This document shows, in pieces, positions 1 through 64,000 of a stretch of DNA of 64,000 nt. Made by a program: the position numbers and the translations under genes. The first letter of the stretch is position 1. Each line of letters begins with the position of its first letter. The stretch is taken from positions 2,232,001 to 2,296,000 of the forward strand of contig NZ_JAFBCP010000001.1 of NCBI RefSeq assembly GCF_016907735.1, written 5' to 3'. The DNA comes from Brevibacterium paucivorans (GTDB lineage: Bacteria > Actinomycetota > Actinomycetes > Actinomycetales > Brevibacteriaceae). Under the pieces are notes generated by a model, which was given only the letters and a program-made list of their open reading frames with translations, had not been told where the DNA came from and ran no database searches.

Positions 1-916
1 TGGTGGCGAATACGGCCAGCCGGGAGCGTCGGGGTTCGGTGGCTTCTCGGACCTGTTCGACGCATTCTTTGGCGGTGGGGCCGGTGCCCAGCCAGGGCCG
101 GCGTCGCGCAAACGCCCAGGTCGCGATGCGCTGGTGGGCGTGTCGATCGACTTGAAGACCGCAGTGTTCGGTGGAACGGAAGACGTTTCGGTAGTGACCG
201 CCAAACTGTGCGACACGTGCCACGGAGACGGAACCCGCCCCGGGACTTCGCCACAGACCTGTTCGCTGTGTAACGGACAAGGTTCCGTGCAGCGGATGAC
301 CCGCACGCTCATGGGGCAGATGGTCACCAACCAGCCATGTAACAACTGTGGTGGTTACGGAACCATCATCGCCGACCCATGCCAGTCATGTAACGGCGAC
401 GGTCGCGTGCGTGCCGAAGAGACCTTGTCGGTCAAGATCCCAGCCGGTGTGAAGGACGGAACCCGCATTCTGCTGTCCGGTCGCGGTGAAGTAGGACCCG
501 GTGGGGGTCCCGCTGGCGACCTGCACCTCGAAGTGGCCATCCGCGAACACCCCGTCTTTACCCGCGACGGCGACGACCTGCGTGCCACGGTCACGATTCC
601 GATGACCGCAGCAGCCCTGGGAACCACCATTAGTCTTGAGACGTTTGACGGTGAACGCGAACTTGAAATCGCGCCGGGAACGCAGGTGGGAACCACCGAG
701 ACCCTGGCTGGTTTGGGCGTGGGGCGGCTGCGTCGCTCGTCCCGCGGTGACCTGCTGGTGACCATCAACGTTGAAGTGCCGTCCAAGCTCGATGCGAAAC
801 AGCGCGAACTTCTGGAACAGCTCGCCACCATGCGCGGTGAAACCAACCCGGACGTCAAACTGGGCAACACCCACCGCGGACCGTTCAGTCGTCTACGCGA
901 CCGGTTTAACCTGTGA
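1..916 (+). CDS. dnaJ: Chaperone DnaJ, 3' part (5' end outside window)
   Basis: Hsp40 co-chaperone that delivers unfolded clients to DnaK and stimulates its ATPase in the cytoplasm. The reading frame is already open at base 2, where it encodes the end of the Gly/Phe-rich linker. The J domain therefore lies upstream of the window. The zinc-finger domain follows with four CxxCxGxG repeats (CDTCHGDG, CSLCNGQG, CNNCGGYG, CQSCNGDG), then the C-terminal client-binding and dimerisation region. The stop codon overlaps the GTG start of rsmE by 4 bp (GTGA), so the two are translationally coupled. The neighbourhood (dnaJ, rsmE, phoH, ybeY, CNNM, era) is the standard actinobacterial dnaJ2 order, where hrcA is normally just upstream. 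Identification is secure; only the missing N-terminus is unseen. Confidence 0.95.
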   Translation, partial: GGEYGQPGASGFGGFSDLFDAFFGGGAGAQPGPASRKRPGRDALVGVSIDLKTAVFGGTEDVSVVTAKLCDTCHGDGTRPGTSPQTCSLCNGQGSVQRMTRTLMGQMVTNQPCNNCGGYGTIIADPCQSCNGDGRVRAEETLSVKIPAGVKDGTRILLSGRGEVGPGGGPAGDLHLEVAIREHPVFTRDGDDLRATVTIPMTAAALGTTISLETFDGERELEIAPGTQVGTTETLAGLGVGRLRRSSRGDLLVTINVEVPSKLDAKQRELLEQLATMRGETNPDVKLGNTHRGPFSRLRDRFNL

Positions 917-1677
917 CACTTCCGGTTTTTCTCACGGAGACACCCTTGGCGGGTGCCAGCGGGACCATCACGGTGGGTCCCGAGGTCGCCGGCCACGCAG
1001 TGCGTGTGCGCCGCATGGGTGCGGGAGAAGAACTCGAACTCATCGACGGCACTGGGGTGCGCCTCCGGGGGACAATTCAGGAGGGCACCTCGGAGTCCCT
1101 GACGCTTAGCGTCACGGACGTGACGGAGGAACCCCAGCAACGACCTCGGCTGGTTCTTGTGCAAGCCCTAGCCAAGAACGACCGGGACATTCAAGCGATC
1201 GAAGCCGCCACCGAAGTAGGCGTGGATACGGTGATCCCGTGGGCCGCGCAACGGAGCATTGCAGACTGGCCGGCCAAAAAGGCTCACAAGATGGCTGCTA
1301 AGTGGGCCAACGTCCTCACCGCCGCCACGCTGCAGGCCCGGCGGGCCCGCGTGCCCGAACTGGGTGAGCTCATTCGGGGAACCGCTGTTACGCAACTCGT
1401 GACCCCCACATCACGTGTGATCGTCCTGGACGAAACCGAATCCAGCGGGCTGACGGAAGCGGTGAACGACCTCGGGGAGGGGAGCACTACCCGGGGGGAC
1501 ATCGATGAGATCGTGGTGATCGTGGGGCCCGAAGGCGGTATCACGCCTGCCGAGGTTGACGCGCTCGTGTCGGCGGGCGCCCGGACGGCTGTTTTGGGGC
1601 CTACCATTTTGCGGGCTTCTACGGCGGGTCCTGTCGCGCTGGCGATTGTGCAGACGTTGTTGGGGCGTTGGAAGTAG
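913..1677 (+). CDS. rsmE: 16S rRNA (uracil-1498-N3)-methyltransferase RsmE
   Basis: SPOUT-family methyltransferase that uses S-adenosylmethionine to methylate N3 of U1498 in 16S rRNA of the assembled 30S subunit. The 254-residue length is normal. An N-terminal PUA-like region is followed by the trefoil-knot SAM site, visible as VGPEGGIT and, near the end, LGPTILRASTAGPVAL, the actinobacterial form of the usual LG..ILRxETA motif. The GTG start overlaps the dnaJ stop (GTGA), which fixes it. A short gap then leads to phoH, and other rRNA-maturation genes (ybeY, era) follow, consistent with a ribosome-biogenesis operon. Confidence 0.95.
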   Translation: MTLPVFLTETPLAGASGTITVGPEVAGHAVRVRRMGAGEELELIDGTGVRLRGTIQEGTSESLTLSVTDVTEEPQQRPRLVLVQALAKNDRDIQAIEAATEVGVDTVIPWAAQRSIADWPAKKAHKMAAKWANVLTAATLQARRARVPELGELIRGTAVTQLVTPTSRVIVLDETESSGLTEAVNDLGEGSTTRGDIDEIVVIVGPEGGITPAEVDALVSAGARTAVLGPTILRASTAGPVALAIVQTLLGRWK

Positions 1678-1717
1678 CCCGGGCTAGACTGGTGATAGCT
1701 CAACGAAAGGAAACACT

Positions 1718-2674
1718 CTGGAAACCGCACCCACTGTGCAGCTGACCATTCCCGATTCGATTGACCCCGTTGCACTTCTTGGCCCGGCCGATTCCAATCT
1801 CAAAACGCTCGAACGTCTAGAGCCTTCAGTCGACATTCTGGCGCGTGACCGGGGGCTGAGAATTCGCGGGCCGCAGGAAAACGTCGATGCGGTTGTCAAA
1901 ACCGTGGGGCAGCTCAAGCGGTTAGTGGCTGCAGGGCAGCAGGTGACGTCCGGCACGGTTGAGCAAGTCCACGGCATGGAGCACGCCGAACCTGCGCAAG
2001 TACTTACGGACAACGTGGTGTCACACCGCGGGCGCACGGTCCGACCAAAGACGTTTGGCCAGCACGAATACGTCAACGCGATCCGTAAGCACACCATCAC
2101 GTTTGGAATTGGTCCCGCGGGTACCGGAAAGACGTATTTGGCCATGGCCATGGCGGTGAATGCCCTGAGCCGAGGTGACGTCAAGCGCATCATTTTGACG
2201 CGCCCGGCCGTGGAAGCAGGGGAGAAGCTAGGGTTCTTGCCGGGGACGCTGGACGAAAAGATCGACCCGTATGTGCGCCCGTTGTACGACGCGCTTCACG
2301 ACATGGTCGAACCCGAACGCATCAAAGGGTTATTAGAGTCGGGGATTATCGAAGTGGCACCGCTTGCGTACATGCGTGGGCGCACCCTTAACGACGCGTT
2401 CATTATTCTGGACGAAGCCCAGAACACCACACCTGAACAGATGAAGATGTTCCTCACACGTTTGGGCTTCCAATCACGCATGGTGGTGACCGGTGACATC
2501 AGCCAGATCGATTTGCCGGGATCGACCCCCAGCGGTCTGCGCATTGTGGCCAACATCCTCAAGGACGTCGACGACATCTGTTTCTTCAACCTCACGAGTA
2601 AAGACGTTGTCAGGCACCCGCTGGTAAGCAAGATCGTTGACGCGTATGACTCGCAGTCTGGTGGTGGGGCATGA
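1718..2674 (+). CDS. phoH: PhoH-like ATPase
   Basis: PhoH-family P-loop ATPase, commonly linked with YbeY in RNA metabolism; its precise substrate is not established. Walker A is GPAGTGKT and Walker B is IILDEAQN. An N-terminal KH-like segment (about residues 25-65) precedes the ATPase. The start is unusual. A good ribosome-binding site, GAAAGG (1705-1710), stands 7 nt before an in-frame CTG at 1718, whereas the first conventional start, GTG 1736, is 25 nt from it. I therefore prefer a CTG start (318 residues); GTG 1736 gives 312. The stop overlaps the ATG of ybeY (ATGA). Confidence 0.93.
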   Translation: METAPTVQLTIPDSIDPVALLGPADSNLKTLERLEPSVDILARDRGLRIRGPQENVDAVVKTVGQLKRLVAAGQQVTSGTVEQVHGMEHAEPAQVLTDNVVSHRGRTVRPKTFGQHEYVNAIRKHTITFGIGPAGTGKTYLAMAMAVNALSRGDVKRIILTRPAVEAGEKLGFLPGTLDEKIDPYVRPLYDALHDMVEPERIKGLLESGIIEVAPLAYMRGRTLNDAFIILDEAQNTTPEQMKMFLTRLGFQSRMVVTGDISQIDLPGSTPSGLRIVANILKDVDDICFFNLTSKDVVRHPLVSKIVDAYDSQSGGGA

Positions 2675-3150
2675 GTATCGAACTGGGTAACGAAACCGAA
2701 CATCAGGTTGATCTGGAACGGGTTCACGAGTGCGCCCGGTTCGCTCTGGACACGTTGAACGTTCACCCGGCCGTAGAGTTGTCCATCCGGTTTATCAGCG
2801 ACGACGTCATGAGCGAACTCCACGACACGTGGATGGGGCTTCCCGGAACAACAGATGTCATGTCCTTTCCCATGGACGAACTCAAACCCGGACACGACGA
2901 ACCGGGGGTGCTGGGTGACATTGTGATCAGCCCTTCGGTGGCAACAGAACAAGCCACCGCAGCGGGTCATTCCATGAGCGATGAAATTTACCTGCTCACG
3001 GTGCACGGAATCTTGCACCTGCTGGGGTACGACCACCATGAACCAGATGAGAAAGAAGAGATGTTCGCTCTTCAACGCAAGCTTCTGCTCATGTGGTTCG
3101 CCCAGATAGAACCCGGTCGCACACACGTTCCCGAACCCACAGAAGAGTAA
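2671..3150 (+). CDS. ybeY: Endoribonuclease / rRNA maturation factor YbeY
   Basis: Zinc-dependent single-strand endoribonuclease of the UPF0054 family, needed for 16S rRNA 3'-end maturation and late ribosome quality control. The zinc motif HGxLHLxGYDH is present as HGILHLLGYDHH, giving the three metal-binding histidines. The 159-residue length is typical. The ATG overlaps the phoH stop (ATGA), so the two are translationally coupled, as in most actinobacteria. Downstream the CNNM-family gene begins 4 bp after the stop. Confidence 0.95.
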   Translation: MSIELGNETEHQVDLERVHECARFALDTLNVHPAVELSIRFISDDVMSELHDTWMGLPGTTDVMSFPMDELKPGHDEPGVLGDIVISPSVATEQATAAGHSMSDEIYLLTVHGILHLLGYDHHEPDEKEEMFALQRKLLLMWFAQIEPGRTHVPEPTEE

Positions 3151-3153
3151 ACA

Positions 3154-4431
3154 GTGGACGTCTTTATCTATTTCGCGGTAGCGGTGGTGTGCGTTCTGCT
3201 CGCATCGGTTCTTGCCGCTGCCGACTCTGCTTTCAGCGTGGTATCGCACCACGAAATCCACGACGCCGCTGAAGACGGTGCGCGCGGTGGCGAACGCGCA
3301 TTGAAGATCGTGCGTGAACTGCCCACACACATCAACGTGATCACGTTTGTGCGCCAACTCTTCGAAGCCAACGCAGTGGTGTTCATCGTGTGGGGGTATG
3401 TCGAAGTCTTAGGCGCCAACTGGAAAAGCCTACTGGCAGCCGCAGTGACCGGAAGTGTTGCCATCTTCGTCATCGCAGGGGTATCTCCACGCACCATTGG
3501 TCGACGCCGGTCACTGCCCGTGGCCCTGGCGCTCGCAGGCCCAGTGGCCGGTCTGCGCACCATGCTTGGCCCGCTTGCCCGCGTCCTGGTTTGGCTGGGC
3601 AACATGCTCACCCCGGACAGGGTGTACCGCGACGGTCCCTTTGTGACACAAGAACAGCTCCGCGACCTGGTCGAACGGGCCAGCGCTGGAAACATCATCG
3701 AAGATGACGAACGCGACATGATCGAACGCATCTTCACCTTGAGCGACACACGCACGTACAAGGTCATGGTGCCGCGCACGGACGTGGTCACCATCGACAC
3801 GACCGACACTTTAGGTGAGTCGTTGTCCTTGTTCTTCCGCTCTGGGTTTAGTCGCATTCCGGTGGTGAACGGCGACATCGACGAAATGATTGGGGTCCTG
3901 TACCTCAAAGACGTGTCGCGCAAGCTGTACCAGGCGCCCGAAGAAGCGAACACTCATGCGGGGGAGCTCGCCCGTACTGTTCCATACGTCCCTGAAACCA
4001 AACCTGTCGCCGACCTGTTGCGCGAAATGCAACACGAAGCTACGCACGTCGCCGTTGTCATCGACGAATACGGTGGAACCGCGGGCATCATCACGATTGA
4101 AGACATCGTGGAAGAAATCGTGGGCGAGATCGCCGACGAATACGACTCCGAAGACGACGAGATCGTCGAAATCGAGCCGGGCGTGTACCGTGTGGATACA
4201 CGCATGCTCATTGACGACCTCGCCGAATTCTTCGACGTCCGAATTGACGAAGACGACGTGAGCTCGGTAGGTGGGCTCTTGACCACCTTGATTGGCAAAG
4301 TGCCCATTGAAGGGTCGCGCGCAGAATGTGCGGGCTTAAGTATCGAAGCCGAACCTGGGCAGGGTCGACGCCACCGCGTCCACCATGTGATTGTGAAAAG
4401 AATTGAGGAGCCAGATGAGCCTGTTTCGTGA
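3154..4431 (+). CDS. CNNM/CorC-HlyC family membrane protein with CBS domains
   Basis: Integral-membrane protein of the CNNM (DUF21) family; relatives move or sense Mg2+ or Co2+, and the old name is hemolysin C. The N-terminal DUF21 region has hydrophobic helices at about residues 1-25, 60-110 and 125-150. A tandem CBS pair covers about residues 205-335 (ending near IEDIVEEIVGEIADEYD), and a CorC_HlyC domain lies at about 340-420. The GTG start follows the ybeY stop by 3 bp. The 3' end overlaps the chosen start of era by 17 bp, so all genes from rsmE to era form one transcription unit. Transport substrate cannot be read from the sequence. Confidence 0.9.
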   Translation: MDVFIYFAVAVVCVLLASVLAAADSAFSVVSHHEIHDAAEDGARGGERALKIVRELPTHINVITFVRQLFEANAVVFIVWGYVEVLGANWKSLLAAAVTGSVAIFVIAGVSPRTIGRRRSLPVALALAGPVAGLRTMLGPLARVLVWLGNMLTPDRVYRDGPFVTQEQLRDLVERASAGNIIEDDERDMIERIFTLSDTRTYKVMVPRTDVVTIDTTDTLGESLSLFFRSGFSRIPVVNGDIDEMIGVLYLKDVSRKLYQAPEEANTHAGELARTVPYVPETKPVADLLREMQHEATHVAVVIDEYGGTAGIITIEDIVEEIVGEIADEYDSEDDEIVEIEPGVYRVDTRMLIDDLAEFFDVRIDEDDVSSVGGLLTTLIGKVPIEGSRAECAGLSIEAEPGQGRRHRVHHVIVKRIEEPDEPVS

Positions 4432-5350
4432 AGTGCCCAGTGGGTTTCGTGCCGGGTTCGCATGCTTTGTGGGCCGTCCCAATACGGGAAAGTCCACGCT
4501 GACGAATGCGCTTGTGGGAACCAAAGTGGCCATTACGTCCAACAAGCCACAGACTACCCGCCACACGATCCGCGGGGTTGTCCACCGGGACGATCACCAG
4601 CTGATCGTCGTGGACACGCCTGGGCTCCACCGACCTCGGACGCTTTTGGGGTCCCGCCTCAACGACTTGGTGGCGTCTACGCTCGCTGAAGTTGATGTGA
4701 TTGGTTTTTGCCTGCCGGCTAACGAAAAAATTGGGCCGGGGGACCGGTACATCGCCGAACAGCTGGAGATGATCGCGCGCAAGACCCCCGTGGTTGCGAT
4801 CGTGACGAAAACCGACACCGTGCCCAAGGGGCAGGTGGTAGAGGCACTGACCGCTGTGAATGAGTTGGGGGACTTCGCCGAGGTCGTTCCAGTGTCCGCG
4901 GTCGACGGCTTCCAAGTGGATACGGTGGATCAGGTTTTGGCACAGTACTTGCCGGAAAGCCCGCCTCTGTACCCGGACGGCGATATCACTGACGAGCCTG
5001 AGTCTGTGCTGATTGCTGAGCTCGTGCGTGAGGCTGCGTTAGAGGGAATCCGCGAAGAATTGCCCCACTCTTTGGCCGTTCAAGTTGAGGAGATGATTCA
5101 ACGAGAAGACCGGCCAGAGGACAAGCCTCTTGTGGATGTACACGTCAACCTGTACGTGGAACGTGACAGTCAGAAGGCCATCATTATTGGGCGGAAAGGT
5201 GCTCGGCTCAAACAGATCGGTTCACAGGCCCGGCAGGGAATTGAAGCGCTCTTGGGAACTCCCGTGTTCTTAAGCCTCCACGTCAAGGTCGCTAAAGACT
5301 GGCAACGCGATCCCAAGGCGCTGGGGCGCTTAGGCTTTGACTTTTCGTAG
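4415..5350 (+). CDS. era: GTPase Era
   Basis: Essential GTPase that binds the 3' end of 16S rRNA through a KH domain and assists 30S assembly. G1 is GRPNTGKST, G3 is DTPG, G4 is TKTD and G5 is VSA. The KH domain at the C-terminus shows IIIGRKGARLKQIG. An in-frame TTG lies at 4403, but GAGGAG (4405-4410) sits 4 nt before ATG 4415, so I start there (311 residues). The start overlaps the CNNM gene by 17 bp. Its position after ybeY is the classic bacterial arrangement. Confidence 0.95.
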   Translation: MSLFREVPSGFRAGFACFVGRPNTGKSTLTNALVGTKVAITSNKPQTTRHTIRGVVHRDDHQLIVVDTPGLHRPRTLLGSRLNDLVASTLAEVDVIGFCLPANEKIGPGDRYIAEQLEMIARKTPVVAIVTKTDTVPKGQVVEALTAVNELGDFAEVVPVSAVDGFQVDTVDQVLAQYLPESPPLYPDGDITDEPESVLIAELVREAALEGIREELPHSLAVQVEEMIQREDRPEDKPLVDVHVNLYVERDSQKAIIIGRKGARLKQIGSQARQGIEALLGTPVFLSLHVKVAKDWQRDPKALGRLGFDFS

Positions 5351-5371
5351 GCACGGATAGACTTAGCCATT

Positions 5372-6379
5372 GTGACTTCAGTACACCTCGTAGATCGTTC
5401 TCCAAGTATCAGCCCCGACGAACTGATCGCCCAGTTGGTTCCACCACCACACTTTCAAGACGTGTCGTTTGAGTCCTATAAACCGGACCCCACGCAACCG
5501 TCACAGGGCAAAGCGCGTGATGCGTTGCGGGAATTCACTGACAAGAGCACCAAGAAGAGCTTCTTCAAGAAAATGCTGGGGAAGTCGGAAAGCTCGGCCC
5601 GTGGTCTGTACCTGGACGGTGGCTACGGTGTGGGTAAAACGCACCTTTTGGCTTCAGCGTGGCACCGGTCAGAAAAACCGGCCGCGTTTGGAACCTTTGT
5701 CGAGTACACCAACCTCATTGGAGCTTTAGGGTTCAAACAGGCGGCGGCCGATCTCTCGCAATCCAAACTTGTGTGTGTCGACGAGTTTGAACTCGATGAC
5801 CCGGGCGACACGGTCATGATGAGCCGACTCATGCGGGAACTGACCGACGCGGGTGTGAAAATTGTTGCCACCTCCAACACCTTGCCGGGAGCTCTGGGGC
5901 AAGGGCGCTTCGCCGCACAAGATTTCTTGCGTGAAATCCAAGCCCTGGCCGATCAGTTTGAGGTGCTGAGCATCGACGGGGACGACTACCGTCACCGCGG
6001 GATTCCTAACCCTCCCGAGCCTGTGTCGAACGACGAGCTGCAAGCCGTAGCCGAGCGCTTCGAAGGCACGATCGCGTGTGACGAGTTCGATCAGCTTATG
6101 GAGCACCTGCCACGCGTTCACCCGTCGCGGTACCGCCTGCTCCTAGACGACATTGACGCCGTTGCGTGGCAAGACGTACACACGATTGAAAACGAAAATG
6201 TTGCGTTGCGCTTTGTTGCTCTTGTCGACCGCATGTACGACCGCGGTGTGGCGATCCACAATTCGGGAGTGCGCCTCGACAAAATTTTTACCGAAGACAT
6301 GCTGGGTGGGGGATACCGCAAGAAGTACATGCGGTGTTTGTCACGGTTGACCGCTCTGGCAACAGGTGAGGAACGATGA
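5372..6379 (+). CDS. zapE: ZapE / AFG1-like ATPase
   Basis: AFG1-like P-loop ATPase, the family that includes the E. coli division factor ZapE; its role in actinobacteria is not well defined. Walker A is GGYGVGKTHLL at about residues 84-94. Walker B is LVCVDEFELDD, and a sensor segment IVATSNTLP follows; these are hallmark motifs of the family. It has 335 residues with a GTG start. Its stop overlaps the ATG of the PPK2 gene (ATGA), so the two are co-translated, although no functional link between them is known to me. Confidence 0.88.
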   Translation: MTSVHLVDRSPSISPDELIAQLVPPPHFQDVSFESYKPDPTQPSQGKARDALREFTDKSTKKSFFKKMLGKSESSARGLYLDGGYGVGKTHLLASAWHRSEKPAAFGTFVEYTNLIGALGFKQAAADLSQSKLVCVDEFELDDPGDTVMMSRLMRELTDAGVKIVATSNTLPGALGQGRFAAQDFLREIQALADQFEVLSIDGDDYRHRGIPNPPEPVSNDELQAVAERFEGTIACDEFDQLMEHLPRVHPSRYRLLLDDIDAVAWQDVHTIENENVALRFVALVDRMYDRGVAIHNSGVRLDKIFTEDMLGGGYRKKYMRCLSRLTALATGEER

Positions 6380-7335
6380 AGCTCAACGACGGACCCATTG
6401 TCGAACCAGCCCACAGTGTTGAACCAGCGCTTTCACCCAAGCTCGCAGACGAAGTCGACCAGGCCTCGCCCGCTGAACTCGTCCAAATGTTGCGGTGGAA
6501 ACGCGGCGCGTCTTTCGACTCTGTTGACCCCACGGCTAAACCCGGGTTCAGCGGAAACAAAGACCAAGGGAAAACGGCCCGAGGCGCCGACAGCGAGGTC
6601 TTGAACGATCTGCAGGAACGGTTGTACGCGAATGCGAAAACCGGGAATGAGCGCAGTTTGCTCATTGTCATTCAAGGACGCGACACTGCCGGCAAAGGCG
6701 GAATCGTCAACCACGTTGCTGGAGTCTTGAGCCCGCACGGCGTGTCAATTGCATCATTTGGTGTTCCAACCGAAGAAGAAAAGCAACATCACTTCCTGTG
6801 GAGGATCAAGAAGAAGCTCCCGGCGCACGGCCAAATTGGAGTTTTTGATCGCTCCCACTACGAAGACATTCTGGCGGTGCGCATGCATAACCTGGCTCCT
6901 GAGTCCGTGTGGCGCGGTCGCTACGAAGAGATCCGCCAGTTTGAACAGGACTTAGTGAAATCGGGAACAGCCGTGGTCAAAATCATGCTGACGGTATCCC
7001 AAGAAGAGCAGTACGAGCGTCTCTCGAAACGCTTGAGTCGCGAAGACAAACTGTGGAAGTACTCTCCTGGCGACGTCGATGACAGGTTGCGCTGGTATGA
7101 CTACTCGCAAGCGTTCTCCGATGTCATGGACGAAACGGACTCGAACGACACCCCGTGGTATGTGGTTCCCGCCGACCGCAAGTGGTACGCGCGCTGGGCA
7201 GTGACGCGGATAATGATTCACCACTTGCTGGGCATGAACGTGGCGTGGCCACCGCCGGAATTTGATGTGGAGACCGAACGTGCGCGCTTAGAAGAAGCGC
7301 GCGAAATCAATCCCGCTGAACCACAGGACGCATAG
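6376..7335 (+). CDS. ppk2: PPK2-family polyphosphate:nucleotide phosphotransferase
   Basis: Polyphosphate kinase 2 family enzyme that transfers phosphate between inorganic polyphosphate and nucleotides. Walker A is GRDTAGKGG. The lid and Walker B region reads GVFDRSHYEDIL, and the conserved C-terminal segment reads DRKWYARWAVTRI. Together these fit the class III type, which can phosphorylate both nucleoside mono- and diphosphates; the class is inferred from overall resemblance. It has 319 residues with an ATG overlapping the zapE stop. Its last 48 bp overlap the convergent small membrane-protein gene on the other strand. Confidence 0.9.
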   Translation: MKLNDGPIVEPAHSVEPALSPKLADEVDQASPAELVQMLRWKRGASFDSVDPTAKPGFSGNKDQGKTARGADSEVLNDLQERLYANAKTGNERSLLIVIQGRDTAGKGGIVNHVAGVLSPHGVSIASFGVPTEEEKQHHFLWRIKKKLPAHGQIGVFDRSHYEDILAVRMHNLAPESVWRGRYEEIRQFEQDLVKSGTAVVKIMLTVSQEEQYERLSKRLSREDKLWKYSPGDVDDRLRWYDYSQAFSDVMDETDSNDTPWYVVPADRKWYARWAVTRIMIHHLLGMNVAWPPPEFDVETERARLEEAREINPAEPQDA

Positions 7336-7734
7336 CACTGCAAACGTCACGCACAGAAACGTGACGAGCCCGATTGCGGCTCCAACTGACCAGTGAGAGC
7401 GTCTGATGAAAAGCGTCCACGCGTGCAACTTTTTTCGCGCCCACATGAGCAACCGGTGTGCCCAATGAAACTCCGACGCGACGACGGCAACTCCGAACAG
7501 GACGATTAACCATCCCGGCCCGGGGAGCGGCACTAGAACGAGCCCCACAGCAATCACAATTGCGCCGATCAATCCAACTGTCCACTTGTAGAACGCTTCC
7601 GTGGTGGGGTGGGCAGCAATTGACCGTCTCCAACGCAAGTAGCTCAAATGGCTCGTACGAATCCAGCGAGGGCGGTGCGCACGCGGCCGAGACTCATACG
7701 GTGATTCGTGTGTGTCGTCGCGTGTGCCGGGCAT
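7288..7734 (-). CDS. Small PGPGW-motif transmembrane protein (TIGR02611-like)
   Basis: Predicted inner-membrane protein of unknown function. The hallmark PLPGPGWLIVLFG lies between two hydrophobic helices, as in the PGPGW/TIGR02611 family of actinobacteria, and a third helix is near the C-terminus (VTFLCVTFAVLCVLWF). I chose the ATG at 7734 (148 residues). The longer form starting at 7824 would run through a well-formed promoter for the tRNA cluster on the other strand, but I cannot exclude it. The 3' end overlaps ppk2 tail to tail. Confidence 0.75.
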   Translation of the reverse strand: MPGTRDDTHESPYESRPRAHRPRWIRTSHLSYLRWRRSIAAHPTTEAFYKWTVGLIGAIVIAVGLVLVPLPGPGWLIVLFGVAVVASEFHWAHRLLMWARKKLHAWTLFIRRSHWSVGAAIGLVTFLCVTFAVLCVLWFSGIDFARFF

Positions 7735-7817
7735 GGAATTAAGCGTACCGGTGCTGTCCGAGTGACCGATGTGAGGGGTCAAAGATCGAAGCGTGACACG
7801 CGTCATAGTGATTCGAT

Positions 7818-7846
7818 TTGGCATATGCGAAAAGACGTTATAGAGT
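7818..7846 (+). promoter_or_regulatory. Promoter of the tRNA cluster
   Basis: TTGGCA (7818-7823) and TAGAGT (7841-7846) are separated by exactly 17 nt. This is close to the housekeeping consensus and lies about 30 nt upstream of the first tRNA, as expected for a stable-RNA promoter. Confidence 0.65.
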
Positions 7847-7875
7847 TTCTATTCGTTGCCAGGGAAACCTGACAC

Positions 7876-7948
7876 GCGGATGTGGCTCAGTTGGTAGAGC
7901 ATCACCTTGCCAAGGTGAGGGTCGCGGGTTCGAGTCCCGTCATCCGCT
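7876..7948 (+). tRNA. tRNA-Gly (GCC)
   Basis: A 73-nt cloverleaf with acceptor stem GCGGATG/CATCCGC, anticodon arm CACCT-TGCCAAG-type loop with anticodon GCC, and T loop GGTTCGAGTCC. The CCA end is not encoded. First gene of a four-tRNA operon. Confidence 0.95.
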
Positions 7949-7991
7949 CTGGCGCCGGTCAGTTTGATCTGGACTCGGCGATCGCCTCCGC

Positions 7992-8062
7992 GGTGGCGTG
8001 GCCGAGAGGCGAGGCAGCGGCCTGCAAAGCCGTATACACGGGTTCGAATCCCGTCGCCACCT
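7992..8062 (+). tRNA. tRNA-Cys (GCA)
   Basis: A 71-nt tRNA with acceptor stem GGTGGCG/CGCCACC. The anticodon loop CTGCAAA carries GCA, and the T arm is GGGTTCGAATCCC. CCA is not encoded. It lies 43 nt after tRNA-Gly. Confidence 0.95.
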
Positions 8063-8068
8063 CGACCG

Positions 8069-8140
8069 GCGCGATTGGCGCAGCGGTAGCGCGCTTCCTT
8101 CACACGGAAGAGGTCACTGGTTCGATCCCAGTATCGCGCA
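8069..8140 (+). tRNA. tRNA-Val (CAC)
   Basis: A 72-nt tRNA with acceptor stem GCGCGAT/ATCGCGC. Anticodon stem CTTCC/GGAAG frames the loop TTCACAC with anticodon CAC. Only 6 nt separate it from tRNA-Cys. It differs from the next tRNA at just two positions in the anticodon loop. Confidence 0.95.
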
Positions 8141-8187
8141 CGCGTGTTCAGCACATGTGCACAACAACTAAATACGCATGTTTACAT

Positions 8188-8259
8188 GCGCGATTGGCGC
8201 AGCGGTAGCGCGCTTCCCTGACACGGAAGAGGTCACTGGTTCGATCCCAGTATCGCGCA
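8188..8259 (+). tRNA. tRNA-Val (GAC)
   Basis: A 72-nt tRNA whose stems and T arm are identical to the preceding tRNA-Val. The anticodon loop CTGACAC carries GAC. The near identity indicates tandem duplication followed by anticodon divergence. A terminator follows 7 nt later. Confidence 0.95.
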
Positions 8260-8266
8260 CACATCA

Positions 8267-8289
8267 CCCCGGTTCAGGCCGGGGTTTTT
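8267..8289 (+). terminator. Rho-independent terminator of the tRNA operon
   Basis: CCCCGG (8267-8272), 6-nt loop, CCGGGG (8279-8284), then five T residues. Confidence 0.8.
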
Positions 8290-8410
8290 CGTTCCCAGCT
8301 CTTGAAATTGCCGTTTGAAACAGAATCGCAACAGGTTAGCAACATCTCAGCTCACCATTGTTTGTGTGAAGTCATTAGGCTAGGAATGTATTTTCAACAA
8401 AGGAGATCAG

Positions 8411-9487
8411 ATGTCTAACCCATACGGTGGCTCTAGCTACCCAGGTGGAGGAAGCAACACCCCACCGTCAGCTCCTGGATCACAGCCCCCCTCACCCAGT
8501 TCCCCTCAAGCTCCTCAGTACGGGGGCGGCAACTACGGAAGCGGAAGCTACGGCGGCAGCTCTGCCGGGCAATCAACTCCAAGCGCTCCAGGATCGCCGA
8601 GTGCACCAAGTGCCCCAAGCAGCCCGGGAGGTCCTTCGTACCCTGGCGGTTCAAGTACCCCCGGTGGCCCTGGTAGCCCAGGTGGCCCCTCGTACCCTGG
8701 TGGTCCACTCGGTGGATCTGGTAACACCAGCGAAAAGAACGGTATCGGCCTCTGGGCGATGATCCTGGGTCTGGCCGGAATTGTGTTTGGTCTCCTCACC
8801 GGTCTCCCCGGTGCCATCATGGGTATGATCGGGCTGAAGAACGTCAAGAACGGCGAAGCCGACAACAAGGGGCAGGCACTCACCGGTTTGATCGCCGGTA
8901 TCCTCACCTCGCTTGGAAGCCTGATCGGTGGCGTTATTGTCATCATTTTGATCGCAGCCGGTGCTATCGGCGCCGGCTCGGGTAAAACCGAACCCACATC
9001 GCCAGAGCGCCCCGGATCTCAAGGCCAAGAACCCGGCGGCCAAGAACCTGGTGGTTCTGGTGGCCAGGAACCTGGTGGCTCCGGCGGTAGTAGCGATGGC
9101 GGCGATGGCGGCGGCAAGGCCCCTGAAATCGACAACGGGATCAACCTGGCGGTTCGCTCCAAACAGGTTACGGCTGGTTCGTATGCTGTCCCGTCTGAAG
9201 CTCAGAACAGCGAATACATGTTCATCGAGGTCAGCCTCAAGAACAACTCCTCATCCGACTACCAGGTGCCGTATCCACTCATTACGGCAGATCTCGATGG
9301 TAAGAACCTCGACAGAGTCACCGACATCGACAACCAGAAGAAAGGTGCAGGCGATTGGCCTAGTTCCATTGCCCCTGGTGAAGAAGCAATCTACCAAACT
9401 GGATTCCTTGTGACGGGTGCAGACGCAAAGCGTGCGAAGGTCACGGTGCGACTCGGCGGCAAGAAGTACGACTTCAAGAACAGCTGA
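8411..9487 (+). CDS. DUF4190 membrane protein with extracellular DUF4352-like domain
   Basis: Predicted cell-envelope protein of unknown function, 358 residues. Residues 1-105 are Gly/Pro/Ser-rich and disordered. Residues 112-188 contain two hydrophobic helices and the DUF4190 signature (GLWAMILGLAGIVFGL, then IGLKNVKNG between helices). A Gly/Glu/Pro/Gln linker with repeated QEPGG units (about 205-225) follows. The C-terminal ~115 residues resemble the DUF4352 fold, an immunoglobulin-like beta domain with a SLKNNSSSDYQVPYP strand. The likely topology places the C-terminal domain outside. ATG 8411 has a strong AAAGGAG site. The gene stands alone between two terminators, so it is probably monocistronic. 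Confidence 0.75.
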   Translation: MSNPYGGSSYPGGGSNTPPSAPGSQPPSPSSPQAPQYGGGNYGSGSYGGSSAGQSTPSAPGSPSAPSAPSSPGGPSYPGGSSTPGGPGSPGGPSYPGGPLGGSGNTSEKNGIGLWAMILGLAGIVFGLLTGLPGAIMGMIGLKNVKNGEADNKGQALTGLIAGILTSLGSLIGGVIVIILIAAGAIGAGSGKTEPTSPERPGSQGQEPGGQEPGGSGGQEPGGSGGSSDGGDGGGKAPEIDNGINLAVRSKQVTAGSYAVPSEAQNSEYMFIEVSLKNNSSSDYQVPYPLITADLDGKNLDRVTDIDNQKKGAGDWPSSIAPGEEAIYQTGFLVTGADAKRAKVTVRLGGKKYDFKNS

Positions 9488-9504
9488 TCCTCTCCTTCGC
9501 ATAT

Positions 9505-9530
9505 GGCCCAGGTAAATACCTGGGCCTTTT
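9505..9530 (+). terminator. Rho-independent terminator after the DUF4190 gene
   Basis: GGCCCAGGTA (9505-9514) pairs with TACCTGGGCC (9517-9526), followed by TTTT. Confidence 0.8.
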
Positions 9531-9602
9531 GCGTATCATCGGAAGGGATAGAATCGGTGCTGTGCTCAGTGCACAACGCAATCAATTGGACAGGAGACAA
9601 AC

Positions 9603-11606
9603 GTGGCAGACATCGTGACCCTCGACGGTGAGAAAATCGACTTCGAGGACGGCATGACAGCCACGGAGTTCTTCGCTGGGCGCAAAGACGTTATTGCGAT
9701 CCGGCTGAACGGGGCGCCTGCCGATCTGGACCGAGAGCTTCAGCCGGGTGACACGGTTGAACCGATCGTTATCTCTGAACCAGACGGGCTCGACATTTTG
9801 CGCCACTCGTGCGCGCACGTCGTCGCACAGGCGGTTCAGGAACTGTACCCAGGTTCCAAACTCGGTATCGGCCCGTACATCACCGACGGTTTCTACTATG
9901 ACTTCCAGGTCGAAGAACCGTTTACGCCTGAAGACCTCAAAGCGATCGAGAAAAAGGCCCAGCGGATTGTGAAGGAAGGGCAGACCTTCCACCGCGTGGT
10001 CGTTGACGAGGAAGACGCGATCCGCCGCGAAGCCAACGAGCCGTTTAAGCTCGAACTCATTCAAGACAAGGGCAAAGGCGCTGAAGGAGCCAGCGTCGAA
10101 GTGGGCGGATCGGAACTGACGGTGTATGAAAACCGCAACCGCAAGGGCGAAGTCGTGTGGCAAGACTTGTGCCGTGGACCGCACCTGCCCAGCACCAAAC
10201 TCATCGGTAACGGTTTCGCCGTCACCCGCGCCTCGGCCGCATACTGGCGAGGCGACCAAGACAACGCCAGCCTGCAGCGCGTGTACGGAACCGCGTGGGC
10301 AAGCAAAGACGACCTCAAGGCGTATCAAGAACGCATCGCAGAGGCCGAACGTCGCGACCACCGTCGCCTGGGTGCCGAACTCGACCTGTTCAGCTTCCCC
10401 GACGAACTGGGATCGGGCCTTCCCGTTTTCCACCCCAAAGGTGGGGTCATCAAACGCGAAATGGAAGACTACGTGCGCGCCCGCCACATTGAAGAGGGCT
10501 TTGAGTACGTGGGCACCCCACACATCTCGAAAGAGGCCCTGTACTACACCTCGGGACACTTGCCGTACTACGGCGAAAACATGTTCCCTGCCATGCAGGT
10601 GGACGAACAGCGCGACGAAAACGATGAAATCGTGAAGCAGGGACAGCCGTATCGCTTGAAAGCGATGAATTGCCCCATGCACAACCTCATTTACCGCTCC
10701 CGAGGTCGTTCCTACCGGGATCTGCCACTGCGGCTTTTTGAGTTTGGGACGGTGTACCGTAACGAGGCATCGGGTGTGGTCCACGGTCTGACTCGCGTGC
10801 GTGCGCTCACCCAGGACGACTCGCACTCGTACGTAGCGGTCGAGGACGCGGCCAGTGAAATTAAACACCTGCTTAACTTCATGCTGTCGCTTCTGCGCGA
10901 CTTTGGACTAGACGACTTCTACCTTGAGCTGTCCACGCGTGACGCGGAAGGCAAAAAAGCCAACAAGTTTATTGGTTCTGATGAACAGTGGGAGGAAGCC
11001 ACTCGGACGCTTGAAGAAGTGGCCCGCGCAACTGGTCTGGAACTGGTTCCGGACCCGGGTGGTGCGGCATTCTACGGACCCAAGATCTCGGTGCAGGCGC
11101 GCGACGCTATTGGACGCACGTGGCAGATGTCCACAGTTCAGCTGGACTTCAACCAGCCGGAACGTTTTGACCTCGAATACCAGGCCGCCGACGGCAGCCG
11201 TAAGCGCCCAGTGATGATTCACTCGGCCAAGTTCGGTTCGATCGAACGGTTCTTGGGCGTTTTGACTGAGCACTACGCGGGCGCTTTCCCGGTGTGGCTC
11301 TCGCCCGTGCAGGCTGTTTTGGTGCCGGTCGCCGACGAATTCGTTCCGTATGTCGAAGAGATCGCGCAGAAGCTCAAGGCACACGGCATTCGCGTTGAGA
11401 TCGACGACTCCACGGACCGTTTCCCCAAGAAGATCCGCAACGCCTCGAAGTCAAAGGTGCCGTACACGCTGATCGCCGGGGGAGAGGACCGCGACGCTGA
11501 GGCCGTGTCGTTTAGGTTCCGCGACGGTTCGCAAGAAAACGGTGTTCCAGTGGAACGGGCCGTGGAACGTATCGTGGAAGCGATCAGAACTAAAGCGCAG
11601 GTGTAA
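9603..11606 (+). CDS. thrS: Threonine--tRNA ligase
   Basis: Class II aminoacyl-tRNA synthetase that charges tRNA-Thr. An N-terminal TGS domain (about residues 1-60) precedes the editing/SAD domain, which contains the [12 protein letters not shown] and CRGPHLPST metal-site motifs. The catalytic core carries the zinc cysteine in [10 protein letters not shown] and motif 2 near [11 protein letters not shown]. The anticodon-binding domain is C-terminal. The length of 667 residues is normal. The GTG start has GGAGA 7 nt upstream. A TAGAAT box at 9549-9554 may be its -10. The HIT gene begins 3 bp after the stop, and thrS-HIT-pgsA is a conserved actinobacterial operon. Confidence 0.97.
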
Positions 11607-11609
11607 TCC

Positions 11610-12164
11610 ATGATTCCTGAACCGGAGGCAGCTGCCGGGTTTCCCGGCGAACCGGACGGTCTGCAGCGGCTGTGGACTCCCCACCGCATGGTGTATGTGG
11701 GTGGCGAGAACAAACCCAAGGACGGTAGCGAGAATGAGTGCCCGTTCTGTGTGGCACCCACCAAGTCCGACGAAGACGGCCTGATCATTGCCCGCGGTAA
11801 AACCGTGTTCGCAGTGCTCAACTTGTACCCGTACAACCCGGGTCACTTGCTCATCTGCCCGTACCGCCACGTGCCGGACTACACGGACCTGACCCAGGAA
11901 GAGACGCTAGAGTTCGCACAGTTTTCGCAAGAGGCCATGCGGATGATCCGCCGGGTCTCTAAGCCTCACGGTTTCAACTTGGGTATGAATCAGGGTGCGG
12001 TCGCGGGTGCTGGTATTGCCGCGCACCTGCACCAGCACGTGGTTCCTAGGTGGGGTGGGGACGCGAATTTCTTCCCCATCATTGCGCAAACCAAAGCGTT
12101 GCCACTCGTTCACGGCCAGGTTCGTGAAATGTATTCTGAATCCTGGAATACGCCCGATGCGTAA
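11610..12164 (+). CDS. HIT-family nucleotide hydrolase/phosphorylase
   Basis: Histidine-triad protein of the type found between thrS and pgsA in actinobacteria; the mycobacterial relative acts on diadenosine tetraphosphate, so an Ap4A phosphorylase role is likely by orthology. The catalytic triad HLHQHVVPRW is clear near residue 135. A second conserved segment reads LYPYNPGHLLICPYRHV. A CPFC motif near residue 48 probably helps bind zinc. It has 184 residues. Confidence 0.88.
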   Translation: MIPEPEAAAGFPGEPDGLQRLWTPHRMVYVGGENKPKDGSENECPFCVAPTKSDEDGLIIARGKTVFAVLNLYPYNPGHLLICPYRHVPDYTDLTQEETLEFAQFSQEAMRMIRRVSKPHGFNLGMNQGAVAGAGIAAHLHQHVVPRWGGDANFFPIIAQTKALPLVHGQVREMYSESWNTPDA

Positions 12165-12215
12165 AGGCTCGCGCACACACTACTGCCCTCAACCGTAGTC
12201 CCGTTAGGTTCGAAC

Positions 12216-12833
12216 GTGCTCAACGCAATTGCTCGCGCGGCGTTTACAAAATTGTTCACGCCGCTCGCAAAACTCCTCATCAAGCTCGGACTTGGCCCCG
12301 ATGCTGTCACCGTGGTGGGGACGTTAGGCGTATGCCTTGGCGCTTTGGTGCTCTACCCTATGGGGCAGTTGTTTTGGGGAACCGTCGTCATTACGTTCTT
12401 CGTCTTTGGTGACATGCTTGACGGGATTATGGCGCGCCTTTTGGAACGTAATTCCACGTGGGGAGCGTTCCTGGATTCGACGATGGATCGTCTGGCAGAC
12501 TCCGCCGTATTCGTGGGTCTGGCGCTGTGGTATTTTCTTGGTGCCAACGATCCTCTGACGGCCCTTTTGGCTCTCGCTTGTTTGGTGACGGGATCGATCG
12601 TGTCATACGTCCGTGCCCGAGGTGAGGGGTTGGGTGTGCAGGCATCCGGGGGGATCGCTGAACGCGCCGACAGGCTACTGGTGACGCTGGTCGTGACGGG
12701 TTTGGTGGGGCTAGGACTTCCCGATAGTGTGCTTACTATAGCTCTCGCGATACTCGTTGTGTTGTGCTGTATCACCATCGCGCAACGTATGAGTAATGTG
12801 TATGTGCAACTTCGTTCCAAGGAGACCGATTGA
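12216..12833 (+). CDS. pgsA: CDP-alcohol phosphatidyltransferase (probable phosphatidylinositol phosphate synthase)
   Basis: Membrane enzyme that transfers a phosphatidyl group from CDP-diacylglycerol to a polar alcohol. The full family signature D-x2-D-G-x2-A-R-x(8-9)-G-x3-D-x3-D is visible as GDMLDGIMARLLERN followed by GAFLDSTMDRLAD, near residues 70-95. Five to six hydrophobic helices surround it. The position after thrS-HIT matches mycobacterial pgsA1, which makes phosphatidylinositol phosphate, so inositol phosphate is the likely acceptor. The usual next genes, the PatA-type acyltransferase and PimA mannosyltransferase, are absent: the Nudix gene follows at once with TTGA overlap. Confidence 0.88.
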   Translation: MLNAIARAAFTKLFTPLAKLLIKLGLGPDAVTVVGTLGVCLGALVLYPMGQLFWGTVVITFFVFGDMLDGIMARLLERNSTWGAFLDSTMDRLADSAVFVGLALWYFLGANDPLTALLALACLVTGSIVSYVRARGEGLGVQASGGIAERADRLLVTLVVTGLVGLGLPDSVLTIALAILVVLCCITIAQRMSNVYVQLRSKETD

Positions 12834-13309
12834 AAGTCCGCTATGCAGCACGTGTTGTGCTCATGAATACCCAGGGTTCGGTGTTCATGTTGAAAGCAAA
12901 AGACCTCGGTGACTCCAGTAAAACGTGGTGGATGACATGTGGGGGTGGCGAAGAAATGGGGGAACTCCCCGCACAGACCGCAGCGCGTGAACTCGCTGAG
13001 GAAACGGGGATCGAATGTGAGCCCACCGAACTCGTGGGTCCACTCGCTCACCGGCATGCGGTCATGGAGTTCACGAGCCACACGCTCCACCAGGACGAAG
13101 TGTTCTTTGGTCTCGTGGATGACTCAGATGTGGACTTGGAAGAGGCACTGTGGACTGACGTTGAGAAAGCCTCGATCGTGGGTGCCAAATGGTGGACCCG
13201 CGAAGAGCTGGAAACCACCTCGGAGACCTTTTACCCCCGCCAGCTGGTTGACCTGATGGACTTGGTGAGTTCCGGGCAGGTGCCCGAATCCCCGCTCGTG
13301 CTCGACTAA
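12830..13309 (+). CDS. Nudix hydrolase
   Basis: Nudix-fold pyrophosphohydrolase of unknown substrate. The Nudix box GX5EX7REUXEEXGU is complete (GGEEMGE...RELAEETGI). It has 159 residues. TTG 12830 overlaps the pgsA stop, and AAGGAG (12819-12824) lies 5 nt upstream, which fixes the start. A Nudix gene closes the same operon in mycobacteria. Confidence 0.88.
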
Positions 13310-13368
13310 AAGACGCAACCAGAAGAGGCGCGTACAATAGCGCTCAGATTTTACGAAAGGAACTGTTC

Positions 13369-14130
13369 ATGGCAGGTCACTCCAAATGGGCGACGACAAA
13401 ACACAAAAAAGCAGCGATCGATGCGAAGCGTGGCAAGCTCTTTGCCAAGCTCATTAAGAACATCGAAGTTGCAGCGCGCAACGGAGGGGCTGACGTAGCA
13501 GGTAACCCTACGCTGTACGACGCGATTCAGAAGGCAAAGAAGTCCTCTGTTCCAAACGACAACATCGAACGCGCGGTCAAGCGTGGAGCAGGCATTGACG
13601 GTGGCGGTGTTGACTACCAGACCATCATGTACGAAGGCTACGCACCTGGGGGAGTCGCGCTCCTCATCGAGTGTCTGACCGACAACCGTAACCGTGCGGC
13701 CTCGGAAGTTCGTGTGGCTGTGACGCGCAACAACGGAAGCATGGCAGACCCCGGTTCGGTCTCCTACAACTTCAACCGTAAGGGCGTCGTGGCTGTGCCG
13801 GTCGAAGGCACCAGCGAAGACGCCATCCTGGAAGCCACGTTGGACGCGGGAGCTGAGGAAGTGAAGGACCAGGGTGACACTCTGGAAGTCATTTCGGAAG
13901 CCACCGACCTGGTTGCTGTGCGTACCGCACTGCAGGAAGCCGACATCGACTACGACAGTGCTGAAGCCCGGTTCGTGCCTAACCTCGAAGTGCAGTTGGA
14001 CGCGGAAACCGCCAAGAAAGTGTTCACGCTTATCGACGCTCTCGAAGACCTCGACGACGTGCAGAACGTGTACTCGAACGCCGACGTCACCGACGAAGTG
14101 ATGGCCCAGCTGGAGGCCGAAGAGGACTAA
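13369..14130 (+). CDS. yebC: YebC/PmpR family protein
   Basis: YebC-family protein, reported in different bacteria as a transcriptional regulator and as a translation factor that relieves ribosome stalling at polyproline. The start [21 protein letters not shown] is the family hallmark, and the length of 253 residues is standard. GAAAGGA precedes ATG 13369, and a TACAAT box at 13333-13338 may be its -10. The TAATG overlap couples it to ruvC, the usual yebC-ruvCAB order. Confidence 0.95.
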
Positions 14131-14726
14131 TGCGCATTCTGGGAGTCGACCCGGGGTTGACTCGCCTGGGCTTGGGTGTGATCGACGCGGGCCGTGCCAG
14201 GCAAGCGCGCATGGTGGCGGTCGACGTCATTCGCACCCCTTCACACGACTCTTCGGATGTGCGTTTGGGGCGCATCGCGGATGCGTTCGACACGTGGCTG
14301 GACGACTACCGGCCGGATGTTGTGAGTATTGAGCGGATTTTCGCGCGCAACGACGTGTCCACGATTATGGGCACCGCGCAAGCGTCCGGGCTCACGATGG
14401 GGCTGGCCGCGCGCCGGGGGATCCCCGTGGCTATGCACACACCGTCCGAGGTGAAAGCGGCTGTCACAGGAAACGGGCGGGCCGACAAGAAGCAGGTCAC
14501 CCATATGGTGACGCGCATTCTTAAACTCGACAGCCCGCCAAAACCGGCTGACGCCGCCGACGCTCTCGCGTTGGCGATCTGCCACCTGTGGCGAGGCGCC
14601 TCGGCTGGTCTTTCCACCCCGGGGGCCACGAAGGACGTGGTGGACCGGCAACGCGCTAGCCGGCAGGGTGACAATCTCACACCGGCGCAACGTGCGTGGG
14701 CACAAGCGATCAGGGACGCGCGCTAG
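14130..14726 (+). CDS. ruvC: Holliday junction resolvase RuvC
   Basis: RNase H-fold endonuclease that cuts Holliday junctions. Acidic active-site residues are visible in [10 protein letters not shown] (Asp6), SIERIF (Glu) and DAADALALA (C-terminal Asp pair). It has 198 residues. The ATG overlaps the yebC stop codon by one base. ruvA follows after 73 nt. Confidence 0.95.
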
Positions 14727-14799
14727 AGCGGTCCCACATCCCAGTGGATACATGCGCTAACGTAGAATTAATCGCACATATGTTCCCAAAGGATGTCCA

Positions 14800-15384
14800 T
14801 TGATTCGGTACCTCGAAGGCACAGTTCACACAGTTTCGGCCAATTCGCTCACCGTTGTCACCTACGGGGTTGGGCGGGAAGTTTTTGTGACTCCTGCGGT
14901 AGCCGGCCGGGTGCGCACGGGTTCAGAAGTCGCGTTGCACACCGAGCTCATTGTTCGCGAAGACGCGCTGACCTTGTACGGCTTCGATACGCCCGGCGAA
15001 CTGAAGCTGTTTTCCACGTTGTTGGGTGCAAACGGGGTCGGGCCCAAGCTCGCCTTGGCGATTCTTTCCGTGCTGTCACCGGACCAGGTGTACGGCGCAA
15101 TTTCGGACAACACTCCTAAGGTGCTCACGGCGGTACCGGGAGTTGGCCCCAAGGTCGCCGCCAAGCTCATCGTGGACTTGCAGGGTAAGGTGCCTACCAC
15201 CTCGGCCGTTCCTTCTTCCGCAGCAGGGCCCGCCAGCGCCGAGGTGGTGCAGGCTCTTGTGGGTCTGGGCTGGAAAGAAGCGGCTGCGATCAAAGCGGTG
15301 GAGACGGTGGCACCGGATATGGACGGGGCGTCGGTGGCCGACTTGCTCAAGGCGGCGTTGCGTGAACTCGGTGGTTCGCGGTGA
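14800..15384 (+). CDS. ruvA: Holliday junction branch-migration protein RuvA
   Basis: DNA-binding subunit that holds the four-way junction for the RuvB motors. Three regions are present: an N-terminal OB fold beginning MIRYLEGTV, two helix-hairpin-helix motifs ([16 protein letters not shown] and [16 protein letters not shown]), and a C-terminal RuvB-binding domain. It has 194 residues. TTG 14800 is the start, with AAAGGA (14788-14793) 6 nt upstream, and TAGAAT at 14763-14768 may be a -10. The stop overlaps ruvB by 4 bp. Confidence 0.95.
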
Positions 15385-16451
15385 GCGACAAGTCCTATGA
15401 GGTAGATTTTGGCGACTCCGGTCTCACGGGGGCAGAAGAAGAGCGCCTCATGCGTTCCGGGGCCGGTGATGCTGAGCGCGCGCAGGAAGCGGCTTTGCGT
15501 CCCAAGGGGCTTGCGGAGTTCGTGGGGCAGAAACAGGTGCGCGAGCAGTTGTCGCTGGTTCTCGACGCGGCGAAGGCCGGTAAGCGCACACCGGATCACG
15601 TGTTGCTGTCTGGGCCGCCCGGTCTGGGTAAGACCACGTTGGCCATGATTATTGCTGAGGAAATGGGTTCGCACATTCGCATTACGTCGGGCCCTGCCGT
15701 TCAGCATGCGGGTGATTTGGCGGCGATTCTGTCGTCGCTGGATGAGGGTGAAGTGCTGTTCATCGACGAAATTCACCGTGTTGCGCGCGCTGCCGAAGAA
15801 ATGTTGTACGTGGCCATGGAGGACTTCCGTGTCGATGTGATCGTGGGGAAGGGGCCTGGAGCCACCGCGATTCCGCTGGATCTTCCGCCGTTTACATTGG
15901 TGGGGGCCACCACCCGGTCGGGGTTGTTGCCTGCGCCGTTGCGTGACCGCTTTGGATTCACGGGGCACCTGGATTTCTATACGTCGCAGGATTTGCAACG
16001 GGTGCTTGAGCGCTCAGCCGGCATGTTGGGCATCGAAGCGGATGAAGCGGGTTTGGCCGAGATTGCGCGCCGGTCGCGGGGCACTCCGCGTATTGCGAAC
16101 CGACTGTTGCGGCGCGTGCGTGACTGGGCGCAGGTCCGAGGTGACGGTCACATTGATCTGCACGCGTCGCGGTCTGCGTTGAACGTGTACGAGGTGGACG
16201 AACGCGGCCTCGACCGTCTGGACCGGGCAGTTCTTTCAGTTTTGTGCGAACGGTTCAATGGGGGACCGGTGGGTCTGTCCACGTTGGCTGTGAGTGTGGG
16301 TGAGGAACCGGAGACGGTTGAAGAGGTCGCTGAACCGTTCTTGGTGCGTGAGGGCCTGATGACGCGCACGCCGCGCGGACGAATCGCCACGCAGACAGGG
16401 TGGCAACACATCGGTTTGACTCCGCCAGACGACCCGGCGTTGTTTTCGTGA
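15381..16451 (+). CDS. ruvB: Holliday junction branch-migration helicase RuvB
   Basis: AAA+ hexameric motor that pulls DNA through RuvA-bound junctions. Walker A is [11 protein letters not shown], Walker B is LFIDEIHR, sensor 1 is VGATTRSG, and the arginine finger segment is PLRDRFGF. The C-terminal winged-helix domain is complete. It has 356 residues. The GTG overlaps the ruvA stop (GTGA). Confidence 0.97.
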
Positions 16452-16538
16452 TGCGCGTGGTCTGTTGCTAATTGGGTGTTGCTCAGTTAGGTATTAGACT
16501 ACAATTTTGGCGTTAATTGACATCGAAAGGGTTTGGTC

Positions 16539-17027
16539 GTGGAGATTGTTCTTCTGTTAGCTCTTGGTGGGCTCCTGCTGTTCTTTATGCTCAACACGCG
16601 CAAACGGCAGAAGACACAGCAAGAGAAACTTTCGAACAACTTGCGTGTAGGCGCAACCGTGATGACCAGCTTTGGGATGTTCGGTACGGTGACCGACGTC
16701 GACGATGACGGGATCAAAGTCACTGTCGAGACGACACCTGGAACAAGCGTGGTGATCCACCGGCAGACCATTGCGCAGATTGAGGCACCTCAGGACGAAG
16801 AGCCTGTTGCTGGTGCGGGCGCGACGACTGAAACGACCACCGAGGAAGACCTCGTTGCTGAGAAGCCTGACGCTCACACATCTGACGCCGATAAAACTGA
16901 CGCCGACAAGGCGCCGCGCATCACCGACGCTGAACTCGACGCTATGAACGAAGCCAAGCGCAACGCTAAGAACACGAACGCCAAAGACAACGACCCCGCT
17001 GACAAGAACGATTCCGACAAGAAGTAA
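16539..17027 (+). CDS. yajC: Preprotein translocase subunit YajC
   Basis: Small Sec accessory protein that associates with SecDF. One N-terminal helix (residues 3-17, VLLLALGGLLLFF) is followed by RKRQKTQ and the YajC beta domain. The tail is long, acidic/lysine-rich and disordered (about 85-162). An in-frame TTG at 16533 sits only 2 nt from GAAAGG (16525-16530), while GTG 16539 has the ideal 8-nt spacing, so I start there. TACAAT at 16501-16506 is a possible -10. secD starts 5 bp downstream. Confidence 0.9.
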   Translation: MEIVLLLALGGLLLFFMLNTRKRQKTQQEKLSNNLRVGATVMTSFGMFGTVTDVDDDGIKVTVETTPGTSVVIHRQTIAQIEAPQDEEPVAGAGATTETTTEEDLVAEKPDAHTSDADKTDADKAPRITDAELDAMNEAKRNAKNTNAKDNDPADKNDSDKK

Positions 17028-17032
17028 TCATC

Positions 17033-19138
17033 GTGGCATCTATTGACAAAAAGCCTCGTCCTGTGCGCCGGTTCCTGGCGCTCGGAGCTTTTATAGTAAT
17101 TATCTTCGCCCTTGTGGGCGGTGGCGCGGTTTGGTCGAACGCGACCTGGTCGCCCAAACTGGCTCTTGACCTCGAAGGTGGAACGTCCATCATCTTGGAG
17201 CCACAGCTTGAAGACCAACAGGTCACACGCGAGCAGTTGCAACAGGCGGTTGCGATTATTCGCCAACGTGTGGACTCAACTGGTGTGTCAGAAGCTGAAA
17301 TTAGCACCCAGGGTGACCGCAACATTGTGGTGAACCTGCCGGGCAACCCCGATGAAGAGACTCGTAACCTCGTTCGCTCTTCAGCCCAGTTGGCATTTAG
17401 GCGAGTCGCGCTCGTAGGTGCGCCAACACCTATCGACCAGCAGCAGAAGGAAAATTCCGAAGAGGACAAGGCTCCAGAGCTGTCCGAAGAGGATCAGAAG
17501 AAGCTCGATGACCTGTTGGGTGGCCAGAATGGGCAGGGTCAGCAAGGCCAGCCTGAGCAGGGTCAGCCCGAAAAGGGAGCTCCTGAGCAGGGTCAGCCCG
17601 AAAAGGGAGCCCCTGAGCAAGGTCAGCCAGAACAAGGCCAGCCAGAACAGGGCGCACCTGCCCCCGCTCCTGGGCTTGAGGGCCCCCAGGAACCCGCGAA
17701 CCCCGGTTCTACCAACATCCGCCCGGTAGCGCAGCCAGCCCCACCAAAAGAGGGCGAACAACCACAACAGAAGCCTGAAGAAGAGCCAAAGAAGGAAGAG
17801 CCTTCCAAGCTTCCTGAAGATTTCGAGCCTGGTTCCCAGGACGACGTGCCACGTTTCAAGCCGGAAGATCAGCAGTCCTGGATGAACCCCGAACTGCTTC
17901 AGGAATACGCAAAGCTTGACTGCACCAAGCCGGAAAACCGGGTTGGTGGAGACTCCGGTCCACGCGATGAACCGATGGTGTCGTGTGATCAATCGGGTGA
18001 AGCGAAGTACATTCTGGGGCCTGTTGAGCTCGCCGGTTCTCACGTGAAGGATGCGAGCTTCGGCTATGAGACGACCTCGCAGGGAACCCAGACCAACCGC
18101 TTGGCTGTTTCGATGGAGTTCGACGACTTTGGGCGCGACGTGTTCGGTAAGGTGACGTCGGCTGTCACGGGTGCTCAGCAACCGTATAACCAGTTTGCAA
18201 TCGTTCTTGATGGTCTGGTGCTCTCGGCTCCGGTGTCCCAGAGCGCGGTGACTGACGGTCGCGCTCAGATCACTGGTGACTTCAGCGAAGAAGAGGCGTC
18301 AACGCTTGCGAACCAGCTGAAGAACGGTGCTCTGCCTATCAGCTTTAAGGTGCAGAGTGAGCAGCAGATTTCACCCACACTGGGTGCCGACTACCTCAAG
18401 GTGGGTCTGATCACCGGTGGAATTGGTCTGCTGTTGGTGGTCGTTTATTCGCTCCTGCAGTACCGCGTGCTGGGCTTGGTGACCGTGTCCAGTTTGGTGG
18501 TCGCCGGTGTTCTCACATGGGGACTGCTGTTGTTCGTGTCGTGGCGCTATGGCTATCGACTGTCGCTTGCCGGTGTCGCCGGTATCATCATCGGTATCGG
18601 TATGGCCGCCGACTCGTTCATCGTGTACTTCGAACGTGTGCGTGACGAGTTGCGTGAGGGCCGGAAACTTCTTTCGGCCGTTGAGGTCGGGTGGGACCGT
18701 GCCCGTCGCACGATTTACGCCTCCAAGGCCGTGAACATGTTGGCCGCCGTGATTCTGTTCATTCTGGCTGTGGGGTCCGTCCGTGGGTTCGCGTTCACGC
18801 TCGGTTTGACGGTGATCGTCGACATCGTGATCGTTGTTCTGTTCACGCACCCCATGCTCCAGGTGCTGGCGCGCACGCGCTTCTTTGGTGAGGGCCACCC
18901 CATGTCGGGTATGGACCCCCGCCAGCTGGGTGTCAAGGCGGAAGCGTACCGAGGTGCCATGGGACTGGATCTGGAAAAGGCACGGAAGAAGAGCACGGGT
19001 CGCTCCCACAAGGAAGCCAAACGACGCGATGAATCCCGTGCGCGTAAGTCGGGCCCGACCTTGGCAGAACGGAAAGCGGCTGAACGTAAAGCCTCAACCG
19101 TGGACACCAAAACGAAGACCACGGAGGAAGACGCATAA
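17033..19138 (+). CDS. secD: Protein translocase subunit SecD
   Basis: RND-type membrane protein that works with SecF to drive late steps of export using the proton gradient. A first helix at about residues 14-34 is followed by the P1 ectodomain (LDLEGGTSIIL). After residue 450 there are five helices with GIGMAADSFIVYFERVRDELREG, the actinobacterial form of the SecD signature. The 701-residue protein is enlarged by a low-complexity Gln/Pro/Glu/Gly insert at about residues 135-275 inside the periplasmic-side domain. The stop overlaps secF ATG by one base. Confidence 0.95.
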   Translation: MASIDKKPRPVRRFLALGAFIVIIFALVGGGAVWSNATWSPKLALDLEGGTSIILEPQLEDQQVTREQLQQAVAIIRQRVDSTGVSEAEISTQGDRNIVVNLPGNPDEETRNLVRSSAQLAFRRVALVGAPTPIDQQQKENSEEDKAPELSEEDQKKLDDLLGGQNGQGQQGQPEQGQPEKGAPEQGQPEKGAPEQGQPEQGQPEQGAPAPAPGLEGPQEPANPGSTNIRPVAQPAPPKEGEQPQQKPEEEPKKEEPSKLPEDFEPGSQDDVPRFKPEDQQSWMNPELLQEYAKLDCTKPENRVGGDSGPRDEPMVSCDQSGEAKYILGPVELAGSHVKDASFGYETTSQGTQTNRLAVSMEFDDFGRDVFGKVTSAVTGAQQPYNQFAIVLDGLVLSAPVSQSAVTDGRAQITGDFSEEEASTLANQLKNGALPISFKVQSEQQISPTLGADYLKVGLITGGIGLLLVVVYSLLQYRVLGLVTVSSLVVAGVLTWGLLLFVSWRYGYRLSLAGVAGIIIGIGMAADSFIVYFERVRDELREGRKLLSAVEVGWDRARRTIYASKAVNMLAAVILFILAVGSVRGFAFTLGLTVIVDIVIVVLFTHPMLQVLARTRFFGEGHPMSGMDPRQLGVKAEAYRGAMGLDLEKARKKSTGRSHKEAKRRDESRARKSGPTLAERKAAERKASTVDTKTKTTEEDA
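17543..17662 (+). repeat. In-frame tandem repeat inside secD
   Basis: Encodes alternating GQPEQ / GQPEK / GAPEQ pentapeptides (residues 171-210 of SecD). At DNA level a 30-nt unit occurs twice in tandem with almost no change, flanked by further diverged units. Such repeats are prone to expansion or contraction without frameshift. Confidence 0.85.
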
Positions 19139-20139
19139 TGAAGCGCTTTTTTGAGTTTGGTAACCGCCTCCACTCGGGTGAAACGTCAATCCCGTTCGTG
19201 GGAAAGGGCAAGCTGTGGCTGTCGATCGCTACAGTGCTGGTGATCCTGTCCCTGCTCATCCCCGTGGTGGGTGGCTTCAACTTGGGTATCGCCTTCCGAG
19301 GTGGTTCCGAGTTCGAGATTTCCAACGTGAAGTCCAACGACCCACAGCCCGGCATCGACGCAACCAACAAGACAGTCAACAACGCCGAGGCAACGGGCGT
19401 TCCCCGGTCGGACACCTCGGTCCGGGTAGAAACCCGCCAACTTTCCGACGAAGAGATGCAGAAGGTGCGCGAAGCCTTGGTGAAGGCGTACAGCGTGGAA
19501 AACAAGGACGTTACGTCCAACTTCGTTGGTCCGCTGTGGGGTCAGGACATCACCAACAAGATGACGCGCGCCCTGGTGATCTTCGTGGTCATTTCGATGA
19601 TCGTCATGGCGTTGTACTTCCGCACGTGGAAGATGTCGCTGGCAGCTATTGCTGGTCTGTTCTTCGTCATGATCACCACCATGGGAATTTATTCGGCTTC
19701 GGGCTTTGAAGTGACGCCCGAGGCGGTGATTGGGTTCCTGACGGTCCTGTCGTTCTCGCTGTACGACACCGTGGTGGTGTTCGACAAGATCCGCGAAAAT
19801 ACGGCGGACTTCAAGAAGAACCGCAAGCAGACGTTTGGCGAGCTGGTGAACTTGGGTGTCAACCAGACCACGGTGCGTTCCATTAACACTACGGTGATTT
19901 CGATCCTGCCCATCGCGTCGATTCTGTTCATCGGTGTGTTCATGCTTGGTGCGGGAACCCTGGTCGATATTGCCCTGTCGCTGTTCGTAGGTACCATCAC
20001 GGCAGCCGCGTCCACCCTGTTTGTTGCCTCACCGCTGTACTACTTCTTGCGGAAGAACGAGCCGGCTGTGCGTGAACAGGAAGAGGCTGTTCTGGAAGCA
20101 CGCGGGTCGAAAAAGACCGCAGAGCCCGCCGCTGTGTAG
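19138..20139 (+). CDS. secF: Protein translocase subunit SecF
   Basis: Partner of SecD. It starts with the cytoplasmic FEFGNRLHSGE segment and a first helix at about residues 23-42. The ectodomain with FRGGSEFEI follows, then five helices including the conserved SLYDTVVVFDKIREN motif. It has 333 residues. The ATG overlaps the secD stop. yajC-secD-secF-relA is the usual actinobacterial order. Confidence 0.96.
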   Translation: MKRFFEFGNRLHSGETSIPFVGKGKLWLSIATVLVILSLLIPVVGGFNLGIAFRGGSEFEISNVKSNDPQPGIDATNKTVNNAEATGVPRSDTSVRVETRQLSDEEMQKVREALVKAYSVENKDVTSNFVGPLWGQDITNKMTRALVIFVVISMIVMALYFRTWKMSLAAIAGLFFVMITTMGIYSASGFEVTPEAVIGFLTVLSFSLYDTVVVFDKIRENTADFKKNRKQTFGELVNLGVNQTTVRSINTTVISILPIASILFIGVFMLGAGTLVDIALSLFVGTITAAASTLFVASPLYYFLRKNEPAVREQEEAVLEARGSKKTAEPAAV

Positions 20140-20148
20140 TAGGGCTCA

Positions 20149-22437
20149 ATGGCGCAACCTGACTCGACGTCCAGAAGGCCTCGCGGGATTTCTCGCCTGG
20201 CCTTTTGGACTGCCCGGAGCCAGAACGCTCCGCAAGTTCCCAAGGCTTTGGGGCCGTTGCTTTCAGCGGTGGCGGAGAACCACCCCAAGGCCGACATCAA
20301 CATTGTCCTCAAGGCGTATCGAGTAGCTGAAAAAGCCCACCGCGGGCAGACGCGCAAGAGTGGCGACCCGTACATCACGCACCCGGTTGCGGTGGCCACG
20401 ATTCTGGCTGAGATCGGCATGATGCCGGTGACCTTGGCGGCAGCGCTGTTGCACGACACTGTCGAAGACACCGACTACGGCATGGACCAGTGCCGTGAAG
20501 AGTTCGGTGACGAAATCGCGCTCATGGTCGATGGCGTGACCAAGCTCGACAAGATCCAGTACGGAGCGGCGGCACAGTCGGAAACCGTACGCAAAATGAT
20601 CGTGGCCATGAGCCGCGACATCCGCGTCCTGGTCATCAAGCTGGCCGACCGCTTGCACAACGCACGCACCTGGAAGTACGTGCCTGCCTCGTCTTCTGAA
20701 CGCAAGGCCCGCGAAACCCTGGATATCTTCGCGCCCCTGGCCCACCGCCTCGGGATGAACACCATCAAGTGGGAACTGGAGGACCTGTCATTCCAGGTTC
20801 TGTATCCCAAGGTGTACTCCGAGATTGTGCGCATGGTCGCAGAGCGCACGCCCGAACGCGAAAAGTACCTGGCGACCGTGTCTAAAGAGCTGGGACGCGA
20901 ACTCACCGGGGCGAAGATCGAGGCCACCATTACGGGACGTCCCAAGCACTACTATTCGATCTACCAAAAGATGGTGGTGCGCGGGCACGAGTTCGCCGAC
21001 ATTTATGACCTGGTGGGTGTGCGTGTTCTGGTGGAAACGGAACGCGAATGCTACGCGGTCTTGGGTATTGTTCACGCGAAATGGTCACCGGTGGCGGGCC
21101 GTTTCAAGGACTACATCGCGATGCCCAAGTTCAACATGTACCAGAGCTTGCACACCACGGTGATCGGGCCTACGGGCAAGCCGGTTGAGATCCAGATCCG
21201 TACGCACGAGATGCACCGGCGTGCAGAGTTCGGTGTGGCTGCCCACTGGAAGTACAAGGACCGTCGCAAGGCGAGCGGAACCACCTCGGGACGCATGGCA
21301 AAAGTGGGCGACGCGGGCGAAGTCGACCAGGTTCAATGGCTACGCCAGCTGTTGGACTGGCAACGTGAGGTCACCGACCCGGACGAGTTCCTGGACAACC
21401 TGCGCTACGAGGTCAAAAGCGCGGACGTTTACGTGTTTACGCCCAAGGGTGACATCATCACGCTTCCGGTGAATTCGACTCCGGTGGACTTCGCGTACTC
21501 GGTACACACCGAGGTGGGTCACAAGACCATGGGCGCGCGCGTCAACGGGCGTTTGCTCCCGTTGGACACACAGTTGAAGAACGGCGACGTTGTCGAGGTG
21601 TTCACGTCCAAGGACGAAAACGCTGGGCCGTCGCGTGACTGGTTGGCGTTTGTCGCGTCACCGCGGGCGCGCAACAAGATTCGCCAGTGGTTCTCTAAGG
21701 AACGGCGCGAAGAGGCCGTTGAAAACGGTCGCGATCAGTTGGCACGTGCGATGCGACGCCACCACTTGTCGGCTGAGCGGCTCATGAGCCAAGAAGCGCT
21801 GGTGGTTGTCGCCAACGAGCAGCGGTTGCCCGACGTGACGGCGTTGTATGCGGCGATTGGGCAGGGCACGATTTCGGCGGCCCACGTGGTTGACTTGTTG
21901 GCCAAAGAAGTCGACAGTTCGCAGGACGATTCGAACGAGACCACGATCCCACCGGCGAACCCCACGGGTAAGTCCCGCGGCCACCACTCCTCGTCCGAAG
22001 GCGTGCGCGTCGTGGGGGTCGACGACATCCTCATCAAGCTGGCTAGGTGCTGTACCCCCGTTCCCGGTGACCCGATTACCGGGTTCGTGACGCGCGGGTC
22101 CGGGGTTTCGGTTCACCGCAAGGACTGCACAAACGTGGCGTCCTATGACACGGAGCGCTTGGTCGAGGTCGAATGGAACGACACGTCGTCGGGCGTGTAC
22201 TTGGTGCAGATTCAGGTGGAAGCGTTGGACCGTGCCGGGTTGCTGTCGGACATTACGCGCGTGCTCAGCGAGACGCACGTGAATATTTTGTCCGCATCTG
22301 TTGCGACGTCGAAGGCGCGTGTGGCTCAGTCGCGGTTCGTGTTTGAGATTGGCGATGCGAGCCATTTGGACAATGTGCTCAATGCGGTGCGCAAGGTCGA
22401 TGGTGTTTTCGACGTGTACCGTTTGAAATCAACCTAG
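20149..22437 (+). CDS. relA: Bifunctional (p)ppGpp synthetase/hydrolase (Rel)
   Basis: Ribosome-associated stringent-response enzyme that makes and degrades (p)ppGpp. The HD hydrolase domain (about residues 60-200) retains the HD pair in [12 protein letters not shown]. The synthetase domain (about 250-360) shows [11 protein letters not shown] and [17 protein letters not shown] domain ([20 protein letters not shown]) and a C-terminal ACT domain complete the long-Rel layout. Both activities look intact. It has 762 residues. The last 9 bp overlap the convergent regulator-like gene. Confidence 0.96.
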
Positions 22438-22998
22438 GTTCGCGATCAGCGGGTCAGCGTGGCGGACCAGTCTTCGTAGGCGGGTCAAGCGCGGGCGACG
22501 GTACAGGCCTCGCAGGAAATTGGCGAAGGCCACGCGTGTTTCAGCGGGGATGCTCAGAAGCAGGTCGCGTGCGCGTTTCACGCTGGTTTCTGGTGCAACG
22601 CGGTCTTCGCACAGTTCGTACATGAGCGCGTAGAGCGTTGCGGATTCGGACGTCACGAAGTTCTCACCGAGTTTCACTGTGTGCCCCTGGGGTACCAGGT
22701 TGTCGTGGATGTGGTATCCGTTGTGAATTGTGCGGATCCGCTTGCGTCTGGTTGGGGAGACCGAGGTGGTTTCCGGCGCCATGCCTTCTCCCCACCACAC
22801 CCAGTAGGCAGTTTCGTGAGAGAAAGCCACGTGTGTGAAACCGGGGGTAGTGAGCGCGTTGCACCGCACGGCGGGGGTGATGGGTTCACCTGATGCGACC
22901 CAGCACTGACCTGTCAGTGGGGTCAGTAGTCCATCCAGTTCAAGTGAGATGAGCTGGTGGTGTGAGAGTCCTTCTCCCGCTCTGAACAGTTGTGTCAT
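22429..22998 (-). CDS. AbiEi-like winged-helix protein (type IV antitoxin family candidate)
   Basis: 189-residue protein. The first ~40 residues read as a winged helix ([21 protein letters not shown] then CWVASGE). A central beta region ([24 protein letters not shown]-like) and the segment [19 protein letters not shown] parallel the layout of the AbiEi antitoxin family, where a wHTH is followed by a region ending in a V-TSP-R/AT-D/L-type helix. The assignment is by pattern and is tentative. No AbiEii-type nucleotidyltransferase toxin lies next to it, so it would be an orphan. A perfect inverted repeat centred on its start codon suggests autoregulation. Confidence 0.55.
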
Positions 22999-23009
22999 GT
23001 AACAACTGT
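22986..23009. promoter_or_regulatory. Perfect inverted repeat over the start codon of the AbiEi-like gene
   Basis: ACAGTTGT (22986-22993), 8-nt spacer, ACAACTGT (23002-23009). The spacer contains the ATG (complement of 22996-22998). A near-consensus TTGACC lies 15 bp further upstream on the minus strand, so a bound protein would occlude the promoter and start region. Inferred operator. Confidence 0.55.
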
Positions 23010-23058
23010 GACCGGTTTTGCGGTCAATTCATAGAGGGGGAGAAGGATCTGTGGATAA

Positions 23059-24417
23059 CTAGCCGAGTTCCTGTGCGGTCTTGCTCAGCTGGTCGTACCA
23101 CGCCTGCTTGGTGTTGAGAGCTTCTTCAGCTTGGGAGATGCGCTTGGAGTCACCCTTTTCGCGTGCGGCCTCGAGTTCCTTGCGCAGATCCTCAAGAGCG
23201 TCTTCGAGCTGAGCCATGACGCCGCTGGTGCGGGCCTTGGTTTCGGGGTTGGTGCGCTTCCATTCGTCATTTTCAGCGTCGGCGAGCGCGCGCTCAACTT
23301 CGCGCAGTCCGCCTTCCATACGGGATACATCGGCGCGTGGGACGCGGCCGGCGTCTTCCCACTTTTCCTGGATGGTGCGCAGTTTTGTGCGGGTCGCTTC
23401 AATGTCTTCGATAGGCAACAGGGCGCGTGCCTGTTCCAAAAGTTCCTCTTTAACCTTGAGGTTCTCCTGGTATTCAGCGTCGATGGCTTCGTTCTGTGCG
23501 TTTCGCGCGTTGAAGAACACGTCTTGAGCTGCGCGGAAGCGTGCCCACAGAGCGTCGTCTTCCTTGCGACGTGCGCGAGGTGCGGCCTTCCACTTGTCAA
23601 CGAGCTTGCGGTACTTGGCCGCGGTTTCGCGCCAGTCGGTGGAGTTAGACAGGGACTCAGCTTCGGCTACGATGCCTTCTTTGATGCGCTTGCCTTCTGC
23701 GGAGCGCTTGTCGAGTTCGTTGAAGAACTCACGGCGGTGACGGTCAAAGCTGTTGCGGGCCTTGGAGAAGCGTCCCCACAGTTCTTGGTCCTGGTCCTTA
23801 GGCAAGCGTGGGGTGGTGGACTGGAGTTCCTTCCAGCGGTCGAACAGTTCGTTCATGCGCTTGCTGGAGTTCTTCCACTGCACGCGCGCGGGGTCGGTTC
23901 CGGCGATCGATTCGGCTTCTTCGACGATGGCCGCGCGTGCTTGGCGTCCTTCTTCGCGAGCTTGTTCGTGCTGCTTCTGTTGCTGTGCGTGGGCAACCTT
24001 TGCGCGTTCTTCGAGTTCGGTCAGAGAGGTTTCGAGAGCGTTCAGGTCACCAACGACGAGCGCGTCTGCGAGTGCTTCGCGCTGTTTGACGGCTGCCTGG
24101 CGAATGGTCTCACCGTTTGCACCGGCCTTGAGGCGTTCGGCTAGGAGGTCTGCTGATTCGACAAGTTCGAGGTACTTCTTGGCGAAGTAGTTGAGGGCCT
24201 GCTCGTGGTCAGCGTCGGGGTACTGGCCAACTTCGCGTTCACCGCCCACCACTTTGACAAAGACTGTGTTGTTTTCGTCCACACGGCCGAATGCGCGTGC
24301 TTTTTCCAGCTCCGCTTCTCGGTCTCGGGCAACGGGTGCTACCGGCTGGGTTCCCGGCTGAGGAGTTGCTCCTGGGCGTGGGATAGGACGAGGCTTGGGT
24401 GCGGGTGAGTCAGACAT
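23059..24417 (-). CDS. DUF349 domain-containing protein
   Basis: Cytoplasmic, highly helical and charged 452-residue protein of unknown function. It has repeated DUF349 units, each about 70 residues and marked by WK..P and LW.RFR-type motifs (for example KLVDKWKAAPRARRKEDDALWARFRAAQDVFF), spanning roughly residues 125-400. A proline-rich N-terminus (PAPKPRPIPRPGATPQPG) and a coiled-coil tail flank them. It is typical of actinobacteria downstream of relA. The nearest characterised DUF349 relatives are poorly understood, so I assign no role. Confidence 0.85.
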   Translation of the reverse strand: MSDSPAPKPRPIPRPGATPQPGTQPVAPVARDREAELEKARAFGRVDENNTVFVKVVGGEREVGQYPDADHEQALNYFAKKYLELVESADLLAERLKAGANGETIRQAAVKQREALADALVVGDLNALETSLTELEERAKVAHAQQQKQHEQAREEGRQARAAIVEEAESIAGTDPARVQWKNSSKRMNELFDRWKELQSTTPRLPKDQDQELWGRFSKARNSFDRHRREFFNELDKRSAEGKRIKEGIVAEAESLSNSTDWRETAAKYRKLVDKWKAAPRARRKEDDALWARFRAAQDVFFNARNAQNEAIDAEYQENLKVKEELLEQARALLPIEDIEATRTKLRTIQEKWEDAGRVPRADVSRMEGGLREVERALADAENDEWKRTNPETKARTSGVMAQLEDALEDLRKELEAAREKGDSKRISQAEEALNTKQAWYDQLSKTAQELG

Positions 24418-24539
24418 AGTTACCTAGGATTACTGTTTTGCGGTGCCGGTCGAATCACGTGTGATCACTCGGCAGTGTTGACAACATTTTTAGCATAGCT
24501 GTTTTCGCGGGTTATGGGGGATCTTCGTACACTTGCTTT

Positions 24540-25187
24540 ATGTTTGTTCTTTCGAGTGTGGCCGAATTCTTGGGTGTCAACTGTTACGCGGTAGCGCGTG
24601 AAGGTGCATCGGAGTGTGTGCTGTTCGACGCTGGTCTCAACGGTGCTCCTGAACTTCACGAGTTGCTGAAAGAAGAGGGGCTCACTCCGGTGGCGCTCGT
24701 GCTCACTCACGGGCACCCGGATCACATTCTGGGGCTCCCGCATTTCTACGAAGAGTTCGGTGTTCTGCCCACGTACCTGCACTCGGACGACGTGTACCGG
24801 GTGGAACGTCCAGCTGACACCATGAATCCGCAGTTCAAGGCAATGCTCGCGCCACTCGTTGCGCAGTGGGAAGTACCTCAGGTGCAGCGCTATGAAGACG
24901 GCGATGTGTTGCAGCTTGCCGGACTGGACATCCGGATCGTTCACACGCCGGGCCACACAGAAGGCTCGTGCGTGTTCGAAGTGACGGAAGGAAGCGAGTC
25001 CCTTCTCTTCACTGGCGACGTATTGTTCGCTGGTTCGATTGGGCGCGTGGACTTGCCCGGCGGTGACCCGGAGGCCATGCAGCGGTCCTTGGAGATCGTG
25101 AAGGGGCTTGCGAACCAGCCGGTGTACCCGGGCCACGGTCCTGCTACGCGGCTTGACCACGAAAAGCGCGTGAACCCGTTTTTGTAA
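24540..25187 (+). CDS. MBL-fold metallo-hydrolase (glyoxalase II-like)
   Basis: Metallo-beta-lactamase-fold hydrolase, 215 residues. The metal motif THGHPDH (HxHxDH) is at about residues 58-64. A second ligand lies in HTPGHTEGS, an Asp in FTGDVLF, and a C-terminal His in YPGHGP. These are the YcbL/glyoxalase-II type ligands for a two-metal site. The substrate is unknown. It sits just upstream of hisS, the common actinobacterial arrangement relA-(DUF349)-MBL-hisS. Confidence 0.88.
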   Translation: MFVLSSVAEFLGVNCYAVAREGASECVLFDAGLNGAPELHELLKEEGLTPVALVLTHGHPDHILGLPHFYEEFGVLPTYLHSDDVYRVERPADTMNPQFKAMLAPLVAQWEVPQVQRYEDGDVLQLAGLDIRIVHTPGHTEGSCVFEVTEGSESLLFTGDVLFAGSIGRVDLPGGDPEAMQRSLEIVKGLANQPVYPGHGPATRLDHEKRVNPFL

Positions 25188-25262
25188 CCGCAACGCGCTC
25201 TCATCGTGAGCGCTGACATAATAGGTATGGCCAGAAATCTGGGCATATAAGGAGTTAGTACT

Positions 25263-26597
25263 GTGGCAACCGCCAAACTTTCAGGTTTTCCCGAATGGTT
25301 ACCCGCCGATCGCGCTGTTGAAGAACGGATTATCGATCTTCTCAAGCACACATTTGAGCTCAACGGTTTCGCGGGGATTCATACGCGCGCGGTTGAACCA
25401 CTCTCGGCCTTGGCTAAAGACGGTGAGATCGACAAGGAAATTTTCGCGGTGTCGCGTCTGCACTCGGAGGGTGCCGAAAAGAACCCTATGGGGTTGCACT
25501 TCGACCTCACGGTTCCTACTGCGCGTTACGTGGTGGAAAACGCTGGTCACTTGAATTTCCCGTTTAAGCGGTATCAGATCCAGCCGGTGTGGCGTGGTGA
25601 ACGACCCCAGGACGGCCGCTACCGCGAGTTTATCCAGGCCGATATCGACGTGATCGGCGAAGACACTCTGCCTGAGCACTTCGAATACGAAGTGCCGTTG
25701 GTCATCGTGCAGGCGTTTGACGCTCTGGGTGAGTTGGGAGTGCCGCCGGTGAAGGTGGTTGCGAATAACCGCAAGCTCATTGAGGGATTTGCCCGAGGTG
25801 TGGGTCTGGAAAACATCACCGCGGTCTTACGCTGTATCGACAAGTACGACAAGATCGGCCCGCAACGGGTAGCCGAACTTCTTCAGGAGGAGGCGGGGGC
25901 CACCTCGGCCCAGGCGGAGGCCTGCCTCAAACTGGCAGACATTGAGTCTGCAACGGCGGAGTTCGCCGAGCGGGTGGCGGCGTTGGGTGTCAGCAACGAC
26001 ATGCTGGACGAAGGCGTAGAAGCGCTGGTGAAGCTCATTGATCAGGCGCACGCGCAGTCGCCAGGGTCTGTGGTGGCGCAGTTGAAGATCGCCCGAGGTC
26101 TGGACTACTACACGGGCACCGTGTACGAAACCTTGTTGCAGGGGCACGAGTCCTTGGGCTCGGTGGCCTCCGGCGGTCGTTATGACGCGTTGGCGCGCAC
26201 GGATAAGCGCGTGTATCCGGGCGTGGGAATGTCCATTGGGGTTTCGCGGTTGATGTCGCGGTTGATCGGTAAGGACCGGGTGCTCACGGCAACGCGCGAG
26301 GTTCCCACGGCTGTTCTGGTCGCTGTGACCGACGAAGAGACGCGCGCGGAAGCTAACAACGTGGCGCGGGCCTTGCGTGAGCGGGGGATTCCTGCGGATG
26401 TGTCGCCGGTGGCCTCAAAGTTCGGCAAGCAGATCAAGTTTGCAGATAAGCGGGGGATCCCGTTCGTGTGGTTTACCGACGGCGAATCGGGGCACGAAGT
26501 CAAGGACATTCGATCGGGGAAGCAGGAAGCTGCAGCTGCCGACGAGTGGCTTCCGCCGGCTGCGGATCTGTGGCCACAGGTCGTGCGCGTGGTGTAA
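25263..26597 (+). CDS. hisS: Histidine--tRNA ligase
   Basis: Class II synthetase that charges tRNA-His. Motif 2 is visible as WRGERPQDGRYREF. The histidine-specific motif ARGLDYYTGTVYE is at about residue 280, followed by the glycine-rich motif 3 segment (GGRYDALA, then GVGMSIGVSRL). The C-terminal anticodon-binding domain starts near residue 340. It has 444 residues and a GTG start preceded by AAGGAG. The N-terminus (KLSGFPEWLPADR) is of the variant type found in some actinobacteria. Confidence 0.95.
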   Translation: MATAKLSGFPEWLPADRAVEERIIDLLKHTFELNGFAGIHTRAVEPLSALAKDGEIDKEIFAVSRLHSEGAEKNPMGLHFDLTVPTARYVVENAGHLNFPFKRYQIQPVWRGERPQDGRYREFIQADIDVIGEDTLPEHFEYEVPLVIVQAFDALGELGVPPVKVVANNRKLIEGFARGVGLENITAVLRCIDKYDKIGPQRVAELLQEEAGATSAQAEACLKLADIESATAEFAERVAALGVSNDMLDEGVEALVKLIDQAHAQSPGSVVAQLKIARGLDYYTGTVYETLLQGHESLGSVASGGRYDALARTDKRVYPGVGMSIGVSRLMSRLIGKDRVLTATREVPTAVLVAVTDEETRAEANNVARALRERGIPADVSPVASKFGKQIKFADKRGIPFVWFTDGESGHEVKDIRSGKQEAAAADEWLPPAADLWPQVVRVV

Positions 26598-26604
26598 GGC
26601 CTCT

Positions 26605-26943
26605 CTACTCCGGGTCCGGGGCCAGCGAGCCGTCGGGAGCGATGTGCTCGAACATTTGGGTGACCATGGTGACCACGTGCGGGTCGTCGACCACGTAGTA
26701 GATGCGGCGGCCGTCGCGCCTGGAGGACACCAGCCCAGCGAGGCGCATTTTGGCTAGGTGCTGGCTGATGGACTGGACCGAGGTGCCGGTCGCGTCGGCA
26801 AGTCCCGTCACGTCGTATTCGTTGTGGGTGAGAAACCACACGGTGAGCAGGCGGGTGGGCGAGGAGAGCATGCGGAAGGTTTCGGCCGCCACCTGCACTT
26901 GTGCCGAGGTGGGGTTGTCAACGTCCTCGGGTTGAGTTTCCAT
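26605..26943 (-). CDS. ArsR-family transcriptional repressor
   Basis: 112-residue winged-helix regulator. The recognition helix region reads SVQSISQHLAKMRLAGLVSSRRDGRRIYYVVDD, diagnostic of ArsR/SmtB proteins. No paired cysteine metal site (such as CVC) is present, so its signal is not obviously a metal. I start at the ATG at 26943, which has AGGAG 5 nt upstream, rather than at 26967. It is divergent from aspS and convergent with hisS. Confidence 0.85.
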   Translation of the reverse strand: METQPEDVDNPTSAQVQVAAETFRMLSSPTRLLTVWFLTHNEYDVTGLADATGTSVQSISQHLAKMRLAGLVSSRRDGRRIYYVVDDPHVVTMVTQMFEHIAPDGSLAPDPE

Positions 26944-26964
26944 GCGTTCTCCTGGTTCGGGAAT

Positions 26965-26986
26965 CATCCTGGATTAACCTAGGATG
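26965..26986. promoter_or_regulatory. Inverted repeat between arsR-like gene and aspS
   Basis: CATCCT (26965-26970), 10-nt spacer, AGGATG (26981-26986), in the gap between the two divergent starts. It is a plausible operator for the ArsR protein, with no direct proof. Confidence 0.35.
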
Positions 26987-27021
26987 TGAATACTGACTTT
27001 TCTACTCTAGGAGACTCTTCG

Positions 27022-28794
27022 GTGCTACGTACTCACGAAGCTGGAAGCTTGCGTACTGACCACGTCGATCAGACGGTGACGGTGACGGGTTGGGTTGATC
27101 GTCGTCGCGACCACGGTGGGGTGGCGTTCATTGATCTGCGTGACGCGTCAGGCATCGTCCAGGTCGTGGTTCACGAAGACGTTGCTGATGAACTGAAGAA
27201 CGAAACGGTCGTCAAGGTCACCGGAACGGTGAAGCCACGACCAGAAGGCAACACGAACGACGCACTGCCCACGGGTGAGATCGAGGTTGTCGACACGGAT
27301 GTCGAGATTCTTGCGCAGTCGGCAGCGCTTCCGTTCCAGGTGTCGGAGCACGCGGAAGACTCTAAGGTGGGCGAGGAAACGCGCCTGAAGTACCGCTACT
27401 TGGATCTGCGTCGCCCGGCCTCGGGTAACGTGCTGCGTCTGCGTTCGGATGTCAACAAGACGGCTCGCCAGGTGCTGGACAAGCACAAGTTCATTGAAAT
27501 TGAAACGCCTACGCTGACGCGTTCGACGCCTGAAGGTGCGCGTGACTTCGTGGTGCCTGCTCGCCTGAAGCCGGGTTCGTGGTACGCGTTGCCACAGTCG
27601 CCACAGCTGTTTAAGCAGCTGTTGCAGGTGGCCGGAATGGAACGCTACTACCAGATTGCGCGTTGCTACCGTGACGAGGACTTCCGCGCCGACCGCCAGC
27701 CTGAGTTCACGCAGTTGGACATCGAGGCCAGCTTCGTGGAGCAGGACGACATCATCGCGTTGGCCGAAGAGATTCTGGTTGAGCTGTGGAAGCTCATTGA
27801 CGTTGAGATTCCTACGCCCATTGAGCGCATGACGTACAAAGACGCCATGGAAAAGTACGGAAGCGACAAGCCTGACCTGCGGTTCGGTCTGCCGTTGACG
27901 GACCTCACGGAGTACTTCGCGGGCACTGGGTTCCGCGTGTTCCAGGCGCCGTACGTGGGTGCTGTTGTGTACCCGGGTGGAGCGTCGCTGCCTCGTCGCC
28001 AGTTCGATGCGTGGCAGGAATGGGCTAAGCAGCGCGGTGCCAAGGGCTTGGCATACGTGCAGGTGGGCGAAGACGGCACGCTGGGCGGTCCGGTGGCCAA
28101 GAACCTGTCGGATGAAGAGAAGGACGGTTTGGCTGCTGCTGTTGGTGCCAACCCGGGTGACGCGATCTTCTTCGCAGCCGGTAAGGCTACGGACTCGCGT
28201 GCGCTGCTGGGTGCCGCGCGCGTTGAGATCGGTGAGCGCACGGGACTCATCAAGGAAGGCGACTGGTCGTTCGTGTGGGTCGTGGATGCGCCCATGTTCG
28301 AACCCGCCGAGGACGCAGTGGCTGCCGGGGACGTGGCAGTTGGCGACGGTAAATGGACTGCTGTGCACCACGCGTTCACCGCGCCTAAGCCAGAGTTCGC
28401 GGACACGTTCGACACGGATCCGGGTTCGGCGTTGGCGTACGCGTACGACATCGTGTGCAACGGTAACGAGATCGGTGGTGGGTCGATCCGTATCCACCGG
28501 CCCGACGTTCAGGAACGCGTGTTCAAGGTCATGGGGATCAGCCAGGAGGACGCGCAGGAGAAGTTTGGGTTCCTGCTGGACGCGTTCAAGTTCGGTGCGC
28601 CTCCGCACGGTGGTATCGCGTTCGGATGGGACCGCCTGGTGTCACTGCTGGCGGGAACCGAATCGATTCGCGACACCATTGCGTTCCCCAAGTCGGGTAA
28701 CGGGTACGACCCGCTCACGGCTGCTCCTGCTCCGATTACGGACCAGCAGCGTAAGGAAGCGGGCGTGGACTACACGCCGGAAGACGACGAATAA
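27022..28794 (+). CDS. aspS: Aspartate--tRNA ligase
   Basis: Class II synthetase of the bacterial AspRS type. The N-terminal anticodon-binding OB fold starts LRTHEAGSL. Motif 2 reads [25 protein letters not shown] insertion lies at about residues 280-400, and motif 3 is GIAFGWDRL near residue 535. The start at GTG 27022 (590 residues) is set by AGGAG (27009-27013) with 8-nt spacing; an in-frame GTG at 26986 has no such site. rarA begins 2 bp after the stop. Confidence 0.95.
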
Positions 28795-28796
28795 GA

Positions 28797-30161
28797 GTGG
28801 ATCTTTTTGACGACGCGGCCGGGGGATCGGTGCTTGATCCCCTGGCCGTTCGTATGCGCCCGCGCTCTATCGACGAACTCGTGGGGCAGGACCATCTGAC
28901 GTTTAAGGGCTCGCCGCTGAGGCAACTCGCCGAGTCGGACCCGCGTGGGGTAGCCGGGGCCACCTCGGTCATTTTGTACGGCCCGCCCGGGGTGGGGAAG
29001 ACCACCATTGCGCACGCGGTGTCCCACGCCGAGGGGCGCCGGTTTGTGGAGTTGTCCGCGATCACTGCGGGTGTGAAGGACGTGCGCGAGGTGATCGAGA
29101 ACGCCAGGCGCGACCGGGAGGTGCGCGGGCTCACCACGGTGTTGTTCTTGGACGAGATACATAGGTTCTCCAAGGCGCAGCAAGACGCGTTGTTGCCGGC
29201 GGTCGAAAACCGGCTGGTGGTGTTGGTGGCGGCGACCACCGAGAACCCGTCGTTTTCGGTGATTGCGCCGTTGGTGTCGCGGTCGTTGGTGTTGCAGCTC
29301 AAACCGCTGACAGAGGAGCACCTGCGCACCTTGGTGACACGCGCGGTGACGGACCCGCGGGGTTTGGCGGGGCAGTTCGAACTGTCCGAGGAGGCGCTCG
29401 ACTACATCGTGTCGGTCGCCAGCGGGGATGCACGCAGGTCGCTGACCGTGCTGGAAGCGGCGGCCGCCTCGGCGAAGGCTGAGGGGGACGCGGGCACTGA
29501 GGACGCTGGGAAGGACCCTGGGGCGCCCGTGATTGAGGAGAGGCACGCGGCCGAGGCGGCCCAGGCCGCCGTTGTCCGGTACGACCGGGCGGGGGACCAG
29601 CACTATGACGTGATTAGTGCGTTTATTAAGTCGATTCGGGGTTCGGACCCGGATGCGGCGTTGCACTATTTGGCGCGGATGATTTCAGCGGGTGAGGATC
29701 CGCGGTTCATTTGCAGGCGCGTGGTGATTGCGGCGTCGGAGGACATTGGCATGGCCGATCCGAACGCGTTGACGGTGGCGGTGTCCGCGCAGACGGCGGT
29801 GGAGCGGATCGGGATGCCGGAGGGCCGGATTCCGTTGGCGCAAGCGGTGGTGTATTTGGCGTTGGCGCCTAAGTCGAATGCGTCGTACATGGGGATTAAC
29901 AAGGCGTTGGCCGATGTGAAGGCCGGCAAGTCGGGTGAGGTGCCGCCGCATTTGCGGGACGCGCACTACCCGGGTGCCAAAGGGCTGGGACACGGCGTGG
30001 GGTATAAGTACTCGCACGACTTCCCGCATTCGGTGTCGCCGCAGCAGTATTTGCCGGATTCGTTGGTGGGCACGCAGTACTACGACCCCACCGACAACGG
30101 TTACGAAAAGGGCATGGCTGAACGGCTGGCGATCCTGCAGCAGTTGCGGGAGCCTAAGTAG
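28797..30161 (+). CDS. rarA: Replication-associated recombination protein A (RarA/MgsA)
   Basis: AAA+ ATPase related to RuvB and clamp loaders that acts at stalled replication forks. It begins with the SSB-contact/short helix typical of RarA ([15 protein letters not shown]). Walker A is [11 protein letters not shown], Walker B is [11 protein letters not shown], and sensor 1 is [10 protein letters not shown]. The C-terminal tetramerisation region ([23 protein letters not shown]-type) is present. It has 454 residues. It is coupled to aspS, as in many actinobacteria. Confidence 0.94.
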
Positions 30162-30170
30162 CGGGCAGTA

Positions 30171-32270
30171 TTAGGCTTCGCTGGCATCGTCACTGGCGCC
30201 GAACTTTTCGAGCGCCCGCTGCCGGCGCAGGGCCAGCGGGATCCCGCGGAGTTGGACGCGCTCCAGGTGGGTGGCGTCGTAGTCATTTTTCACGTGGGGT
30301 GTGTTCAGTGTGTACAGGGCGGCGTCGATGAAGGCCCGTGGGGAGTCGGGGTCTTCGAGAACGCGCAGTGCGCGGTCCAGTGCCTGGTGGTGGTCGTAGC
30401 CCCACAGGGGCTGTGCGGGGACGACGACGGACATGAGGATGTGTTCGCGGTCCGCGGTGAGTTTGAGATCGGTGAACGTGGGGTCTTCGACGAGTTCCAG
30501 GGCTTCTGTTCGCGGATCGGTTCCCCGGGCGCGGGCGCGTGACAGAACGTACTGGGTGAAGAACTGGTGGGTCGCCTCCCCGTAAGGGACGGTACGGAAC
30601 CGGTCGACCGCCTCGGCGTGGGTGGACGGGGCGTGCGTCATGAGTTCCACGAGCGGCTTCAGGCCGTGTTTCCACTTAGGCGTGGCTGTGTCCCACCAGG
30701 CGAGGAGCTTTTTCAGTAGCGGGTGATCGTGGCGGATGCACAGGTCGGTGAGGGCGACCATGGGGTGGCGGAAGACCCAGCTGTAGTCGTCCTTTTTGGT
30801 GAGGGTTTTGCGCCAGAGCGGGGTGCACGTGTCGATGTCGTGGGTGGTGCCGAGGTCGTGGTCAACAAGGGTGCCCAGGATGAACGCGTAAGCGGTGATG
30901 GTGCGGTCAGGTTGGGTGAGGGCGTCGCGCAACCAGGTTTCGTGGGTGGCGTCGACGGTGGTGAACTCGGCGTAGGAGTCAGCGAGTCTGTATTGGTCGC
31001 CGTTGAGCCACGGGGGTGACTGTTCGAGGAGTTGTGGGAGGACATGGCGCGCGTCGTGGGCGGCTGGTTTCCATGCGGTGGGGACGGCAGGGGCCAGTTG
31101 TGGAGCGACGTCCAGGGCGTTGAGGAGGGTTTGTGCTTTGCGTGCGGCGGGTGCGCGGAATTCTACGGGGAGGCGTTCGTCGGTCACTGTGCGCAGGGTG
31201 CCGAGGTTCCAACGGGGGTAGAAGGCATCATCGCTCATCTGGTCGGTGAACCAGTCGCTCACTGCGGTGGTCACGGCGGATCTGCGTAGGTGGGTCCAGG
31301 AGTCGGGTGGCATTTCGTCGATCGTGGCTAATGCGGCAGCGACGATGTCGGGGGCGTTTGTGCCCTGGGCGTGGGCGTTTTCCACGTGGGCGCGCACCGT
31401 GATGTAGTCGCCCAGCGCGGAGTGGTTGGTTGGGGCCAGGTCTTTGAGAATGCTGAGCGTGATGGCGTTGGGGTGGTGCTCGAGTACGTGGATTGCTTCC
31501 TTGCCCATTTCGCGGGCGTATTCGCGGGCGTTCGGGTGTTGGGCCTCCAGAAGCGCTTCGAGGAGGGTGGTGCTGTGCGGGATTGGGTAGGGCTTGGTTG
31601 TGAGTTGGTCGAGTTCGTCGTGGGTGAACAGCGCGGTCTGCAACATCACGATGAGGAGGGAGTCCGTGATGTCGGTGGTGTGGTCTGTTGGCTGGTTTGA
31701 TGGGTTATCTTCGGCTTGCTGCGCGCTGGTGGTGTGTGCGAGGAGGTCGTGGAGCCATTTTTGCGTGGCCGGTGGGATGCTGTGATCGTCTAAAGGATCA
31801 TCGCGATTCTCACGCTGGTCGAGCTCGTGGATCTCCCTTTTGAGTCGGTCGAGGAGCCGGTAGGTGGCGTTGTGGTCGGTGAACGCGGGGAGTTCGCGTG
31901 GGGTGTCGAGGTCGAGTTGGAATGACTGTGTGTCGGTCTCGCCACCGGTCAGCTTCCAGCCGTCGGGAAGGTTGGTCAGGTGGGCGCGGACGGTTTCGCG
32001 GTCGCCACCCCAGTGGATGTACAGGGGTTCGAGGAGTTCACCCTTCTTGGTGAATGTGCGCGAGTGGGTTTGCCAGTGCCAGCCAGCGTAGGAGATGTCC
32101 TGGGGAAGGTCGTGCTGGGCTTTAGCTTCTGCCGCGTCTTCGTGGAGGTGGCCCTGTGTGTAGCGGTCCGTGGTGGGTGGGTCGAGGGCGATGAAGTGAT
32201 CGTCGCTCAGGGTTTTCCACCACGAGCGGATCTGGGATAGGTGGGACTTGGTGCGAGGTGTCTCAGCCAT
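30171..32270 (-). CDS. Large hypothetical protein, unrecognised
   Basis: I do not recognise this 699-residue protein. There is no signal peptide or membrane helix. It is rich in His, Asp, Thr and Trp, and largely helical, with many short Leu-rich segments resembling solenoid (HEAT-like) repeats, though no repeat period is firm by eye. I start at the ATG at 32270 (MAETPRTK...). The longer frame to 32480 would overlap rpsD and its leader. It is convergent with rarA (9 bp between stops) and divergent from rpsD. G+C and codon use are like the surrounding core genes, so recent transfer is not evident. Confidence 0.7.
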   Translation of the reverse strand: MAETPRTKSHLSQIRSWWKTLSDDHFIALDPPTTDRYTQGHLHEDAAEAKAQHDLPQDISYAGWHWQTHSRTFTKKGELLEPLYIHWGGDRETVRAHLTNLPDGWKLTGGETDTQSFQLDLDTPRELPAFTDHNATYRLLDRLKREIHELDQRENRDDPLDDHSIPPATQKWLHDLLAHTTSAQQAEDNPSNQPTDHTTDITDSLLIVMLQTALFTHDELDQLTTKPYPIPHSTTLLEALLEAQHPNAREYAREMGKEAIHVLEHHPNAITLSILKDLAPTNHSALGDYITVRAHVENAHAQGTNAPDIVAAALATIDEMPPDSWTHLRRSAVTTAVSDWFTDQMSDDAFYPRWNLGTLRTVTDERLPVEFRAPAARKAQTLLNALDVAPQLAPAVPTAWKPAAHDARHVLPQLLEQSPPWLNGDQYRLADSYAEFTTVDATHETWLRDALTQPDRTITAYAFILGTLVDHDLGTTHDIDTCTPLWRKTLTKKDDYSWVFRHPMVALTDLCIRHDHPLLKKLLAWWDTATPKWKHGLKPLVELMTHAPSTHAEAVDRFRTVPYGEATHQFFTQYVLSRARARGTDPRTEALELVEDPTFTDLKLTADREHILMSVVVPAQPLWGYDHHQALDRALRVLEDPDSPRAFIDAALYTLNTPHVKNDYDATHLERVQLRGIPLALRRQRALEKFGASDDASEA

Positions 32271-32311
32271 GTCTTCAGTGTACGAACTGGCGGTTGCTAT
32301 GGCTACCGTGG

Positions 32312-32478
32312 TAGAGTTTTCTGCTGTTGTGCCCGTTTTCGGGCGGCCTTCGTGCGCGTGGACTCGCATGCGTCGATTGCTTTCCCACAGGGGGAAACAA
32401 CTGTTGCACCACGATCCGAGTTGGGCTGTGCAGACGGCCACGTCGCGGTGTGACGCAATACCAAACCGAAAGGTAAAC
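32312..32478 (+). promoter_or_regulatory. rpsD promoter and long leader
   Basis: TAGAGT (32312-32317) is identical to the -10 of the tRNA promoter; the -35 (TGGCGG, 32288-32293) is weak. About 155 nt of untranslated leader follow, with the hairpin GCCCG-TTTT-CGGGC (32331-32344). S4 is an autoregulator in several bacteria, so a leader-binding site is possible, but I recognise no known motif. Confidence 0.4.
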
Positions 32479-33105
32479 ATGTCATCTGCAATGCGTTCAC
32501 GCCGTCAGGTTCGCCTGTCGCGTGCCCTGGGTCTTCCACTGACCCCTAAAGCTGAAAAGTACTTTGAGCGCCGTCCATACCCACCGGGTGAACACGGTCG
32601 CGCTCGCCGTCGTAATGACTCTGACTACTCGATCCGTCTGAAGGAAAAGCAGCGTCTGCGTGCTCAGTACGGTATTCGCGAGGCTCAGATGCTCAAGACC
32701 TACAAGGAAGCTCGTAAAGAGTCCGGTCTGACCGGTGAAGCACTGGTTGAGCTTCTGGAAATGCGTCTGGACGCTCTGGTTCTGCGTGCAGGTTTCGCTC
32801 GCACCATTTCCCAGGCGCGTCAGTTCGTAGTTCACCGTCACATCTGTGTTGACGGTCAGCGTGTGGACCGTCCTTCCTACCGCGTGAAGGAAGGCCAGAT
32901 GATCCACGTGCACGAACGTTCACAGCCAATGGACCCGTTCCAGGTGGCTGCTGCTGGTGCGCACCGCGACGTGCTTCCTGCTGTTCCTGGTTACCTCAAC
33001 GTTGACCTGGAAGCTCTGCAGGCTACGTTGCTGCGTCGCCCTAAGCGCGAAGAAGTTCCAGTGACCTGTGACGTTCAGCTGGTTGTTGAGCACTACTCAC
33101 GCTAA
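32479..33105 (+). CDS. rpsD: 30S ribosomal protein S4
   Basis: Primary 16S rRNA-binding protein of the small subunit. It has 208 residues from ATG 32479, preceded by GAAAGG. Its start MSSAMRSRRQVRLSRALGL lacks the zinc cysteines of the C+ paralogue. The S4 RNA-binding domain (about residues 95-155) shows RLDALVLRAGFARTISQARQFVVHRHI. Standalone rpsD outside the alpha operon and near aspS/alaS is normal in many actinobacteria. Confidence 0.96.
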   Translation: MSSAMRSRRQVRLSRALGLPLTPKAEKYFERRPYPPGEHGRARRRNDSDYSIRLKEKQRLRAQYGIREAQMLKTYKEARKESGLTGEALVELLEMRLDALVLRAGFARTISQARQFVVHRHICVDGQRVDRPSYRVKEGQMIHVHERSQPMDPFQVAAAGAHRDVLPAVPGYLNVDLEALQATLLRRPKREEVPVTCDVQLVVEHYSR

Positions 33106-33114
33106 AGCTTTTTC

Positions 33115-33148
33115 AAAAGCCCGAGGTCGTTTATGGCCCCGGGCTTTT
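33115..33148 (+). terminator. rpsD terminator
   Basis: AAAAGCCCG (33115-33123) pairs with CGGGCTTTT (33140-33148). The distal arm provides the U run. Confidence 0.75.
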
Positions 33149-33190
33149 GTGTTTCTGAAGGTGTCACTGCACAAGCAAAGGAAACAGGGC

Positions 33191-33427
33191 ATGACAATAA
33201 GTGCGGGCAAAACGACGCCGGGTTTACTTAAAGGTGTGACGTGGTGTTCAGCGGTTTTGATTGTGGCTGGCCTCGGACTTCTTGTCTGGTCACAGTTTGC
33301 TGGCGACGGTTGGATCAGCATTGGGGTTGCTTCGCTCGTTGTCCTGTCGCTGGGGGTGCCGTTAGCTCTGTGGGCGGGTGTTTGGCATTTGGTTGTGGCT
33401 CGTTCTCGGAGTGGTGCTGAAGAGTAA
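33191..33427 (+). CDS. Small two-helix membrane protein, unknown
   Basis: 78 residues with two hydrophobic helices (about 15-35 and 42-68) and short polar ends. ATG 33191 has AAAGGA upstream, and a terminator follows, so the gene is a self-contained unit. No family recognised. Confidence 0.6.
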   Translation: MTISAGKTTPGLLKGVTWCSAVLIVAGLGLLVWSQFAGDGWISIGVASLVVLSLGVPLALWAGVWHLVVARSRSGAEE

Positions 33428-33469
33428 ACAATCAACGAGTAGCCGTTACATGAAAGCATGAATAACATG

Positions 33470-33496
33470 CCCGAGGTGGTTGTCACCTCGGGTTTT
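33470..33496 (+). terminator. Rho-independent terminator
   Basis: CCCGAGGTG (33470-33478), loop GTTGT, CACCTCGGG (33484-33492), TTTT. A strong 9-bp stem. Confidence 0.85.
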
Positions 33497-33564
33497 GCTT
33501 TGTGCGGGTTGTTGGGTAAATAGGGAAGTGGCGAGGGTGCGCCTCACCTATTTGGAAGGAAACT

Positions 33565-34242
33565 ATGGCTGAGCTGGAACCGGCTGGCACCTCGGGAGAC
33601 AATGACCAGGAGAACGACAACCCGGGCGGGACCAACCCGGAAAACATTAACGCGGCGAATGTGTCCGGGAAGGCGCGCACGGCGATTGCGATCGTGGCGG
33701 CGATCAACTTTGTGGGGTTCCTGGGCGAGAGTGTCGTGGCGTTGGTGATCGGTTCCGCGTCGTTGTTTGCCGACGCGGCCGACTTCCTCGAGGACACGCT
33801 GATCAACCTGCTGGTGTTGACTGCGGTGGGCTGGTCGCTGGCGGGGCGGCGGAAGGCCAGTTACGCGTTGGCCGGCCTGATCTTGATACCTGCGGTGGCG
33901 GCGTTCGTGATGGTGGCGGTGAAGCTGGCGTCGGGGGAGCCGCCGGAGCCGTTTACTTTGTCGGTGACCGCGGTGGGTGCGCTGGTGATCAACGTGGTGA
34001 GCGCGGTGTTGTTGTTCCGGGTGCGGTCCGGTGGTGGTGCGCTCATGACGGGCGCGTGGCTAGCGGCGCGCAATGACGCGCTGGCGAACGTGCTGATCAT
34101 CGCTGCTGGCGTGGTGACCGTGTTCTGGGCCAGCGTGTGGCCGGACGTGGCTGTGGGGCTGGTCATTGGCGTGATTAACCTGCACGCCGCCAAGGAAGTT
34201 TTTGAACAAGCCCGCGCCGAGGTGCCCGAACTCGAAGGGTGA
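33565..34242 (+). CDS. Cation diffusion facilitator-type transporter
   Basis: 225-residue membrane protein with about five to six helices. After an acidic 35-residue N-terminus, the helix-2 segment SLFADAADFLEDTLINLL and the later segment RNDALANVLIIAAG match the two metal-site helices of CDF transporters. The usual HxxxD is replaced by Asp/Asn-based residues, seen in a divergent CDF subgroup, so the metal is uncertain. It lacks the long C-terminal cytoplasmic domain. ATG 33565 is preceded by GGAAGGAAA. Confidence 0.72.
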   Translation: MAELEPAGTSGDNDQENDNPGGTNPENINAANVSGKARTAIAIVAAINFVGFLGESVVALVIGSASLFADAADFLEDTLINLLVLTAVGWSLAGRRKASYALAGLILIPAVAAFVMVAVKLASGEPPEPFTLSVTAVGALVINVVSAVLLFRVRSGGGALMTGAWLAARNDALANVLIIAAGVVTVFWASVWPDVAVGLVIGVINLHAAKEVFEQARAEVPELEG

Positions 34243-34357
34243 CGGTCCGGTGATGTGTCGTTCTGGGGCCATCGAGAATAAATCGAAAAACTATCATATT
34301 CACTCTTGCGCTACCGTTCGAATAATAATAGAATAGAGGCGTGAGGAGGTGAGTATC

Positions 34358-36145
34358 ATGTATGAACGAGGCATCGAAGAGCGCAGTTGCCGTGAGATTG
34401 ATGTATTGACTAAAGCTCGGCGTGTAGCCGATGCAGGTCTCGCTGCGCTGGCGCGTGTGGTCGTCCAACATTTCGTGGAATGCCTCCCGGTAATGACGCC
34501 CAAGCAGCTCGAAAAAGCGAGGCTGGAGGCATCGAAGCTGGCTGAGTTATCTGGTACCCGTGGCGCTCCCACCAAGTATGTGCGGATAGATGGTGTGGGG
34601 TATGTGCTCGTCGAAGACATTGTGCGACTCCAGTACGAACTACCCATCGAAGACGTGGGGATTTTTGCAACAGCTCTCGATTGCACCGGACGGCAGGTGA
34701 CTTCCCGTCTGCGACCCATCGTGACTATGGCGCTTCTGATGCCAGGCTTGTGGAGCTACGTCCAGAACGGTCAACTGTCGTATGAACGCGTGCGCGCAAC
34801 CGCCGCGCAGGTGGCAATGGCCGGTATCGACATTATTGCGTTCGATCGGTTGATGATGGATCGGCGGCTGGATGTCTCGCCAAAGGTGTTTAGGAAGTAC
34901 GTCAATGAAATCATCGCGATGCTCTCCACTCCTCAAGAAACAAACGAAATCGTGAAGGAAAACCGCCGGGTAGTGTGTACGCACAATCCAGGTGGGGAAT
35001 CAGTGTTGAGTTTGATCGGTCCCAGCATTGAGATCGAAGCAATGTTCAAACGGCTTGAAGGTGGAGCCCGCGCCGTTATTCATGGGGCTATCGGCAGCTT
35101 TTCGGCACACATCGGAAGTGAAGAGTTCACGCCCACGACAGAAGTCCCAGTGCGCAGCATGGGAGAGGTAGAAATAGACGAAGAGCGTTTGCTCCACCAG
35201 GTGATGTACGACATGGCCATTGGGGCTCGGCCTGCGACTCAGATAAAGGCTCGGATTACTCGTACGGGAAAGACGAAGCCAGCTAGCGTAACTCAAAATG
35301 ACGATGTTCCGGCGCCACAGCGTGTTGACGAAGCCGTGGAGATGTGGCTCGGACAGGACGAGGCTCGCGGTGCTTCGGAAGTGAAAGAAGTCAAACTTAC
35401 CATCTCGATTCCCACTAACGAAGAGTGGCTCAAGTCCCAAGCGGGCATCAGCGTAATGGTTCCGCTGATCCAGTTCATGGACAACGAAGGCAGGCCACCA
35501 GAAATAGGGGACAGGCCAGCAGAAATAGGTGGAGATAATCTACCGGATATAGATGAAGGCGAGCCTGGAGCAATAGATAGAGACGGGCCACACGAATTGG
35601 GCAGAACTGAGCTTCAGAAGCGAAAAGGCCCGGCGACAAGTCGAGGCTCGACAGGTCCGCCAGTGCCGGTGATGGTGAACAACGAATTCGCGTTGGATTC
35701 TTACACCACAGACAAACTATTAAGACAAGCGTCGTCGGTATACAGGTACTTCACTGACCCCTCCACGGGAGAAGTGTGCGAAATTATGCCGACCAGGTAC
35801 AGGGTGACCAAGCAGATGGCTCGGACGCTCGAGGCCAGATGGGTGTACTGTTCCGCGCCGTGGTGTAGCCGGTTGGCCAAAGCGTGCGACAAAGACCACA
35901 TCGTACCGTTCGATCAAGCCAACCCGCAGAACGGTGGCCAGACCATACTTGAGAACCTGCAGCCCCTATGTCGCAGGCACCACCAGGCCAAAACTGAGGG
36001 GCATCTTAGCGCTCGGCGCACAGATGATGGGGGAGTGGAGTGGGAGTTCCCACGAATCGGTACCGTGCTGTCCTACCCTCCCGCATCGCCGCTGAACCAG
36101 AGCCATTACAAGCAGCTCGAAGCGTTCGCCAAGTCATTTTCATAG
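34358..36145 (+). CDS. DUF222 / HNH endonuclease domain protein (13E12-type)
   Basis: 595-residue protein of the DUF222-HNH family that is abundant and often multicopy in actinobacteria. The DUF222 region occupies about residues 30-330. An acidic low-complexity linker (PEIGDRPAEIGG and similar) spans about 375-430. The HNH nuclease at about 490-545 has CSxxWC...CDKDHIVPFDQ...NLQPLCRRHHQAKT, including the DH and HH metal residues. ATG 34358 is 8 nt after AGGAGG (34344-34349); an upstream in-frame GTG at 34349 overlaps that site and is rejected. Family members are thought to be mobile or selfish, but no flanking repeats or intron are seen. Confidence 0.85.
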   Translation: MYERGIEERSCREIDVLTKARRVADAGLAALARVVVQHFVECLPVMTPKQLEKARLEASKLAELSGTRGAPTKYVRIDGVGYVLVEDIVRLQYELPIEDVGIFATALDCTGRQVTSRLRPIVTMALLMPGLWSYVQNGQLSYERVRATAAQVAMAGIDIIAFDRLMMDRRLDVSPKVFRKYVNEIIAMLSTPQETNEIVKENRRVVCTHNPGGESVLSLIGPSIEIEAMFKRLEGGARAVIHGAIGSFSAHIGSEEFTPTTEVPVRSMGEVEIDEERLLHQVMYDMAIGARPATQIKARITRTGKTKPASVTQNDDVPAPQRVDEAVEMWLGQDEARGASEVKEVKLTISIPTNEEWLKSQAGISVMVPLIQFMDNEGRPPEIGDRPAEIGGDNLPDIDEGEPGAIDRDGPHELGRTELQKRKGPATSRGSTGPPVPVMVNNEFALDSYTTDKLLRQASSVYRYFTDPSTGEVCEIMPTRYRVTKQMARTLEARWVYCSAPWCSRLAKACDKDHIVPFDQANPQNGGQTILENLQPLCRRHHQAKTEGHLSARRTDDGGVEWEFPRIGTVLSYPPASPLNQSHYKQLEAFAKSFS

Positions 36146-36178
36146 TGGTGAACGGGTCACGTGATCACTGTGCGTCGC

Positions 36179-37570
36179 CTATGCATACCCGCCAGCCACG
36201 ACAAGGTCGGTAACAAAAGCCTCAACCTGCGACTCAGTCAGCTCATGGACAGTAACGCGGATGTGATGGCTGGCAGTACCACCCTCGGTAAGCCCGAACT
36301 CATCGCCAGGACGCACAGTCCAGCCGTGACGGGCTAAGCGGGCGGCCACCTCGGTGGCGGGAGCCTTCACCGGCACCCACACGCTGATACCGTCGCCAGC
36401 ACGCACAGCGCCAGCCCCAGTAGAGCCAACCCCAACATGAACTCCGCGCTCAGCAAGCGCCCGCGCGAACGCCGCGTTGTTATCCGCATACACGCCGGCG
36501 GCGCGCTCAATGAGCGCCCGCGCGTTGGCATCGGTGAGCTGCGCCAGGGCGATCCGCTGCAACAAGTGACTCACCCACGTGGTGCCCGGGCTCAACCGCA
36601 ACGCCAACCGCGCCGCCGTCTCCCGGTCAGAAGCAACCAGGGCAACACAAATATCGGGCCCAATGAACTTCGACAGCGAACGCACCAGTGCCCAGCGCTG
36701 ATGCTCGGGCCCCACAATCGACTCAAACGGCACCCTCGACAACAACGAGTAATAATCGTCCTCAATCACCAACACATACGGATGATCGGCCAAAACCTCA
36801 CGCAACTGCCGGGCGCGCTCGGCATCAATCGACGCGCCCGTGGGATTCTGCGCACGAGGCGTACACACCACCGCGCGCACGCCTGCCTCAAGCGCGACCC
36901 GCAGCCCCGCAGGCGTCATGCCGCGCTCATCAACCGCAATCGGCACCGTGCGATACCCGCCCAACCGCACCGTCTGCTGACTCGCCAAAAAGCACGGGTC
37001 CTCCAAGCCCACCGCGTCGTCGCGCATGAGCGACTGCGCCAACAACCGCTCAATCGCATCCACCGCACCCGAGGTTACCGACAGCTCAAACGACGCCGGA
37101 GTCCCTGAATCCCCCGAAGCCCCCGGTACATCCGGCGCAAACCAGTCCCGCGCCCACCGCGCAAGCCCCGCGTCGATCACCGGCTCGCCGTACAGCACCG
37201 TGTGCCCAGCCGCGGCGGTGAGCGCCGGGCGTAGATCGGGAATCAGCGCTGGAAGCGGATTGCCACTGGCAAGGTCAACCAGCTGGGCCGAGGTGTCATC
37301 CGCCCCATCCGTCGCGTACCCGTCCTGAGGGCCGGGGGAGAGGTCGGCAACTCGGGTGCCGGCGCGCCCTTGCCCAACCACCAGTCCGGAGGTTGCCAAC
37401 AGTCGGTACGCAGCCACGGTGGTGTTGCGGTTGACGCCTAAATCCCGGGCGAGCGTGCGCACGGGTGGCAACAGGTCGCCGGGGCGCAGGTGCCCGCGGT
37501 CGATGAGGGTGCGGACCGAGTCGGCGATGTCGCTCGCAGATTGCCCAGTTATTTCCACGTGGTGAGTCAC
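36179..37570 (-). CDS. pdxR: PdxR: MocR/GntR-type activator with aminotransferase-like domain
   Basis: Fusion of a GntR winged helix (residues ~10-75, with LLPPVRTLARDLGVNRNTTVAAYRLL) and a fold-type-I aminotransferase domain. The PLP lysine is in RSLSKFIGPD near residue 291. MocR proteins of this kind activate pdxST when PLP is scarce. The gene is divergent from pdxS, with only ~94 bp between, which supports the assignment. It has 463 residues. Confidence 0.9.
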   Translation of the reverse strand: MTHHVEITGQSASDIADSVRTLIDRGHLRPGDLLPPVRTLARDLGVNRNTTVAAYRLLATSGLVVGQGRAGTRVADLSPGPQDGYATDGADDTSAQLVDLASGNPLPALIPDLRPALTAAAGHTVLYGEPVIDAGLARWARDWFAPDVPGASGDSGTPASFELSVTSGAVDAIERLLAQSLMRDDAVGLEDPCFLASQQTVRLGGYRTVPIAVDERGMTPAGLRVALEAGVRAVVCTPRAQNPTGASIDAERARQLREVLADHPYVLVIEDDYYSLLSRVPFESIVGPEHQRWALVRSLSKFIGPDICVALVASDRETAARLALRLSPGTTWVSHLLQRIALAQLTDANARALIERAAGVYADNNAAFARALAERGVHVGVGSTGAGAVRAGDGISVWVPVKAPATEVAARLARHGWTVRPGDEFGLTEGGTASHHIRVTVHELTESQVEAFVTDLVVAGGYA

Positions 37571-37577
37571 AAGCCCC

Positions 37578-37617
37578 AGTCTAGGCTGTGACGTGGTACA
37601 TTCTTTTGGCCTAGACC
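37578..37617. promoter_or_regulatory. Candidate PdxR operator between pdxR and pdxS
   Basis: AGTCTAGGC (37578-37586) and GCCTAGACC (37609-37617) are inverted copies with centres 31 bp apart, close to three helical turns. The second lies inside TTTTGG-CCTAGA-CCAAAA (37604-37621). On the minus strand it reads TTTTGGTCTA, similar to the AAAGTGG(T)CTA motif I recall for C. glutamicum PdxR. Inference from pattern and context. Confidence 0.5.
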
Positions 37618-37664
37618 AAAACTAAAAGCGCTGGTACAGGCACGTACAGACAAAGGAGCCCAAC

Positions 37665-38576
37665 ATGACGAACTCGAGTGACACCTCGAATGAAAACCAC
37701 CACGGCACCGGCCGCGTGAAGCGCGGACTCGCCGACATGCTCAAGGGTGGCGTCATCATGGACGTGGTGACGCCGGACCAGGCGAAGATCGCAGAGGACG
37801 CCGGTGCAGTCGCGGTCATGGCCTTGGAACGCGTGCCCGCCGACATCCGCGCCCAGGGCGGCGTGGCCCGCATGAGCGACCCGGACCTCATCGACGGCAT
37901 CATCAACGCGGTGTCGATCCCGGTGATGGCTAAGGCGCGCATCGGCCACTTCGTGGAAGCGCAGGTGCTGCAGGAGCTGGGCGTGGACTACATCGACGAG
38001 TCCGAGGTCCTCTCACCTGCCGACTACGTCAACCACATCGACAAGCAGAAGTTCGACGTGCCATTCGTGTGCGGCGCCACCAACCTGGGTGAGGCACTCC
38101 GCCGCATCACGGAAGGCGCCGCCATGATCCGCTCCAAGGGTGAAGCCGGAACCGGTGACGTCTCGGAAGCAACCAAGCACATCCGCACCATCACCGCTGA
38201 AATCAACCGCCTGCGCGCCCTGACCCCAGACGAACTCTATGTCGCCGCAAAGGAACTCCAGGCCCCATACGACCTGGTCGCAGAAGTCGCCCGCACCGGC
38301 CAGCTCCCCGTTGTCCTCTTCACCGCCGGAGGAGTCGCCACCCCCGCCGACGTCGCCATGATGATGCAGCTGGGCGCCGACGGCGTGTTCGTGGGCTCGG
38401 GCATCTTCAAGTCCGGCGATCCGGCCAAACGCGCACAGGCGATCGTCAAAGCCACCGCGTTCTACGACGACCCGGCCGTCATCGCGGACGTGTCCCGTGG
38501 ACTGGGCGAAGCCATGGTGGGCATCAACGTCGCTGACCTCCCAGCACCGCACCGCCTCGCCGAGCGTGGCTGGTGA
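37665..38576 (+). CDS. pdxS: Pyridoxal 5'-phosphate synthase subunit PdxS
   Basis: TIM-barrel synthase of the DXP-independent pathway. With ammonia from PdxT it makes PLP from ribose 5-phosphate and glyceraldehyde 3-phosphate. Catalytic segments are visible: [29 protein letters not shown] (first lysine near residue 36), [14 protein letters not shown] (second lysine just before), and the phosphate site [14 protein letters not shown]. It has 303 residues with AAAGGAG upstream. The stop overlaps pdxT by 4 bp. Confidence 0.97.
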
Positions 38577-39172
38577 ACGCGCCCGTTCGCGTAGGTATCC
38601 TGGCGCTCCAGGGTGGCGTGCGAGAACATGCAAACACGTGTGAATCCCTGGGCGCTCAGGTCACTCTAGTGCGCCGCCCACGTGAACTCGCGCAGGTCGA
38701 GGCGCTGGTGCTTCCGGGCGGTGAGTCGAGCATGATCGACAAACTGTCGCGTGCGTTTGACCTGCAGAAACCCATCCAAGCAGCGATCGCGGCCGGCCTT
38801 CCCGTCTACGGCACGTGCGCGGGCCTGATCTTGCTTGCGGACCGGATCTGTGACGGCATCGAAGGGCAACAGACCTTCGGCGGTCTTGACGTGACGGTTC
38901 GGCGCAACGCGTTCGGCTCCCAAATCGACTCGTTCGAGTCGGACCTGCACGCCCCTGACCTGGGGGAGGAACCGGTGCGCGCCGTGTTCATCCGTGCGCC
39001 TATTGTCGCCGAGGTGGGCCCCGCGGCCCGCTCGCTGGCCACCCTCCCGGGAGGCGAGGTGGTCGCGGTCGAGCAGGGCAACCTTCTGGGGACGTCTTTC
39101 CACCCGGAGCTCATCGGCGAGACGCGCTTCCACGCGCGACTCATGGATAAGGCTCGCGCGCGGAGGGGCTAG
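38573..39172 (+). CDS. pdxT: Pyridoxal 5'-phosphate synthase glutaminase subunit PdxT
   Basis: Class I glutaminase that feeds ammonia to Pdx[10 protein letters not shown] carries the oxyanion motif, GTCAGLI the catalytic cysteine (about residue 83), and SFHPEL the His/Glu pair. It has 199 residues. The GTG overlaps the pdxS stop (GTGA). It converges with the DUF819 gene with a 4-bp overlap of stops. Confidence 0.96.
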
Positions 39173-40380
39173 CTCAACATACTGAGTATCTGCCCGGTAG
39201 CCAGCCCGAAGAACGTACCCGCAAACGCGCCAATGAGCGCATACAGTACACCCACGGGTACCAGCTGCTGGCTGTACGCGCTGGCTACCACGGGCGCAGA
39301 TGCCACACCACCAATGTTGGCGGTAGAGGCGACGGCCAGGCTGAACAGTTCTGTGCGGGTGAGCTTGGCGTACAGCACCATGAGCAACAGGTGAATGGTA
39401 ACCACCACGAACCCGGCCAGCAGGTACAGCGGCGCTTCGACCAGGGAGCTGAAGTCTGACCCCGCCGCGATAATCCCGATGATGATGTACAGCATGATGT
39501 GGGACACCTCGGAGGCGCCGGGCATCTTGCCAAACCGCGTGGACCCGATGATCAGCCCCAACACGCTCACGATCAGAATGGTCCACGTGGTGGAGGTGAC
39601 GACCACGCCAATCTCTGGCAGCTGGTTACCCACCCACGTGGCCGCCGTTGACGCGAACAGCCCCAACGCAATGACCCGGAAGAGCGCCACCAGGTCTAGG
39701 GTCTCACCGCTGCCGTTGGTGCCACCGCCCTTGTTTTTGCCGCCTACCCCCGCCGAGGTGTCACCCGAGTTCGCGACCGCGGCGGCTTGGGTCTCGAGGT
39801 AGGAAGTGTCGGCCTTAACCCATGCGTTGAAGCGCTGGGCGATTCCCGTTCCGGAAAACATCAGCAGTAGCCACAGCGAGTACACGATGGTGTCCACGAT
39901 GAGCACGTGCCCAAACAGGGATTCGGGCGCCTGAAGGATTTCCTGGACGGCCACCATGTTCGCCGAACCACCGGTCCACGAACCTGCCAGCGCCGCGAAC
40001 CCTTTCCACGCCTCGGAATCCACAAGACCTCGGAACAAAAGGAACGCAACCACAAACCCGGCGAAAATCGACACGACCGCAGCCGCGTACGTGAGCATGA
40101 GCTTAGGCCCCAGTTTGATGATCTGACGCACGTCGCATTGGAACAGCAACAACATGATCATCGCCGGTAGTAGCGCGTCCTTGACCCCAGAGCCCACGGT
40201 GTCGATCGAGTCGGTCTGCCCAAACACGCCCAGCGTGTTCAACGTGGCCGCGATCAGGTACAGGAACACGAACCCGGGCACGTACTTGAACACCGCCATA
40301 CCCCGACGTTTCTCCAAGTACACCAGGATCGCTGCGATGCCTATCAGGGTGGCCAGGAAGAAGAAACCGTCGGTGATCAT
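39169..40380 (-). CDS. DUF819 family integral membrane protein
   Basis: 403-residue polytopic membrane protein (about ten helices) of the DUF819/YjcL family, function unknown. Recognisable segments are KYVPGFVFLYLIAATLNTLGVF, FAALAGSWTGGSANMVAVQEIL, and the C-terminal TANIGGVASAPVVASAYSQQLVPVGVLYALIGAFAG, which resembles a transporter-like repeat. A hydrophilic loop at about 205-235 separates two halves. Monocistronic by position. Confidence 0.82.
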   Translation of the reverse strand: MITDGFFFLATLIGIAAILVYLEKRRGMAVFKYVPGFVFLYLIAATLNTLGVFGQTDSIDTVGSGVKDALLPAMIMLLLFQCDVRQIIKLGPKLMLTYAAAVVSIFAGFVVAFLLFRGLVDSEAWKGFAALAGSWTGGSANMVAVQEILQAPESLFGHVLIVDTIVYSLWLLLMFSGTGIAQRFNAWVKADTSYLETQAAAVANSGDTSAGVGGKNKGGGTNGSGETLDLVALFRVIALGLFASTAATWVGNQLPEIGVVVTSTTWTILIVSVLGLIIGSTRFGKMPGASEVSHIMLYIIIGIIAAGSDFSSLVEAPLYLLAGFVVVTIHLLLMVLYAKLTRTELFSLAVASTANIGGVASAPVVASAYSQQLVPVGVLYALIGAFAGTFFGLATGQILSMLS

Positions 40381-40530
40381 GGCTGCTCGTCTGCTCCTCC
40401 GTTGTCGAGGTGGGTACTTACCGGGTTACGCGCACCTCGGCACCAATGCGCGACAGGTGACGCGTATCACAACCGTACAACATGTGTGGTGGTGGGCTCG
40501 GGATTTACTGAGCCCCAAGCGCACAAGCCC

Positions 40531-41172
40531 CTATGCTTTCTTCCGCTCCACCAGCTTGCGCTGTTCCAGACGCAGAGTGACGTCGGCGGCGCGAGCCAGC
40601 TGCCGCGAGTGGGTCACCACGATCACGCACTTGTTCTGTTCGTGGGCGGCGTCGCGCAGGATCTCGATGACACCCTGGGCGGTGTCCTCGTCCAGGTTGC
40701 CCGTGGGCTCGTCAGCCAGGATCACGGGTGCTGACGACACCAATGCGCGCCCAATCGCCACGCGCTGCTGTTGCCCACCGGACAGGGCCAACACGTTGCG
40801 CTTGGCCGCCGCCTCGTCGATTCCCAACCGTGTAAGGTCCTCAACGCTGGCCTTGGGGTTGACCAGACGCAGGTTCTCCAACGGCGTGAGGTAGTCGATC
40901 AGGTTGTAGTTCTGGAAGACCAACGCGATCTGGTCCCTGCGGTGGCGCGTGTAACCGGTGGTGGCGAGGTCCTTCCCGTCGAACAGAACCGCGCCTTGCG
41001 TTGGTGCGTCGAGCCCGGCCAGCAGGCTCAACATGGTGGTCTTACCCGCGCCTGACGAGCCCACAATCGCGTAAAACGTGCCCACCTCGAAGTCATAACT
41101 GACATTGCTGAGCACCCGCTTGGCGGCACTGGCGTAGGTGAAGTTGACGTGGTCGAGTTGCATGATGGTCAT
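40531..41172 (-). CDS. ABC transporter ATP-binding protein (MacB/LolD type)
   Basis: 213-residue ATPase. Walker A is GSSGAGKTTML, the Q loop is in FQNYNLIDYLTPLEN, the signature is LSGGQQQR, and Walker B is VILADEPTGNLD. The DEPTGNLDE form and the FtsX-type partners place it in the type VII (mechanotransmission) exporters. It is third gene of the operon permease-permease-ATPase, starting 8 bp after the second permease. Confidence 0.92.
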   Translation of the reverse strand: MTIMQLDHVNFTYASAAKRVLSNVSYDFEVGTFYAIVGSSGAGKTTMLSLLAGLDAPTQGAVLFDGKDLATTGYTRHRRDQIALVFQNYNLIDYLTPLENLRLVNPKASVEDLTRLGIDEAAAKRNVLALSGGQQQRVAIGRALVSSAPVILADEPTGNLDEDTAQGVIEILRDAAHEQNKCVIVVTHSRQLARAADVTLRLEQRKLVERKKA

Positions 41173-41180
41173 GATGTTTC

Positions 41181-42416
41181 CTAACTGAGTTTTGCAAGAA
41201 TTCGTTTGGGGCGTTGCGTGATGAGCGGCAGCACGCCCACGGATACGCCCATGAGCACGAGGACGAACCCCAACGCCACCGCCGCAACAACGTCTCCGGC
41301 GCTGGTGGTCAGTTGCAGGGAAGAAAGCGTCTCCCCGCCAACCTGGGTAAACACCGCCCGCCCGAGGTGGTTCGACAGCACCGTGCCCGCCCCAGCTGCG
41401 ATGAGGGTTGCGACGGCGGCGAAGATACTGGACTCGATCGCGAACTGGGCAAGCACATTGCCCTTACTCTTCCCCAGGGACAGGAGGATGCCGATTTCGT
41501 GGAAGCGACCTCGGGCCCAGAACGTGCTCACCAACGTGAGCACACCCGCGCCTGCCACACACAAGGTGAGCAACAGGATGGTCAGCAGCCGGTCAACCCC
41601 CGCGATCGCCTGCAGAACGGGCGCGAACTGCGCGGAGTTGTCCTCCAGGGTGAGGTCGGGGGCCGTGCGCTTAGCGGCGTCGAGTGCGCTGGTGAGTTGT
41701 TGCGCGTTGTGTGTGAAGTATCGGCCGGTGGTCAGTGGCGCGCCCAGTTTCTGAGCTGACGCCAGGTCCACGAAAACCTGGTTCTGCGACGCCCCGGAAG
41801 GCAGGCCGGTAGGGTTCTCGGTTTTGCCGTCGAAGATGCCCGCCACGGTGACGGTCACGCTGGAACCGTCTCGGGTGAGCGTGAAGGTGTCGCCGGGCCC
41901 GAGGTGGTTGTGGCTGGCGAACTCCCGGTGGATGAGCGCCTGCGTTGTGCCCGTGCCCACGTGCGTGCCCTCGGTAAGTTGGTACAGCTTGCCTTGGAAC
42001 GCCGGGTTGAGTTCGGAGTTGTGAGCGCCGGTGACGCTGACGTCGCCTGCGAACTTCGGATCCAACTGGACGCCACTGGTGCCAGCCACCGGCGTGGCGT
42101 CCTTAGGGCGCGCCAGGGTGGACGCTTCCAGACTGTGCTTTGCCACCTCGGGCAGGGAAGCCAACCGGTCAGCCAGGGAAGGGTCAATGCCAGAGCTGGG
42201 GCTGTCACTGGGGTCACCGTTGTGGTTGGGGTTGGTCGCAGTGAAGCCCGCACCCACGTTGGTGTTGATGGCGTGCTTGACGTGGGCCATGGTGGAGCGC
42301 ACACCGGACTGGGCGACGAGCGCGGTGAACACCACGGTCATGATGAGGATCATGAGGAGGCTGCGGCGCGGTTTGCGGGTAACGCAGCGGATTGCTCGGG
42401 ACCAGGGGTGGGTCAT
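41181..42416 (-). CDS. FtsX-like ABC transporter permease
   Basis: 411 residues. One N-terminal helix (about 17-37), a large extracytoplasmic domain (about 40-270), and three C-terminal helices with the FtsX-domain segment ARGRFHEIGILLSLGKSKGNVLAQF. This is the MacB-like topology of exporters that act on periplasmic or envelope substrates. Its ATG overlaps the stop of the upstream permease (ATGA). It pairs with the second permease as a likely heterodimer. Confidence 0.88.
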   Translation of the reverse strand: MTHPWSRAIRCVTRKPRRSLLMILIMTVVFTALVAQSGVRSTMAHVKHAINTNVGAGFTATNPNHNGDPSDSPSSGIDPSLADRLASLPEVAKHSLEASTLARPKDATPVAGTSGVQLDPKFAGDVSVTGAHNSELNPAFQGKLYQLTEGTHVGTGTTQALIHREFASHNHLGPGDTFTLTRDGSSVTVTVAGIFDGKTENPTGLPSGASQNQVFVDLASAQKLGAPLTTGRYFTHNAQQLTSALDAAKRTAPDLTLEDNSAQFAPVLQAIAGVDRLLTILLLTLCVAGAGVLTLVSTFWARGRFHEIGILLSLGKSKGNVLAQFAIESSIFAAVATLIAAGAGTVLSNHLGRAVFTQVGGETLSSLQLTTSAGDVVAAVALGFVLVLMGVSVGVLPLITQRPKRILAKLS

Positions 42417-43780
42417 GCCGCGTCCACGAGGATCGCGCGGGGGCTCTTACGCAACATGGGCACCGCTGTGATGGCGACGACCACGGCGATCACAGCCACG
42501 CAGATGATGGACGCCTGAATGGCCGAGGTGGGGGAGAGCCCCACGGTGAGGTTGTCCAGGGTTTGGGCGGACGCGGAGGACTCCAGGTCGGAGCCGAACT
42601 GACCGGCCTGCGCCATTTCCTGGGCCGCGGACTTGTTGACGCTGGCCAGGGTGGTGTCGCCCATCCACTGTGCGAAACGGCTGGCGGCGAAGTACGCGCA
42701 GATGAAGGCGGGTACGGCGATGAGGATGAGTTCGGCGAGGTATTGGGCGGCGATGCTGGCCTTGGTGACGCCTATAGACAGCAGAGTGCCGGTTTCTTTT
42801 TTGCGTTCGTTCAGCCACAGAAACAGGACGAGTGCGACGATCGCGGCGGCGAAAATGGTGGCGCCCACGGTGGTGTTGCGCATGATGCTCTTGATGCCGT
42901 CGACGGCGCCGGTGATGCCAGACAGGTACTGGGTGGACGGGGAGATCTGGTAGTTCTGCCAGTCGATGCGTTTGGCCTTAGCGGCCCTGGTGACGTCGTC
43001 GAAGTTGGTGTCTTTGGCTACGAAGAAGTTGGCGTCTTGGTAGATCTCGGTGTCAGGGGTGAACTGGTAGAGCTCGCGGGTGGTGTCCAGGTCAGTGAAC
43101 ACGGTGTTGGCGAAAAGTTCGTTGCGCATGGCCGCCGGTTTGGTGTTTTTGCCTGACACCAGGCCTACGATCTGGGTTTTGACTTCTTTGGTGGACTGGC
43201 GTTGGTTGTCGACGTCGTACTTGTTGCCCTTAAGCGTGAGGGTGTCGCCTACCTTGAGGTTGTTGGCTTTGGCGAGGTCTTCGTGAATGACGGCTTTGTG
43301 GGTGTCGTCGGGGGTGAGGTGGCGGCCCTGGGTGAGTTTGAGGGAGCCGCTGCGGAAATTGTTGTCGATCTCGCTATTGTTGACGCCCCACACGTTGACA
43401 GCGTTGCCGAACTGTTTTTCGCGCTGTTCGTCATAGTCGTCGTGGTCGAGTTTCTGGACCTTGGCGTTGACCAGGTCAGCGGTGACGTTTTGCCGGGCGA
43501 CGTGGGATTCCACGCCGTCCAGTTTTGAGAGCGTGTCAATGTCCGCAGCCTTGACGGTGCCGGCACCTCGGGGTGTGCCGAGGTTGTTCTGAGGGTTGTT
43601 CTCAAGGACGAACCCGCGGCCGGTTTTCGCGTCGATCTCCTCTGACACTTGGTCAGCCGAGCGGGTGACAGCGCTGGCCGCCATGACCACTGTGGCCATG
43701 ATGATGAGGACAACAAAAATGATGAGTGTTTTGACTGGCTTTCGGACACAGTAGCGCCTGGCTCTTCCTAGAAACGTCAA
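42413..43780 (-). CDS. FtsX-like ABC transporter permease
   Basis: First gene of the exporter operon; 455 residues with the same layout as its partner: helix at about 15-37, ectodomain, then three helices with LNERKKETGTLLSIGVTKASIAAQY. I start at TTG (complement of 43778-43780), which has AAAGG 6 nt upstream and begins MTFLGRARRYC just before the membrane helix. The frame stays open upstream to 44002, but that stretch covers a repeated element and shows no coding character. The substrate is unknown; antimicrobial-peptide or macrolide export is typical of the class. Confidence 0.85.
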   Translation of the reverse strand: MTFLGRARRYCVRKPVKTLIIFVVLIIMATVVMAASAVTRSADQVSEEIDAKTGRGFVLENNPQNNLGTPRGAGTVKAADIDTLSKLDGVESHVARQNVTADLVNAKVQKLDHDDYDEQREKQFGNAVNVWGVNNSEIDNNFRSGSLKLTQGRHLTPDDTHKAVIHEDLAKANNLKVGDTLTLKGNKYDVDNQRQSTKEVKTQIVGLVSGKNTKPAAMRNELFANTVFTDLDTTRELYQFTPDTEIYQDANFFVAKDTNFDDVTRAAKAKRIDWQNYQISPSTQYLSGITGAVDGIKSIMRNTTVGATIFAAAIVALVLFLWLNERKKETGTLLSIGVTKASIAAQYLAELILIAVPAFICAYFAASRFAQWMGDTTLASVNKSAAQEMAQAGQFGSDLESSASAQTLDNLTVGLSPTSAIQASIICVAVIAVVVAITAVPMLRKSPRAILVDAA

Positions 43781-43845
43781 AGTTTCCCTTTCACGGTAAA
43801 AACGGTTGGCGCGCCCAGAGTTGTTATCGCGGTGGTGCCAACGGT

Positions 43846-43951
43846 GGCAGGGCTTGCGGTTCGCAAAACGGTGCGCGCCGAAAAGGTTCTGAGAAAACGT
43901 ACTATTCGATTCTGAACCGATTCTGGTAGCCGTCTGCGCCGAACCTGTGGG
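43846..43951 (+). repeat. Direct repeat copy A (~106 bp)
   Basis: About 80 percent identical by eye to copy B at 44275-44379, with one single-base indel. Shared blocks include GGCAGGG, GCGCGCCGAAAA, CTATTCG-type, and the invariant CTGGTAGCCGTCTGCGCCGA. A small gene follows 22 bp downstream on the same strand. Confidence 0.8.
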
Positions 43952-43973
43952 AGGGTAAGCACCCAGAACAATC

Positions 43974-44235
43974 GTGGCCTTCAACGAGATCATCGGATGC
44001 ACAATCGATGACCCAAAGGTCTCGCAGATTGCAAGCGATGTCGGGGTCGCTTATTGACGGCTTTGTGGCACCGGACATCACCCCAGAACGAGCCGATGCC
44101 ATCTTCGAGGAACCTGAAGCTATCGGTTGTGGTAGTACTACGTGGCGACGCTACGAGATCGGCGACCACTTCATCCACTTCGATTTTCGTGAAGAGGCCC
44201 TGCACATGATCACCCTCCTCCTGGAAATCCCCTAA
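43974..44235 (+). pseudogene. Small unknown gene, apparently frameshifted
   Basis: Two adjoining frames look like parts of one protein. The first, from GTG 43974, encodes VAFNEIIGCTIDDPKVSQIASDVG and stops soon after. The second, one frame later, runs from about 44046 to TAA 44233-44235 and encodes a well-formed C-terminus with IDGFVAPDITPERADAIFEEP and WRRYEIGDHFIHFDF. An intact reading of the second frame alone (ATG 44008, 75 residues) has an implausible basic start (MTQRSRRLQ). I therefore favour a frameshift near 44035-44046, real or from sequencing. No family recognised; size and acidity resemble immunity-type proteins. Confidence 0.45.
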
Positions 44236-44274
44236 GCCCAGAAAAACTAGGCACACGCCGCACCTGTTTCGACT

Positions 44275-44379
44275 GGCAGGGTTTGAAGTTCGCAAGATGA
44301 TGCGCGCCGAAAAATCCAGAGAAAATTTATTATTCGAATCTGAATCGAGTCTGGTAGCCGTCTGCGCCGATCTTGTGGG
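44275..44379 (+). repeat. Direct repeat copy B (~105 bp)
   Basis: Second copy of the element at 43846-43951, same orientation. In this copy an uninterrupted frame reads through the whole repeat (MMRAEKSRENLLFESES then LVAVCADLV) and ends at TGA 44398. The corresponding frame in copy A is conserved but broken by the indel. It lies about 100 bp before the next small gene. Confidence 0.8.
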
Positions 44380-44480
44380 GTTGAAGGTGAGTGCGTGAGT
44401 GGGGTGTGATTGCCGGGAGAAAAACTGTGTCAGTGCCTCCGTCTACGTTGTAAATAACTACCAGAAACGGAGGAATAGCG

Positions 44481-44999
44481 ATGAGTTACACAATCATTGA
44501 CAGCACGGATACAGAACTCCCGGTCAAGCGTAACGGCGAGCCTTATCTGCACGCTATCGACATGACGGGGGAAACAATGCTCGCTGACACGCTGGGCGAG
44601 TGCATTGGATTCTTTATTCAGAATTACGACAAAATAGCTTTCACAGATGAGGGAGACGACGAGGCTCTTTTTGCGCGGGCAGATGCAGCGGTCCACTATG
44701 CGAATGTTACGCAGCAGGCGTTCATCGAACACGTAAGTATACCAGATGGCCTCACCGAAAGTGAACGTTTGGCTATCGTGTCAGATCGGTCTGTGCCGGT
44801 AGAGGTAGCAGGCAGCTGGGATCACGACATTCCACTTGTTCTTGTATCAACAGACTACGCGCCATATACCAACCTAGAGGCTCCCACCGGGGACGTCATG
44901 TTCATCAACCCACACACTGAGCTTAGTTTGCTTATATCCGGCTCAGAAATAGGACTGTGGAAATTCTATACACGCGCAAAGGGCTTAACTAGGTCCTAA
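44481..44999 (+). CDS. Hypothetical acidic protein, 172 residues
   Basis: I do not recognise it. It is acidic and soluble, with no signal peptide or membrane helix. ATG 44481 has a strong GGAGGAA site. The second half contains DIPLVLVSTDYAPYTNLEAP and NPHTELSLLISGSEIGLW, a beta-rich pattern. It follows repeat copy B as the frameshifted gene follows copy A, which raises the idea of an orphan immunity protein (inference only). Confidence 0.6.
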   Translation: MSYTIIDSTDTELPVKRNGEPYLHAIDMTGETMLADTLGECIGFFIQNYDKIAFTDEGDDEALFARADAAVHYANVTQQAFIEHVSIPDGLTESERLAIVSDRSVPVEVAGSWDHDIPLVLVSTDYAPYTNLEAPTGDVMFINPHTELSLLISGSEIGLWKFYTRAKGLTRS

Positions 45000-45102
45000 T
45001 CATCGGAGGTCCTCAATCGAATTCGCACTTTAACGGGCGGACGAGTCGCGCCTTTACTACTAGAAACGAATAGTATGTTCTCAGGTTCTAAATGGAGCAC
45101 AA

Positions 45103-46578
45103 ATGTTTAAAATCCCAACTCTCTATGACCTTATTGACGTGACTTCGTCTGCTACGCAGGCCGAGATTAAAAAGGCTTGTCGACGAGCTCTCCGGGAGAC
45201 TCATCCAGACATGAACGGTGGCCGTGCGTCCACTCGATACATTGCCGTACAAGACGCATCTGAAGTGCTTTTGGACCCGTCTCGTCGCGCTTTGTATGAC
45301 CAATCACTGGGCTTGGATGGGGCGTCACCCCAAGAGTCTCCTGTCAATACACAACCGTCAACGGCGTCTGAAGGCGATGCGAATGTGAATAGCCAAACGA
45401 CATCGTCAACTCATGGTACCAACCCTGCAGGACAACCGGAATCTACAGCGCAAGATGCTCCCGGGGAACAAGATGCGCCAGGCGAGAACCCGTCATATTC
45501 TGAGTATTCGGGCCGTCGGACTGCACGAATGGCCGGGGGACGCAACGGGGATTTCGCATTCCTTTCAACGCCCGTAATTCCCAATTTCTCAGTCCCGTCA
45601 AACATGCCACCCATGCGCCCCTCGCCATCGTACGGCAGGTTTCATGCGTTTCACTGGTTGTCGATTCTTTTGTTTATCGGTTCCTATTTAGCCGAAATGT
45701 ATTTTCTTGTGTTTCATGGATTGGACTTTGATGGCGGTGGAAGTCCATTCTTGACGCTTTTCCTGATGCTGCTGTGGTGGCTTCGCGGGCTGGTGTCTTT
45801 GGTCGGCTTGTTAAGCGTGTTTTCCGCGCGCGTTCGGTTCTTTGGGTGGGTATTTCCGGTCTTGCTTTTCCTGCTTTCGCGTCATCCGAACTTAGTGGAT
45901 GGAGAACTCTGGTTCATCATCGCGATCGCATTGGCATGGATTGCCTTTGTAATTACAAGTGCTGCGCCCAACCGGTTACGGTCTGGTGCGTACATCATTC
46001 CTGTAGATTTTATTGCGAACGGTAATACGTTTGGGCGTCCGGGCGATGGCTTAAAAGACAGTGACTTTAGCGAAGCGAATATTCAAGCGGGGATTGCTGG
46101 AGAGAGGGCGACAGCCGAAGCCTTGTCATTCTTGCTCGACGCGCCTGGCGTGTATGTATTCCATGGCCTTCAGTTTTCAATGAGTTCAAACGCCGATGTC
46201 GACCATGCAGTTGTTTATGGAAACCGAGTTGCGCTCATTGATTCGAAACTCTGGCCGTCGGATCTGTACGAATGGGCCGACAACCAAACTATTCGTCAAG
46301 GTGACGGAACGCTTCGCACTATTCACATGGAAAAGGCGCAGCAGAACTATGAGGAGTATGTCGGCTACGCGGGTGCGACAGTTCGCTCGTGGGTATGCAT
46401 CCACCCGGTCAAAGGTAGAGAGAGTTTCGTCTATGACAATTCGTATTGTCCTTCAGGTATCCGCATGGCGGACGCAAATTCTACAGTGAACGAGATTGCA
46501 GAGTTCCTTTTCGACCAGAAAAATGTCTACACCAACCGTAAGTTGCTCAATATTCTCGCGGTTCTCAAGAAAGCTTAG
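45103..46578 (+). CDS. J-domain / transmembrane / NERD nuclease-related protein
   Basis: 491-residue protein with three parts. Residues 1-70 are a J domain with the HPD motif at 34-36 (RETHPDMNGG), so it should recruit an Hsp70. Residues 75-170 are a Ser/Gln/Glu-rich linker. Residues ~182-300 have four hydrophobic helices. Residues ~328-450 are a NERD domain: AGERATAEALSFLL, then NADVDHAVVYGNRVALIDSKLW (D...DSK near residue 379, a PD-(D/E)xK-like core). It is followed after 35 bp by the nuclease-helicase gene, on the same strand and with similar A+T-richer codon use, so they probably form an operon. Function unknown; a defence role is inferred. Confidence 0.8.
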   Translation: MFKIPTLYDLIDVTSSATQAEIKKACRRALRETHPDMNGGRASTRYIAVQDASEVLLDPSRRALYDQSLGLDGASPQESPVNTQPSTASEGDANVNSQTTSSTHGTNPAGQPESTAQDAPGEQDAPGENPSYSEYSGRRTARMAGGRNGDFAFLSTPVIPNFSVPSNMPPMRPSPSYGRFHAFHWLSILLFIGSYLAEMYFLVFHGLDFDGGGSPFLTLFLMLLWWLRGLVSLVGLLSVFSARVRFFGWVFPVLLFLLSRHPNLVDGELWFIIAIALAWIAFVITSAAPNRLRSGAYIIPVDFIANGNTFGRPGDGLKDSDFSEANIQAGIAGERATAEALSFLLDAPGVYVFHGLQFSMSSNADVDHAVVYGNRVALIDSKLWPSDLYEWADNQTIRQGDGTLRTIHMEKAQQNYEEYVGYAGATVRSWVCIHPVKGRESFVYDNSYCPSGIRMADANSTVNEIAEFLFDQKNVYTNRKLLNILAVLKKA

Positions 46579-46613
46579 AATTAATCATGTGGCCGGGTGA
46601 AAGGCGAAAACTA

Positions 46614-49600
46614 ATGACCACACAATATAGCGCTACACAAATCGCGCGAGCATATGACTGTGACTATGCATTTGTCATGAGTAACACTCCTGGCATTACA
46701 GCTCCTGAGCAAGTTGTGGACTCAACTGCAGAACGGGCCGCCGAGTTGGGCCGAGCGTATGAAACAGAACTTCTGCAGGCTTTTCAATCAGGTGGCGCCT
46801 TATTGGAGGGAATCGGTGTCGGAGTTAAACCGTACAACGTTGTTGACCTGACTGAACGCGATGACGAGCATAACGGTGGAAACATAAACGGTGTGGAACT
46901 CGCAGACCTTTTGGACAGTGAAGCAGAAGTTCTGTATCAGTTGCCCCTGAAAAGCGGGCGTTATAGAGGGACGCTTGATTTCCTTGTACGGACTGGCGAC
47001 GGGTGGACAATTTTTGACGCGAAGTTAGCGCGTGAAGGCTCTGCTCAAGCGGCACTTCAGCTCGCCGTCTACTGGCGCATGTTGACAGATCTGTTTGAGT
47101 CCGTACCGGCATCAGTCCGTCCACGGCTTTGCGATTATGCTTTCGTGCTCACTGGGAACGGACGCAGTGCGGAAGTCAATGTTGCTGAGGTCTCGTTCTT
47201 ACTGGATTCTCGACTTGAGCATCTGGATAGTCTTCTGGCATTACAACCGAAAGATGCAATCGAATTCTGGAAGGCGTTTGAAGTTGCAGCTTGTGAGACG
47301 TGTGAGTGGTGCCAGCAAGCTATCGACGCAACCAATGACATTAAGTTGATTGCGCGAATTCGACCAGAACAACGCAAGGTACTTCGTGACAACAAGATCT
47401 TAAGTGTGCATGATTTTGTTGAGGGTGATGTGAAGTCCTTGTCGAAACTTGGCGTTTCAAACCTTGAAGTGTTGCACCGTCAAGCGCGGTTACAGGCCGG
47501 ACAGATGGCTCGCGACATCGAAAACAGCAGCCACACGACGTCCAAGGCGGCTGAGCCACCGGTAGACGTGGAATGGGAAGTGTTTGACACTGACCCAATC
47601 GCTCGAATTCCACTTGCAACGCCCCATGATATCTATTTTGACTTTGAGGGCGATCCGCTCTTCTTGAGAGACGGAGGAAGGGAAGACTGGGGACTTGAGT
47701 ATCTGTGGGGTGAGTTCCATCCCGGTGCCAAAACCTCGGGTTCTGAACTCCCAGGTAGAAGTATTGACGTGTGGCGTAAGGGCCATCCACAGGTTGAACA
47801 TCGTGAAGTGAACAGCCTTTCGACATCCTTCGGAGGTAGTTTTCATGCAGGCTGGTCTCATGATGAAACACAAGAGCTTGAACGTTTTGTTGAGTTCATT
47901 AGTCGCTTGCTGAAGCTCAGAGATGCTCACCCAGAGTTTCACGTTTATCACTACCATGCGTATGAAATTTCGGCACTTCGACGAATCGCAGAACGGAATG
48001 GAATCTTTGTACAAGAAGTAGAGGATCTAATTTCAAGTGGCGTTTTTGTCGACCTTTTGCCGGTAGTGCGCAACAGTGTGGCGGTCTCACAGTCGTCATA
48101 CTCGATTAAGAAACTCGAACCTGCTTACATGGGCGCGATAGCTCGCCTCGAAGCTCTTGACAACGCTGGTGACTCTATCGCCATGTATGCTCAAGCAGCG
48201 CTGAAGTTAAAGGAAAATGGCTTTTCAACGCATCAAGATGAGGGTATAAGCGCTGAGCTGAAAAACGAGTTTGAAACACTTGAGCTGTATAACGAATACG
48301 ACGTTGTTTCGACGATGCTTTTGCACCAGTGGCTTATTTCAGTTGCTCGTGACGCGGATCCGGAGTTGCAGCTTTGGGGCCCACTCGACAGCGGTGTGCC
48401 ACCGGAACGTCAACTGCTCGACACGAGTGACATATCCGACTTAGAAAATGAGGAAGATGAAGAGACTGGTCAGAGCGAAAGTAACCCGGGTGCACAAGCC
48501 CTGGCAGAGGCCCGCGCACTCCTGACTCCAATAGTGATCAGCCCGGATGGCGATGAGTATGACAACGGAGAGATTACTGCTGATTTGAAGCTTCTGCTCG
48601 GCCTCACAAACTATTTTATTGCCGAAGACTTACCGGAGCTTTCAGACACGTTGCGTCTCATGACTGAAGATATATCCGAGTGGGAGTCAAATGCCGATTC
48701 GCTAATCCTTGATGACGTTCGCTGTGAACCGCTCGAATATCAGGATGGTGATTTTGTTGCCGCGAGTAATGAAGATGAATCAGCGGACAACGGCGTAACT
48801 AAAGTACCTGTCGAATCACTTGTAAATGACAGTAGCAAAGGTTCGGAGGATTACGACGGTTGGTGTTGGCCACGAAATCGAAAAGCTGAACGGCGCTACT
48901 TGTCTTCAAAAGTAACGTACGCGCCGAAAGATTCGACAATCTTGGATGCCAATCAGAACGAATCAGACTCAGCGGGTACGTACTTTTTGTACTACGAGAC
49001 ACCTGTGCCTGAGCATCTACCAGACGTTTGGGGAGCGGATTTTGCAGCTCGCGTGCGATTGAATAGTGGTGGCGTAGTGGAAAGTCGGCGTTTCAGGCGT
49101 GAAGAAGGAAGTTCAACGCTTGTTTCAGGTGACGGTCGCATCTACTTCTATGAGAATGTTAAAGACTCTAACTGTAAGCTCACATCCGAACAGCTTCCTG
49201 TCGCGGTGCGGCGCGAAGAGTTCATCGATGAAGATCCGATCAAAGAGAAGCTAGCGAACTTTATCCTTGACTCGGTTATAGCTACTCTTGCGAGCGGAAT
49301 TTCTGGTGGCGAAATGGACGGCGAGGAATCTGAGTCCTCAGATTCTCTTATCCCTGGTCTGAGTGTTGGGGATCTTTCTGGCCCACTTTCTCATGAGCAA
49401 ATTCATAAGCTCATGTCAACATTAGACAATGACGTTCGCTGGAACTTGATTCGTAAACGCGTCAAGTGCATTCCTGAAACCGAACACGCTCAGCACGCTG
49501 TCAACATTTTCAATACCTTGAAACGATCAGAACCTGGTACCGTACTGGCAGTTCAGGGGCCACCAGGAACCGGAAAGACTTTCGTGGGTGGCCATGTGAT

Positions 49601-51002
49601 AGCCGCACTTGTGGCTCAGGAGAGCTGGAAGATCGGGGTTCTTTCACAAGGACATGAAACTATCGCTAACTTGTTGGCGTCAGCAAGACGAGTGACACCC
49701 TCGAGTCTTAACTCACTTGGCTTTGGAAGGGATTTCGAATCCAATGAGACTGAAATATGGGGCATCAATCCCGGCGACGAATATGACCCTAATCAGGAAA
49801 ACCCTGTTCTTTATATGACGCAGGTTCTGCAGAAGCCGAAATCTAAAAAGTTTGTCAGCTACACGAAGCTTCGCAAAGCGCTTGGACTTCCCAAATTCGA
49901 TAAGAACGACGCGCAGAAGCTTGCAAACCAGACGTTTGTGCGCCCACCGGTAGATCTCCACCCCGGCTGGCTTTGTTTGTTTGGCGGCTCCTCCAAGTCT
50001 CCAAACCCAATAGAAGTGAATAAGGCGGGGTGGCCCACAAATATAGGAAAGTTGCCTGAGTGCCAGGTGAGCGGGCCGAGTTTTGTTGAAACGAATCAAC
50101 ATCGGGGTGCCGTCTACGGTGCTACGGCCTGGGGAATCGATGCTCTTGGTGACGAGTGGGAATTTGATCTGCTTGTCATCGACGAAGCGGCGCAATACTC
50201 GTTAGCCTTTACCCTGGCGGCCGCCGGTCGTGCTAAACGTATCCTCCTTTTGGGTGACCCGCGACAGCTACCGCAAGTGGTGCAAGGAACACATTGGGGC
50301 GGAGCAGAGTCGTCTGCCCTTGGCTGGTGGGCTAACAACGAAGCCACTCTGCCTGCGGATCGGGGGTACTTTATGGAGCAGACGTGGCGGATGACACGTG
50401 ATCTGACCACGAAGGTGTCAGCGCTCTCGTATCGCAACAAGTTGGTTTCGGCTGACGCTGCCAATGAACGATCTTTGAGTGTATCAGCGCCATGCACTTA
50501 TCCGGTCGAAAGCGGAATCCATGGTGTTCGGCTTAAGCATGAGGGCAACTCAACTAAGTCTCAGGAAGAAGTTGACGAGGTCGTTAAGATCGCGCGCGAG
50601 CTGTTGTCTGGAGGCACTGTTTGGCACACGCCCAACGCAGATCGAGAAGTGACGCAGAGAGATGTTCTGGTGGTAGCTCCTTACAATGCTCAGGTCACTT
50701 CTCTGCGAGCCGCTCTTAAAGCGGTGGATTTGGCTGAAGTCCGGGTCGGAACAGTTGACAAGTTCCAGGGGCAGGAGGCGCCAATCGTGATTGTTTCGAT
50801 GACATGTTCGAGCGCTACTGACTCTCCCCGTGGCGCGGATTTTGTGATGAACCGCAATCGTTTGAATGTAGCTGTGTCTCGCGCGCAGTGGGCTGCCTAT
50901 GTGGTCTACTCGGAACACCTGGTTGAGGTGACCCCCACAAGCATTGCTGCGTCAGAGCAGCTGGGCGGTTTCATGCGAATGGTGTCTGCCGTTGAGGAGT
51001 GA
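46614..51002 (+). CDS. RecB-like nuclease / RNase H-like / SF1 helicase fusion (TM0106-type)
   Basis: 1462-residue multidomain enzyme. The N-terminus is a RecB-type nuclease: SATQIARAYDCDYAFVM, D near residue 122 (GTLDFLV), DAK near 135 and QLAVY near 152, then a cysteine cluster CETCEWC near 225. An HhH-like stretch follows. An RNase H-like exonuclease segment begins DIYFDFEGDP near 338. The C-terminal SF1 (Dna2/Upf1-like) helicase has GPPGTGKT near 981, DEAAQ near 1188, GDPRQLPQ near 1213, and VGTVDKFQGQEA then NRLNVAVSRAQ near 1412. I start at ATG 46614, 8 nt after GAAAGG; ATG 46587 lacks a site. The Glu/Asp-rich middle (about 600-780) is unusual. It likely processes DNA ends or structures. 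Confidence 0.85.
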   Translation: MTTQYSATQIARAYDCDYAFVMSNTPGITAPEQVVDSTAERAAELGRAYETELLQAFQSGGALLEGIGVGVKPYNVVDLTERDDEHNGGNINGVELADLLDSEAEVLYQLPLKSGRYRGTLDFLVRTGDGWTIFDAKLAREGSAQAALQLAVYWRMLTDLFESVPASVRPRLCDYAFVLTGNGRSAEVNVAEVSFLLDSRLEHLDSLLALQPKDAIEFWKAFEVAACETCEWCQQAIDATNDIKLIARIRPEQRKVLRDNKILSVHDFVEGDVKSLSKLGVSNLEVLHRQARLQAGQMARDIENSSHTTSKAAEPPVDVEWEVFDTDPIARIPLATPHDIYFDFEGDPLFLRDGGREDWGLEYLWGEFHPGAKTSGSELPGRSIDVWRKGHPQVEHREVNSLSTSFGGSFHAGWSHDETQELERFVEFISRLLKLRDAHPEFHVYHYHAYEISALRRIAERNGIFVQEVEDLISSGVFVDLLPVVRNSVAVSQSSYSIKKLEPAYMGAIARLEALDNAGDSIAMYAQAALKLKENGFSTHQDEGISAELKNEFETLELYNEYDVVSTMLLHQWLISVARDADPELQLWGPLDSGVPPERQLLDTSDISDLENEEDEETGQSESNPGAQALAEARALLTPIVISPDGDEYDNGEITADLKLLLGLTNYFIAEDLPELSDTLRLMTEDISEWESNADSLILDDVRCEPLEYQDGDFVAASNEDESADNGVTKVPVESLVNDSSKGSEDYDGWCWPRNRKAERRYLSSKVTYAPKDSTILDANQNESDSAGTYFLYYETPVPEHLPDVWGADFAARVRLNSGGVVESRRFRREEGSSTLVSGDGRIYFYENVKDSNCKLTSEQLPVAVRREEFIDEDPIKEKLANFILDSVIATLASGISGGEMDGEESESSDSLIPGLSVGDLSGPLSHEQIHKLMSTLDNDVRWNLIRKRVKCIPETEHAQHAVNIFNTLKRSEPGTVLAVQGPPGTGKTFVGGHVIAALVAQESWKIGVLSQGHETIANLLASARRVTPSSLNSLGFGRDFESNETEIWGINPGDEYDPNQENPVLYMTQVLQKPKSKKFVSYTKLRKALGLPKFDKNDAQKLANQTFVRPPVDLHPGWLCLFGGSSKSPNPIEVNKAGWPTNIGKLPECQVSGPSFVETNQHRGAVYGATAWGIDALGDEWEFDLLVIDEAAQYSLAFTLAAAGRAKRILLLGDPRQLPQVVQGTHWGGAESSALGWWANNEATLPADRGYFMEQTWRMTRDLTTKVSALSYRNKLVSADAANERSLSVSAPCTYPVESGIHGVRLKHEGNSTKSQEEVDEVVKIARELLSGGTVWHTPNADREVTQRDVLVVAPYNAQVTSLRAALKAVDLAEVRVGTVDKFQGQEAPIVIVSMTCSSATDSPRGADFVMNRNRLNVAVSRAQWAAYVVYSEHLVEVTPTSIAASEQLGGFMRMVSAVEE

Positions 51003-51556
51003 TGCGGTGTTCCACCGAGTGGGACTGTGTACTTCGTCAGTGAGGCAAGTTTTGGCGCGGCACCCCCTCGTTTGAGAGTGCGAGCTGTTGTGGAATTCGT
51101 CCTGGAGAATTGACGGTTTTGCTGAGGAAAAGCGTATCGCTAAACCATCGTTCATCTGGTGTCGCAGTTAGAACACCATCTAGCAAGAGCGATTTCTGAG
51201 GCATACACTTCTGCCGCGTGAACGGTTAACCGTGAACATTGTTGCCGGAGTTCATTCGTAGGTGCACTCCCTAGTTGTTCTGCTTTGCGCAATTTTGTAG
51301 GGAGAAGTCGTAACTAAAACGCATCTAAAAGGCCACTACATCGATCTAATGAATATGGCGGAGGTTCCTACGGAACAGATTTAGGAACCGATTTACAAAA
51401 TGGTGACTACTTAAGAGAACATATTGTTTTTATGAGTTGTGAGTGAATTTATGTAACCGCCGTCAAAACGCAGAAGTTTGTGTATATCATCATATTCGTA
51501 AGTTCTGATGCGTGTACATCGGTAGCGTTGATCACTAGACGAAGGTGAGGTAGGCG
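51003..51556. other. Gene-poor interval, 554 bp
   Basis: A+T-rich DNA between the helicase and the GIY-YIG gene. I see no convincing ORF, RNA or terminator. The last ~100 bp before GTG 51557 presumably hold the promoter of the next gene. Confidence 0.5.
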
Positions 51557-52468
51557 GTGGCTTCGCAGAAAACAGCGCACTTGTTTCTGATAGACGGCAC
51601 TCCCAACGGGCGGATTAAGTGTTCGCTGTCGAACTGGATAGGGAAAGTCTACCTGATTCCGCGTACCGAGATTGAACGTTCAAAGAACCGTGTACACCTC
51701 AATCAAACTGGTGTCTACCTGCTGTTCGGTACTGAGGCTGACACTGGTGAGCAATTCCTGTACGTGGGACAGGCAAAGGAACGTCAAAACGGCAAAGGTG
51801 TTCTTGGCCGTGTAGTTGAGCATATTGGAGACGAACATCTCGATTACTTCACTCATGTCGTTTGCATCATAGACTCCGAGAACTCGTTTGGGCCGACAGA
51901 TGTCTCTTATCTCGAGAACGCGTTCCATCAGCTTGCGATGGTTGCTGGCCGTGTGAAGTTGAAGAACAAGAGCATTCCATCGCCAGCGAACGTTACAGAA
52001 GAGCAGCGAGCTGCGCTCGATGATTTTATACTGAACGCAAAGATTCTTATTGGAACCCTTGGCTATCGAGTGTTTGATGCTGTCGACGATGTTAAGCAGC
52101 CTGAACTGTCGCAGTCGACCGGCCCTGTTGATGAAGCTGAGCCGACGTTGTACTTAAACGCTGCGGAAGCGAACGGGACAGGTAGACAATCTACTGATGG
52201 ATTTGTCCTGTTTGCAGGGTCGAAATTGCGTGCGGAAATGACAGGGTCCGTTCCTGCGGCCGCACGTGAGAATCGATTTCGGTATAGCAACCGGGTTAAC
52301 AGCGCTGGAGAGTTACAACGCGACACGTTATTTGGCTCACCGTCTGCAGCGGCCTCTTTTCTTCTCGGAACTTCGGTGAATGGGCGAGTAGTTTGGAAGA
52401 ATGATTCTGGCCAGACTTTGCGCGAGATTGAGGAGTCAGAGGCGAAAGCAGTGGCTGAAACGTTCTGA
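51557..52468 (+). CDS. GIY-YIG nuclease with C-terminal DUF4357 domain
   Basis: 303-residue protein. The GIY-YIG core at about residues 50-140 shows GVYLLFG ... FLYVGQAKE (the GIY and YIG strands), then GVLGRVVEHI with the catalytic Arg region, and a Glu in YLENAFHQL. The C-terminal DUF4357 segment is marked by FGSPSAAASFLLGTSVNGRVVWKND. Proteins of this architecture are frequent near restriction-modification systems, though their role is not established. The GTG start has a modest GAGG site. It stands alone between two gene-poor gaps. Confidence 0.85.
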   Translation: MASQKTAHLFLIDGTPNGRIKCSLSNWIGKVYLIPRTEIERSKNRVHLNQTGVYLLFGTEADTGEQFLYVGQAKERQNGKGVLGRVVEHIGDEHLDYFTHVVCIIDSENSFGPTDVSYLENAFHQLAMVAGRVKLKNKSIPSPANVTEEQRAALDDFILNAKILIGTLGYRVFDAVDDVKQPELSQSTGPVDEAEPTLYLNAAEANGTGRQSTDGFVLFAGSKLRAEMTGSVPAAARENRFRYSNRVNSAGELQRDTLFGSPSAAASFLLGTSVNGRVVWKNDSGQTLREIEESEAKAVAETF

Positions 52469-53290
52469 AAGTTGTTCTTGGTCGCCTACACTGTAGTTGG
52501 CAACGAGTCGCAAATGGCTCATTGGAAGATTGCGTAGATGAGTTCAAAGATCTGTCCAATAACGCTTGTGGCATCATTTGGTTGGCGCTTGTACGTCGAG
52601 CTTGGCAGGGCTCGTGTGTGGTAGCAGTTGAGTAGCCCTTCAGATTGAGTAAACCTATACTTCCTCGCGTATTGCGGTGGTTGGGGTGACGTTGGCTTCC
52701 TGCTCGTTCATTTATGCGCGATACCTATGTCAATGAGTAAATGGGTTATTTGGTGGCCATTCGCAATTCAGCTTTTTAACGACTTTTTAATAGGAAGACG
52801 GATGAACGCCGTTCGTATGTTCGTCTCACGGCCAGTCCGCCACTAGCTCCGGTAGCACTTAGACACGGCCTTCGTAATCGCTTAACGCGCCCTTTCGTCT
52901 GTTCTATCGCGATCAAGGGTGCCAATACTCGATTTCAGCGATGCTAAAGTACCTCAAGCTTGCTCGATGGCTCGTTCACTTTCGCGATTGTTTCTTGCGC
53001 ACGACCTTTCTTTAGGCCTACCTGTCAAAGAAGCGAGCTTGTTCGCGCGAATGGAACAACGTGAAAGAAGTTGCCTCTGTAGAGGAGTACTCAAGACCGC
53101 AAGGTATGCATAGCAACAGTGTTTTGTCTGTTCCTAAGTGTGGCTAGAGACAAAAACCGTGCCCAAGTTAGTCCGCGCGACCGAATTGTGGCGTTGCGCC
53201 TCCGGAGCCACGTTGGCGCGGACTACTCGTGTGAAGCTACGGCGCTTCGAAGACGCGAAGTTTTGCAACTGGGATGTGTAGGATGTGATT
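52469..53290. other. Gene-poor interval upstream of the methylase, ~820 bp
   Basis: Short open frames occur (52919-53113 and 53119-53358 on the + strand), but they lack ribosome-binding sites and protein-like composition. I looked for a helix-turn-helix control protein, common in type II systems, and found none. The right edge holds two GGATG pentamers at 53272-53276 and 53281-53285, next to the methylase start. Confidence 0.5.
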
Positions 53291-55252
53291 ATGCGATATA
53301 TAGGGGCAAAAAATGGCATGCTTACTCACATTGCAGAGTTGTTAGAGCGGCATGTTGATGGTGATGAGCAGACATTTCTTGATCTTTTTGCTGGCACCAA
53401 CGCTGTAGGGGCGTATTTCAAGCCACGGTACACCATGTTGTCGAATGATCTACTCTACTTTAGCTATATCAATGCGGTGGCCCGCATAGGCCTCAACCAT
53501 GTGCCAACCTTTCGAGGTTTGGCACAACGAGGAATCGACACGCCTTTGAAGTTTTTGGAACAAGAAGCCGAATCGTACCTCGGACGAAACGTAGAGGGAT
53601 ACTACGAGTTGAGTTACAGTCCAACCGGAGGTTCAATGTACTTGACTTCTAGTAACGCAAAGCGTGTCGACTCAATCCGTTCAACAATCGCAATGTGGCA
53701 CCACAATGGTTGGACTACAAATGAAGAGAATGCTTACCTTGTAGACGCGCTAATTAACGCAGTTCCATCTGTAAGCAACACCACCGGCACGTACGGTGCT
53801 TTCCTAAAACACTGGGATAAGCGTGCCTTAAATACACTACGCCTAACCCCGAGCGCCATTTACAATAATCAGTATGAAAATAAATGCTTTCAGCAGGACG
53901 CGAATGAGCTTGTAAAAGAGATCGAAGCAGACATTGTCTATATCGATCCTCCGTACAATTCGCGACAGTATGTTGCAAACTATCACGTTCTTGAAAATAT
54001 CGCGCGTAATAGTGAACCAGAATTGCGTGGTGTAACGCGTCTTTTCGATTGGGCTGACGAACGAAGTTCTTATTGTTCAAAACGTAGCGTTAAAGACGCT
54101 ATGGGGGACCTTATTGCCAGCGTTCAAGCGCGACACATGGTCATTAGCTACAACTCTGAAGGCCTCCTCAATGAGGAAGATCTGGTTCATCTCGCACGCA
54201 GTTGTTCACTTGATAATCAGATCGAAGTAGTTCGTGTTCCGTACAGAAGATACTCCTCAAGAAGATCGTCATCTTCGCGCTCAGTCTATGAGCTACTTCT
54301 CTATGCGCGAAAAAGCCAGCCGCCATCAAAGTCAGTGACAACCACAGGGCTCACTGAAAAAGTGTTTCCTCTTATTAAAAGTCCACTTAATTATATCGGT
54401 GGAAAGTATCGCCTTCTTCCACAAATCATGCCTTTGCTGCCACAGTCTTCACACACCTTCGTCGATCTATTCAGTGGTGGTGCAAATGTTGGCATCAATG
54501 CGAGTGCCGAGAAGCACATGTTTATCGACATGAATGAGCGTATTAACGAGTTATTTAGATATTTTCAGAAGACTCCTATTGAACAAGTTATCTCTTCGAT
54601 TCATGAGACTATTGATGAGTGGGGCTTATCCAAGACTAATGAGGAGGCGTTTCTAAGATTTCGAAAACACTACAATAAGTGTCCTGACCCTATTTCGCTC
54701 TATGTGCTAACTTCATATAGCTATAATTATCAGTTTCGATTCAATTCAAATATGGAGTTTAATAATCCATTCGGCAGAAATAGAAGCTCATTCTCACGCA
54801 GCATGGAACGCAATCTGGTGCGTTTTGTTAAACGTCTCAGTTGTATCGACGCATGTTTCATAGACAGTTATTTTGAGGACCTGGACCTTAGTTTTCTCCA
54901 GCAGGATGACTTCGTTTATCTAGATCCGCCTTATCTAATTACAACTGGTAGCTACAACGATGGCAACAGAGGATTTCGCAATTGGAATGAAACGTCTGAG
55001 CTATCGTTGCTTGATCGGATGCGTCAACTTACACAGCGTGGCGTACCGTTTGCCTTGAGTAACGTTTTAGAGCATAAAGGGAGGTCCAATGAACTTCTTA
55101 AGGAGTTCATTTCGGAAGAACGACTCCATGTTTTCAACCTGCAATACAACTACGATAATGCATCTCACAACAGCAAGTCGCGAGGCAGCCGCGAGGTTCT
55201 GGTTACAAACTACAGGCTAGATAGAGATGGGCGTGCCGCGGTTGATGTTTAG
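53291..55252 (+). CDS. Two-domain adenine-N6 DNA methyltransferase, M.FokI-like
   Basis: 653-residue fusion of two D12-class (Dam-like) methyltransferases. Domain 1 has the SAM motif FLDLFAGTNAVG (residues 29-40) and DPPYNSRQY (219-227). Domain 2 has NYIGGKYRLLPQI, FVDLFSGGANVG (390-401) and DPPY (545-548). M.FokI has this same layout, one domain for each strand of the asymmetric GGATG site. The start is ATG 53291, with AGGA 7 nt upstream; the in-frame GTG at 53285 is too close to that site. It converges with the restriction gene, their stop codons overlapping in TTAG. Codon use is A+T-rich, unlike the core genes. Confidence 0.9.
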   Translation: MRYIGAKNGMLTHIAELLERHVDGDEQTFLDLFAGTNAVGAYFKPRYTMLSNDLLYFSYINAVARIGLNHVPTFRGLAQRGIDTPLKFLEQEAESYLGRNVEGYYELSYSPTGGSMYLTSSNAKRVDSIRSTIAMWHHNGWTTNEENAYLVDALINAVPSVSNTTGTYGAFLKHWDKRALNTLRLTPSAIYNNQYENKCFQQDANELVKEIEADIVYIDPPYNSRQYVANYHVLENIARNSEPELRGVTRLFDWADERSSYCSKRSVKDAMGDLIASVQARHMVISYNSEGLLNEEDLVHLARSCSLDNQIEVVRVPYRRYSSRRSSSSRSVYELLLYARKSQPPSKSVTTTGLTEKVFPLIKSPLNYIGGKYRLLPQIMPLLPQSSHTFVDLFSGGANVGINASAEKHMFIDMNERINELFRYFQKTPIEQVISSIHETIDEWGLSKTNEEAFLRFRKHYNKCPDPISLYVLTSYSYNYQFRFNSNMEFNNPFGRNRSSFSRSMERNLVRFVKRLSCIDACFIDSYFEDLDLSFLQQDDFVYLDPPYLITTGSYNDGNRGFRNWNETSELSLLDRMRQLTQRGVPFALSNVLEHKGRSNELLKEFISEERLHVFNLQYNYDNASHNSKSRGSREVLVTNYRLDRDGRAAVDV

Positions 55253-57027
55253 AAAGTTGCAATCTGATTTCGCTTGAGTGAATCGAACAGCTCTTCTGAT
55301 GTGAGTTCACCCCGGCATACCTTGTCCACTCCGATTAAGAGCTGGTCAACTGCCACAGCTCCGCCGTTTGCATTTGTTCGATGGTAAGTGGACTTCAGTT
55401 GCTCATCGAAGGCGCCTGTGAAGGTACTTGAAACCCAAAGAAAAGTCGTATTTTTGGGTGAAATTGTTTTGGGAAATGATTCCCACCATTTGGTTGGGTT
55501 GCGCTTTGGGTCGCGAAACTGATTGTCCTCAATGTACCGCACCATCTCGTCTTCCTGGCTTTTTATCTTTGAGTAACCATCAGCATACGCTTTCGTGTCA
55601 ATGATGATTCCTGGACTTTGTCCGTCGGCCTGTTGGTAAACAATGCCATCTGGTCGCAAGGATCCACCAAGAACTCGAGCATTTGTATTAGTTGCTAGTT
55701 TGAACAGTTCCACTGTGAGAATCTCAAAGTCACGAGACCTCTTGGGGTCGAAAGCGATATCGTATAGCTCATAGAACTTTAACGGTAGGGAAGTCCGTTC
55801 CATGATCTTTTCTTTGCGCTTATCGTGAATTGTCCTCTGTCGTTCAGGGGTAACGCCAAGAGGTGGGATATCTAATCCTTTTATTGTGTCCTTCAGAGTT
55901 ACACTGTTGCCGCTAGTGATGACTGAAATGCCGATACCCTGTAGCCCTTCAATGTCAGCGCGGACAACAGTTTCTGAATCGTGGAAGCCAAGCGATTTGA
56001 GGCGAGTCATTAGATTCTTGAACGACTTAGTTGTCGATAGAATTTCAATGATATGTGCGCGACGAGTTCTTACGTAGTCCTTTCTCTGTTTTTCTTCATC
56101 AGTATTGCCATCGATGGCTAAAAATTCCCAGTTTACATACTTGGGAATGCGTCTATTTTTTGAAGAGCCTTTTGATCGGCGTAAAGCGTGCCGTCCTTTT
56201 GCAGTTATCGAAAACTCTCTAAATCCTGCGCACACACCCAAAGAGGTTTGTATTGTGGTGGAGTGAGAAACGACGAACCCGAGTTTCTCAAGCCAGCTTG
56301 CTATTCCTCGCGCGTACTTGTCAGCGGTTCCTTCAATGTCGGACCGGATTTTCGTTTGTTCTTCTTTGGAAGTCGATAACTTGAGCCAATCACGCATTGT
56401 TGCATCTTCGTAAGAGGTAAACCCTCGCTCGCCCTTGAATCCAAGGTTGGAGCCAAGATAGAACTTGTTTACGGGTTTGCGTGACTCGTCTAGAAGCTGA
56501 AGTATTCGTATTGCTGGTGGGTAGGCTAGCAGAGAGTCTATTAGCGTTTGATCCTCTTCTGGTGACTTCTCAGACTGGGCGAATTCGCGCCCTGTTTCTG
56601 TGAGTGAACAAGTGTCGGTGGCCCGATTGTGTGTGACTAGGCCCAGACTGAGCGCCCATCGTAAGTAGCCATCTGAGGTCCAATTGTCTGTCCACTCTTT
56701 CCCTGTGGTTTTATGGTTTTGAGGAAGTATGGTCACTTGGATTAAGCCGTCCGCAACTGCATCACTTCTTCGTTTTGGCGTTTCGTTGTTTTTGTCCTTT
56801 GAGGTGCCAACTAGTTCTTTATATGTGAACGTTTCAGTGCAGTTTAGTAATTTGTCGTGCAATTGGTTTCGTAGATCGATAAAAGGGATCAGGCGGCAAA
56901 CGAGATCGTCACGTAAGGCTTTGTAATGGGCAGTTGAGGAGTCAAAGATTTGAACGACAAGCTTTAAGTTCTCAAAGTTAGACGGGTTCTGCACCCACCC
57001 GTATGTTCTCCGGTGTACTTTGTTCAT
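55249..57027 (-). CDS. Type IIS restriction endonuclease, FokI homologue
   Basis: 592 residues, against about 580 for FokI, and colinear with it from end to end. The N-terminal recognition region starts GWVQNPSNFENLK (FokI GWVQNPGKFENLK). DNA-reading residues I recall from the FokI structure match: Q13, N14, R87, W116, E232, K237 and R240. The cleavage domain begins near 430. D460, D477 and K479 (RPDG ... IIIDTKAY) match FokI D450, D467 and K469 with identical spacing. D493 and R497 match the dimer salt-bridge pair D483/R487. ATG is the complement of 57025-57027, with AAAGGCGGG upstream. It should cut at a distance from its site. Confidence 0.93.
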   Translation of the reverse strand: MNKVHRRTYGWVQNPSNFENLKLVVQIFDSSTAHYKALRDDLVCRLIPFIDLRNQLHDKLLNCTETFTYKELVGTSKDKNNETPKRRSDAVADGLIQVTILPQNHKTTGKEWTDNWTSDGYLRWALSLGLVTHNRATDTCSLTETGREFAQSEKSPEEDQTLIDSLLAYPPAIRILQLLDESRKPVNKFYLGSNLGFKGERGFTSYEDATMRDWLKLSTSKEEQTKIRSDIEGTADKYARGIASWLEKLGFVVSHSTTIQTSLGVCAGFREFSITAKGRHALRRSKGSSKNRRIPKYVNWEFLAIDGNTDEEKQRKDYVRTRRAHIIEILSTTKSFKNLMTRLKSLGFHDSETVVRADIEGLQGIGISVITSGNSVTLKDTIKGLDIPPLGVTPERQRTIHDKRKEKIMERTSLPLKFYELYDIAFDPKRSRDFEILTVELFKLATNTNARVLGGSLRPDGIVYQQADGQSPGIIIDTKAYADGYSKIKSQEDEMVRYIEDNQFRDPKRNPTKWWESFPKTISPKNTTFLWVSSTFTGAFDEQLKSTYHRTNANGGAVAVDQLLIGVDKVCRGELTSEELFDSLKRNQIATF

Positions 57028-57337
57028 TGATTGCCCGCCTTTCTATTTATTCGAAGCCTACTTTAACTAACGATCTGGGTGTTTAAAGGGTAGCAATGTG
57101 TCGTCTTTGCAAGCATTAGGTGCCAGTGTAACTATGCCTAGATGTTCGGTAAGAAAAATATGTTCTATGTAATCGTTCCCTGGGCTGGTAACAGTTCAAC
57201 CTGTTGCGCGTATGTCTTGAACGGTAGTCAGAGCGAATTGCGCACCTGTTGGGTAAATCAAAGACCGGCCCTGGACTCCCGCGAAAACGGGTAGCGGAAC
57301 CGGTCGTGTTGTAAACAATTATAATTGTAAGCCGTAC
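57028..57337. other. Intergenic interval with a structured segment and a palindrome
   Basis: 310 bp between the restriction gene start and the end of the next gene; no ORF. GACCGG (57263-57268) can pair with CCGGTC (57300-57305), enclosing CCCG-CGAAAA-CGGG (57278-57291), a two-part hairpin. A perfect 14-bp palindrome, ACAATTATAATTGT, lies at 57315-57328. The left part must hold the restriction-gene promoter. This is also the right edge of the A+T-rich island. Confidence 0.5.
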
Positions 57338-58120
57338 CTACTGCCTCCACACGCCGGTGGTGCCGGTCAATAACGCTGTACCGTCCACTACAGAACCGGG
57401 TCGCGGAGCAGGTTCAATATCAATCGGAAGTGCCAGGTTGACCATCATGCCGCAGTCGGCAACGACGCGGTACCACTGCTTACCCGTGAGTTGATTGGTC
57501 ACCACCTCAACCTCTTCGCACACCGCTTTAAAGATACTGGCCGAACTCAACTCTTCTAGCTCAGCCGCGCCGGTCGAAAAATGAAACAGCCCCGGGCTGG
57601 CAATGAACGTTGGACCCAACGTAACTTCAGCGGGCATCCCGTCAGCCACATCGGCCAGCGACGAAGCATCAATCGGTGTCTGCTGGGCGCGCCAGTCATC
57701 AACTGACTCAAACACCTCAACATCAACGGCCACGGCACCAAGACAATACGAAGGATACGGTTCAAGCTCACCAACGTCGTTTCCCGCATACACCGGATAC
57801 ATAAACGGATCATCGACCGCCACCAGCACTTTAGTGAACAGAGAACCGTATGGGTCATATACATTCATCGCAGCTAATCCAGGGATCGGCTGCCACGCAT
57901 CAACAGGTACGCGAGCAGGACCTGTTACTGAAACAGAATCTTCGCGTCTGCCGTCCAAGGGCTGGTATAGCGCGAGTGTGGCCCCTGACGGATCTACGTA
58001 GGCGACCATATGGTCGAAGTCGGAGGCGTCCACGCTTAAGAGCATGTCGTTCCTCAGCAATGAAAGGGTGTCATGCCAGTCCGGAAGAAAACCAAGAGAT
58101 TCCAAATATGTCTGTGCCAC
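57338..58120 (-). CDS. Hypothetical acidic protein, 260 residues
   Basis: I do not recognise it. It is soluble and acidic with beta-rich composition, and no signal peptide. A pattern of Asp/Tyr/Pro-rich loops (MNVYDPYGSLFTKVLVAVDDPFMYPVYAG) and a middle segment EVFESVDDWRAQQ are visible. The GTG start at 58120 lacks a clear ribosome-binding site, so the N-terminus is uncertain. G+C is back to the core level. It is divergent from alaS. Confidence 0.65.
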   Translation of the reverse strand: MAQTYLESLGFLPDWHDTLSLLRNDMLLSVDASDFDHMVAYVDPSGATLALYQPLDGRREDSVSVTGPARVPVDAWQPIPGLAAMNVYDPYGSLFTKVLVAVDDPFMYPVYAGNDVGELEPYPSYCLGAVAVDVEVFESVDDWRAQQTPIDASSLADVADGMPAEVTLGPTFIASPGLFHFSTGAAELEELSSASIFKAVCEEVEVVTNQLTGKQWYRVVADCGMMVNLALPIDIEPAPRPGSVVDGTALLTGTTGVWRQ

Positions 58121-58151
58121 ACGTTTATTTTTTCATGCGCACAGACAACCG

Positions 58152-58180
58152 TGCACATCAGGCCTGGTCTCTACTAGAAT
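58152..58180 (+). promoter_or_regulatory. Probable alaS promoter
   Basis: TGCACA (58152-58157), 17 nt, TAGAAT (58175-58180), about 78 nt before the alaS ATG. The -10 matches other -10 candidates in the window. Confidence 0.45.
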
Positions 58181-58258
58181 CGGTGTGGCCTGTATGCAAC
58201 AACCGTGGAACACGGGAAGCGCAGCGCTCAAGGCACCGCCAATCAGGGAAGGACACTC

Positions 58259-60913
58259 ATGAAGACCGCAGAAATTAAGCGCCGCTGGCTGGAATTCTTC
58301 GAATCCAAAGGCCACACCGTGGTGCCATCTGCGTCCGTGATCTCGTCCGACCCCTCCATCCTCTTCAACATCGCAGGCATGGTGCAGTTCATCCCATACC
58401 TCACCGGCCGCGAACCCGCACCCTTCCCACGCGCCACCAGCGTGCAAAAGTGCGTGCGCACCGCCGACATCGAAGAAGTGGGCCAAACCACCCGCCACGG
58501 CACGTTCTTCCAAATGAACGGAAACTTCAGCTTTGGCGACTACTTCAAGAGCGAAGCCATCGCCATGGCCTGGGAACTGCTCACCACCCCAGAAGACAAC
58601 GGTGGCCTGGGCTTTGACCCCAACCGCCTTTGGGTCACCGTCCACGAAGACGACGCCGCCTCGATCGACCTGTGGCTCGAAGAAACCAGCATGCCCCGCG
58701 AACGTATCCAAATGCGCGGCAACGAAGACAACTTCTGGCACACCGGCCAACCCGGCCCCGGCGGCTACTGCTCCGAAATCTACTACGACCGCGGGCCCGC
58801 ATACGGCAAAGAAGGCGGCCCGGTCGCTGACGAAGACCGCTACATCGAAATCTGGAACCTCGTCTTCATGGAGTTCGAACTCTCCGAGGTCCGCACCAAA
58901 GTCGACTTCGACATCAAAGGCGACCTTCCCGCCAAAAACATCGACACCGGCATGGGCCTGGAACGCGTGGCGTTCCTCAAACAAGGTGTCGAGAACATGT
59001 ACGAAATCGACGAAGTCTACCCCGTCATCAAAAAGGCCGAAGAACTCTCCGGCCACACCTACGGCACCAACCACAACGACGACGTCCGCATGCGCGTTGT
59101 CGCCGACCACGTGCGCTCCGCCCTCGTCATCATCGGCGACGGCGTGCGTCCCGGCAACGAAGGCCGCGGCTACATCCTGCGCCGCCTTCTGCGCCGCGCC
59201 ATCCGCGCCATGCGCCTGCTGGGCGTCACTCAACCCGTGCTCCCACACCTGCTGCCCGTCTCCAAAGACGCCATGAAGCAGTCCTACCCAGAACTCGACA
59301 CCGACTTCGACCGCATTTCCAAGATCGCCTACGCAGAAGAAACCGCGTTCCTGCGCACCCTGGAATCCGGCACCCAGCTGCTCACCCGCACCGTCGCCGA
59401 GGTGGGTAAAGGTGGCACTATCGACGGCGCCGTGGCATTTACCCTCCACGACACCCACGGCTTCCCGATCGACCTCACCGTGGAAATGGCCCACGAAGCA
59501 GGCGTGGAAGTCGACGTCGACGGCTTCAAAGCCCACATGGAAGAACAGCGCCAACGCGCCAAAGCCGACGCGAAGTCCAAGAAGGGCGGGGGAGCGAACC
59601 TCACCGCCTACTCCCACCTACTCGAAGCCGGCACCTCGGAATTCGTGGGCTACGACAACCTCAACACTCTGGCCACCGTGCGCGGCATCATCAAAGACGG
59701 CGAAGCCGTTCCCGTGGCACACGCCGGCGACACGGTCGACGTTGTCCTGGACATCACCCCGTTCTACGCCGAATCCGGTGGCCAAACCGCCGACATCGGC
59801 CACCTCACCGGCCCTGACCTCACCGCTCGTGTCACCGACGTTCAGAACATCCTGGCCGGGCTACCCACGCACAAGGTCACGGTTGAAACCGGTGAGCTGG
59901 AAACCGGCGCCCTCATCACCGCGCAGGTCGATCCAGACCACCGCTACCAAGCCCAGCAGGCACACTCGGCAACCCACCTCATCCACGCCGCCCTGCGTGA
60001 AGTTCTGGGCTCGAACGCCACCCAGGCCGGATCGCTCAACAACCCCGGCTACCTGCGCTTCGACTACTCGTACCCTGAAGCACTCAGCCCAGCAGCCCGC
60101 CAAGAAATCGAAGAATGTGCCAACACCGCAGTCCGCGACAACTTCGAAGTGGGCTACGACTTCCTGCCATTCGAAGAGGCCAAGAAATCCGGCGCCATGG
60201 CCCTGTTCGGTGAACGCTACCCAGAAATCGTGCGCGTGGTTGACATAAACGGCACCTGGTCCCGCGAACTTTGCGGAGGAACCCACGTCACCCGTACCGC
60301 AGAAATCGGACCCATCTCGCTAACCAGCGAAGCCTCCGTGGGCTCCGGCACCCGCCGCATCGAAGCCAGCGTGGGACTTGACGCCATGAAGCAACTGGCA
60401 CGCGAACGCTCCACCGTGGCCCAGCTGTCGGAGCTTCTCAAGGTGCCCGGCCCCGAGGTTTACCAGCGCGTCACCGGCCTCATGGACCGCATCAAAGAAG
60501 CCGAACGCACCATCGCTCAACTCAACCAAGAAAAGGTCCTGGCCCGCGCAACCGACGCAGCCGCCAGCGCCCAGAAACTCGGCCCCGCAACCGTGGTCAC
60601 AACGGAGCTCGGTGAGGTGGCAAACGCCGCCGACGTCCGCTCCTTCGTCCTTGACGTTCGCAACCGCCTGGACGACCCAGCCCACGTCATCGCAGCAGTT
60701 GGACTGGCCAACGACAAACCCGCCGTCGTCATCGCGGTAGGCCCTGACGCACAGCAAGCCGGTCTGAAAGCCGGAGCTCTTGTCACCTCGGCGTGCAAAA
60801 CCCTGGGCGGCGGCGGAGGTGGCAAGCCCGACCTCGCACAGGGTGGTGGCCAGGACGCCACCAAGGTGACCCAAGCACTCCAAAACGTGCGCGACCAGGT
60901 AGCGAACTCGTGA
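58259..60913 (+). CDS. alaS: Alanine--tRNA ligase
   Basis: Class II synthetase with editing activity. The catalytic domain begins KTAEIKRRWLEFFESKGH, with motif 2 near RATSVQKCVRTADIEEVG. The tRNA-recognition region follows. The editing domain has the zinc motif HSATHLIHAALR ... CGGTHVTRT, and the C-terminal oligomerisation (C-Ala) domain ends in GGGGGGKPDLAQGGG. It has 884 residues from ATG 58259, with GGGAAGGA upstream. The stop overlaps ruvX (GTGA). Confidence 0.96.
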   Translation: MKTAEIKRRWLEFFESKGHTVVPSASVISSDPSILFNIAGMVQFIPYLTGREPAPFPRATSVQKCVRTADIEEVGQTTRHGTFFQMNGNFSFGDYFKSEAIAMAWELLTTPEDNGGLGFDPNRLWVTVHEDDAASIDLWLEETSMPRERIQMRGNEDNFWHTGQPGPGGYCSEIYYDRGPAYGKEGGPVADEDRYIEIWNLVFMEFELSEVRTKVDFDIKGDLPAKNIDTGMGLERVAFLKQGVENMYEIDEVYPVIKKAEELSGHTYGTNHNDDVRMRVVADHVRSALVIIGDGVRPGNEGRGYILRRLLRRAIRAMRLLGVTQPVLPHLLPVSKDAMKQSYPELDTDFDRISKIAYAEETAFLRTLESGTQLLTRTVAEVGKGGTIDGAVAFTLHDTHGFPIDLTVEMAHEAGVEVDVDGFKAHMEEQRQRAKADAKSKKGGGANLTAYSHLLEAGTSEFVGYDNLNTLATVRGIIKDGEAVPVAHAGDTVDVVLDITPFYAESGGQTADIGHLTGPDLTARVTDVQNILAGLPTHKVTVETGELETGALITAQVDPDHRYQAQQAHSATHLIHAALREVLGSNATQAGSLNNPGYLRFDYSYPEALSPAARQEIEECANTAVRDNFEVGYDFLPFEEAKKSGAMALFGERYPEIVRVVDINGTWSRELCGGTHVTRTAEIGPISLTSEASVGSGTRRIEASVGLDAMKQLARERSTVAQLSELLKVPGPEVYQRVTGLMDRIKEAERTIAQLNQEKVLARATDAAASAQKLGPATVVTTELGEVANAADVRSFVLDVRNRLDDPAHVIAAVGLANDKPAVVIAVGPDAQQAGLKAGALVTSACKTLGGGGGGKPDLAQGGGQDATKVTQALQNVRDQVANS

Positions 60914-61353
60914 GGCGCGGCCGGCGCTTAGGAATCGACGTGGGGGCGGTGCGCGTGGGAATCGCCCACAGCGACCCCGACGGGATCCTCGCCTCACCTC
61001 TTGAAGTGGTTAACCGCCGAGGTGGCGACAACTTCGCGCTGCGCCGAATCCAAGAGATCGTGGAGGAAGTCGACCCGGTCGAACTGGTGATAGGAGACCC
61101 CACGTCCTTAGACGGCACAGCGCGCCAGTCCGCGGACAAAGCTCGGCGTTTCGCCCAGAAGATCGTGGACCGCACAGGACTCCCGGTAAGGTACGTGGAT
61201 GAACGTTTTACCACCACACAAGCGCACCTGATGTTACAAGCAGCAGGAAAATCGTCTAAGCAACGACGCGAAACCGTGGACGCGCAAGCCGCCGTGGTGA
61301 TCCTGCAAACAGCTCTCGACGCTCTCGCACGTGAGGACAACAGTGGGGATTGA
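60910..61353 (+). CDS. ruvX: Putative pre-16S rRNA nuclease RuvX/YqgF
   Basis: RNase H-fold protein implicated in 16S rRNA 5'-end processing. It has GIDVGAVRVGIA near the start, VIGDPTSLDG, and YVDERFTT with DAQAAVVILQ near the end, the conserved acidic positions. It has 147 residues. GTG 60910 overlaps the alaS stop. The last 11 bp overlap mltG. Confidence 0.93.
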   Translation: MRRGRRLGIDVGAVRVGIAHSDPDGILASPLEVVNRRGGDNFALRRIQEIVEEVDPVELVIGDPTSLDGTARQSADKARRFAQKIVDRTGLPVRYVDERFTTTQAHLMLQAAGKSSKQRRETVDAQAAVVILQTALDALAREDNSGD

Positions 61354-62470
61354 CGACGTATTCGAAAACAAGGGCACCCGCAAGGACGCCCGGCAGCGCA
61401 GGCACAACCGGAAAATTCGGCGCCGTCGCATCACCGCCATCGTTGTAGTGCTCGCCCTCATAGCCGGAGTCAGCGGGGTTGTGGCAGTCAGCACGGCCTC
61501 GGGCGCGTTCTCTAACCTGTTCGGTGCCAAGAAGGACTACGAAGGCGAAGGCGAAGGCAGCATCGACGTCACTGTGATCCCGGGCGCGTCCGCCAGCCAG
61601 GTCGCCAACCAGTTGGTCGAAGAAGACGTCATCCGATCCGCCGACCCCTTCCTCAAAGAAGTCGAAAGTCGCGGCTTCGTCATCAAAGCCGGCACGTTCA
61701 AAATGCGCAAACGCATGAGCTCCAGCGCCGCCGTCGACGCCCTAGAAGACGCCACCGCCGCGCAACGCCTCACCGTGGCAGAAGGCCACACCATCAAGAC
61801 CATCAAAGCCAACGCGATCAAAGCCGGCGTCAACGAACAGCAGCTCGACAAGGCCATCGACAAGAAGAAACCCAAGGACTACGGCCTCGACATCGACGCG
61901 CCCAACCTCGAGGGCTACCTGTACCCGGCCACCTACGACATCGACCCGTCACGCCCCGCCGAAGCCCTGGTCCAAGATATGGTCAACAAGACCAAGGACG
62001 AACTCAACCGGCTCGCCATTCCACACGACGACGCCCACTACTACCTGACCCTTGCCAGCCTGGTAGAAAAAGAAGCCACCAGTGACCCTGAGGTGCAAGC
62101 CAAGGTAGCGCGCGTGTTCGTCAACCGCGTGGGGAAGAAGTCCCAAACCGGCGGTCTGCTCCAGTCCGACGCCACCGTGGCCTATATCCACGGTGCGCGT
62201 CAGGACCTGACCACCACAAAGAAGGAACGCGAAAGCAACAACCCGTACAACACGTACAAACACAAAGGGTGGACGCCCGGCCCCATCAACTCACCCGGCG
62301 AACCCGCAGTGCGCGCGGCCATGAAACCCGCCAAGGGTGACTGGCAGTTCTTCGTAGCAACCGACCCAGACAACGGCACCGTGAAGTTCGCCAACAACTA
62401 CCAAGAGCACCAGAAAAACGTCGAAGAGTTCCGCAAGTGGCTACGCGAACACCGCAAGAAAAATGGATAA
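61343..62470 (+). CDS. mltG: Endolytic murein transglycosylase MltG
   Basis: Membrane-anchored lytic transglycosylase that cleaves nascent glycan strands. A basic cytoplasmic N-terminus (RKDARQRRHNRKIRRRR) precedes one helix (about 31-50). A LysM-like subdomain and the YceG catalytic domain follow; the conserved VEKEAT (E242/E244, the catalytic-glutamate region) and LLQSDATVAYIHG are visible. GTG 61343 has AGGA 7 nt upstream; GTG 61331 would deepen the ruvX overlap. It has 375 residues. Confidence 0.93.
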   Translation: MGIDDVFENKGTRKDARQRRHNRKIRRRRITAIVVVLALIAGVSGVVAVSTASGAFSNLFGAKKDYEGEGEGSIDVTVIPGASASQVANQLVEEDVIRSADPFLKEVESRGFVIKAGTFKMRKRMSSSAAVDALEDATAAQRLTVAEGHTIKTIKANAIKAGVNEQQLDKAIDKKKPKDYGLDIDAPNLEGYLYPATYDIDPSRPAEALVQDMVNKTKDELNRLAIPHDDAHYYLTLASLVEKEATSDPEVQAKVARVFVNRVGKKSQTGGLLQSDATVAYIHGARQDLTTTKKERESNNPYNTYKHKGWTPGPINSPGEPAVRAAMKPAKGDWQFFVATDPDNGTVKFANNYQEHQKNVEEFRKWLREHRKKNG

Positions 62471-63302
62471 GTTCAACGCCTGCGTGGCCGGGTCGCCCAT
62501 TGCGCACTCCAAGTCTCCGGACCTGCACACGGCCGCGCTCACAGCACTGGGCATTCCGGGGGAGTACGGCTCGGTCGAACTCACGGAAGATCAACTGGCC
62601 ACCCACATCGACACGCACCCGGAACTCGTGGGCATGTCGTGCACCATGCCGCTCAAAACCACCCTGGCCCAACTGGCGTACGAACGAAACTGGAACATCG
62701 ACCCCACCGTGACCGCCACCCGGGTCGCCAACACGTTCGTGCGCACCCCCACGCCGTCCGTCTACAACACTGACGTCGCTGGAATCGTGGGCGCCCTGCG
62801 AACCTCTGTCACCTCGGCGGCCATTGTGGGTTCCGGCGCCACCGCAGCCAGCGCGCTTGTCGCCCTCAAAGAACTGGGTTGCGCGACCGTGGATATCTAC
62901 GCCCGCAACCAACGGACCCGTGCTGACCTGGCCCAACTCGCCCAATCACTGGACATGGACGCCACCCACGCTGGCCTGGAGAAGATCAATTGGGACCACG
63001 ACGTCATCGTGAGCACCTTGCCCACGGGTGTGGACCTGGACGTCCCCGCCCGTCTGTCCGCCACGGTGCTGGACGTCGCGTACGCGCACGGGTCAGTGGG
63101 GGAGAAGGCTAAGCAAGCCGGCGCCGAGGTGGTCCCCGGCCTGGCAATGTTGGTGGAGCAGGCTGTCGCCCAGTTCATTCACTTTGTGGGCGTCACCGGC
63201 AGGTCGTTAAGCGCGTCCGAGGTTCAACGGGCTACCGTTGCTATGTACGAAGCCGTCAACCTGACCCCGCCGAAAGGAGACTCATGGAGTCCGTCTCACT
63301 AG
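62463..63302 (+). CDS. aroE: Shikimate dehydrogenase (AroE family)
   Basis: NADP-type oxidoreductase of aromatic amino-acid synthesis that converts 3-dehydroshikimate to shikimate. The substrate domain has AGSPIAHSKSPDLHTAAL and the catalytic-lysine motif SCTMPLKT (near residue 66), then NTDVAGIVGAL with the conserved Asp. The nucleotide domain has IVGSGATAASALVAL. It has 279 residues. It overlaps mltG by 8 bp and the next gene by 19 bp, so it lies inside the alaS-ruvX-mltG-aroE operon. Confidence 0.92.
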   Translation: MDKFNACVAGSPIAHSKSPDLHTAALTALGIPGEYGSVELTEDQLATHIDTHPELVGMSCTMPLKTTLAQLAYERNWNIDPTVTATRVANTFVRTPTPSVYNTDVAGIVGALRTSVTSAAIVGSGATAASALVALKELGCATVDIYARNQRTRADLAQLAQSLDMDATHAGLEKINWDHDVIVSTLPTGVDLDVPARLSATVLDVAYAHGSVGEKAKQAGAEVVPGLAMLVEQAVAQFIHFVGVTGRSLSASEVQRATVAMYEAVNLTPPKGDSWSPSH

Positions 63303-64000
63303 TCGCAGGACTGTCACTTGCGGTTGGGGCAGCGATCGCCGTATCCGTTGTCATCTGGTTCATGTTCCCCAAGCTCATCAACGACGAGGCGGGACTGCGC
63401 CTCCTCAACGGTCTGCGCACGGACAACCGCCCCGTGTGGCTCGTGTCCTTCGTCATGACCGCAACCGGACTGGTTCTGGCGTGGATCTCCGGGTTCTTCC
63501 TGCCCTTGTTCATGTCGCGCACCTACGCCGACATCCCCATCATCGTGGCCCTGGGCGTGTTCGCCGGAGCCACGGCGTGGCTGTTCTGGATCGACAGTGT
63601 GCTGCACCGGCTTCCCAACCTGATCGTTATGCCAATAGCCGGGTTCATGATCGTGGCCTACCTGGTGTCCATGATCTTGGGTGTTACCAGCAAGCAATCA
63701 GCGTTCGACCAACTGTGGGCACGCGGCGCAACCCCAGCACTCGCCGGGCTCGCCGGCGCCGGAATCACCGTGGTCATCTTCGCAATCGTCTACCTTTTTG
63801 GTCTGGCCCTGGGCAAAGAAACCTTGGGACTGGGCGATGTGAAACTCGCGGTTCCTGTGGGAATGGTCGCCGGAACGGCCAGCCAATGGGGCCTCATCGT
63901 AGCCCTGATCATCATGAACGTTTCGGCCCTGGTGTACTTCCTCATGCACTTTGGCAAACGCCGCAACGTTGCGTTTGGGCCACACATGCTCATTGGCGCG
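63284..64000 (+). CDS. Prepilin peptidase (A24 family), 5' part; runs off window
   Basis: Membrane aspartic protease of the type IV prepilin peptidase family, open to the last base (239 codons seen). Many hydrophobic helices are present. The two catalytic aspartates are in WIDSVLHRLPN and in GLGDVKLAVPVG (the GxGD motif), and AFGPHMLIGA is the family's C-terminal motif. So nearly the whole gene is here. ATG 63284 has GAAAGGAG 4-5 nt upstream. Its link to pilus or Tad genes cannot be judged from this window. Confidence 0.88.
   Translation, partial: MESVSLVAGLSLAVGAAIAVSVVIWFMFPKLINDEAGLRLLNGLRTDNRPVWLVSFVMTATGLVLAWISGFFLPLFMSRTYADIPIIVALGVFAGATAWLFWIDSVLHRLPNLIVMPIAGFMIVAYLVSMILGVTSKQSAFDQLWARGATPALAGLAGAGITVVIFAIVYLFGLALGKETLGLGDVKLAVPVGMVAGTASQWGLIVALIIMNVSALVYFLMHFGKRRNVAFGPHMLIGA

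Follow-up and report, generated by a model that had tools for sequence, protein, structure and literature searches.

A FokI-family restriction-modification pair in a low-G+C segment between rpsD and alaS of Brevibacterium paucivorans

Within the window, by which we mean the whole 64,000-nucleotide stretch of DNA analyzed here, two complete convergent genes encode a nuclease resembling FokI and a methylase resembling M.FokI. Both reading frames are open over their full length, and the pair lies among other candidate defense genes in a low-G+C segment of the interval between rpsD and alaS. An earlier note on this DNA had described a complete FokI-type type IIS restriction-modification pair in an actinobacterial chromosome, and both genes are present at the positions it gave with their domains complete. 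The features of the locus are as follows.

32482..33105, + strand: rpsD, presumably ribosomal protein S4 as named from its sequence, the left ancestral neighbor of alaS (tblastn against eight congeners)
44246..58137, no strand: low-G+C segment of 13.9 kb holding the restriction-modification pair and other candidate defense genes (blastn against the sister genome G004, GC content)
45103..46578, + strand: DnaJ-NERD fusion protein, a segment neighbor of the pair (PF00226, PF08378)
46587..51002, + strand: RecB-like nuclease/SF1 helicase, a segment neighbor (AAA_11/AAA_12, TIGR03491, PADLOC MkoA-type)
51557..52468, + strand: protein with a C-terminal DUF4357, of the PADLOC candidate defense family PDC-S14 (PF14267; PDLC04925, E value 5.9e-93)
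53291..55252, + strand: two-domain N6-adenine DNA methyltransferase, M.FokI-like, 653 amino acids from ATG (PF02086 twice, PADLOC MTase_II, homologues)
55249..55252, no strand: 4-nucleotide overlap of the convergent nuclease and methylase gene ends (open reading frame coordinates)
55249..57027, - strand: FokI-type restriction endonuclease, 592 amino acids (Pfam, PDB sequence match, predicted structure, residue mapping)
58205..60913, + strand: alaS, the right ancestral neighbor, as a mechanical open reading frame whose true start probably lies further inside (TIGR00344; 97% protein identity in G004)

The nuclease is homologous to FokI along its whole length. Its Pfam matches, all over the curated cutoffs, run in the order of the FokI domains, with the recognition subdomains D1, D2, and D3 (PF02981, 4.7e-25; PF02980, 1e-29; PF16902, 9.1e-8) followed by the cleavage domain (PF09254, 1.5e-45). 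Residues 7 to 583 align with residues 3 to 568 of the FokI chain in the PDB (E value, 2e-112), identity to FokI is approximately 39%, and the predicted structure superposed on 1fok/2fok has the same overall fold, as judged from the FokI chain rows with the VIA-align rows below them left out. The full-length colinearity proposed in the earlier note is thus borne out by domain order and PDB match, and the matches to D1 to D3 together with the superposition rule out relatedness through the cleavage domain alone. With FokI residues numbered as in the PDB chain (4..579), the catalytic residues D450/D467/K469 correspond to D460/D477/K479 and the dimer pair D483/R487 to D493/R497, exactly as first mapped. 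None of these five positions varies across the 37 rows of alignment A3. When the alignment is widened to 58 rows, the three catalytic residues still do not vary, and each of the two dimer residues is conserved in 57.

The methylase is a single chain with two adenine-methylase domains, each complete. It carries two PF02086 (MethyltransfD12) stretches (E value, 3.8e-75), and the PADLOC type II methylase model MTase_II scores 855 bits across residues 3 to 644; given these and the nuclease E values, a chance match of either protein to FokI-type families is excluded. The protein is 49 to 55% identical to four methylases adjoining FokI-like nucleases, and in its C-terminal half it is similar to DNA adenine methylases of solved structure (1yfj, 3e-40). 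Each half contains a SAM-type motif (DLFAG and DLFSG) and a DPPY motif (residues 221 to 224 and 547 to 550, numbered from the GTG at 53285), which agrees with the two DPPY and two SAM motifs reported before. Among 47 family methylases of at least 600 amino acids, a count that takes in the window's own, 27 have DPPY as their first motif and 20 have DTPY, and the second motif is DPPY throughout. The mechanical reading frame opens at GTG 53285, and because two of four aligned homologues begin with MRYIG or MRFIG, ATG 53291 is the likely start.

The surroundings of the pair differ sharply among relatives. In seven of eight congeners, chosen from 56 and mostly with small genomes, rpsD and alaS lie within approximately 0.2 kb of each other (G045, G009, G044, G002, G003, G018, and G015), versus 25 kb in B. 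paucivorans. The left part of this interval, up to position 43951, is common to the sister genome G004 at 81 to 96% DNA identity with small gaps. G004 is the eighth congener, and its interval holds a BREX set (brxA, brxB, brxC, pglX, pglZ, and brxL), followed by a match to window positions 43969 to 44245, approximately 0.8 kb of other DNA, and then alaS. In the blastn comparison with G004, the alignment is lost after 44245 and picks up again at 58138, and no match to positions 44246 to 58137 was found within the 44 kb of G004 compared. From these boundaries, two different defense sets entered approximately 0.3 kb apart; the rpsD-alaS interval of B. paucivorans and its sister collects defense genes, FokI-type here and BREX there. 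A literature search with loose terms for an alaS defense hotspot gave no on-topic title among the matches listed, which is no proof that the site is unreported.

The segment has a GC content of 0.492, against 0.600 and 0.622 on its flanking sides. GC3 is 0.44 in the methylase and 0.47 in the nuclease, 0.50 to 0.57 in the other four segment genes measured, and 0.78 to 0.84 in three genes outside the segment. Because the GC3 of the other segment genes exceeds that of the pair, the segment may have arrived in more than one piece. A repeat is present at its left edge only, and no integrase or transposase Pfam match was found among the seven segment open reading frames scanned. The DnaJ-NERD, RecB-like, and PDC-S14 genes are regarded as neighbors within the segment and as candidate defense genes rather than as established members of the restriction-modification system; the TIGR03491 match of the RecB-like gene is slightly below its cutoff (96.2 versus 97.45 bits). 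Overall, the segment is missing from the ancestral site in the relatives compared, the composition is foreign, and the distribution is patchy, as in acquired islands. Transfer is the most likely origin of the pair and is well supported, since a low-G+C segment separates two genes that abut in seven of eight congeners. The earlier note had argued for transfer by contrasting this host with a Gram-negative source of FokI. Acquisition holds up, but NCBI taxonomy places Planomicrobium (formerly Flavobacterium) okeanokoites, the species from which FokI comes, in Bacillota; the donor-recipient contrast was therefore misframed, and a Gram-negative donor as framed there is ruled out.

The host genome (2.41 Mb, one contig) carries two genes of the WhiB family, which among 14 control genomes occurs only in Corynebacterium glutamicum, and this supports its actinobacterial assignment. 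The FokI family is rare in the host phylum: of the 396 genomes sampled from the order, and likewise of the 396 sampled from the phylum, a single one has the domain 2 signature, both times B. paucivorans itself, which is also the single genome of 57 in the genus with a full-length nuclease match. A whole-protein search of 99 genomes, the host's own included, matched two congeners weakly and in the cleavage part only. One of them (G026, locus L007) has the Pfam FokI cleavage domain without D1 or D2; the other is G037 (L008). No nuclease relative was found in the whole genome of the sister G004.

Elsewhere, FokI relatives are common and nothing special as such. A genome scan that covered 84,980 species, based on a five-row alignment and using two short peptide patterns, yielded at least 57 loci, a lower bound from which records near the window's own were possibly left out. 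Of these, 41 are in Bacillota, 6 in Bacteroidota, 5 in Poribacteria, 2 in Pseudomonadota (Pasteurellaceae), and 1 each in Spirochaetota and Actinomycetota, with 1 unplaced; the Actinomycetota locus comes from a metagenome bin of Coriobacteriaceae. Most matched across nearly the whole query, and 56 of the 57 have a methylase relative; L052 is the one that does not, and there just 24 bases lie between the contig end and the start of the nuclease. Plasmid records gave 13 matches, 5 covering at least 80% of the query, with the best in Lactococcus at 53.5%, and lactic-acid-bacterial plasmids are among the carriers of FokI homologues. Neither the phage records searched nor a single-sequence viral scan contained a FokI relative. 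An alignment-based viral scan found three contigs with one, which may be host DNA, since among five open reading frames flanking L066, only one matched PHROGs, and that without a virion function. A Coriobacteriaceae copy on a binned metagenome contig (L014) is nearly identical to one from Lapidilactobacillus (tree branches of 0.013 and 0.021); it may reflect recent transfer or a binning error and is therefore not counted as a firm actinobacterial precedent.

The usual layout in the family is methylase then nuclease in tandem (47 of the 63 loci having both genes). In ten further loci (L002, L009 to L013, L021, and L066 to L068), some of them near-identical pairs, the two genes converge and are no more than 1.2 kb apart. 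Our nuclease tree contained 56 of 68 loci plus FokI and the window nuclease, leaving out L001, which is the window locus itself, the truncated copy L006 from a plasmid, the congener loci L007 and L008, and eight loci with a first-hit open reading frame shorter than 500 amino acids. The methylase tree contained the 46 of 68 loci with a methylase frame of at least 600 amino acids plus the window methylase. In the former, the window nuclease falls in an 8-row set (support, 97/92) with Vagococcus, Lactococcus (genome and plasmid), Erysipelotrichaceae, an uncultured Firmicute, and two viral-collection contigs. In the latter, the window methylase falls in a 13-row set (SH-aLRT, 100) made up of the loci of that nuclease set, the Pasteurellaceae pair L012/L013, and three others. 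Here the shortest path from the window leads to the Pasteurellaceae pair, and the subset holding the window's nuclease-tree neighbors does not include the window itself, whereas in the nuclease tree, L012 and L013 fall outside the smallest supported set around the window. The trees thus agree on the clade and differ on the exact neighbor. The window pair belongs to a subclade of systems with convergent genes, most of them from Bacillota. Its end branches (0.77 for the nuclease and 0.99 for the methylase) are too long to single out one donor. FokI itself sits in a neighboring clade with three Bacillaceae (L016, L017, and L026). Nuclease and methylase partners appear to have been exchanged within the family, as seen for L058/L059 between the two trees.

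Compared with FokI, the window system shares the colinear D1 to D3 and cleavage domain, the catalytic and dimer residues, the fold, and a methylase with two domains in one chain, M.FokI being known here by description rather than by sequence. Going by the title of a 1989 paper, M.FokI reportedly has two domains, one per strand, in a single chain. The two systems differ in sequence and in host phylum, and the site and cut of the window pair are predicted ones. In FokI's nearest relatives L017 and L026, the methylase precedes the nuclease on one strand, unlike the overlapping convergent genes of the window; in L016, the methylase lies in pieces 2.3 kb off on the other strand. The closest named sequences are the convergent loci of Lactococcus plasmid pUCCL630B, Vagococcus, and Erysipelotrichaceae (L002, L009, L010, and L011), with 52 to 53% identity in the nuclease and 54 to 55% in the methylase (tblastn), but their hosts are Bacillota and 62 to 1,144 nucleotides separate their genes. 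The Lactococcus plasmid is typed as conjugative. Haemophilus quentini and Pasteurella bettyae (L012 and L013) share both the convergent order and an identical 4-nucleotide overlap (48 to 49% identity in the nuclease and 53 to 54% in the methylase), although their hosts are Pasteurellaceae. Two more systems were compared by description. Pin25611FI and Pin17FI of Prevotella intermedia have FokI-like genes and GGATG/CATCC N6-methyladenine in the methylome, but their methylases are encoded by two genes rather than a single fused one (PMC5608340). Csp12AI of Clostridium sp. 12(A) has adenine methylases reported to be very similar to M.FokI and shown to be active by cloning and PacBio sequencing, and a FokI-like nuclease gene, but again with two separate methylase genes and with the nuclease gene 1.2 Mb distant (PMC4752239).

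We consider it highly likely that the pair belongs to the FokI family of type IIS restriction-modification systems, most likely with specificity for GGATG, and was acquired into the variable rpsD-alaS interval. Nine FokI residues, Q12, N13, R79, Q95, W105, N217, E220, K225, and R228, were taken as DNA contacts, with K98 as a possible tenth. Seven of the nine (Q12, N13, R79, W105, E220, K225, and R228) are kept in the window nuclease; N217 is replaced by S229 and Q95 by L101, both positions varying across the family too, and K98 by N104. At the N13 position, the 58 rows have N in 28, including the window nuclease, and D in 28. According to two reports, FokI binds GGATG as a monomer by means of its recognition part, pairing of the cleavage domains brings in a second monomer, and cleavage falls 9 and 13 bases downstream on the two strands (PMC10201449, PMC4081073). 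By kinship and the kept contacts, the window nuclease would use D1 to D3 to recognize an asymmetric site of 5 bp, with 5'-GGATG-3' as the most likely sequence, dimerize through its C-terminal PD-(D/E)xK domain, and cut downstream to leave a 4-base 5' overhang, at approximately 9/13 as in FokI. The fused methylase would protect the host by N6-methylating one adenine per strand (GGATG and CATCC), each half serving one strand. The pair would have entered the interval with or beside the other candidate defense genes, and its nearest known relatives are the convergent, mainly Bacillota systems.

A FokI-type system whose recognition or reach has drifted, to another asymmetric site or to another cut distance from GGATG, is quite unlikely. 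The identity of approximately 39%, the two changed contacts among nine, and the long branches in both trees would accord with it, but the other seven contacts are all kept, and in a distant phylum FokI-like genes accompany GGATG/CATCC methylation, an assignment resting on a REBASE prediction and a motif match (PMC5608340). The apparent partner exchange also speaks against drift, since it fits one shared family site. Kept contacts, Prevotella methylation, and partner exchange favor GGATG as support rather than proof. If drift were nevertheless true, the pair would be a natural FokI variant with a new specificity in a high-G+C host. The genes could also be intact while the system is silent or inactive, with the nuclease unexpressed and the methylase either still active or silent too, a situation we regard as unlikely. 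It would be consistent with GGATG/CATCC not being clearly avoided in 400 kb of the host genome (observed/expected, 0.92; rank 120 of 512 5-mers), where 400 kb of G045, in which no relative was found, gave 0.96 and rank 219; expression of the pair, promoter included, is presumed in the main reading. However, both frames are open with all catalytic residues present, and avoidance is not expected where host sites are methylated.

It is very unlikely that the pair was inherited vertically within the genus and lost elsewhere instead of being acquired. G004 also has extra DNA in the interval, which would therefore have been open since before the two split, but a full-length match in 1 of 57 genus genomes, a domain 2 signature in one genome of each sample of 396, order and phylum alike, nearest relatives mainly outside the phylum, and the low G+C content of the segment all oppose it. 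For acquisition of a GGATG-specific FokI-family system, we counted as contrary evidence the lack of clear avoidance, the N217 and Q95 changes, the long branches, the disagreement between trees, and the GC3 differences within the segment. Our confidence is limited because the Prevotella site was assigned by prediction and motif match and because the methylase tree departs from the nuclease tree in detail.

The mechanism is already known; the host and the defense-gene locus are the mildly unusual features. The pair adds a complete FokI family member to a phylum in which such members are rare (1 among the 396 genomes sampled) and provides a natural variant of the cleavage domain employed in zinc-finger and TALE nucleases. 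For B. paucivorans itself, the system is predicted to be a GGATG barrier to transformation.

The content of the interval between rpsD and alaS (33106-58258 in the window) differs between genomes of the genus, as seen in a comparison with eight congeners. The two genes lie about 0.2 kb or less apart in seven of the eight congeners examined. In the close sister G004 (loci L080 and L132), the interval carries a BREX set, and in the window it holds the FokI-type system together with further candidate defense genes. The following features belong to the acquired segment or lie close to its left edge:

43845-43951 and 44274-44379, direct repeat of about 107 bp, copies 83-85% identical, close to the left edge of the segment
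46587-51002, RecB-like nuclease with SF1 helicase, 1471 aa
57338-58120, protein of 260 aa

The first copy of the direct repeat ends at 43951, which is the point where the match between the window and G004 stops and beyond which BREX follows in G004. This repeat may have played a part in insertion.

In a set of 57 congeneric genomes, its own included, the RecB-like nuclease/helicase has matches over much of its length in just one other, G049, where the relative is a 1193-aa frame with 32-49% identity in four pieces. A DnaJ-NERD fusion is encoded upstream, and the two proteins may together make up a defense unit. The 260-aa protein gave no match in a Pfam scan and has no relative outside its own genome among the same 57 genomes.

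In the congener G026, the FokI cleavage domain is the sole part recognized in a 593-aa protein (L007), which is another kind of nuclease within the genus. A Staphylococcus haemolyticus plasmid (L006) carries a FokI-like open frame of 308 aa that comprises the recognition part only and adjoins IS257; eight staphylococcal plasmid records match this same part (query positions 7-304).

Two further FokI-family loci, L058 and L059, have a divergent gene layout; their nucleases fall in a distant clade of the nuclease tree, and their methylases fall in the clade of the window's methylase. Judged from these sequence phylogenies, nuclease and methylase have apparently swapped partners within the FokI family.
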